DNA from: a filamentous cyanobacterium CCP5
GTDB taxonomy: Bacteria; Cyanobacteriota; Cyanobacteriia; Phormidesmidales; Phormidesmidaceae
Length of the DNA stretch: 33,688 nucleotides
Assembly: GCA_003017785.1 (NCBI GenBank)
Contig: PYEQ01000004.1
Coordinates: 1 to 33,688 of the forward strand
Direction of reading: 5' to 3'
Below, one piece after another: positions 1 to 33,688 of this stretch; position 1 is the first letter of the stretch; every line of letters starts with the position of its first letter. The notes below the pieces were generated by a model. That model was not told where the DNA came from, ran no database searches, and saw only the letters and a program-made list of their open reading frames with translations. Both the position numbers and the translations under genes were made by a program.

Positions 1-172
1 TTCCTAAACCGATGAGAGCAGAGGCGATCGCTTTAGGAATGTCATCTTGCTTGAACAGCTGCCAAAATGCCCCTGCTGCACCCACAGGAAGCCCCCCGAC
101 TGAGATAGCTTTGAGGGCAATTTCTGCCAGACGTTCGTTGATGGGCGGTTTTGAGCCGGAGGATGGAGTCAT
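1..172 (-). CDS. N-terminal part of an unrecognised protein, cut by the contig edge
   Basis: The minus strand is open from an ATG at 172 to the window edge, giving 57 residues that begin MTPSSGSKPPINERLAEIA. After a polar N-terminus of about 12 residues comes an amphipathic stretch and then a hydrophobic, glycine/alanine-rich segment (around GGLPVGAAGAFWQLF) that could be a membrane segment or helical hairpin. The HIP1 octamer at 24-31 lies inside the frame and the codon choice is normal for this genome, so I think the gene is real. I do not recognise the family. Similar N-termini occur, from memory, on large cyanobacterial NTPase or signalling proteins, but the diagnostic domain is off the edge. 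The C-terminus is missing. Confidence 0.5.
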   Translation of the reverse strand, partial: MTPSSGSKPPINERLAEIALKAISVGGLPVGAAGAFWQLFKQDDIPKAIASALIGLG

Positions 173-229
173 GCCGCAAAGAGAATTTTGCCTCAAGTTT
201 AGGCGATCTCAATCCTGCTACAGAAAGCC

Positions 230-490
230 TCAAAGCTTACCAGTTATTTTGTCGTATTCTGCGTGAGTACCGATCCAAAACCACAGGATGCCACCCTCAA
301 CTTCAACGCCCAAGGCGCGATGGCTAAAGCCTGCTCTGACCGACCAGTATTTATGCCCAAGTTTTTTGAAATGTAGTGATGGATGGGACGGCTGGGCTTT
401 TAGCAATTCATAACACTGGTCAGCTGTCCGTTGAACACTCCTCGGCAAAGCTTCGTAGCACTGCCAAAATTTTCGCGTTGTGTAATGCAT
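230..490 (-). CDS. RelE/ParE-family toxin of a type II toxin-antitoxin module
   Basis: An 86-residue basic protein with the compact RelE/ParE layout: two N-terminal helices (residues 8-33), then a beta-sheet core with HFKKLG, YWSVRAG, RALGVEVEG and ILWFWIGTHAEYDKI. Basic residues around HFKKL and VRAG and the C-terminal H-x-EYDKI are usual for ribosome-dependent mRNA interferases or gyrase-targeting ParE toxins. The target cannot be told from sequence. The ATG at 490 overlaps the stop of the upstream antitoxin gene by one base (TGATG), so translation is probably coupled. A TTG three bases earlier is a possible but less likely start. Expected role: growth-inhibiting toxin neutralised by its partner. 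Confidence 0.8.
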   Translation of the reverse strand: MHYTTRKFWQCYEALPRSVQRTADQCYELLKAQPSHPSLHFKKLGHKYWSVRAGFSHRALGVEVEGGILWFWIGTHAEYDKITGKL

Positions 491-690
491 CAAATCTCAC
501 GACAGTGGCCCGCTTCAAACTCAGCAATTGCCTCGTTCGCTAAAGCATCTAACTTGCCTTCAGCCGCATCCTGTTCAATCTGCCTATCCCAGCGCTCAAA
601 ATCTATTTCCAACAGCCATTCCCTCAGCTGCTCGAACTCATTTTCGGCAAGGTTGAGGATAGCGGCTTCAATTTGCTGTAGAGACGACAT
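490..690 (-). CDS. antitoxin partner of the RelE/ParE-like toxin
   Basis: A 66-residue acidic, helical protein starting MSSLQQIEAAILNL. It has leucine-rich N-terminal helices (IEAAILNLAENEFEQLREWL) and an acidic C-terminal helix (LDALANEAIAEFEAG) of the kind that wraps a RelE-type toxin. The open frame extends to 738, but a GAAGG Shine-Dalgarno eight bases ahead of the ATG at 690 decides the start. It lies immediately upstream of the toxin gene with a one-base TGATG overlap, the usual antitoxin-toxin order. It resembles the short antitoxins paired with RelE-like toxins in cyanobacteria. Negative autoregulation by the complex is expected from the family; I see no obvious operator palindrome. 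Confidence 0.75.
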   Translation of the reverse strand: MSSLQQIEAAILNLAENEFEQLREWLLEIDFERWDRQIEQDAAEGKLDALANEAIAEFEAGHCREI

Positions 691-784
691 AGCGTTTACC
701 TTCAAAGACCCAGTTTCAGGTAGAAAGACAAGTATCATTCCCGCCTACATCATAGGTTCAGTCCAATTGCAAATACCGGGGCTG

Positions 785-2053
785 CTAATCTTCTTCGAAG
801 ATGCTGCCGAAGAAGCTGATCGTGTCTTTCAGGGCGGCGATGAAGCGATCGATTTCGTCCGTCGTGTTGTAGAAATACAGGCTGGCCCGCGCCGTGGAGT
901 TGATGTCCAGCAGGCGATGCAGGGGTTGTGTGCAGTGGTGGCCGGAGCGAATGGCGACGCCGGACTGATCTAGCAGGGTCGAGAGATCCTGAGCGTGGAC
1001 CCCTTCCACGGTGAAGCTGGCGAGAGATGCCCGTCCGCTGCCGTCGGTCTCGGGCTGTGGCCCGTAGATTGTGACTTCAGGAATCTGGTTGAGCTGGCGG
1101 AACAGGTAGGCGGTCAGGTCGTGCTCATAGGCGGCGATCCGATCCATGCCAATGTTAGTGAGATAGTCAACGGCAGCACCGAGGGCGATCGCCTCAGCAA
1201 TCGCCGGAGTTCCAGCCTCAAACTTGTGGGGCAGTTCGGCGTAGGTGGAGTGATCCAGAAATACATCGGCGATCATCTCGCCGCCGCCCAGGAAGGGGGG
1301 CATTGCCTGTAGTAAATCAAGCCTGCCGTAAAGGAAGCCGATGCCGGTGGGGGCACACATCTTGTGACCGGAGGCCACCAGCCAGTCGCAGCCGAGTTCC
1401 TGCACGTTCACCGCCATGTGGGGGACGCTCTGACAGGCGTCGATTAGCACCTTTGCGCCGTGGCGGTGGGCGGTTTCGACGATTTCGGCCACGGGATTAA
1501 TACAGCCCAGGGTATTAGACACATGATTAACGGCCACCAGCTTAGTTTTGTCAGAAATGAGCTGGTGAAATTCTTCCAGATTGAAGCCCTGGGTATCATT
1601 CAAGCCCACAAACTTCAGCACCGCGCCTGTCCGCTGGGCCGCAAGCTGCCAGGGCACCAGGTTACTGTGGTGCTCCATCACCGAGAGCAAAATTTCGTCG
1701 CCGGGCTGCAGGGTATTCATCGCCCAGCTATAGGCCACCAGGTTGATCGCCTCGCTGGCGTTGCGGGTGAAGACAATCTCGTCACGGGAGGCGGCTCCCA
1801 CAAAGGCCGCTACCTTGTCACGGGCTCCTTCGTAGGACTCCGTGGCCCGGGCGCTCAGCGCGTGTATGCCGCGGTGGACGTTGGCGTTGTCGTGCTGATA
1901 GTAGTGGTTGAGCACGTCCAGCACCGCCTGGGGCTTTTGGGAGGTGGCCGCGTTGTCGAAGTAGACCAGCGGACTGCCATTCACTTCCTGATGCAGAATC
2001 GGGAAGTCGGAGCGAACCTGAGCGGCGAGGGTGATGTCCTGGGCGACGGTCAT
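785..2053 (-). CDS. sufS: cysteine desulfurase SufS
   Basis: A 422-residue PLP-dependent class V aminotransferase-fold enzyme that removes sulfur from L-cysteine to give alanine and an enzyme persulfide, feeding the SufBCD scaffold in the cytosol. The PLP-binding lysine is in SGHK (K231). The catalytic cysteine is in RSGHHCTQP (C374), the group II (SufS/CsdA) signature. Other family marks are [11 protein letters not shown] (31-41), ATESYEGAR (70-78), [10 protein letters not shown] (126-135) and DACQSVPH (205-212). The length is normal and nothing is missing. It is the last gene of the suf run, 36 bases after sufD, so probably co-transcribed. No sufE or sufU is seen nearby, so the sulfur-transfer partner must be encoded elsewhere. 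Confidence 0.96.
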
Positions 2054-2089
2054 GGGATCACGGGAGGTTAGGTGACAGCGAACGGAACC

Positions 2090-3433
2090 TCAGCTAGCCT
2101 CGGCCAGCTGAGCAATGGTCTGGGAGAGGGTGTCTCGCAGGGAGGCAGCGGGCATGGAGCTGAGCACTTCCATAGCAAAGGCATAGATCAGCATCCGCTG
2201 GGCTTGCTCTGGAGCGATGCCCCGACTTTGCAGGTAGAAGATTTCATCGGCCTCTAACTGGCTGACGGTGGCACCGTGGGCGCACTGGACGTTGTCCGCC
2301 ACAATTTCTAGCTGGGGCTTGGTGTCCACCCGGCCTTTAGCGGATAGCAGCAGGTTGCGGTTCATCTGGGTGGCATTGGTCAGTTGCGCCGCCTGGGGCA
2401 CGATAATTCGCCCGCTGAAGACGCTGTGGGCCTGGTCGTCAATGATATTTTTCTGGAGCTGATTGACGGTGCCGTGGGGGTGCTGGAGGGCCACTAGGCT
2501 TTGGGTGTCGGTGAGCTGCTGGCCTTTGACCACCCCGAGCCCGTGGAGCTGGGTTTCAGTTTGCGGCCCCTGCTGGTACACCTCGAAATGGTGGCGATCG
2601 CACCTCCCCCCGAGGCTCACAGTCGTACAGCGGTAGCGGCTGTCCCGCTCCTGGCTGACCACGGTTTTGCCGACGTGGAAGGTGGCTTCGGTTTCCCGCT
2701 GCGATCTCCCGTGGGTGATCTGGGCGTTGGCCCCCACATAGATCTCGCTGACGGCATTGGTGAAATGGTCGCCCATCCCCCGGCCCCAGAAGTCTTCGAT
2801 CAGGGTGAGAGCGCTGTTAGCCTCGGCCACCACCAGAGCGCGGGGCTGCACCATCGCAGGCTGGGCCTGGGGGACAGAGGCGTAAATAATGTGAACAGGC
2901 TCCTCGACGACACAGCCACGAGGTACCCAGACCACCACCGCATCGGCGAAGCCAGCGGTGTTGAGGGCAGTGAAAACTTCGTGGTTGCCGGACTGCTGGC
3001 CGATGTGGGAGAGGAGGTGATCGCGCCAAGCCTCGTCCTGCCACAGGGTTTTCAGGCTGCCGGCGATGACGCCTGCCGGTAGGCGATCGGTGCTAGACAG
3101 GGTTTCATTCACCTGTCCATTGACTACCACCAGCCGCGCCCCCGCCTCCGGCAGCACTACCGGATCGATAGCGGCAGCATCTAGCCCCACCGGCTGATCG
3201 GCCACCTTAAAGGGAATCGCCATCATCGAAGACAGGTCGGTGAACCGCCAGCTTTCCTGCTTGCCGTGGGGAAAGGTCTGCTCCTTCACCAGCGCCTCAG
3301 CGGTGCGCCGCAGATCCGCCAGGGCCAGTTCGGCAGGGACGGCGGCCCGGGCGGCCTCCAGCAGCCCTGCCAGGTAAGCATCTCGCTGCTGGGACTTGCT
3401 GAGAGCTTGAGTTCTAGCTTCTGAAGTACCCAT
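2090..3433 (-). CDS. sufD: Fe-S cluster assembly protein SufD
   Basis: 447 residues; partner of SufB and SufC in the SufBC2D scaffold where new Fe-S clusters are built. The C-terminal half is the right-handed beta-helix core with the family signatures HFEVYQQGPQTETQ, SVFSGRIIVPQAA, QMNRNLLLSAKGRVDTKPQLEI and CAHGATVSQLEADEIFYLQSRGI. The N-terminal third is helical and variable, as usual. The frame is open to 3469, but the ATG at 3433 overlaps the sufC stop by one base (TAATG), which fixes the start and suggests coupled translation. In SufD the core histidine before GATV is thought to take part in cluster assembly together with SufB cysteine; it is present here. Confidence 0.95.
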   Translation of the reverse strand: MGTSEARTQALSKSQQRDAYLAGLLEAARAAVPAELALADLRRTAEALVKEQTFPHGKQESWRFTDLSSMMAIPFKVADQPVGLDAAAIDPVVLPEAGARLVVVNGQVNETLSSTDRLPAGVIAGSLKTLWQDEAWRDHLLSHIGQQSGNHEVFTALNTAGFADAVVVWVPRGCVVEEPVHIIYASVPQAQPAMVQPRALVVAEANSALTLIEDFWGRGMGDHFTNAVSEIYVGANAQITHGRSQRETEATFHVGKTVVSQERDSRYRCTTVSLGGRCDRHHFEVYQQGPQTETQLHGLGVVKGQQLTDTQSLVALQHPHGTVNQLQKNIIDDQAHSVFSGRIIVPQAAQLTNATQMNRNLLLSAKGRVDTKPQLEIVADNVQCAHGATVSQLEADEIFYLQSRGIAPEQAQRMLIYAFAMEVLSSMPAASLRDTLSQTIAQLAEAS

Positions 3434-4218
3434 TATCCGACCACCTCGGCGTGCTCCTCCATCACCCACTCGTAGCCCCGGTTCTCTAGCTCCTGGGCCA
3501 GTTCCTTGCCGCCGGTCGTGATGATGCGACCGTCTGCCATCACATGCACGTAGTCCGGCACGATGTAGTTGAGCAGCCGCTGGTAGTGGGTAATCAGCAC
3601 GGTCGCATTATCCGGACTAGCCAGCTGATTGACGCCGCCGGCTACCACCTTCAGGGCGTCGATATCCAGCCCCGAATCGGTTTCATCCAGCACTGAAAGC
3701 ACCGGTTCTAGCAGGGCCATCTGCAAAATCTCGTTGCGCTTCTTCTCGCCGCCGGAGAAGCCTTCATTCACACTGCGATCGAGGAAGGACTCGTTCATCT
3801 TCACGACGTCTAGCTTTTCTTCCAGCAGGTCGTCGAAGTCGAAGACGTCTATTTCTTCTTCTCCACGGGCCTTGCGCTGGGCGTTGTAGGCCACCCGCAG
3901 AAAGTCCCGGTTGCTCACCCCCGGAATCTCCAGGGGATACTGGAACGCCAGAAAAATTCCCGCCGTCGCCCGGTCTTGGGGCTCCATGTCGAGAATATCC
4001 TGCCCCTGAAAGATCACCTCGCCGCCGGTCACTTCGTAATCAGGATGACCCGCCAGCACTTTGGACAGGGTGCTCTTGCCAGACCCGTTGAGGCCCATGA
4101 TGGCGTGAATTTCCCCCGCCTTCACCTCCAGGTTCACCCCCTTGAGGATTTCATTGCCCTCCACGGTCGCCCGCAGATCGCGCACCGTCAAAATTACATC
4201 ACTGTTCTCGCTGATCAT
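3433..4218 (-). CDS. sufC: Fe-S cluster assembly ATPase SufC
   Basis: A 261-residue ABC-type ATPase, soluble and cytosolic, that drives conformational change in the SufB-SufD scaffold. Visible motifs: Walker A GLNGSGKS (42-49), ABC signature FSGGEKKR (154-161), Walker B LSVLDETD (174-181) followed by SGLDIDAL, and the switch histidine in LITHYQRLL (H211). The signature [13 protein letters not shown] is characteristic of SufC rather than of transport ABC proteins, and there is no membrane partner. I chose the ATG at 4218 over a TTG at 4227 because AGGAGA lies only two bases from the TTG but at usable distance from the ATG. Its stop overlaps the sufD start by one base; sufB lies 127 bases upstream. 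Confidence 0.96.
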
Positions 4219-4319
4219 CTGCCTCAATCTCTCCTAACCGCAATCCCATCAGTCTTTTATGGTCTGCTTACTGCGTTGGGGGTTCGGCTCCGCTCACCCC
4301 CCGTGTCAGGGGGCGAGGG

Positions 4320-4334
4320 CTGAGCGAAGTCGAA
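4320..4334 (-). repeat. dispersed repeat core TTCGACTTCGCTCAG
   Basis: On the minus strand this reads TTCGACTTCGCTCAG and lies in the 127-base sufB-sufC spacer inside a GC-rich palindromic block (CCCCCCGTGTCAGGGGG around 4297-4313). A near-identical copy with one mismatch (TTCGACTACGCTCAG) sits in the exbB-exbD spacer at 8439-8453. Both copies lie between co-directional genes, as expected for small dispersed intergenic repeats in cyanobacteria and other bacteria. Confidence 0.6.
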
Positions 4335-4345
4335 GCCCGCCACTA

Positions 4346-5785
4346 CTAGCCCACCGTATTCTCCAACTTCAACGCCAGTAGCTTATCCGCCTCCGCTGCA
4401 AACTCCATCGGCAGCTCGTTGAACACGTCCCGACAGAAGCCGCTAATGATCATCGACACCGCATCTTCCGGGGAAATGCCCCGCTGGGCCAGGTAGAACA
4501 GCTGGTCTTCGCCAATCTTGGAGGTAGAGGCCTCATGCTCCACCCGCGCCGTGGGGTTCTGCACCTGGATGTAGGGAATCGTATTCGCTGCCGAGGTATC
4601 GCCGAGCAGCATCGAATCGCACTGGGAGTAGTTGCGCGCCCCCGTTGCCTTGGGACCAATCTTCACCAGACCCCGGTAGCTGTTGCTCGATCGCCCCGCC
4701 GAAATCCCCTTCGAGACGATGTTGCTGCGGGTGTTCTTACCGATGTGCACCATCTTGGTGCCGGTGTCCGCCTGCTGGCGGTTGTTGGTCAGGGCCACGG
4801 AATAAAACTCACCCACGGAGTTGTCCCCCACCAGCACGCAGCTGGGGTACTTCCAGGTAATAGCCGAGCCGGTTTCCACCTGAGTCCAAGAAATCTTGGA
4901 GTTCTTCCCGGCGCACAGTCCCCGCTTGGTCACAAAGTTATAGATGCCGCCTTTGCCCTGCTCGTCTCCGGCAAACCAGTTTTGCACCGTGGAGTATTTA
5001 ATCTCAGCATTGTCGAGGGCTACCAGCTCAACGATCGCCGCATGGAGCTGATTGCTGTCGTACATGGGGGCGGTGCAGCCCTCCAGGTAGGTTACGGAGC
5101 TGCCTTCTTCCGCCACGATCAGGGTGCGCTCGAACTGGCCCGAATCGCCGTTGTTGATGCGGAAATAGGTGGACAAGTCCATCGGACACTTCGTGTTTTT
5201 GGGAATGTACACGAAGGAACCGTCGCTGAAGACCGCTGAGTTTAGCGCTGCGAAGTAGTTATCTCCCACCGGCACGACGCTGCCCAGGTACTTCTCCACC
5301 AGTTCCGGGTGATCTTTGACCGCTTCAGAGATGGAGCAGAAAATTACCCCTTCCTCCGCCAGCTTTTCTTTAAAGGTGGTGGCCACGGAAACGCTGTCAA
5401 AAATGGCATCCACCGCCACGTTGGCCAGCCGTTTTTGCTCTGACAGGGGAATGCCTAGTTTTTCGAAGGTGTCCAGCAGGGTCGGATCCACCTCGTCGAG
5501 GCTACCCAGCTTCTCATCCTTTTTCTTTGGGGCCGAGTAGTAGACGATGTTTTGGAAGTCGATGGGGGGATGAGATACCTTGGCCCAGTCAGGCTCCTCC
5601 ATCGTCAGCCACTTGCGATAGGCCTTTAGCCGAAACTCCAGCATGAATTCTGGCTCGTTCTTTTTGGCCGAAATCAGGCGCACCACATCTTCGCTGAGGC
5701 CGCGAGGAATTGAATCGGCCTCAATGTCGGTGACAAAGCCGTACTTGTAAGGCTGATTGACGAAGGACTTAACCGAAGAAGTCAT
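4346..5785 (-). CDS. sufB: Fe-S cluster assembly scaffold SufB
   Basis: 479 residues, the typical cyanobacterial SufB length. Together with SufC and SufD it forms the scaffold on which sulfur and iron are assembled. The N-terminus ([18 protein letters not shown]) and the beta-helix core ([75 protein letters not shown]) are strongly conserved. The proposed cluster-assembly cysteine is in [10 protein letters not shown] (C389), and the acidic residue of the [17 protein letters not shown] motif is present. It is the first suf structural gene after ftrC, 66 bases downstream, so it is probably transcribed from the SufR-controlled promoter ahead of ftrC. Confidence 0.97.
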
Positions 5786-5851
5786 AGGAGTCGGAGGAGG
5801 TTGAGCGTCTTAGGGTGGGGAGAGCGGCACCGGAGTGCCGCCGCGATCGGT

Positions 5852-6211
5852 CTAGTAGTTATCTGTTTCAGAACGAATCTGATCGAAGGTGATTTCCTGC
5901 TGATCGCCCGCGAAGGGATTGTCAGGGGTCAGGAACAACATGCAGTGACATTCTTTGCGCTCCTGCATGGGGACACAGGGACAGTTCCAGTAGGTGGACT
6001 TGACCTCGGCCTCTTTATCCTCGTAATGGCGACAGGGACACAGGGGCGCACCTAGGTCGTCTTTGTGCTTAGCTAGCCCCTCGATGACCACTGAGGTCAC
6101 CCCAAGGTCGGAGCAAAAGTAGGTGCCTGTGCGCTTAGCGTAGCTTTGGGAAAAGTTACGCATAATCTCGAGGCTTTTCTTCGTAGCCTGGGTTGTCTTG
6201 TTATCAGTCAT
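5852..6211 (-). CDS. ftrC: ferredoxin:thioredoxin reductase catalytic (beta) subunit
   Basis: 119 residues. With a variable subunit (FtrV, not in this window) this [4Fe-4S] enzyme passes electrons from photosynthetic ferredoxin to thioredoxin for light-dependent redox control. All seven expected cysteines are present: C33 (TYFCSDLG), C58 and C60 (PLCPCRHY), C77 and C79 (WNCPCVP) and C88 and C90 (ECHCMLF). By family knowledge the C58/C88 pair would be the redox disulfide and four others ligate the cluster. The gene lies between sufR and sufB, reads the same way as the suf genes and is the first gene downstream of the two SufR operator palindromes. It is therefore probably in the SufR-controlled transcript. 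Confidence 0.96.
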   Translation of the reverse strand: MTDNKTTQATKKSLEIMRNFSQSYAKRTGTYFCSDLGVTSVVIEGLAKHKDDLGAPLCPCRHYEDKEAEVKSTYWNCPCVPMQERKECHCMLFLTPDNPFAGDQQEITFDQIRSETDNY

Positions 6212-6251
6212 CGATATCTAGGTTAGTCCTATGGCAACACAGCCCAATCAT

Positions 6252-6257
6252 TCTATA
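6252..6257 (-). promoter_or_regulatory. possible -10 element for ftrC-sufBCDS
   Basis: On the minus strand TATAGA (within TATAGAAT) lies 41 bases upstream of the ftrC start. A -35 hexamer at standard spacing would fall inside the upstream-proximal SufR palindrome (6266-6281), so SufR bound there would block RNA polymerase. The -35 match itself is poor. Confidence 0.35.
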
Positions 6258-6265
6258 CACTTAAA

Positions 6266-6281
6266 ACAACATGCTTGTTGT
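6266..6281. promoter_or_regulatory. probable SufR operator 1
   Basis: ACAACATGCTTGTTGT is an interrupted palindrome, ACAAC-N6-GTTGT. It matches the CAAC-N6-GTTG pattern reported, as I recall, for SufR-binding sites upstream of suf operons in cyanobacteria. It lies 55 bases upstream of ftrC and 107 bases upstream of sufR, in the divergent promoter region. The centre is 38 bp from the second palindrome. Confidence 0.85.
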
Positions 6282-6303
6282 CTAATGTCTACAGACTAGT
6301 TTA

Positions 6304-6319
6304 ACAACATTCGTGTTGT
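6304..6319. promoter_or_regulatory. probable SufR operator 2
   Basis: ACAACATTCGTGTTGT has the same ACAAC-N6-GTTGT architecture as operator 1, with a different six-base spacer. It lies 69 bases upstream of sufR, with a TATGAT -10-like hexamer at 6343-6348 between it and the gene. It would suit autoregulation of sufR. Having two such sites in a sufR-suf intergenic region agrees with the known cyanobacterial arrangement. Confidence 0.85.
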
Positions 6320-6387
6320 CAAAGTCCGCAATTGGGATCACTTATGATCCTAGCGGTGATTGTCGGCGCTGAAGCGAGGCGGATCGA

Positions 6388-7053
6388 ATGACCTCTCTGC
6401 ATCCATCCTCTACTAAGGAAGATATTCTTGAGTTTTTACTGAAACACGGTGAGGCCACGGCCTCAGCCCTCGCGAACCACTTCAAAGTCAGCGCCCAGGC
6501 GATTCGTCGCCATCTCAAAGATTTAGAGGCTGAGGCTCTGATTGAGCATCAGTCGATTCAGGAAGGGATGGGGCGTCCCAATAATTTGTATCGGCTTAGC
6601 CGTCGAGGACGAGAACGGTTCCCCGGCCAGTACGACCAGTTTGCGGTGTCTTTGCTAGATGCCTTGAATGAAACCGTGGGCAAAGAACAGATGAGTACGG
6701 TTCTCCGCAAGCAGTGGGAGCGCAAAGCCCAGGAGTATCAGCACCAGCTAGGAAACGGTTCTCTGGCGGAGCGGGTGGAGCGGCTAGTGGAGCTACGGAA
6801 ACGAGAGGGCTATATGGCCGAGTGGCGAGCAGTCGAGCCTGAGGCGGAAGAGTCGGCTCCCCAATACCTGGTGGAGGAATATAACTGCGCCATTTCCCAA
6901 ATCGCCGAGTCATTCCCGACGGTGTGTGGCCACGAGCTAGAAATGTTTGAGGTGGCCCTGCCGGACTGTGATGTGACTCGCACCCACTGGCAGGCGGAGG
7001 GAGAGCATCGCTGTGGCTATCTGATTCAGGCCAAGGCGGATGCTAAGGATTGA
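6388..7053 (+). CDS. sufR: SufR, iron-sulfur-sensing repressor of the suf genes
   Basis: 221 residues. The N-terminal winged helix-turn-helix (residues 9-57; ASALANHFKVSAQAIRRHLKDLE) is followed by a wing containing GRPNNLYRLSRRG. The C-terminal domain has four cysteines, C167, C180, C194 and C209. Their spacing C-x12-C-x13-C-x14-C is the SufR signature for [4Fe-4S] binding (known family: cluster-loaded dimer represses suf, loss of cluster derepresses). A GCGAGG Shine-Dalgarno lies eight bases before the ATG. It is transcribed divergently from ftrC-sufBCDS across a 176-bp gap that holds two matching operator palindromes, so autoregulation plus control of the suf genes is the natural reading. 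Confidence 0.95.
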   Translation: MTSLHPSSTKEDILEFLLKHGEATASALANHFKVSAQAIRRHLKDLEAEALIEHQSIQEGMGRPNNLYRLSRRGRERFPGQYDQFAVSLLDALNETVGKEQMSTVLRKQWERKAQEYQHQLGNGSLAERVERLVELRKREGYMAEWRAVEPEAEESAPQYLVEEYNCAISQIAESFPTVCGHELEMFEVALPDCDVTRTHWQAEGEHRCGYLIQAKADAKD

Positions 7054-7124
7054 GAATAAATTAATTCTCTGAAGGGGCGCACAGCCTTGTGCCTGTATCA
7101 ATTGCAGCGACGGAATGCTTAAGA

Positions 7125-7394
7125 ATGGATCAGTCAGTTCAGTTTTTAACTCCAGAGGAGTCGGCAGCGGTGGATACGGCCCTGCTGTCGTCGCCAGAGA
7201 AGTTTTTGACTCGCCTAACGCTGTCAACGGCGAAGCTGCTGCGCTACATCGCTGAGGACTGTGAAACTTCGGTAGACCAGCTGACCAATGAGCAGATCAT
7301 TGACTGGTTTGAGAAAGATGCCAGGGTGAAGCGAGAGCAGGGAGTCAGCGCGGCGGTGCTGAAGTGGCAGTCGGAAGACGTGGGTGATGTGTAA
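7125..7394 (+). CDS. small conserved cyanobacterial protein of unknown function
   Basis: 89 residues from the ATG at 7125 (MDQSVQFLTPEESAAVDTA). The frame is open 12 codons further to a GTG at 7089, but those residues look unlike coding sequence and the ATG gives the compact form I remember from other cyanobacteria. The protein is acidic and helical: a PEES-AVD-ALLSSPEKFLTRL segment, a second helix (LSTAKLLRYIAEDC), and QIIDWFEKDARVKREQG. No cofactor motif or membrane segment is visible. It follows sufR by 71 bases on the same strand. Function unknown; adjacency to sufR is the only clue and may mean little. Confidence 0.7.
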   Translation: MDQSVQFLTPEESAAVDTALLSSPEKFLTRLTLSTAKLLRYIAEDCETSVDQLTNEQIIDWFEKDARVKREQGVSAAVLKWQSEDVGDV

Positions 7395-7738
7395 CTCAGC
7401 GGCGGCTCATGCCCCCGAGAAATTCAGCAAGGGGAGTCATCCAGCAAGGCTTGAGCTGAGATTCCTGCCAGGGGTGGCTGACTTTCTAGATGGGGAATTG
7501 TGGCCAGATGAATGGAACCGGTTGTAGCTGTGCCAATTTGGTGACCTCAACCGTCTGACCCTGACTGCTGCACAGGGAACGAGGCTTTAGGCAAAATGGG
7601 AAATACAGCTTAGATTCCAGGGGTAGGGCACAGCCTGCTTAAACTTTCTTTAAGCTCTTAAGCATCTGGCCTTAATCCTTCTGGAGCGCGATTTCGCTAG
7701 GCTAGCCTAGACTGGCGTCACTTCAGCACGATACGGCT
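7395..7738. other. intergenic region upstream of exbB, no gene seen
   Basis: 344 bases without a credible reading frame or RNA gene. The 3' part is enriched in TTAA-containing motifs between about 7638 and 7676, and holds a perfect 14-bp palindrome at 7697-7710. It probably carries the exbB promoter, but I cannot pick a convincing -35/-10 pair. Confidence 0.5.
7697..7710. promoter_or_regulatory. perfect 14-bp palindrome upstream of exbB
   Basis: CTAGGCTAGCCTAG is its own reverse complement and ends 28 bases before the exbB ATG. Position and symmetry suggest an operator for a dimeric regulator. It does not resemble a Fur box. No cognate regulator can be named. Confidence 0.4.
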
Positions 7739-8431
7739 ATGAGCACAGTTTTAGACTTTTTGGTCAAGGGCGGCCCGGTCATGGTGCCGATCATGGGATG
7801 CTCCGTGCTGACGATCGCCACCGCCTTTGAGCGATCGCTGTTTTGGACCCGGCTACTCAAACGCGAGGGGCAGGTGGTCGATGACGTCCTGGATGCGGCC
7901 CGTCGTGATCTATCAGAAGCCGCCGCGATCGCCCTCCAGGCCCAGGATCTCCCCATTGGTCGCTTCCTGCTAGCGCCCCTGCGGCTCAAGCATCCCTCCC
8001 CCGACACCTTCCGACTAGCCATGGAAACCGCGGGCGATCGCGAGTTTGTAAAAATGCGCCAGGGGGACAAAATTCTCGAAACCATCGTGGCCGTTGCCCC
8101 CCTGCTGGGGTTATTGGGGACCGTAACTGGCCTGATTGCCACCTTCGCCAGCCTCAACATTGGCGGCGGCGGCACCGGAGAACAGGCCAGCGCAGCGGCG
8201 GCAGGCATTGGCGAGGCGCTGATCACCACAGCGGCGGGCATGGTAGTGGCGATCATGGCTCTGCTGGTGTTTCGAGTCATGGTTAGCCTCCAGGCCCAGC
8301 AAATCGACTATTTCTCCGATGCGGGCAACGAGTTGGAACTAATCTACCGCCAGTACTGGTACGAACCGGCCATGCTCAAAACTGATCGTCCCCCCCATCC
8401 TCCCAACCCAGTTACCGCCGAGCACTATTGA
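7739..8431 (+). CDS. exbB: ExbB/TolQ/MotA-family proton-channel protein
   Basis: 230 residues. The protein forms the pentameric inner-membrane ring that, with ExbD, uses the proton motive force to energise a partner. Three membrane segments are seen: residues about 10-30, 112-138 (the family core AVAPLLGLLGTVTGLIATF) and 156-180 (AGIGEALITTAAGMVVAI, the second signature). A cytosolic loop of about 75 residues lies between segments 1 and 2. The last 25 residues are proline-rich. exbD follows 77 bases downstream on the same strand. No tonB or tolA is seen, so which outer-membrane or envelope process is driven is unknown. TolQ is the alternative name, but the short ExbD partner favours ExbB. Confidence 0.9.
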   Translation: MSTVLDFLVKGGPVMVPIMGCSVLTIATAFERSLFWTRLLKREGQVVDDVLDAARRDLSEAAAIALQAQDLPIGRFLLAPLRLKHPSPDTFRLAMETAGDREFVKMRQGDKILETIVAVAPLLGLLGTVTGLIATFASLNIGGGGTGEQASAAAAGIGEALITTAAGMVVAIMALLVFRVMVSLQAQQIDYFSDAGNELELIYRQYWYEPAMLKTDRPPHPPNPVTAEHY

Positions 8432-8438
8432 TCTCCCC

Positions 8439-8453
8439 TTCGACTACGCTCAG
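8439..8453 (+). repeat. dispersed repeat core TTCGACTACGCTCAG
   Basis: This lies in the 77-base exbB-exbD spacer, flanked as CCCC-TTCGACTACGCTCAG-GGAG. It matches the copy at 4320-4334 at 14 of 15 positions. It forces an unusually long spacer between two genes that are normally tightly packed, and it removes any clear Shine-Dalgarno for exbD. Confidence 0.6.
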
Positions 8454-8508
8454 GGAGCACTCCCCGTCTTCTCCTGATCCCCTTGCTCCCGCCCTCTCAC
8501 CTCCGTCC

Positions 8509-8928
8509 ATGAAGTTCAAATACGACCAGCGCAGCGGCAAGATTCCCCAGGTAGATCTGATTCCCATGCTCACCGTGATGATGGGAGTGCTGGCGTTTTT
8601 CGTCGTGGTCACCATGACCCTCGGCACCGAGAGTCTGATTGAGGTGCAGCTCCCCGCTGAAGAACAGCCCGATGCTGCGCCTGCCGATCTACCCGCCGAT
8701 CCGTTCATCGTAGAAATGGGCCGGGATGGCGAACTGCTGCTCAACGGCCAGCCCAGTGACAGCGAAACCATCAAGGCCCAGATACAGACCTATCTGGAAC
8801 GCAGCCCCCAAAACACCGTTTTCTTGCTGCCCGATCAGGACCTGCCCTACGAACAGGTGATGCAGTTTTTAGGAGAAATGCGTCAGGTCGGCGGCGATCG
8901 CGTCTCTTTGGCGATCGAAGAGAACTAA
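8509..8928 (+). CDS. exbD: ExbD/TolR-family protein
   Basis: 139 residues. A short cytosolic N-terminus (MKFKYDQRSGKIPQ) precedes the family signature VDLIPMLTVMMGVLAFFVV. This single membrane helix has the conserved proton-carrying aspartate D16. A periplasmic domain follows, with the usual closing motif (VFLLPDQDLPYEQVMQFLGEMRQVG). The frame is open upstream to 8428, but the extra residues are the translated dispersed repeat, so I start at the ATG at 8509 where homology begins. No strong ribosome binding site precedes it. It works with the preceding ExbB as a proton-driven motor. The mechanosensitive channel gene follows 152 bases later. Confidence 0.9.
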   Translation: MKFKYDQRSGKIPQVDLIPMLTVMMGVLAFFVVVTMTLGTESLIEVQLPAEEQPDAAPADLPADPFIVEMGRDGELLLNGQPSDSETIKAQIQTYLERSPQNTVFLLPDQDLPYEQVMQFLGEMRQVGGDRVSLAIEEN

Positions 8929-9080
8929 TCCCCCGGGTTCCGTTCCGCTGGGCATAGTCGTTCGCTTTAGCGGCTCCCCAAGGGAGAAAGGCCCCTCCTC
9001 CGACTGAACGATTGTTACAACCTGACAGCGCAGCCAACCCTTGGAGATACACTGCATCCAGTCTCCTCTGATGAGTCTTT

Positions 9081-10862
9081 ATGGGTCTAATGCGACCTCG
9101 GTTTTCCATGGCAGGTAGTCGATGCTGGCGCTGGCTGCTGTTAAGCTTGGCGATCGCCTATCTTGTCATCGCTTCGACGGTATTGGCAGCAGATGCACCG
9201 GCCCCTGAACTACCCGAGGCCCCGGCTCCGGTAGTCCCGGCCACGGCCATCCCCAACCCGGCTGTTTCTCCGGCAGTACCCGCTCAGTCAGAGGCGGTGA
9301 TTGGCAATAAAGTCGACGGCTTTCCTGTGCTGTTAGACGGGGAGCCGCTGTTTTTGAGTAAGCAGGGCATCGAAGGAGTCGCCTCGGCCCAGGAGCGGGC
9401 GGCGATTATTTCTCAAAGGATTCTGGCGATCGCCAACAACCCGGATATTGCTCCCGAAGATATTCGAGTCGAAACGGCAGCCGACCAGAGCGTAGTGCTG
9501 GCGGGAGATACGGTACTGTTCACCGTCCGACCTACCGATGCGGAGGCAGAAGGGCAGCCTGCGGAGGTGCTGGCAGCGCGTGCGGTGGAGGTGATTCAGG
9601 ACGCTGTTCGTACCTATCGGGAAGAGCGCAGCGTCCGACAGCTCTTTACCAGCATTGCTTTGACGGTGCTCAGTACGATCGCCCTGTTTCTGTTTTTGCG
9701 AGGGCTCCTGTTTGCTAGCTCCAAGCTGCTAGCCCTGATTCGCCAGCGGCGATCTGCTGGCGCCCTCAACCTGCGAGTGAGATCGGTACTGTTATTGGGG
9801 TCAAACGCCAGCGGCTACCTGCTGTTGGGGCTAGTGCGGCTACTGCGGCCCGTGTTCATTCTGCTGGGGCTATACGTGTACTTTCCCTTTGTGCTGAGCC
9901 TGTTTCCAGCAACGGAGGCCCTGGGGGATAGCCTGCTGCAAGATGTGGCCTACCGGCTGAATCTGCTGGCCGAGGCGTTTGTCGCCTACCTGCCAAACCT
10001 GGCGATGCTGGGGGCGATTGCAGTGGTCACCTACTACGCTCTGGAGTTCGTCAAGCAGGTGGTGATCGAGCTGGGGCGGGCAGACGTATACCCGTGGTTC
10101 TATCCGGAATGGATCAGGCCTACGATTCGTTTGGCGAGCTGGCTGGTGGTGGCGATCGCCTGCGTGGTGGCAGGTCCCTACCTGCCGGGCTTCGGATCGC
10201 CGGCCTTTCAGGGGATCTCTCTATTTATCGGAGCGCTGGTTACCCTAGGGTCGTCGTCAGCGGTGGCCAACGCCCTCTCAGGAATTATCCTGATCTACAC
10301 CCGGGCCTTTCGCCTAAAGGACTTCGTTCGCATCAACGACATCGTCGGGGAAGTGCAAGACAAATCCCTGTTTGTCACCCGCCTGCTCACCCCCAAGCAG
10401 GAGACCGTGACCATTCCCAATGCCTCAGTCCTCAACAACAACGTCACCAACTACAGTGCGATTTGTCGGGAAACCAAGGGCTACCTGCTACTGCACACCA
10501 CCATTACCCTGGGTTACGACGTACCCTGGCGCAAGGTCCATGATGTGCTGATTGACGCCGCCAAAACCACAACCCACATTCAGTCAGATCCCCATCCATT
10601 TGTGCTGCAAACTAGCCTGAATGACTTCAACGTTAGCTATCAGCTGAATGCCTACACGGCTCGTCCGGAGCTAATGCCAAGAATCTATTCAGAGCTGCAC
10701 CAGGAAATTCAAGATAAATGCAACGCTGCCAACATCGAGATTTTGTCGCCGACGTTCTCAGCCCTGCGGGATGGAAACCACTCCACTCTGCCCTCTGACT
10801 ATCTACCTGAGAACTACGTGGCGCCGTCTTTTTCAGTGCGCCGTGCTGAAAAAGATCCCTGA
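9081..10862 (+). CDS. MscS-family mechanosensitive channel with a large N-terminal periplasmic domain
   Basis: 593 residues, about twice the length of E. coli MscS. Order: signal-like hydrophobic segment (17-37); Pro/Ala-rich linker (38-72); a soluble alpha/beta region (73-180, with GFPVLLDGEPLF and ERAAIISQRIL) expected to be periplasmic; membrane segments near 187-218, 235-275, 300-330 and 347-368; the pore helix (378-405, LFIGALVTLGSSSAVANALSG); and the cytosolic beta domain (410-460, KDFVRINDIVGEVQD, TIPNASVLNNNVTNYS) plus a C-terminal vestibule domain. It should open on membrane tension to release solutes during hypo-osmotic shock. The start could also be one of two in-frame ATGs at 9090 or 9108. 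It lies 152 bases after exbD and may share its transcript. Confidence 0.9.
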   Translation: MGLMRPRFSMAGSRCWRWLLLSLAIAYLVIASTVLAADAPAPELPEAPAPVVPATAIPNPAVSPAVPAQSEAVIGNKVDGFPVLLDGEPLFLSKQGIEGVASAQERAAIISQRILAIANNPDIAPEDIRVETAADQSVVLAGDTVLFTVRPTDAEAEGQPAEVLAARAVEVIQDAVRTYREERSVRQLFTSIALTVLSTIALFLFLRGLLFASSKLLALIRQRRSAGALNLRVRSVLLLGSNASGYLLLGLVRLLRPVFILLGLYVYFPFVLSLFPATEALGDSLLQDVAYRLNLLAEAFVAYLPNLAMLGAIAVVTYYALEFVKQVVIELGRADVYPWFYPEWIRPTIRLASWLVVAIACVVAGPYLPGFGSPAFQGISLFIGALVTLGSSSAVANALSGIILIYTRAFRLKDFVRINDIVGEVQDKSLFVTRLLTPKQETVTIPNASVLNNNVTNYSAICRETKGYLLLHTTITLGYDVPWRKVHDVLIDAAKTTTHIQSDPHPFVLQTSLNDFNVSYQLNAYTARPELMPRIYSELHQEIQDKCNAANIEILSPTFSALRDGNHSTLPSDYLPENYVAPSFSVRRAEKDP

Positions 10863-11147
10863 CCTTTAACCTACCAGCCAGCTTTCCGTTGCAGAGCGCG
10901 ACCACTAAGTTCGGGGTAGTCAGCGCCCTTCCCATCCAGATAGGGCGGCGGCAGGCATCGGCACTGGGGGATTGGCAGCACTGATTCTCAAGGATTTAAT
11001 CCAGCAGCCGGGAGTCTTCCGGTCAAACAAGCCGTGCTCACCAGCCCCCTAAAAAAACGACAGATGCCTATTCAGACTTCTGTCAGGCCAGGCTCAGGGA
11101 TGACCTGCTCTCTCTGCTGCCCAGGATTGATATACTTGGCAAGAAAT

Positions 11148-11220
11148 GCTGGTGTAGCTCAGCTGGTAGAGCAGCTGATTTGTAATCAGCCGGTCGCAGG
11201 TTCGAATCCTGTCACCAGCT
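11148..11220 (+). tRNA. tRNA-Thr(TGT)
   Basis: A 73-nt cloverleaf. Acceptor arms GCTGGTG/CACCAGC pair perfectly. The D arm is GCTC...GAGC, and the anticodon stem GCTGA/TCAGC closes the loop TTTGTAA with anticodon TGT (threonine ACA/ACN). The T arm is GCAGG-TTCGAAT-CCTGT and the discriminator base is T. CCA is not encoded. Transposon remnants begin about 100 bases downstream. Confidence 0.97.
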
Positions 11221-11227
11221 TTCAAGT

Positions 11228-11275
11228 AAAACGGCCAAAACTCTTTCTAAGAAAGAGTTTTGGCCGTTTTTATTT
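11228..11275 (+). terminator. strong intrinsic terminator after tRNA-Thr
   Basis: A 20-bp perfect stem, with arms 11228-11247 and 11251-11270 and the loop TAA. It has a GGCC block and AAAA/TTTT blocks and is followed by TTTTTATTTT. It starts eight bases past the tRNA. The stem is unusually long for a terminator. Because it has A-runs on one arm and T-runs on the other, it could act in both directions. Confidence 0.8.
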
Positions 11276-11314
11276 TGGCCGATTTGAAAAACGGTTTGGG
11301 CCTTTTAGCGGAAG

Positions 11315-11857
11315 TTGGGCCAGATTGAGATGAAGCGCGGAAAAGCCAAGGTCAGAATGGTCAAAGTCAAAATCAGCAATAACCGCCTCCAGTTTGTGTT
11401 TACGTTTGCAGGCAAGCGCCGGGAGCCGGGCCGGGAGATGAGCTACGGTCTCGTCGTGGGTAGTCTCACCAGTGCTACTTACAGCCGGTTGATGGATTGG
11501 CAAGCCACCCGCGCCCAACGGCTGTTTGAGCGCACCGGTATCGCCCCGGTGAGCGTTCAGGATAATGCCTCAATCCATACCAGTAAGGCGGTACAACAGC
11601 GTCTTGCCATCTGGCAGGCCCAAGGCCTGGAGTTCTTTCAACTGCCCCCCTACTGTTCGGAGATGAATTTGATTGAGACCGAATGGCATCAACTCAAAGC
11701 CCATGAGAGGCGAGGCGAGATGTTGGAGGATACCTACGACCTAGCGATGGGCGTGATGGCTGGATTGAACCGCCGAGGTGTCCAGGCAGGTTATGCCCTC
11801 AAACGCTTCAATTTTGTCTCGAATCGTCAAGCCAACCCTAAATTCCTCACAACCTAG
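11315..11857 (+). pseudogene. IS630-family transposase remnant (C-terminal half)
   Basis: 180 open codons carrying the C-terminal part of the DDE domain. The second catalytic aspartate is in SVQDNASIHTSKAVQQRL and the glutamate in LPPYCSEMNLIETEWHQLK, typical of IS630/Tc1-mariner-like enzymes. The first catalytic aspartate and the whole N-terminal helix-turn-helix half are absent; residues before about 40 (MKRGKAKVRMVKVKISNN) have no clear family match. It is therefore a 5'-truncated, non-functional copy. It is followed in the same frame, after a TAG, by the beginning of another transposase fragment. I do not see terminal repeats bounding it. Confidence 0.8.
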
Positions 11858-11888
11858 CAGAACTACGTTTATTTAGGGCCACCTACTT

Positions 11889-11904
11889 ACAATAGTCCGG
11901 ACAG
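11889..11904 (+). repeat. left inverted repeat of the IS4-like element
   Basis: ACAATAGTCCGGACAG, preceded by the target duplication ACTT at 11885-11888. The inner nine bases TCCGGACAG are identical to those of the right repeat. Confidence 0.85.
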
Positions 11905-11944
11905 TTTTGCCGTGCTGTAGCAAGAAAGCCGCCCATCGTATAGA

Positions 11945-13192
11945 GTGCGAGTGCTAACAACACGTCACACCGATGGACAGCTTTACCCAGATTCTAACCG
12001 GTCTGCTGGAGACAGCAGGCCGTTTCACAAACCCCAACGGCAGTTTGTGCTGACGTTGATGAGCACGATATTTGTGGTGTGCGGGAAGGTTAACTACACC
12101 AACCTGAGCCGCTATAGTGAGCTCTCTGAGCGGACTTACCGGCGTCACTTCAATCACGGGATTGGCTGTGAGGGGCTTAATCAAGCCCTAGTTCAATCCC
12201 TTCGACACTCAGAGTCAGTTCAAATTGGGGTCGTGGACTGCACCTTTCTGGAGAAAAGTGGGCGTTCCACCTACGGATTGGACTGGTTCTACAACGGCCA
12301 GACTCAACGCCCTGAGAAAGGGTTAGAGCTCTCGGTCGTGGCCATTGTGGACTTGGAGCAGAACACGGGCTACACGCTCTCAGCCCAGCAAACGGAAGCC
12401 GGATTGAGTTCTCCAGTTGACAGTCCGATCCAGGGTAATCGCATCGAGTTTTATCTGGGGCATCTAGCCTACTGCGTCACCTTCTTTCCCGAGTGGATTT
12501 GTTATATCGTTGCTGACGGCTACTACAGCAAGTACAAGTGGGTTACCGGAGTGGTGCAATTGGGCTTTGAGGCGATTGGCAAGTTGCGCTGTGATGCCGA
12601 CCTCAAGTTTCTCTATGACGGTCCCTACTGCGGTCGAGGGACGCCTCGGCGCTATGACGGCAAGGTGGACTTGACGGACCACCGCCGCTTTGAGGTGGTC
12701 GAGCGCTTAGCCGACGGCGTCTATCTGTATACCGCCGTGGTGTGGTCGGTGAGCCTCAAGCGTAAGGTTCGACTGGCTTATCTGCTCAAAGAGCATCAAG
12801 GCCGCAGAAGCTATGTCGTCTTGTTCTCGACAGATACCGAGATTGACCCGCTGCTGCTGTACCGGTGCTACACCGCCCGGTTTCAAATCGAATTTATCTT
12901 TCGCGATGCGCGTCAGTATACCGGGCTGGCTGATTGCCAAGCCCGCTCTCCGGAGGCTATCGACAGCCATGTCAACGCCAGTCTGATGGCCCTGAATCTG
13001 GCCAAAGCAGTTCTACAAGAAGACGCTTCACAGGCGGAAGCGCTGCGCTTTTCCCTGGCCTCTTTCAAACGACTCGCTCTCAACCAGCATCTTTTAGACC
13101 TATTTATTGACCTGTTTGAGTTGGAGCCGACTTTGATTAAATCCCACGCCAACTACCGAAAGCTGCTTGATTACGGGGCTATAGCCGCCTAA
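11945..13192 (+). CDS. DDE transposase of the IS4-like element, N-terminus possibly frameshifted
   Basis: Up to 415 residues from a GTG at 11945. An RNase H-like DDE core is visible: first aspartate in GVVDCTFLEKSG, second in YIVADGYYSK, and the glutamate in YRCYTARFQIEFIFRDARQYTGL. The last is a Y-x2-R-x3-E-type signature of the IS4 group, although its final K is R here. Coding from about PQRQFVLTLMSTIF onward is coherent. The N-terminal 35 residues in this frame look unnatural, whereas the next frame encodes a plausible N-terminus from the ATG at 11973 (MDSFTQILTGLLETAGRF) and stops at 12053. The two frames would join if one base were restored near 12037-12040. The gene may thus be a recent pseudogene, or use an internal start. 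Confidence 0.8.
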   Translation: MRVLTTRHTDGQLYPDSNRSAGDSRPFHKPQRQFVLTLMSTIFVVCGKVNYTNLSRYSELSERTYRRHFNHGIGCEGLNQALVQSLRHSESVQIGVVDCTFLEKSGRSTYGLDWFYNGQTQRPEKGLELSVVAIVDLEQNTGYTLSAQQTEAGLSSPVDSPIQGNRIEFYLGHLAYCVTFFPEWICYIVADGYYSKYKWVTGVVQLGFEAIGKLRCDADLKFLYDGPYCGRGTPRRYDGKVDLTDHRRFEVVERLADGVYLYTAVVWSVSLKRKVRLAYLLKEHQGRRSYVVLFSTDTEIDPLLLYRCYTARFQIEFIFRDARQYTGLADCQARSPEAIDSHVNASLMALNLAKAVLQEDASQAEALRFSLASFKRLALNQHLLDLFIDLFELEPTLIKSHANYRKLLDYGAIAA

Positions 13193-13194
13193 TT

Positions 13195-13210
13195 CTGTCC
13201 GGAGTGTTGT
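13195..13210 (-). repeat. right inverted repeat of the IS4-like element
   Basis: CTGTCCGGAGTGTTGT on the plus strand, complementary to the left repeat at 14 of 16 positions. It begins two bases after the transposase stop codon and is followed by the second ACTT copy at 13211-13214. Confidence 0.85.
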
Positions 13211-13525
13211 ACTTACGGAGCGCCCAATAAGCCAGAAGAGCCCTACATGCACCGCTCCCAGGCGAAAGCGGGCACCACAACCTTCTTTGCCTATGCCACG
13301 GTGTATGTGATTCGCTGCCATCAACGGGTCACCCTGGCGGTACATGCGATTCCTCGGGGTGAAACACTGGTAGCCACCTTGACGATTTTGCTCTCTCGAT
13401 TGATGCCCCTGCGCATCAAAGTGAAACGCCTCTATCTAGACCGAGGCTTCTACAGTGTGCCGGTGATTCGGTGGTTGCAAGTACTGAATGTTCCATTCAT
13501 TCTGCCCGCCGTTATTCGCGGAAAA
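13211..13525 (+). pseudogene. transposase fragment interrupted by the IS4-like element
   Basis: In the frame beginning at 13211 the sequence reads TYGAPNKPEEPYMHRSQAKAG, then VTLAVHAIPRGE, LYLDRGFYSVPVIRWLQ (second catalytic aspartate of a DDE enzyme) and PFILPAVIRGK. This is the middle of a second transposase family common in cyanobacteria. Its 5' continuation lies on the far side of the IS4-like element (11858-11888, reading QNYVYLGPPT). Both ends are lost: a TAG at 11855 stops the upstream side, and homology-like sequence ends near 13525, just before the stop of the neighbouring glycosyltransferase gene. An open frame runs on to 13627, but that tail is only the complement of the neighbour. 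Confidence 0.75.
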
Positions 13526-13534
13526 CGAAGCAAA

Positions 13535-14509
13535 CTACGAATGAATGAAACTCAATATAGTGTTTATATAATAAGAGCTAAGCTTTGGCCTTGCGAGGTG
13601 AGAGTCGAAGTAATTTCGAGCTGCTAATGCGATTTTTTCTCTTTCCTCGTCATGATGTATATAATATTCGCAAAGATCGACCAGGTCAGACATATCCTCC
13701 TGACAGTATATTATTTCCTTACCTGCAGTCAGGGGAACAGGCAGTTGCGCATGATGAGGATATGCAACAACACAAGCACCGACTGCCAGATAATCAATCA
13801 AACGAAAACAAAGAGGACCTACCCCAGGCAAATCAATGCAGACTTTTGAACGAGCTGTTTCGAATAGAGAATTTTTATAGCTTACACGCCTTATACCACC
13901 ATGATATGGAAATTTTGCCTGACTAGAAAGTATCCCCACCGCTCTCTCTCTGATTGTCTTTGAGAAGCGGCCTCCAAATCGTCCATATGCATCATAAAGA
14001 AATTTTTGCTTCCCACGTAGCTGCCTCACCTTTTCAATGTGAAGATAAATATTAGAATAGTTAGGAATGAATCCACCAGGCACGACATTGTTTGCTGAAT
14101 AACCTTTCGATGAGTACTGCATCTTGAAGTAGACTTTCACCTGAGAAGCACATTGCTCGTTAATTTCAAGCCAGTCAGACGCATCAACGGCGACAGGATA
14201 AATTTCTCCGCCGACTTCTACTTCAAAATAGATTGCATTCTCAAAAACTGGCATAGACTTGAAGCCCACCCAAAAGGATCGCCGAAATTCACTCAGAAGA
14301 GGAAAGAGCCATTTGCGAGTTAAAGGCCATGGATAATAGTATGGCCAATAGATACGAATTTGCTTTGGAGCAATATCAAAGGCTAAGGCAGTCTCTTTAG
14401 CCAAAAGTCTATTATTAAGAAGTTTTAGTCGAGCTTCGGTAACATGATCATTCGCGCTAAGCCAACCAGCCTTTAATTTAAGAGAACACTTTTCTATGAG
14501 ATTTTCCAT
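13535..14509 (-). CDS. putative glycosyltransferase (CgeB/GT1-like fold), last gene of the EPS cluster
   Basis: 324 residues, no signal peptide or membrane helix. The C-terminal third has the donor-domain pattern of GT-B enzymes of the CgeB/Glyco_trans_1_2 type: RSKVCIDLPGVGPLCFRLIDYLAVGACVVAYPHHAQLPVPL, followed by a closing helix (EREKIALAARNYFDSHLA). The first half (IRIYWPYYYPWPLTRKW, residues about 50-70) is not recognised. It starts 18 bases after the propeller gene ends, so the two are probably co-transcribed. Its stop lies about 10 bases from the transposon junction, but the C-terminus looks natural. Sugar specificity is unknown. Confidence 0.65.
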   Translation of the reverse strand: MENLIEKCSLKLKAGWLSANDHVTEARLKLLNNRLLAKETALAFDIAPKQIRIYWPYYYPWPLTRKWLFPLLSEFRRSFWVGFKSMPVFENAIYFEVEVGGEIYPVAVDASDWLEINEQCASQVKVYFKMQYSSKGYSANNVVPGGFIPNYSNIYLHIEKVRQLRGKQKFLYDAYGRFGGRFSKTIRERAVGILSSQAKFPYHGGIRRVSYKNSLFETARSKVCIDLPGVGPLCFRLIDYLAVGACVVAYPHHAQLPVPLTAGKEIIYCQEDMSDLVDLCEYYIHHDEEREKIALAARNYFDSHLARPKLSSYYINTILSFIHS

Positions 14510-14527
14510 AGCGTATTCAAGTCCTTT

Positions 14528-16789
14528 TTAGAGTTTCGATATATAGATTTCTTTATGCGGCTTTGTATGTTTTATTGACAAAGGAATTGTATGTCTACGG
14601 CAGACAAAATTCATGACATTGTCAATGCCTCCTGCAATAGAACCGAACTTATCTTGTGAAAATGACTCCAGGCTAGCCGTGTAAAAACCAGATCCACCAA
14701 GGCCGACAACTATACTCCTACCATTTGGGCGAAAGGTGATAGTGCTTCCTCGTAGCATCGGTAGCCCATTGTTTTGCTGGTACCAAGTTTCGCCAGCATC
14801 TTGACTGAACCACACTCCTGTGGCCCAGCTTTCATCATGATAGGGAAAATCATTAGTGATAATCGCCAGAAAGTTTGGGTTTTGTGGGTGAATTGCCAGA
14901 TCGCCAATTCTAGAAGCGACCATACGATCATCCCATACAAGCGACCAACCATTTTTCAGTCGATTGTAACGCCATAAGCCGTAGTCATCCCAGTAGGACT
15001 GATCTTGAGCAGCGTAAAGAATATTAGGATCAGCAGTTGAAATTTCCAACTCAACCATTACAGCATTCTTGAGGCCGCCTATTGGTCTAAAGTCGATACC
15101 ATTTTGCGTATAATAAATGCCATTATCTGTAGCTATGTAAAAGCTGCTCTCACTGCCTGGCACAGGCTCAATATCTCCAACGGCATTGCCATAGAATCCT
15201 ACCTGTAGTTGAGTCCAGTTAGGGCTTTCTGTCTGAGTTGCATTGTCACTATGCCAAAGCTGTTGACCGATGACTACCCATAGTAAATCAGGATTATTCC
15301 TGTCAGCATAAACATGAGTTGCCTCAGAAGGACTAATCGGCGACTCTAGCGACGTCCAACTGTGTCCAGAATCTTGGCTACGCGCAATTAAATCAGTGGT
15401 ATCAGCAGTCTGCCCAAAAACTCCAAACATCCAGCCTTGGGAAAAGGCAACATCGCGTCCTCCGCTGTAAGGAGATAATCCCGGATTGTTTACACGCCAG
15501 TTAGAGCCATCATCCCAAGACTGAATCATTTTAGCCCCGTCCATGCCTTGCAGAATAACGTGGCTTGAATCATCAGGGTTCCACTCAATATTTGTGGCAA
15601 CTAAACCACTGAATCCGTTTCCTTGCCATCCTTGGGCAGTACGTTTAGCTGTCAACACACTCCATTCTTCACCCCCATCCACACTACGATAGAGAGCATT
15701 GTCTGTACCTGCATAGACAGTGTCCGGAGAGGTAGGACTTATTTCCAAACACCAAGGGTTGATGCCTCCTGGATAGGGCTTATCTCGGATGTCAATCTGA
15801 TGGATGCTATAAAATTTGTGTTCCCAAGTCTTTCCTCCATCAGTGCTCTTATACACTCCAGGCTGATGCCTAAAGTTTCTATTACCTGCATATAACGTTT
15901 CGCCGCTTTGAGCTACTACTACAGACCAAAACTCGCTCTCGACAGTAGGAATACCTTGGTCGAGAAGATGCCAATGATTACCGCCATCCGTAGTTTTATA
16001 AATACCGAAGTTTTCTACTGTAATCCAAGCAACTTGTGAATCATCAGGGTGCACTGCTAAAGAAGATACCAAGATATTTCCATTTTCATCCTCAGGCAGT
16101 CCACGATTCAGCTTTGCCCAGGTTGCACCATCATCAACGCTGTAGAAGAATCCATGCTCCCACACCACGGCATAAATTTCGCAATCAGAGCCTCCAGCGT
16201 AACTAGCTGCCATAATGTTGCCATCTTCAGCAATCTGAGATTCTAAAGACCATCGCTCACCATGATCTTTACTAATCCAAACGCTTCCGTAGTTAAGCAC
16301 CTCCTGCGCCGATTTAAGCTGCCTATGATCACCACCAAAGGCAAGAATTGAATCACTGTCTGGATCGAACAATAATTTTTCAACTGGCGCGGTATATTTA
16401 CCAGAATCAACTTCTGGAAAACCTAAACGTTTCACAGTCCAGGTATTGCCCCCATCAGTGCTAATGTGCGGGCCGCTTAGAGAACCAGCCCAAACAATAT
16501 CTGGATTTTCAGGATGCCAGGTAAAATCAGAAATTTCATAATTTAACCAGCCAGAAGTGCCTGACCAACTATCACCTCGATCCGAAGAGAAATGTGTGCC
16601 CAGAATATCTCCACCTACCAAAACATAATTAGGTCTATGGGGATTGACAGCAATACTATCAATTCGGCCACCAGAGCCAGGTTCGCCTAAAGGTTGCCAG
16701 AATAATGAAGCTTGAGAGTGAAATAGACCTGACGATAGCGCAGGGCCCATGACTATTCCAAAGAAAAAAAGAATTACGAAGAGTCTCAT
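14528..16789 (-). CDS. secreted Asp-box (BNR) beta-propeller protein
   Basis: 753 residues with an N-terminal signal peptide (about 1-20, hydrophobic LFVILFFFGIVMG). Ten Asp-box motifs (S/T-x-D-x-G-x-x-W) are at residues 68, 110, 173, 217, 266, 315, 369, 424, 471 and 662, at roughly 45-residue spacing apart from gaps after 471 and 117. Length and repeat number suggest two seven-bladed propellers, as in GH74 xyloglucanases or VPS10/sortilin ectodomains. The interleaved VNPHRPNYVLVGG and IHPQNPNFLAII motifs fit that family. A catalytic assignment is not possible. Inside an EPS cluster it may cut, modify or bind the exported polymer. A TTGAAT-18 bp-GATAAT pair lies upstream (16836-16865). The last 40 residues are basic and outside the propeller. 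Confidence 0.85.
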   Translation of the reverse strand: MRLFVILFFFGIVMGPALSSGLFHSQASLFWQPLGEPGSGGRIDSIAVNPHRPNYVLVGGDILGTHFSSDRGDSWSGTSGWLNYEISDFTWHPENPDIVWAGSLSGPHISTDGGNTWTVKRLGFPEVDSGKYTAPVEKLLFDPDSDSILAFGGDHRQLKSAQEVLNYGSVWISKDHGERWSLESQIAEDGNIMAASYAGGSDCEIYAVVWEHGFFYSVDDGATWAKLNRGLPEDENGNILVSSLAVHPDDSQVAWITVENFGIYKTTDGGNHWHLLDQGIPTVESEFWSVVVAQSGETLYAGNRNFRHQPGVYKSTDGGKTWEHKFYSIHQIDIRDKPYPGGINPWCLEISPTSPDTVYAGTDNALYRSVDGGEEWSVLTAKRTAQGWQGNGFSGLVATNIEWNPDDSSHVILQGMDGAKMIQSWDDGSNWRVNNPGLSPYSGGRDVAFSQGWMFGVFGQTADTTDLIARSQDSGHSWTSLESPISPSEATHVYADRNNPDLLWVVIGQQLWHSDNATQTESPNWTQLQVGFYGNAVGDIEPVPGSESSFYIATDNGIYYTQNGIDFRPIGGLKNAVMVELEISTADPNILYAAQDQSYWDDYGLWRYNRLKNGWSLVWDDRMVASRIGDLAIHPQNPNFLAIITNDFPYHDESWATGVWFSQDAGETWYQQNNGLPMLRGSTITFRPNGRSIVVGLGGSGFYTASLESFSQDKFGSIAGGIDNVMNFVCRRHTIPLSIKHTKPHKEIYISKL

Positions 16790-16835
16790 GGAAAATCACT
16801 GCTTGCTTTACAGGTTCATCAACAATACCGATAGC

Positions 16836-16865
16836 ATTATCTCTTAATCAGAAAAACACATTCAA
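16836..16865 (-). promoter_or_regulatory. possible internal promoter ahead of the Asp-box gene
   Basis: Minus strand: TTGAAT, 18 bp, GATAAT, placed 47 bases upstream of the start in a 131-base AT-rich gap. This is a pattern match only, and AT-rich sequence gives many such matches. Confidence 0.25.
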
Positions 16866-16920
16866 GGATCAAATAAGCAGTATCTAAAAGACTCTTTGCG
16901 GTGTTATTAAAAACAAACTA

Positions 16921-18018
16921 TCAACAGAATGAGTCAAGATTATCAACGTCATGGGGGATTAGGTAGTCAGCAGAAATCTGAGCAAGAGATTCCCAAACTT
17001 TTAATTGGAGATTGGACTTAAAGTCAACATACCATTCCGAAACTTCCATGGATAGCCGTTCAGTTGACTCCATATCCAAATCTAATAAAAATGCCTTAGC
17101 ATCTTTCCAAGAGGAAAATGTTGGCATAGGATGACTACCAAGCAAACTCGTGTAATAATCATAAGGTTGCCAAGCATGACTCTTCATTATAATTGGGATA
17201 GCTCGAGCCTCAAGAACCTCGAACAAGCGATAGGTATCAATATTAAGATTTCCAAGAGAGCACGGAACAAATATAGATTGACTTAAAACCTTCCAATATT
17301 CTTCACCTGATAAGCTCCGCTCATCCATAAATCCTTGATATTCAAAAACAAAATTTGGTTCAATATTTGATAGACACCTCAACATCAACTTCCTATCAGT
17401 CTTAAAGCTATTTCCGCAGAAACTCCATTTATACTTTCGGTTGGCCATAGAAGGAGAGTCGAAAGTTCTACTAAGCGCAAATTTGTCCGTATAGCCCAGT
17501 GGGAAATAGTGAATTTTATCTCTAGATAAGACAGGAAAATATTGACGTTTCATGAAATCAATCTTCCGAAATATATGGGTAAAGCGCAGATAAAACTCAT
17601 ACGCAAGCCATTTAGCCCCAGAATACTGCCGATGACAGCTACTATACCGATTAGGCACGAAGAAAGATTTAACAAAATCTACTAAAAACGGGGCTGCACC
17701 TCCCGTTGGCCTGAAAAAATTTCTAAAAACTAAAACGCATCGATCCAAATTATATATAGATAAATCATGATCATAGAGTTCATCCATTACATGAATTAGG
17801 CCAAAACTATAGCCTGCATCATTTAAATAGGAAAACAGTTCGCAATTCAGGCCTCTAATCCCTCTCGTATATTCCTCATCTCCCTGCACCACAAATACAG
17901 GGAAAGTATTTGATTTAAGACAACCATCGAATTGCCTAATTGCATGCTGAAAAACCTCGGAAACCCATACGCGACTTTCAGTTTTATGAGGCTTTAGCTC
18001 TATTAAGTCAATATGCAT
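16921..18018 (-). CDS. exostosin-like putative glycosyltransferase
   Basis: 365 residues, soluble. The C-terminal half carries FVPCSLGNLNIDTYRLFEVLEARAIPIIM, which matches the exostosin/GT47-type pattern (F-x-P-x-G...D-T-x-R-x-F-E-x-L...G-x-I-P-V-I). It is preceded by a KWSFCGNSFKTDRKLMLR segment resembling the donor-site loop of that family. The N-terminal half (FPVFVVQGDEEYT, LVFRNFFRP) would be the acceptor domain. The gene is AT-rich like its neighbours. Gaps of 131 and 150 bases separate it from the adjacent genes on the same strand. It probably adds one sugar of the repeat unit; which one cannot be told. Confidence 0.65.
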   Translation of the reverse strand: MHIDLIELKPHKTESRVWVSEVFQHAIRQFDGCLKSNTFPVFVVQGDEEYTRGIRGLNCELFSYLNDAGYSFGLIHVMDELYDHDLSIYNLDRCVLVFRNFFRPTGGAAPFLVDFVKSFFVPNRYSSCHRQYSGAKWLAYEFYLRFTHIFRKIDFMKRQYFPVLSRDKIHYFPLGYTDKFALSRTFDSPSMANRKYKWSFCGNSFKTDRKLMLRCLSNIEPNFVFEYQGFMDERSLSGEEYWKVLSQSIFVPCSLGNLNIDTYRLFEVLEARAIPIIMKSHAWQPYDYYTSLLGSHPMPTFSSWKDAKAFLLDLDMESTERLSMEVSEWYVDFKSNLQLKVWESLAQISADYLIPHDVDNLDSFC

Positions 18019-18168
18019 TTTTCTAGCCCAAAGATTTTTCGAGGAAAACGATATAAATTTTCAAAATAATAACTTTAAGAGCAGCATATGAGAGCGCCTC
18101 AAAAGACCGTAAAAGTCTAATCAATATAGGCTTGCAAGCATAACTCTTCACAAATCAATATTCTGTTG

Positions 18169-19080
18169 TCAAGAATTGTTTATAAGAGCATTTATAACTC
18201 TATTTTTTATACGTCCGCCAATTTTCAACTTGAAAATGTATTGAATATTCCGCACAAACATCTTCATACGTAATGAGATAGAGTCCTTCGCAGACATCTG
18301 ATGCAGAAATATGAATCTTCTTTTTGACATTTGTATCGCATAGTAACCGTTGGAATTCTTGCATTTAGGGGCACTTATATCAGGAAAAGCATCTTGCCAC
18401 TCTTTCCACCAGAATTTGAGTGCATAGGGAGGAGTTTCCCGAAGAATTCTCTTTAGATTCTTGTCATCTGATGACATTCCATCACTACGATACGCCAGCG
18501 AGTGGGCTTGTCCCTTTAGTTCAGAATAAAGGTGGGGTGCAAGCGCCCATTTACCTCTAAACTCCGGATCAGATTCGAATAACTTTTTGAATAAACCATC
18601 AAGCCAAAAATAGTTATCCGCCTTATCTCTATCCCTCCAATAAACATCGCATGCATTTTTCCATCTACTTATCATCAAAGAATGCTTCTCAGATGCAATC
18701 AACCAGATGCTTGGGCCATTCATTCCGTTCATCCCAGCACCATGACCGTGATACATCCACAAGCCAGCAGGTTTTACCGCGGATTCTATCCACGGATTCA
18801 ATGGTTGCATACATAGCATAGTAGCATCAGCCCAAACTCCTCCGTAGTTTTTGAGTAAGCTCAGACGGATAATATCAGCTTTATGCTGAGGTCCTATATT
18901 TTTAGTCTTATCAAAAATATAACCTATGTCATGAACATATTTATGCAAATTCTCTAGGGTAATATACTCAACATTCCAGTCCGGATTATTGATTTCCCAA
19001 GACCTTGCAACCTGTTTAACTAACCAAGGTGCATTATTCCATCCTTGCAACCACAGTAGCCATATCGTTTTTGTTAGCAT
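18169..19080 (-). CDS. Caps_synth/GT32-like capsular polysaccharide glycosyltransferase (probably frameshifted)
   Basis: 303 residues in the main frame. The N-terminus reads TIWLLWLQGWNNAPWLVKQ, the opening beta strand of GT32/Caps_synth enzymes. The nucleotide-sugar metal site is in HKADIIRLSLLKNYGGVWADAT (D-x-D-like W-A-D-A). Further family marks are NPWIESA, a long aromatic mid-region and a C-terminal helical part. The listed ATG at 19080 starts only four codons before this core, whereas family members normally have 40-60 residues before it. A matching N-terminal segment exists in another frame (19068-19216) and would join directly if one A were missing from an A5 run at 19068-19072. Confidence 0.75.
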   Translation of the reverse strand: MLTKTIWLLWLQGWNNAPWLVKQVARSWEINNPDWNVEYITLENLHKYVHDIGYIFDKTKNIGPQHKADIIRLSLLKNYGGVWADATMLCMQPLNPWIESAVKPAGLWMYHGHGAGMNGMNGPSIWLIASEKHSLMISRWKNACDVYWRDRDKADNYFWLDGLFKKLFESDPEFRGKWALAPHLYSELKGQAHSLAYRSDGMSSDDKNLKRILRETPPYALKFWWKEWQDAFPDISAPKCKNSNGYYAIQMSKRRFIFLHQMSAKDSISLRMKMFVRNIQYIFKLKIGGRIKNRVINALINNS

Positions 19081-19216
19081 ACTTCAAATAAATTTTGCGT
19101 CCTAAAGTGGAGGTTTCTCTTCGCCTTCCGATTCTGTACTTAAAAGAAAACACGTCTGACCATTGTGAAAGCAGTTTCTCGGATAAAGATAAGCTAGATG
19201 GAAACCTGTGAACCAT
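19068..19216 (-). pseudogene. out-of-frame N-terminal segment of the Caps_synth-like transferase
   Basis: An ATG at 19216 opens a frame reading MVHRFPSSLSLSEKLLSQ, through FKYRIGRRRE and GRKIYLKYANKN. It runs past the next gene's start and ends at 19034. It begins only nine bases after the stop of the upstream GT2 gene, the tight spacing expected of an operon start, whereas 19080 would leave a 145-base hole. Dropping one A from the A5 run turns YANKND... into YANKTIWLLWLQGW, fusing the two parts into one protein of about 350 residues. Confidence 0.6.
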
Positions 19217-19225
19217 CTAAGCTCT

Positions 19226-20230
19226 TCAGAGACTGATTACTATTGGCGCTTTTTTAGGTATATTTAAAAATGATTTTAGATGAATAAGAGCACGATACTT
19301 TTGATAAAGACTAAAGCCGAGCAGCTTTGAAAGTCGCGTACTCATAATGAGCCTTTTGTACTCAAGAGTATCGACTATCTCTGGCATATGCATTGCAGCT
19401 TTTTGTTGAAAGAAGTGAACCTCTTCATGACCATTCTCAAATTCATTCAAGGCAATCCACGAGATATGCATAAAAGCCGCAGCGAAGCTCTTTGATTTCA
19501 ATCGGCTATCATATGAAGATGCATTAGAAAATACAGATTCTAAAATTTGAGTAAAGCTTATTTCCATATCATTAAGCCTGTTTTTCATCCCTTCAGGTGT
19601 TGATCGAGATAGGCTCGATGGGTTGGAACGATAGTATGTAAGCACTTCCCTAATCACCTTAAACGGATATTTTTCTGAAATTCGTATCCAGAAATCCCAG
19701 TCTTCACATGCAAATGGAAACTTTGAGAATAATCCTACTTTCTCGATGCAGCTCCTTCGAATCATCGGAACGCTTCCACAGGCTATGATGTTTCCTTGCA
19801 CAAGTCTTTCCCAAACATCACCTTCATTACTGAATCGCCAATTTTTTTTCAGAATAATATCATCTGTGCTAAGTTCGGCAACCCAGGTGTAAACCAAGCC
19901 TATATCAGGATTTTTATCCATAACCTTGACTTGCTTCTCAAGCTTTCGAGGATCCCATAAATCATCTGAATCAAGGAAAGCTATATATTTGCCAACAGAA
20001 TCATTAATGCCAGTATTACGTGCTGCAGACTGTCCCTGGTTAGATTGCGAGATGAAGCGAACCCTTGTATCGATAATAGTTTTAGCCCAACTCTCAATAC
20101 CGTCTTTACTACCATCATTCACAACAATAACTTCGAAATCTCGGAAAGTCTGACCTAGAACACTGTCAAGCGTTCTAGGCAAAAACTCCATGGCATTATA
20201 GGCAGGAATAATCACTGAGACTTTAGGCAT
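19226..20230 (-). CDS. GT2-family glycosyltransferase
   Basis: 334 residues, GT-A fold. VSVIIPAYNAMEFL (4-17) opens the nucleotide-binding domain, followed by VVNDGSKDG, the SQSNQGQSAARNTG segment, and the metal-binding DXD in FLDSDDLWDPRKLEKQV. The acceptor-side ED-W motif is CEDWDFWIRI. The C-terminal 120 residues are helical and basic, without a membrane helix, so the enzyme is probably peripheral and works on a lipid-linked sugar. It is clearly a paralogue of the GT2 encoded at 23093-24118. The product enters the EPS repeat unit; the sugar is unknown. Confidence 0.9.
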   Translation of the reverse strand: MPKVSVIIPAYNAMEFLPRTLDSVLGQTFRDFEVIVVNDGSKDGIESWAKTIIDTRVRFISQSNQGQSAARNTGINDSVGKYIAFLDSDDLWDPRKLEKQVKVMDKNPDIGLVYTWVAELSTDDIILKKNWRFSNEGDVWERLVQGNIIACGSVPMIRRSCIEKVGLFSKFPFACEDWDFWIRISEKYPFKVIREVLTYYRSNPSSLSRSTPEGMKNRLNDMEISFTQILESVFSNASSYDSRLKSKSFAAAFMHISWIALNEFENGHEEVHFFQQKAAMHMPEIVDTLEYKRLIMSTRLSKLLGFSLYQKYRALIHLKSFLNIPKKAPIVISL

Positions 20231-20340
20231 AACTATGCTGATATAAAGGAAAAATGTTTGTATCCTATTTAAATATTCCTGATAGAATCATTCAGAATGG
20301 AAAGCAGTCTACCTCCCTAAATGACACAAGAATTCAAAAG

Positions 20341-21270
20341 CTATAACAAATGAGCATCGAGCATGTCTAGCAGCTTCGAAGATTTGTAAGGATCTATTTT
20401 CCTGGCAAAGAAATATTTTCCGTTAGTTATTTCCTCAAAGTCTGAATCCTCCAGAATCCTTGGGCTTCCATCTCGTGTGTGCTCATAATCATCGAATATT
20501 TTATTGTCATTTGAAAGGTTAAATTTGCGGCTATTGACTAAAATTGTTTGGACAATTGCTTCTTCAGGACACCATGTTTCGCAAAAGTAATCAAAAATTT
20601 CTTTCTTTTCAAGAAGAAAGCTGTTCAAGTAATCCACGCATGCTCTTGATAAAACATGTCTATGGTTACCACCATAACAAATAAATTCATCTGTAAAAGG
20701 AGGATGTTGAGACTCTTGCCAAAGTGAGACGCCGAAGCTTGGCCGACTTTTTACAGCATAAGGAAAGCGATCTAGTAGACTCATTTTGTTGATCATTCTT
20801 GAAGGAAGCATTGTCCAGGCTGGCAAGTCACTGATCTTATGATAGTAATACCTTTCATACCCCTCTTGAATGCTCCATTTGCTTTGACCTGATAAAATAT
20901 TGAAGTAGTCAATAAAGCCTTCTTTCTGAGTAGAAGAAAGGTAGATTTCTAGCTTGGCTGTAGACTGGACAGGATAACATTGTCCGGAAATATAAACTAA
21001 CCAGTCAAAGTCGTATCCTTTATCTATAAGCCATTCTATTGCATCAAAATAGGGTTGAATGGCTGATATACCTCCTCTTATCACTGGGCGTGTGCCCTTC
21101 AATAAATAAGTATTTGAGAAATCCTTCAAAAGCGAAGTATTAAAGCGACTGTTAGTAAAGTCATAGGCTATGAGAATCAAAGCGCTAGGATTTCCAGCCC
21201 TAATACTTCTAATTAACCGGCAAACCTGATGAGGATCTCTGTGAGCTTGTATCAAGTAAGCAACTATCAT
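20341..21270 (-). CDS. GT14-like (Core-2/I-branching family) glycosyltransferase
   Basis: 309 residues, no membrane anchor. Starts MIVAYLIQAHRDPHQVCRLI, the usual opening of bacterial Core-2/I-branching-type enzymes. WLVYISGQCYPVQS matches the family Y-x-S-G-x-D-x-P segment. The C-terminal CETWCPEEAIVQTILVNS matches the E-motif (P-x-E-x-x-x-Q-T), which holds the likely catalytic glutamate. Family members are mostly beta-1,6-GlcNAc or xylose transferases; the substrate here is unknown. It sits between the flippase gene and a GT2 gene on the same strand. Confidence 0.8.
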   Translation of the reverse strand: MIVAYLIQAHRDPHQVCRLIRSIRAGNPSALILIAYDFTNSRFNTSLLKDFSNTYLLKGTRPVIRGGISAIQPYFDAIEWLIDKGYDFDWLVYISGQCYPVQSTAKLEIYLSSTQKEGFIDYFNILSGQSKWSIQEGYERYYYHKISDLPAWTMLPSRMINKMSLLDRFPYAVKSRPSFGVSLWQESQHPPFTDEFICYGGNHRHVLSRACVDYLNSFLLEKKEIFDYFCETWCPEEAIVQTILVNSRKFNLSNDNKIFDDYEHTRDGSPRILEDSDFEEITNGKYFFARKIDPYKSSKLLDMLDAHLL

Positions 21271-21514
21271 GGCGAGTCTCTAATTTTATATCCATGTGTT
21301 TGCAGAAACAAACTAAAGTCTATTTATGCAAATACCAAAAGCATCGCAATATAATAATTTTTCAAAGAACAAAAGGATTATGAATCCAGGATATGGCAAA
21401 ACCCAATTAAAAATATTACGGCCCGAAATTTTACCTTAGAGAACTTCTTAAATCATTATATAACCTCAGCTAATTCGGTATTTATTATGACTTATAGGAC
21501 AAAAATTCCTTGAA

Positions 21515-22936
21515 TTAGCTCCTCGCTAGCTTCTTAGAATTAAAGGTAAGCAATAACTCTTTCACCAGTTCTCTCATATCTGCGTTAAATACAAACAAGA
21601 GTCCATAGCAAAGCAGTAAAATCACGAAGCTTACTGGGGGAGGCAATAAAACGCTGACGATAAGAGATGGCACAGCAGTCACCAATATCAAGATTGCATT
21701 CCAATAATTCGGATACCCATACAAAGCTGAAAACGCTCGATGGGATATATAAAAACTTGGCAACGCAACCATTTCAGCAAATACATAGCCCCACAATCCA
21801 AAGGAAGGAATTAAGAGCCAACAACTCAACCAAAGCAAGCCTATGTAGGTTAGATTTTGGAGCGTTACTATGTTATTTCTGCCTACTGCATGTAGCGTTG
21901 CTAAATGCAAATCAAAGACAGCAATCACTGATGCTGTGAAAGCAATGGGAGGAAAAATTCTGGTACTTTGAAGCCATTCTGCGCCAAACAAAAGGGGTAT
22001 TAACCAAGGCGAAATGCAAGCAAATGTCGCACACACTGTTATCATCAGCAAAGCCATATAGCTCATACCACGGTTGATTGTGCGTTGGACTGCAGAAGGA
22101 CTCCCCATAAGTTTAGACATAACGCTGATTGACATACCACGGATAACGTTTCTTAGCAAAGAAAGTTGCTCCAACATACGTAGCGTTACTCCTGCAATTC
22201 CTGCCGCTTCAACGCCTGCTAACGGCGTAATAAAGAACGGGATGGTCAGGGTACGAAGAGTTTGAACCCAGCTTGCAAAGAAAAAGGTAATGCCGTAAGT
22301 CATCATCCTTTTCAAAAACGTCCACTTCCACTTAAACGTCAGACGAATCGGGCGCAAAGCATAGGCTAAACTAGCAGATGCCAAAAACTGAAGAAGTATT
22401 CCTGCAACGGGTCCCCAATAGCTGCCAGAGAGTAAAACAATCGGAACGGATAATAGATAATTGGCTATCTGTGATGTGCCTTCTACCAGACTGACTTGGT
22501 CAAACTTCAGCTCACTAGATAGCATTCCTACGGACACTCCTCCGACCATATTCAGCCAGATAGCTGGTACCAGCCAGCGCAAGATGCTAGCAACCTCGGG
22601 CACTCCTGTCCACCAAGCAAATAAGGGAGTTGCTGCAAATATCAGTCCACACAATAAAAGGCCGACTGTGTTGTAAAACGCCATCAACTGTTCAGCCTCT
22701 TCTTCCTCTAAGTCAGGTTGTCGGACAATATACATGTTTAGTCCCATTTGTCCTGTCCAAGCTAGGAAGTAGAAAATCCCTAAGGAGCTAGTAACAAGTC
22801 CATATTTTTCAGGTCCTAAAGAGCGAGCAATGACTAGCACACTCACAATTGATAAACCTGATGATAGAAGCTGACGGAGCGTAAGAAAAAGGCCTCCCCT
22901 CAGAACTTGATTTTTGATGTTTCCGATTTCAGACAT
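21515..22936 (-). CDS. Wzx-type oligosaccharide flippase
   Basis: 473 residues, strongly hydrophobic, with about 12-14 membrane helices spread over the whole length. The N-terminus (NQVLRGGLFLTLRQLLSSGLSIVSVLVIARSLGPEKYGL) has the polysaccharide-transport MOP-superfamily signature R-x-L-G-P-x-x-Y-G. It should move undecaprenyl-linked repeat units of the EPS from the cytosolic to the periplasmic face. It lies in the same transcript direction as the polymerase and co-polymerase, completing the core of a Wzx/Wzy pathway. A 244-base AT-rich gap separates it from the GT14-like gene downstream; I see no gene in that gap. Confidence 0.9.
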   Translation of the reverse strand: MSEIGNIKNQVLRGGLFLTLRQLLSSGLSIVSVLVIARSLGPEKYGLVTSSLGIFYFLAWTGQMGLNMYIVRQPDLEEEEAEQLMAFYNTVGLLLCGLIFAATPLFAWWTGVPEVASILRWLVPAIWLNMVGGVSVGMLSSELKFDQVSLVEGTSQIANYLLSVPIVLLSGSYWGPVAGILLQFLASASLAYALRPIRLTFKWKWTFLKRMMTYGITFFFASWVQTLRTLTIPFFITPLAGVEAAGIAGVTLRMLEQLSLLRNVIRGMSISVMSKLMGSPSAVQRTINRGMSYMALLMITVCATFACISPWLIPLLFGAEWLQSTRIFPPIAFTASVIAVFDLHLATLHAVGRNNIVTLQNLTYIGLLWLSCWLLIPSFGLWGYVFAEMVALPSFYISHRAFSALYGYPNYWNAILILVTAVPSLIVSVLLPPPVSFVILLLCYGLLFVFNADMRELVKELLLTFNSKKLARS

Positions 22937-23092
22937 ATAGTATTTAGGATAAATGCCTTAGAAGAAGAAGCATTACGAATAAAACAAAAGCCCTATTGGT
23001 TTCCCATAAAAAAGATGCCTTTGTTTATTTTTTGACATAAATTCAAGCGATGGAGTCGGATTTCACTAAGGAAACGCTAAGCTTCGATGAAA

Positions 23093-24118
23093 TCAGAACT
23101 TTTGAAAACTTATATGGCCGACGTTAAAGAGCTTACTTATTACATCTTTTAGCCTATAAGTAAATTGGCGGCATTTGTTGTAAGCTTGCAAGCCAAATAA
23201 GTTCACAAAAAACAAAGCTGTCTTGAATCTAAAGTATTCCTGCGTATACCTGATGCCTGGATAATAGCTAACAGCTTCTTCCTCAAGACCTATGGCAGTC
23301 TCACAGGCGTCATTCGGACTTTGCAACGCTTTCCAAGCTACCCGAAGTTTGGCAAAACCAAAACTCTTATTTTTATAGAACCGTAGAGATTCTGGTGCAG
23401 ACTCAAATGCTTTCTCAAGAACTATTTGAAAGCTCTCTTCCATTGCGCGCCAATTACTAGAGAGATTATTTGAATGATTCCGATAGTAAACTAAAGGCTC
23501 TCTAACTAAACCAAAGTTATAGTGAGCAGCAATCCTAAGCCACATATCCCAATCTTCAGAACAAGAAAAGGGTAAAGCCTCATCAAACATGCCCACTTTA
23601 TCAAAGCACTCTCGCCTAACAAGAGCTACACTTCCACACTCTACAACGTTGTGAGTTGTGAGTTTAATCCAGACGTCTCCATGTACGTGATTTTTTCGAA
23701 ATTTGCCTTGGAACACTCCATTTTCGTCAATTAGCGCAACCCATGTATAGACCAATCCGACTTCTGGATATTCATCTAAGATGCCCACCTGCTTTTCTAA
23801 TTTTCTGGGTCGCCAAATATCATCAGCATCAATAAATGCGATGTATGTTCCTTTCGCGTTAGCTAAACCTGTATTTCGGGCATTCGCCAGTCCCTGATTA
23901 CTTTGCGAAATCAACCTAATTCTGCTGTCTGATAGTTGTTTTGCCCAGTCCTTTATATTGTCAGAACTGCCGTCATCTACGATGATGATTTCAAAATCTT
24001 GGTAAGTCTGATTTAAAATGCTAGAGATAGTTTCTGGCAAATATTCCATTGCATTGTAAGCAGGGACTAAGACCGAAACTTTTGGGTCAGCAGTCTGAGC
24101 CGTTGACAAAGAATTCAT
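23093..24118 (-). CDS. GT2-family glycosyltransferase
   Basis: 341 residues, GT-A fold: VSVLVPAYNAMEYLPETI, IIVDDGSSDN, SQSNQGLANARNTG, the DXD in FIDADDIWRPRKLEKQV, and CSEDWDMWLRIAAHYNF. It aligns from end to end with the GT2 at 19226-20230. The two share the order and spacing of all motifs, including RKLEKQV and the VYTWVA segment, so one arose by duplication or both came from a close common source. An AGGAA nine bases before the ATG supports the start. It adds a sugar to the EPS repeat unit. Confidence 0.9.
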   Translation of the reverse strand: MNSLSTAQTADPKVSVLVPAYNAMEYLPETISSILNQTYQDFEIIIVDDGSSDNIKDWAKQLSDSRIRLISQSNQGLANARNTGLANAKGTYIAFIDADDIWRPRKLEKQVGILDEYPEVGLVYTWVALIDENGVFQGKFRKNHVHGDVWIKLTTHNVVECGSVALVRRECFDKVGMFDEALPFSCSEDWDMWLRIAAHYNFGLVREPLVYYRNHSNNLSSNWRAMEESFQIVLEKAFESAPESLRFYKNKSFGFAKLRVAWKALQSPNDACETAIGLEEEAVSYYPGIRYTQEYFRFKTALFFVNLFGLQAYNKCRQFTYRLKDVISKLFNVGHISFQKF

Positions 24119-24158
24119 AGCCTGATTCCTATATCAATGAAGAAATGAGGTGCATACT

Positions 24159-25613
24159 TTATGACTGAACATTAGACTGGTATCTTCGATGAGGGGTGAA
24201 TGGCTTTTCAGTCTCTTGAGCATTGACCCAGTTGAAAGAAACCATTGGAACTAGTGCCCACCAGTAGAAGAAAAACGTTGTATGTGTCCAAATATTTTCA
24301 GTGACCATTCCCATTAGCGTGGCAAGAAATATCGCTATAAGGCATAAGCAGAATTTCTTTCTGACACGGCTTATGCTTGAAGTATATTGATTAACTAAAT
24401 AAGCTAATTGCGAAAAATAAAATAGCAAGAAGAATAAAGCACCAATTAATCCGTTCTCAACCAGAACTCGAACATAATCGTTGTGAGCATAATTCCTTAG
24501 AGGACCTATAAACCTCGCCAATCCTAATCCGTAACCAAAGAATGGTGCCTGTTTCCATTCTTCAATTAGGAAATTCCATTGTGCAAGACGCCAATTAAAA
24601 CTATTGCCATCACTCCAAGACAGTAAAATTGCTCGATTTAAAGTCATATCGGGGTTCAGTAGAGGCGTTTCAGATATAGAAGCTAGCCTTTCCCTGCCAA
24701 ACTCCGAGCTCGCAAATAAAGCCACAAACAAAAGAAGAACAAACAGTATTCCAATCAGACTCTTGACTTTAAATTCAGGTATTATCAAAACTAGTAGTAG
24801 AGTAGCCAGCATTGGCAGCGAGAACAATGCTTTAGTGCTAACCAAAAAGAAGATTTCGACTGCCAGAAACGAACCCCACACCATGGTATTTTTTGATTGC
24901 CCCATTTTCCAGTAAGTCAAGCCGATAAATAACACCAAGAAGGATGCAAAAGTGTTTGGGTGGCCAAGTGTGCCATTAATGCGGGAGGCTGTTTCAAATA
25001 GAGGGCTAGAGGTAGACTGAAGAAATTCTGGCAGGGCGTTTACAGGTAAGATCAACTGTAATGTGGCAGCAAACAAAGGAATTATTAACGCACAGAATAA
25101 TACATTTATTACCTGTTCAGGATGAATTCTATCTTTGAACTGACTAGAAATTAAGTAGACTACAAACCATGAAAAGATTCTCATCCACTCACGAATACTA
25201 TCGTATAAATATTCTTTCCCTAGTTCTAAGCCTCCTGTAGCTGTAAGCAGTGGCCAAATAGCCTGAGATAGGACCCAAGCCAAAAAAATCCATCCAAATC
25301 TATCAAAATGGATTTTTTTCTTTCCAATAAACAGAAAGAAAATATAGATTATAGCCAGAATATCTAGTCCAATTGCAAAAACTGAAGGTATATGAAATTC
25401 AGAAAACACGTCTAGAAAACTTCGGAAAACCAGTAGGCTTAAAATGGTGACTTCAAATTGCTTGAAAAGAGAATAAAGCAACAATCCCAAAATCGAAATG
25501 GAAACCAATGCTATATAAGTTTTGTGCGCTCCGAGAGTCATGGGCATTAGACATACAGCCAACGCCAAGGTTATCAAAGCAGGAGGAAAAAATCGCTTTT
25601 TATAGATTTCCAT
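24159..25613 (-). CDS. Wzy/WaaL-like O-antigen polymerase/ligase
   Basis: 484 residues with about 11-12 membrane helices and one larger periplasmic loop (about residues 310-380). That loop carries the O-antigen ligase/polymerase signature GYGLGLARF...NYAHNDYVRVLVENGLIGALFF. A shorter family motif is INGTLGHPNTFASFLVL. It is expected to polymerise undecaprenyl-linked repeat units in the periplasm. Placed next to flippase, export and co-polymerase genes it is better read as Wzy (polymerase) than as a lipid A ligase, although sequence alone does not separate these. It ends 41 bases before the start of the adjacent GT2 gene. Confidence 0.85.
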   Translation of the reverse strand: MEIYKKRFFPPALITLALAVCLMPMTLGAHKTYIALVSISILGLLLYSLFKQFEVTILSLLVFRSFLDVFSEFHIPSVFAIGLDILAIIYIFFLFIGKKKIHFDRFGWIFLAWVLSQAIWPLLTATGGLELGKEYLYDSIREWMRIFSWFVVYLISSQFKDRIHPEQVINVLFCALIIPLFAATLQLILPVNALPEFLQSTSSPLFETASRINGTLGHPNTFASFLVLFIGLTYWKMGQSKNTMVWGSFLAVEIFFLVSTKALFSLPMLATLLLVLIIPEFKVKSLIGILFVLLLFVALFASSEFGRERLASISETPLLNPDMTLNRAILLSWSDGNSFNWRLAQWNFLIEEWKQAPFFGYGLGLARFIGPLRNYAHNDYVRVLVENGLIGALFFLLFYFSQLAYLVNQYTSSISRVRKKFCLCLIAIFLATLMGMVTENIWTHTTFFFYWWALVPMVSFNWVNAQETEKPFTPHRRYQSNVQS

Positions 25614-25646
25614 ATCTATGCATTCAATTCATTAAAACTAGTCTAG

Positions 25647-26693
25647 CTAGTCGAATAAAAAGCCAACTGGAAATAGGATACTGGACAATATATCCAAAAA
25701 ACCTCTCACGCGACTGCGACCTGACTGAGAAACAATAATTGCATCTCCATTTGCCAAAGGAATTGAATTCTCGCCAAGACTATAAATATAGTTCTCGACA
25801 GTTCCATCTGGAGCAGTACGAAGTAGAACTATATTTTGAGCAGCGCCATCCAAGGTCAATCCACCTGCTGCTGCAACTGCCGAACTAACATCTGAGTTAG
25901 GGCTAATCTCCACAATTCCGGGTCGTTGTACTTCTCCACCTACATTAACTGTGATGGCATTGGGGGCGAGTGATGATGATAGTAAAGCTTGCTGTTCTAT
26001 TCCTGTGAGACCATTAGACACTGGAACAAGAATTTCGTCTCCATCATAGATAGGAATATCTGCAGACAGGTCACCTTCTCTGATAGACTGCCATAAATTA
26101 ACTCTTACCTCTTCGATGGGATAGGGATCGTTTGAACGTAGGTTGAGGCTGCTTACACCACGATTAGAGTAAGCATTACGTCGAATTAGAATACTTTGAA
26201 TATCAGCTTGCGGGGTCACTCCTCCCGCTAAAGTCAAAGCCTCGCTTAAGGTACTGGCTCCATGAAGAGATGCCGCCGGAGTATCCAAGACTAAGGGGCC
26301 TGGCCTATTCACGGCACCCGTTACGCTCACACGGGTAGGACTTAAACTGTCAATGGATAAACTAACTTGGGGGCGTCGCACATATGGACCGAGTTTGGCT
26401 GTGATTAGTTCAGTTGCTTCACTGGGGGTTAAATGCCAAACGTTCACGTAACCAGCTAGAGGTACCTGTATTCCCCCGTCAGCCATGACAGTCTGTTCAC
26501 CTGAGATCTCAGGAAAACCAACCACCGTAAGACGTAATCTATCACCAGGTTTTAGGGGAGCACCGTCTCTGAGTAAATCCTGATCAATTGGCAACTGTTG
26601 TGCTCGAGCAACAATTAAAGTATCTGGTACAGAATAAGTGATGGAGGCAACCGCTGCCAAAAAAATTGCGCCAATAAAAAGCTTGGAGTTCAT
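25647..26693 (-). CDS. Wza-like polysaccharide export (OPX) protein with SLBB domains
   Basis: 348 residues. Signal peptide at about 1-22 (LFIGAIFLAAVASITYSV); no lipobox cysteine. The Poly_export domain follows (about 45-118: LKPGDRLRLTVVGFPEISGEQTVMADGGIQVPLAG). Then come a first SLBB domain (about 119-215: VSVTGAVNRPGPLVL, LAGGVTPQADIQSILIRR) and a second (about 245-325: VNVGGEVQRPGIVEI, AAGGLTLDGAAQNIVLLRT). The C-terminus is hydrophobic (FLDILSSILFPVGFLFD). It should form the periplasmic/outer-membrane conduit for EPS together with the Wzz-like co-polymerase, whose gene lies 70 bases upstream. Confidence 0.9.
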   Translation of the reverse strand: MNSKLFIGAIFLAAVASITYSVPDTLIVARAQQLPIDQDLLRDGAPLKPGDRLRLTVVGFPEISGEQTVMADGGIQVPLAGYVNVWHLTPSEATELITAKLGPYVRRPQVSLSIDSLSPTRVSVTGAVNRPGPLVLDTPAASLHGASTLSEALTLAGGVTPQADIQSILIRRNAYSNRGVSSLNLRSNDPYPIEEVRVNLWQSIREGDLSADIPIYDGDEILVPVSNGLTGIEQQALLSSSLAPNAITVNVGGEVQRPGIVEISPNSDVSSAVAAAGGLTLDGAAQNIVLLRTAPDGTVENYIYSLGENSIPLANGDAIIVSQSGRSRVRGFLDILSSILFPVGFLFD

Positions 26694-26763
26694 GAATAAT
26701 CGTTTGGATCAGTTAATAAGGAACAGACAGAAAAAATCGAGAGTCAACTTAAAAAGGAGGGGA

Positions 26764-28188
26764 TCACGTAACAGTAGTTTCAGAGGCTTGATGGGTCTTT
26801 TGACCTTGAAGGGTTCTTGCTTCTTCCTCAGAGGAATCAGAAGAATATTCTAGGCCTTCCAACAGAATCAACTCAAACGCAGCCAAAAAGATGCCAGCTA
26901 CCACGCCTAAAATCAACACCATAAAAAGATTGGGTTCACTTGGATTGCTAGGAATCCTAGCGTTACCAAGAGGTCTTATATTACTCACCAACTGGGCCTC
27001 AGCAATTCGCGCTTCTTCCAAATTTCGTCTGAGATTTTGTAGGGCTTCTTCAGCCGCCTGTCTTTGCCGAATTAATGAAGCCAGCGGACGAGAAAGGACG
27101 GGAATCTCAGTAAGGCGAGTATCAAGAGCTGCTCTTTCTGTCTGAACAGTAGTCAGTCGTTTGCTGAGAGAGCGATATGTGATTCCATCGGTAATATATT
27201 GAGCTATCAAATCCTGGCTAAGAGGTTGCAAAGCGAGAGAACTCGCAGAGCTTTCTTGTCCCCTAGCTATTTCTCTAATCTGACTTTGATATAGCTGTTG
27301 CAATCCTTGCCGTTGCTCTAAAAGAGCCTGAAGTTCGGGATGTTGCTCGCCCAGACGAGAACCACTCTCTACGATTTGACTTTCTAGCTCAGAAAGCTGA
27401 TTCCTTAAACCATTGACGGTCTGGTCTTGCCCGACAAGAACAGAGCTATAAGCACTTTCTACAGCATCAACTCCCGTCACTTGCCTTAGTAATCTAACTC
27501 TTTCCTGCATTTCTTGAAGTTGAGCAGCCAATTGCCGCTCTTCATTTTCTAATTGGCTTAAGTTATCTACTAGGGTACTAACTTGATCCTCAAGAGACAC
27601 TATCCCATTTACTTGTCTAAACCTACTCTCAGCTGCCTCAGCATAAGTCAATTCAGCCTCTTTTTTAGGAAGTTGCTCCTCAAGAAATTGGCGGACTAAA
27701 GAAGCTTCTTCGCGAATTGCTTCACCATTAACTTCAGCAGTACTCTCCACAACGGCATCCAAAACGTTTGCCGCAACTTGAGGATCACCATAGGAAAAGC
27801 TCAGCTCCAAGATATTAGTGGCCGGAATAATCCGGACTTCGACCTGCTCCTCAAGTTCATCAACCGTCAAAGGGAGCTCAGGATATCTCCCCATTAACTT
27901 TTGACGTGCTCTATCAAGCACCGCCTGCGAGGCAATAAGTTCAGATTGAGTAGCTAATGGGTCTGAAGTCGAGCCAGGCCCTTCAAGTTTTGTAAGTGCA
28001 CGTCCTAAATCAGATACAGTTTCCTCTCCTTCCTCTAGCATTATTCGCGCCGACGACTTATAGACAGGTGGAGTGACAAGAAGATATAAGATGGAGCCCA
28101 AAATAGTCGCCGAAAAGGTCAGACCCAGAACCACCCTATGTCGTTTTAGTGCAGATATTGCAGTAGCAATGAATGAAGAACTTCTCAT
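26764..28188 (-). CDS. Wzz/GumC-like polysaccharide co-polymerase without kinase domain
   Basis: 474 residues. One membrane helix near the N-terminus (about 18-38, VVLGLTFSATILGSILYLLV). A large periplasmic coiled-coil domain (about 150-400, rich in E, Q, L and R heptads). A second helix near 425-446 is preceded by the proline-rich ARIPSNPSEPN typical of polysaccharide co-polymerases. It ends 28 residues later in a short acidic, Ser-rich cytosolic tail. There is no Walker A/B and no tyrosine-rich tail, so the BY-kinase half found in Wzc is absent. It should control chain length and couple the polymerase to the OPX channel. Confidence 0.9.
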   Translation of the reverse strand: MRSSSFIATAISALKRHRVVLGLTFSATILGSILYLLVTPPVYKSSARIMLEEGEETVSDLGRALTKLEGPGSTSDPLATQSELIASQAVLDRARQKLMGRYPELPLTVDELEEQVEVRIIPATNILELSFSYGDPQVAANVLDAVVESTAEVNGEAIREEASLVRQFLEEQLPKKEAELTYAEAAESRFRQVNGIVSLEDQVSTLVDNLSQLENEERQLAAQLQEMQERVRLLRQVTGVDAVESAYSSVLVGQDQTVNGLRNQLSELESQIVESGSRLGEQHPELQALLEQRQGLQQLYQSQIREIARGQESSASSLALQPLSQDLIAQYITDGITYRSLSKRLTTVQTERAALDTRLTEIPVLSRPLASLIRQRQAAEEALQNLRRNLEEARIAEAQLVSNIRPLGNARIPSNPSEPNLFMVLILGVVAGIFLAAFELILLEGLEYSSDSSEEEARTLQGQKTHQASETTVT

Positions 28189-28358
28189 AACTTTTACGAA
28201 AATAAATTATGGTCTACTGGGATATAGTTGAGCTCAAACTCAAATTGAAATCAAGCATTAACCACATAAATTATAACAACTCAAGCCTATGTCGAATCAT
28301 GGGATAACTTAATAGATGCGTCCATGCAAAAAGAATCATCTGACATTAGTCAGTTTAG

Positions 28359-29522
28359 TCAAGGAACATATTGTTCAGAGGAAGATAATCCGCTCGAAAA
28401 GTTCAAGGCTTGGCTGTAGGTGCGGAGAGTCTCATTCGTGATCTTTTCCCAGCTATGGTGGACTTTAGCGTACTCTTGAGCCTTCTTAGCCATTAAATTC
28501 ATCTGGACAGAATTTTCTATAGCCCATCTTAGAGACTTACTAGAATCAGTTAGATTCCCTGCCTTAAATAATAGACCTCGGTTGTCGCCTAATAGTTTCT
28601 GATGTGGTTCGATATCGGATGCAACGACAGGAATACCCTCCATCATAGCTTCTAGCATTGAAAGCGGCATACCCTCTAGATTTGATGGTAGGACAAATAA
28701 GCCAGAACCCCTAACTATCTCCGCCAAGAATGCACCTTTCATCTCGCCAGTGAAAACAATATTAGGATCATTTTTGGCAACAGAGAAAAGACTCTCTGTG
28801 TAGGCATTTGTATCGCTATTACCTCCGACTATCGCTAGCTTCCATCCTTCGGCTTGTATATTCTGAAAGCTCCTGATCAATAGATCGGGGCATTTTTCCG
28901 GAACCAAACGCCCCAGGAATAGTACATATTTTTTAGGAGTCAGTCCTAAAGAATGCACATGAGCAAAGCTTTCGTCTGAGTCAACATAATCTGCCGGTGC
29001 ATTGGGGATATAAACGGTTTCGCGACCGTATTTATCTTTGAAATAATCTTTGAGGTTTTCAGAAACCACAATAATCTGGTCTGCGAATTGGGCAGCAGCT
29101 TTTTCACCTGCCCGTATAACGGCACTTGAAAAACGTCCCCACTTATCCCTTTGCCAGTCAATACCATGACAAGTTACTACGACCTTAGTTGAGGCAGATT
29201 TTAGCTTAGGTAGCCAGGAAAATATAGAAGGTCCTAAAGCGTGAAAATGAACGATATCATATTTGGAACCGGCAAACATAGTGCTCATTGCAGAGTTCAC
29301 AAAGGCGTCCATTCTACTGTTATGGAAACTTGGCTGAGAGATGACATTCACGCCTTTATATTCATATTGGCGCCCCAAAGATGAGTCGATGTATGAGGAT
29401 CGAGCGAAACAGTCTATGACATGTCCCTTTTCAGCCATCTTGGGATATAAAGCAGCGCAGTGATGCTCTATTCCTCCTTGGCGCGGGGGCAGACCTTTAG
29501 AACCAATCACGGCGATTTTCAT
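28359..29522 (-). CDS. GT4-family glycosyltransferase (rhamnosyltransferase-like)
   Basis: 387 residues, GT-B fold. The N-terminus MKIAVIGSKGLPPRQGGIEH is the form found on GT4 enzymes often annotated as rhamnosyltransferases (from memory). The donor domain has YVLFLGRLVPEKCPDLLI and the E-x7-E region LPSNLEGMPLSMLEAMMEGIPVVASD. AGGAG eight bases before the ATG supports the start. It begins 63 bases after the upstream GT4 and is probably co-transcribed. It is presumably involved in early assembly of the lipid-linked repeat unit. Confidence 0.9.
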   Translation of the reverse strand: MKIAVIGSKGLPPRQGGIEHHCAALYPKMAEKGHVIDCFARSSYIDSSLGRQYEYKGVNVISQPSFHNSRMDAFVNSAMSTMFAGSKYDIVHFHALGPSIFSWLPKLKSASTKVVVTCHGIDWQRDKWGRFSSAVIRAGEKAAAQFADQIIVVSENLKDYFKDKYGRETVYIPNAPADYVDSDESFAHVHSLGLTPKKYVLFLGRLVPEKCPDLLIRSFQNIQAEGWKLAIVGGNSDTNAYTESLFSVAKNDPNIVFTGEMKGAFLAEIVRGSGLFVLPSNLEGMPLSMLEAMMEGIPVVASDIEPHQKLLGDNRGLLFKAGNLTDSSKSLRWAIENSVQMNLMAKKAQEYAKVHHSWEKITNETLRTYSQALNFSSGLSSSEQYVP

Positions 29523-29585
29523 TACTGATCTCCTCTCGATGAAAAAAGTGAAGCGGGTTGAAGTTGAAACTCAAGGCAGACTCTG

Positions 29586-30821
29586 CTAACTAGAAGCAAC
29601 CTGGAATGGGTGGTGCTTTTTCTCCCATCGAGACCACATGGAATCGAATATTTCTTGAATAACTACTTCGGCTTTATATGGGGCAGCAGATCTTAAACAT
29701 GCGGACGGAGGAAACTTCTCTGGGTATTTGAGCACTTGCTTGAGGGCATTCGCTACACTGATGGGAGTTTGCTCTTGAGAGACTACTCCGCTATCGACAT
29801 GGAGCAAGTTTTTAACTTGCTCACAATGGGTAGTCACTATGGGAACACCACTGGCAAGAGATTCCAAGACTACAAGGGGTAAGCCTTCATACACGCTGGT
29901 TAGAGCAAATACATCAACTATCTGCTGGAGCTGCGCTAGGGAAGGCCTGGGTAGGGCACCCAAAAGGGTGATCTGGTGGCAGAGATTAAGAGCCTTAATC
30001 TCTGTTTTAATTGCACCTTCTAGCTCACCTGCTCCTACTAGCAGAAGGTGAACGTTTGGATCGGATAGCGCTGCGATGGAACGAATAAGAAGCAACGGAT
30101 TTTTCTGAGGATGTAGCCGCCCAGCAAATAGTACTAGCTTAATTTCTGAACTTAAGCCTAAACTCGATGTTAACTTCAATTTTTGATGAGCTTTTTCTGA
30201 AGGAGATAGCGGATAAAACAATTCATCGTCTATGGCATTTTTTACGCTTTCTATTCGCTGAGCGAGAGCAGGATATTTTGATTGATAAAATTGAGTTGTC
30301 TTGGCGTTGCATGATAACACTTGATTAAACTGACTCAATAGGGAACGTTCGAGGGCAAAATATGCAGCTGGAAACTTTTGCCAGAGAATAGCATCCCCCC
30401 CTCTGCCTTTGCCCAGAACCTGCTCCTGTATATCGTTATGGACAAATAAAGTCTTGTCACCAGCCCATCCAAGAGTGCTAAGGGTTGGCTCAAGACGATG
30501 GAAGTGCATGAAGTCTGAAGATAACTGGCGGCCAAACATTGCTGCTGTGTACTTAATCGAAGTGGGAATGAGCTTTCGGACATTGTCGTCTAAGCATTTG
30601 AACAGCGGGAAGAAATCAATTTCTCGTTCAAAGATTTCAGCTCTTTGCCAACGTCCAACAGACCATTCTGAAGAACCTGCAGTCCCTACAAGACGCAGAT
30701 GGAAGTGCTTCGGTGAATATTTAATAAAAGCATCAATTACAGACTGAATGCCGCCGATAGTGCTATGCCAAGGGTCATATTGATAGAAGATAGTCAGGAC
30801 AGGCTTACGCATGAATTCCAT
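29586..30821 (-). CDS. GT4-family glycosyltransferase, first gene of the EPS cluster
   Basis: 411 residues, GT-B fold. GGIQSVIDAFIKY (24-36) is the N-domain loop. The donor domain contains LVLFAGRLHPQKNPLLLIRSI, LLLVGAGELEG and FALTSVYEGLPLVVLESLASGVPIVTT (the E-x7-E signature). Two ATGs are possible, 30821 and 30812. The second has GGA at good distance and would sit about ten bases after a -10-like TATAAT, so it may be the true start. It is the promoter-proximal gene of the co-directional cluster. Specificity unknown. Confidence 0.88.
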   Translation of the reverse strand: MEFMRKPVLTIFYQYDPWHSTIGGIQSVIDAFIKYSPKHFHLRLVGTAGSSEWSVGRWQRAEIFEREIDFFPLFKCLDDNVRKLIPTSIKYTAAMFGRQLSSDFMHFHRLEPTLSTLGWAGDKTLFVHNDIQEQVLGKGRGGDAILWQKFPAAYFALERSLLSQFNQVLSCNAKTTQFYQSKYPALAQRIESVKNAIDDELFYPLSPSEKAHQKLKLTSSLGLSSEIKLVLFAGRLHPQKNPLLLIRSIAALSDPNVHLLLVGAGELEGAIKTEIKALNLCHQITLLGALPRPSLAQLQQIVDVFALTSVYEGLPLVVLESLASGVPIVTTHCEQVKNLLHVDSGVVSQEQTPISVANALKQVLKYPEKFPPSACLRSAAPYKAEVVIQEIFDSMWSRWEKKHHPFQVASS

Positions 30822-31202
30822 TCTTAGTGATTATATTCACCTGATTTGGAGCTTTTTTGGAGTGTACCCCGAGGGCAATCACCTTAGTTGCCTACGAGAT
30901 CATGACTAGTTTCAAGGCTATTGATTCAGGCTCCTTAACATGAACTTTGCAGTCAGATGTAGACTATATGAAGGCGATTTATGTCTTCCTTTACTTCAGT
31001 CGAGTTCTAATGTCTCTTCTATCGTGGAGAAAACCAATGGTTGGTCGACCGCCTTTATTGAAAGTTTATTGAAGCAGTATGTGTATTCAAGGAAACGAGA
31101 AGTCGTTTCATGATCATGGACGGAGCGGTCAGCGAGCTTAGATGACATTAGGGACAAGAAAGCTGCGGAGGGTACAAAATGGAAATTTCTTATGCCAATT
31201 CT
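30822..31202. other. intergenic region upstream of the EPS cluster, no gene seen
   Basis: 381 bases between the first EPS gene and the IS630 pseudogene. No credible reading frame on either strand and no RNA gene recognised. The part nearest the EPS gene presumably holds its promoter. Confidence 0.5.
30830..30835 (-). promoter_or_regulatory. TATAAT -10-like hexamer before the first EPS gene
   Basis: A consensus TATAAT on the minus strand, ending nine bases before the upstream ATG at 30821 and 18 before the second ATG at 30812. No good -35 is seen at 16-18 bp. If used, the transcript would be nearly leaderless. Confidence 0.3.
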
Positions 31203-32047
31203 CTATAAAGCTGCACAGAATAAGGCTTCAAGGATAAAGTCATAGCCTGACAACGAGGTAACGGTTTCGGCGCTTAGACTCTCAATGCGATGCCAAAGCT
31301 ACTCACGCAGGTGCTTCAAGCTCTGAAAACATCTCCCCTTTAAGGGTGACTTCACATGCTGCCAGAAGTGCTCTGCTGGGTTGAGTTCTGGACTATAGGC
31401 TGGCTGAAAGACAGGAATAATATTCTCAGTGCTTTAGCTCGATGGGCCTTTGCCTGGTCCATCTACATCACGGCAGTTTCATCTCCCAGTGCGTCAGAGA
31501 GGCCCTCTAAAAAGTCTTGAAAATGCTCACTGTTCAAGTGCGGGTATTCCCGGCATAACTGCTACCCTGAGAGCGGTTCGACGACACTGTACACCCAGAA
31601 GCTCTCCAACACATACTGCGCCTTGGCTATCGGCTTAACGCCACGGGAGGTGATGAGCCAACCCGTTTGACTCATCAAGCCGACCCGCATCTCATCCTGG
31701 CACAAGTACCTCAAGGGTTGGCCCTTGCCAAAGCACTCCTCGAATAGCTTCATGGCTGGAGCAATGCTTTTTTATATGTCTCAATCGCGTGGGGGGCTGC
31801 TTAACGTTCTGCGGTCGCGCTCGCTTGAGCTTGGCTCCTAAGCGGTAGCGCACGGTCTTATGGACAGTTTTGTAGGGGATAAGCTCTCCGCTTTGCTCCT
31901 CTAGCCACTGCTGCACGGCCCTATAGCTAACAAAGCCCTCTGGGGAGGCGAGGCGAGTCTTGAGCTGCTCAAGCAGTTCGCCTTCGATACGACACGGTTT
32001 GCCGGGGGCGCTGCGCTCTTCGAGCAACCCTGCAAGCCCACTTTTTC
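31203..32047 (-). pseudogene. degenerate IS630-family transposase
   Basis: Reading the minus strand and moving between frames recovers most of an IS630 transposase. Helix-turn-helix/linker: SGLAGLLEERSAPGKPCR, SYRAVQQWLEEQSG. First catalytic region: YLCQDEMRVGLMSQTG. Second: TAVM-stop-MDQAKAHRAKAL. Third: PAYSPELNPAEHFWQHVK. Lesions are a frameshift at an A6 run near 31770-31780, TAG at 31562-31564, TAG at 31463-31465, a second frameshift between about 31385 and 31430, and TAG at 31299-31301; the natural-looking stop is at 31203. The extreme N-terminus is also missing. It is clearly dead, and distinct from the IS630 remnant at 11315. Confidence 0.85.
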
Positions 32048-32063
32048 GAGGTAAGGTCAGAGC

Positions 32064-32141
32064 GTGGTTGAACCGCTACGTGATCGCATTGCCGAACTCG
32101 AAGCCCAGCTGGCCAAGGCTACTGGAACTGCAAATCACTAA
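32064..32141 (+). pseudogene. C-terminal stub of a lost gene
   Basis: Twenty-five codons reading VVEPLRDRIAELEAQLAKAT and ending in NH before a TAA at 32139. This is a charged heptad pattern typical of the C-terminal coiled coil of a real protein. The frame is closed upstream by a TAA at 32052, exactly where the IS630 remnant ends. It is followed ten bases later by the flavoprotein gene, with AAGGAG between. I infer that the transposon replaced the rest of the gene. The family is unknown. Confidence 0.5.
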
Positions 32142-32151
32142 GGAGAACATC

Positions 32152-33114
32152 ATGGCTATTCCCGGCTGGCAAAAGGCAGAATCCCCCTTTCACCCAGGCG
32201 AACGGGCCATTCAGGAAAAGCTGGGGGGGCGCGAAAAGATGGATGCTTTTGGACGGCGAGTGATTCGAGAGTTTTTGCCAGAGCAGCACCAGCAGTTTTA
32301 TGTTCAGCTATCCTACTTTCTAGTTGGCACCGTGGATAGTGAAGGAAATCCTTGGGCTTCCATTCTGGTTGGAGAACCAGGATTTATTTCGACGCCCAGC
32401 AAGCGCACCCTCCAGATCGCCGCATCGCCTCTATTTGGCGATCCCCTTACAGATACCCTGAAAGTTGGCAGCGATATTGGCTTCCTCGGCGTTGAGCTGC
32501 ACACCCGTCGCCGCAACCGGGTGAATGGGGTTGTGACGGCAGTCGACTCCGGCGGTTTCGAGGTGTAGGTGGGCCAAACCTTCGGCAACTGCCTGAAATA
32601 CATCCAGGCCCGCCAGTTCGACCTTGAAGCCTTTGACCCAGCCGAGGCAAAACCCCTTCAAACTCTGACCACCCTGGGAGAGAGCGATCGCGCCATGGTT
32701 ACCGCTGCCTACACCTTCTTTATCGCCACCGCTTACCTGAATGACGCTGCCGGAGCGGCTAAAGGGGTGGATGTTTCGCATCGAGGAGGCAACCCTGGCT
32801 TTGTGCGCGTCGATGGCGACACCCTTACGGTTCCAGACTTCACTGGCAACTGCCATTTCAATACCTTCGGCAACATTGAAGTCAATCCTCGCGCCGGACT
32901 GCTGTTCATCGACTTTGAGCAGGGCAACCTGCTCTATCTCACCGGACGCGCCGAGGTGATTTGGGATGGCGACCCCGCAGTGGCTGCCTATGCTGGCGCG
33001 GAACGATTGTTCAAATTCCATGTCGAGCAGGGCATTCGCGTAGAAGGTAGCCTACCCTTAACCTGGTCTACTCCGGAATACTCCCGCTTTCTGGAAGCCA
33101 CAGGTCCTTGGTAG
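32152..33114 (+). pseudogene. pyridoxamine 5'-phosphate oxidase-like flavoprotein, split by an in-frame TAG
   Basis: The ATG at 32152 has a good AAGGAG ahead of it. The frame reads MAIPGWQKAESPFHPGERAI, then QFYVQLSYFLVGTVDSEGNPWASILVGEPGF, a split-barrel FMN-binding fold, and reaches TAG at 32566-32568 after 138 codons. The same frame then continues without gap for 181 residues (VGQTFGNCLKYIQAR, NPGFVRVDGDTLTVPDFTGN, GRAEVIWDGD, LTWSTPEYSRFLEATG). One substitution thus splits a protein of about 320 residues. A GTG directly after the stop could reinitiate, but a half barrel is unlikely to work. Family members bind FMN and act as oxidoreductases of mostly unknown substrate. Either a recent pseudogene or a consensus error. 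Confidence 0.8.
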
Positions 33115-33125
33115 ACAGACCACTG

Positions 33126-33566
33126 ATGCACATTCATCAACCCCTGAACAATTACCAATCTGGTCGGTTCCAGCCATTCGCCCCCCAGCGAAAACGGGGC
33201 AACGATTTTAGTCAAGCTGCGACAAATAGACCCCGACGACCAAACCCAGGTAACCATCGGCACGAACCAAGCAGAATGGTTTCCCGGTTTAGTCCCAGGT
33301 TTACAGGTAATGCCCCTACACGCCTTCGGGACAGAGCAGGTGGCGCTAGTGAAATAGGCGCCCTGCACCCACTTTCAGCAGCATCGCCACTGGGGCGGCG
33401 AGGAAATCTTTGTGTTTCAGGGACCTTTGCTGATGAATACGGGGTGTATCTCCAAGGCACCTGGCTGTGAAATCCCCCTGGCAGCATACACACCCCCTTT
33501 AGCGAAGAAGGCTGTGTTATCTACATCAAAACCGGGCATTTGTCGAACAGTGATGGGACTAGATGA
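33126..33566 (+). pseudogene. degenerate ChrR-like cupin-domain protein
   Basis: Stitched across two frames the sequence reads TILVKLRQIDPDDQTQVTIG, AEWFPGLVPGLQVMPLHAFG, TEQVALVK, then TAG (33355-33357), then THFQQHRHWGGEEIFVFQG. A one-base deletion near 33421 moves the frame to TFADEYGVYLQGTWL, then TGA (33468-33470), then NPPGSIHTPFSEEGCVIYIK and a final TGA at 33564. The H-x-H...E pattern (HRHWGGEE) is the metal-binding cupin motif of ChrR/anti-sigma-type cupins. The N-terminus before 33160 is uncertain. It lies just downstream of the flavoprotein on the same strand. It cannot give a functional product as it stands. Confidence 0.75.
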
Positions 33567-33669
33567 GCCCTATACTGCCGTCAATGCAGGCGCTGCTTAA
33601 GCCAATACAGCATTTGTCCTCTTCGCCGCTGTGCTCCCTTCAGTTGCGAGAGTAGGTCGCCGTCTCACC

Positions 33670-33688
33670 CTGTCTCTTATACACATCT
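33670..33688 (+). other. Tn5/Nextera mosaic-end adapter at the contig end (artefact)
   Basis: The last 19 bases, CTGTCTCTTATACACATCT, are exactly the Tn5 mosaic-end sequence used in transposase-based sequencing libraries. It is untrimmed adapter, not genome. The 103 bases before it (33567-33669) show no gene. Confidence 0.97.

Follow-up and report, generated by a model that had tools for sequence, protein, structure and literature searches.

Which role may a protein built of Asp-box repeats play among genes which assemble and export a polysaccharide? The question is raised by a gene of the filamentous cyanobacterium CCP5. It is found on the minus strand at positions 14528..16789 of the window, by which we mean the whole stretch of 33,688 nucleotides analysed (contig PYEQ01000004.1, assembly GCA_003017785.1), and it is a single open frame of 753 amino acids. 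Its product is a GH74-like double Asp-box propeller of the 6P2K type, placed in an EPS island. We give a somewhat better than even chance to its being a secreted or periplasmic GH74-like endo-glycosidase, which would trim or release the polymer of its own cluster; we infer catalysis, substrate and location from the features described below.

The gene is the twelfth in a run of 13 genes of the Wzx/Wzy type, all on the minus strand, which goes from 30821 to 13535. The run starts with two GT4 genes (29586..30821 and 28359..29522), followed by a Wzz/PCP chain-length protein (26764..28188; Wzz 3e-9), a Wza/OPX export protein (25647..26693; Poly_export and SLBB), a Wzy polymerase (24159..25613; Wzy_C 2.5e-13), a GT2 (23093..24118), a Wzx flippase (21515..22936; Polysacc_synt_3 2e-35), a branch-type (Core-2/I) glycosyltransferase (20341..21270), another GT2 (19226..20230) and a Caps_synth glycosyltransferase (18169..19080; Pfam 5e-40). 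The propeller gene has a GT47/RXYLT1-C-like glycosyltransferase (16921..18018; Pfam RXYLT1_C 2e-7) immediately before it, and 18 bp downstream there is a Glyco_trans_1_2 protein (13535..14509; Pfam 1.2e-7). The 13 genes have a uniform GC3, 0.33–0.42, with 0.365 in the propeller gene; in the genes of the low-coordinate side (suf genes, sufR, mscS and a transposase) it is 0.62–0.77. In composition the propeller gene agrees with the EPS genes, and it probably came in with them. Its EPS context, pointed out in a preliminary description of this DNA, is thus borne out. A SufR_cyano match marks the genome as cyanobacterial. Between the low-coordinate genes and the run there are a tRNA-Thr (11148-11220) and two transposase-like frames (11315-11857 and 11945-13192). 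With its AT-rich genes and these elements at its border, the run resembles an acquired island. That it was inserted at the tRNA is no more than a suggestion, because a search of the rest of the window gave no tRNA-derived repeat of at least 12 bases.

The GT47-like gene is rare in relatives, with two weak matches in 58, and it has no conserved syntenic cluster in them. It is of interest because a study of a different cyanobacterial EPS cluster connected exostosin-like glycosyltransferases with decoration of the xyloglucan type (PMC4971617), a link which does not by itself identify the substrate.

The sequence of the protein is dominated by its repeats. The preliminary description had counted ten Asp-boxes: the strict pattern [ST]xDxGxx[WF] occurs exactly 10 times, while 2000 shuffled versions of the protein contain 0.066 on average and never more than 2. 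It had also proposed a signal peptide, and the start of the protein is indeed signal-peptide-like. The hydrophobic residues 1–22 (16724..16789, minus strand), MRLFVILFFFGIVMGPALSSG, read as a signal peptide or a membrane helix, both by their composition and by a helix predicted at residues 2–22; no lipobox was seen on inspection of this N-terminus. The Pfam match to Sortilin-Vps10 (E=5e-25) is a generic Asp-box signal. Another Pfam match, to the T6SS-immunity protein Tli3, covers 55 residues only and was judged to be a cross-match between propellers. A PADLOC run gave no match.

The preliminary description had suggested counting the blades by structure prediction. An AlphaFold2 model based on an alignment of 23 sequences (pLDDT 75.9, pTM 0.77) predicts a double propeller with 7+7 blades, according to our own count from its DSSP strands. 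Propeller 1 occupies approximately residues 31–395 (15605..16699, minus strand), with one Asp-box in each of its seven blades, at residues 68, 110, 173, 217, 266, 315 and 369. Propeller 2, approximately residues 396–707 (14669..15604, minus strand), has Asp-boxes in three of seven blades, at residues 424, 471 and 662. Past the last blade there is a C-terminal tail, residues 714–753 (14531..14650, minus strand), without a confident fold and with pLDDT below 50; besides these last 40 residues, confidence is low around residues 436–466, in blade 9. A second run with 14 sequences was poorer (pLDDT 68.7) and left blades 10–11 unresolved; the strands around Asp61 and Asp417, two residues discussed below, were placed as in the first run.

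When this model was compared with the PDB by Foldseek, the top match was 6P2K (TM 0.70, E=4.5e-28), followed by GH74 xyloglucanases, all with E<1e-20. A sequence search alone also gives 6P2K as the first among solved structures; its PDB title is "Crystal structure of AFV00434, an ancestral GH74 enzyme". The protein had been described as having a GH74/VPS10-like architecture. The first half of this name agrees with the model and with Foldseek, the second half does not. Sortilin/Vps10 resembles the window protein in its Asp-box repeats, as detected by the Pfam match, but it has a single 10-bladed propeller and a 10CC module; the window protein has a 7+7 fold and only three Cys in its whole length, too few for a 10CC module.

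The catalytic pair of GH74, which we take to be established, is formed by D70 and D480 in Xgh74A. We have compared a profile of the new family with a profile of 16 cyanobacterial GH74 proteins, from which the window protein was excluded. They align over residues 26–708 with a probability of 100% (E=1e-56): Asp61 (codon 16607..16609, minus strand) falls on the Asp of RTDxGG and Asp417 (codon 15539..15541, minus strand) on the Asp of GxADxxGF. They are the equivalents of D70 and D480. An alternative profile comparison was discarded, as the query was present in both alignments. The numbering of Xgh74A comes from the 2cn2 and 2cn3 sequences (RADIGG -> RAAIGG), in which the Asp of the first motif is the residue changed to Ala; naming it D70 gives a residue offset of 27, so that the Asp of SAVGDLVGF in the second propeller becomes D480. 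The window protein thus resembles the GH74 xyloglucanases (Xgh74A 2cn2, PoGH74 6mgj and OXG-RCBH 1sqj) in fold and in the positions of its catalytic Asp candidates.

Both residues are invariant in a 14-member alignment of the family, with members from several phyla; in the alignment of 23 sequences only three columns do not vary, D417 being one of them. They are also the only two cases in the protein of an Asp at position -7 of an Asp-box, which is found in 46 of 546 boxes generally. In the model each of them is predicted in a loop which joins strands 2 and 3, D61 in blade 1 and D417 in blade 8, with which the two propellers begin. A structural survey places the catalytic residues of every known Asp-box glycosidase in this loop 2-3, at the top face (PMC2716378). 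The surroundings of the two residues are GGDILG and QGMDGAKM: the Asp alone is kept from the RTDxGG and GxADxxGF signatures. In 6P2K and in the Persicobacter relative the second Asp is one residue nearer to the Asp-box than D417, so that its equivalence in the 6P2K-type relatives requires a one-residue gap, being off by one in the Asp-box register. According to profile alignment and position, each propeller contributes one Asp of a candidate GH74-type pair, located in its first blade. On the presence of a conserved acidic pair the preliminary description had staked its enzyme beforehand, and D61 and D417 stand at the positions of the GH74 catalytic residues.

The relatives of this protein are all distant. 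A search of 59 relatives and 386 cyanobacterial genomes gave no close orthologue. The protein alone gave no match in a scan of the genome collection; when the query was an alignment of the window protein with the Persicobacter relative and part of 6P2K, the collection of 84,980 species yielded 58 loci from many phyla. A phage search found no match to the protein. The closest plasmid matches (Mesorhizobium, Microvirga and Rhodococcus) are mostly other Asp-box proteins without EPS neighbours and were set aside. Identity to any relative is only 20–26%. In a maximum-likelihood tree the protein is outside the GH74 clade (split support 100/100), next to Persicobacter (L112) and two Planctomycetota (L122 and L135) with support 90/81 and long branches. 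Its own branch has a length of 2.4 changes per column, which makes this placement tentative.

Scores against profiles agree with a position outside GH74: 81 bits, compared with approximately 970–1085 for the GH74 members themselves. The score is higher, 156 bits, against group C, a set of Asp-box proteins which are not GH74, probably inflated by the many Asp-boxes of that group. NCBIfam NF045728 (F510_1955 glycosylhydrolase) gives 150.3 bits, below its curated cut-off of 175. Membership in canonical GH74 was rejected: the protein is outside the clade, scores far lower and has neither the RTDxGG nor the GxADxxGF signature. In GH33 sialidases the propeller is 6-bladed and the Asp-boxes are preceded by a [FY]RIP motif; the window protein has no [FYW]RIP motif and 7+7 blades instead of 6, and this family was also discarded.

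The 6P2K-type group remains, with a colinear full-length alignment in which both Asp are kept. 6P2K (AFV00434) is the best solved match by sequence and by fold, with 7+7 blades, D61 and, with one gap, D417; it differs in that its full-length identity to the window protein is only about 17%. We know of no measured activity for 6P2K. Its authors reportedly called it a distant relative of GH74, and we take it to be the ancestral GH74 of Simiduia agarivorans. A review names a GH74 of that species as ancestral (PMC10317168).

A difference is also apparent in the genomic setting. The relatives of 6P2K are found in polysaccharide-use loci, some of them in tandem, while the window protein is in an EPS assembly cluster. 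In marine Bacteroidota, loci L118, L133 and L142 have neighbouring 6P2K-type genes with SDMEG ... ADNG motifs, some in tandem, and the pooled neighbourhoods of such copies contain SusC/SusD, sulfatase, GH2, GH43 and GH97 genes. A contig of Lentisphaerae (L115:6559-19464) has four adjacent dual-propeller genes: one has true GH74 signatures and three have a second motif MDEGLL.

The preliminary description considered such a protein an unusual partner for Wzx/Wzy genes. This is not supported: canonical GH74 genes recur in the EPS clusters of cyanobacteria. We have taken as canonical the cyanobacterial proteins with a profile score above 600 bits and looked for relatives of the twelve other EPS genes of the window in up to 20 kb around each locus. 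They were found in 14 of 16 loci, with at least two such genes in 13 of them. When stretches were chosen arbitrarily in such genomes, 1 of 20 had them, and around other Asp-box proteins (group C) it was 0 of 13 loci. Fisher's test, which ignores shared ancestry, gives 4e-7 against the random windows and 2e-6 against the other Asp-box loci; without the five loci which had seeded the profile there are still 9 of 11, with a value of 2.5e-5 under the same proviso. In nine of these neighbourhoods, with 85 proteins, there are 22 GT2, 14 of the GT1 group, 6 Wzx, 5 Wzy and 4 Wza. A motif search found the first catalytic motif in 14 of the 16 canonical proteins and the second one also in 14. The canonical loci of this comparison are L039-L041, L049, L051 and L083-L093. 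A search of the open-access literature gave no paper reporting GH74 in EPS clusters of cyanobacteria; this absence is weak evidence, since subscription papers are mostly outside such a search. The proteins of these clusters share with the window protein the fold, the Asp positions and the setting. As the association with EPS is general for cyanobacterial GH74, we interpret the window gene as a divergent occupant of the same niche.

How such a protein could work can be outlined. The two seven-bladed propellers would form a cleft between them, in which Asp61 and Asp417, each from the first blade of its propeller, may serve as acid and base of an endo-glycosidase with an inverting mechanism. The substrate would be the polymer assembled by the neighbouring glycosyltransferases with Wzx and Wzy and exported via Wzz and Wza, which it might trim, release or clear. 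To our knowledge BcsZ, PslG, AlgL and PgaB are not Asp-box propellers; the likeness is in the proposed role, that of a cutter in the operon which makes its substrate. Enzymes which cut EPS within EPS operons are a described trend, with BcsZ, PslG, AlgL and PgaB as examples (PMC5933820). An enzyme is supported by the fold, the homology, the conserved acid pair, the membership in the EPS island and the recurrence of GH74 in cyanobacterial EPS clusters. It is weakened by the identity of only 20–26%, the very long branch, the signatures worn down to the Asp alone and the gap needed for the second Asp in the 6P2K-type relatives. As no close orthologue was found, conservation for function can be judged from distant relatives and not for this exact protein.

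The main rival, which we consider rather unlikely, is a non-catalytic protein of the matrix which binds EPS, either keeping the polymer on the cell surface after export or cross-linking it. Direct binding of a propeller to the EPS of its own producer has been documented: the propellers of the secreted proteins Bap1 and RbmC bind VPS in Vibrio cholerae (PMC10102183). The eroded signature around both Asp and the high divergence of the sequence are also what a lectin-like descendant of an enzyme could have. However D61 and D417 are invariant while nearly everything else changes, and the cyanobacterial GH74 proteins of similar clusters keep their catalytic motifs. Bap1 and RbmC differ as well in having one 8-bladed propeller with a beta-prism, while the window protein has 7+7 blades, the Asp pair and no beta-prism or other adhesive domain. 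A glycosidase might instead act on a foreign polysaccharide, from plants or algae, feeding outside the cell and merely located in the EPS island. The SusC/SusD, sulfatase, GH2, GH43 and GH97 neighbours in marine Bacteroidota would fit this use, as would the plant xyloglucan cut by characterised GH74 enzymes; we find it very improbable, in a 13-gene assembly run with no uptake gene or other hydrolase and with cyanobacterial GH74-type genes so strongly tied to EPS clusters.

We give equally little credence to a structural or assembly scaffold, which could hold the Wza-Wzz export complex or help to fold a surface protein. Many Asp-box propellers are not enzymes: those of the Ycf48 type assist the assembly of photosystem II. 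The raw score is also higher against group C than against GH74, but it is this group C score that is probably inflated; its proteins are absent from glycosyltransferase clusters in all 13 loci and Foldseek gives dual-propeller GH74 enzymes first, not single propellers of the Ycf48 type.

The EPS of cyanobacteria are abundant and of commercial interest, and the enzymes which set chain length or release the polymer are little known: in a phylum-wide survey of the last steps of EPS assembly and export the words "hydrolase" and "lyase" are absent (PMC4594306). If double propellers of the GH74 type are standard in EPS clusters, each of them is a candidate enzyme matched to the polymer made by the adjacent genes. 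For the 6P2K-type side branch of GH74, an enzyme trimming its own polymer would be the first role. A further, tentative possibility is that the window protein belongs to a glycosidase family separate from GH74 but similar to it in double-propeller fold and acid pair, and that the member of this family linked to EPS cuts cyanobacterial EPS: Wzx/Wzy clusters would then have recruited a GH74-like trimming enzyme a second time, independently of the true GH74 enzymes. If this were true, such hydrolases would be a regular but overlooked part of EPS assembly in cyanobacteria.
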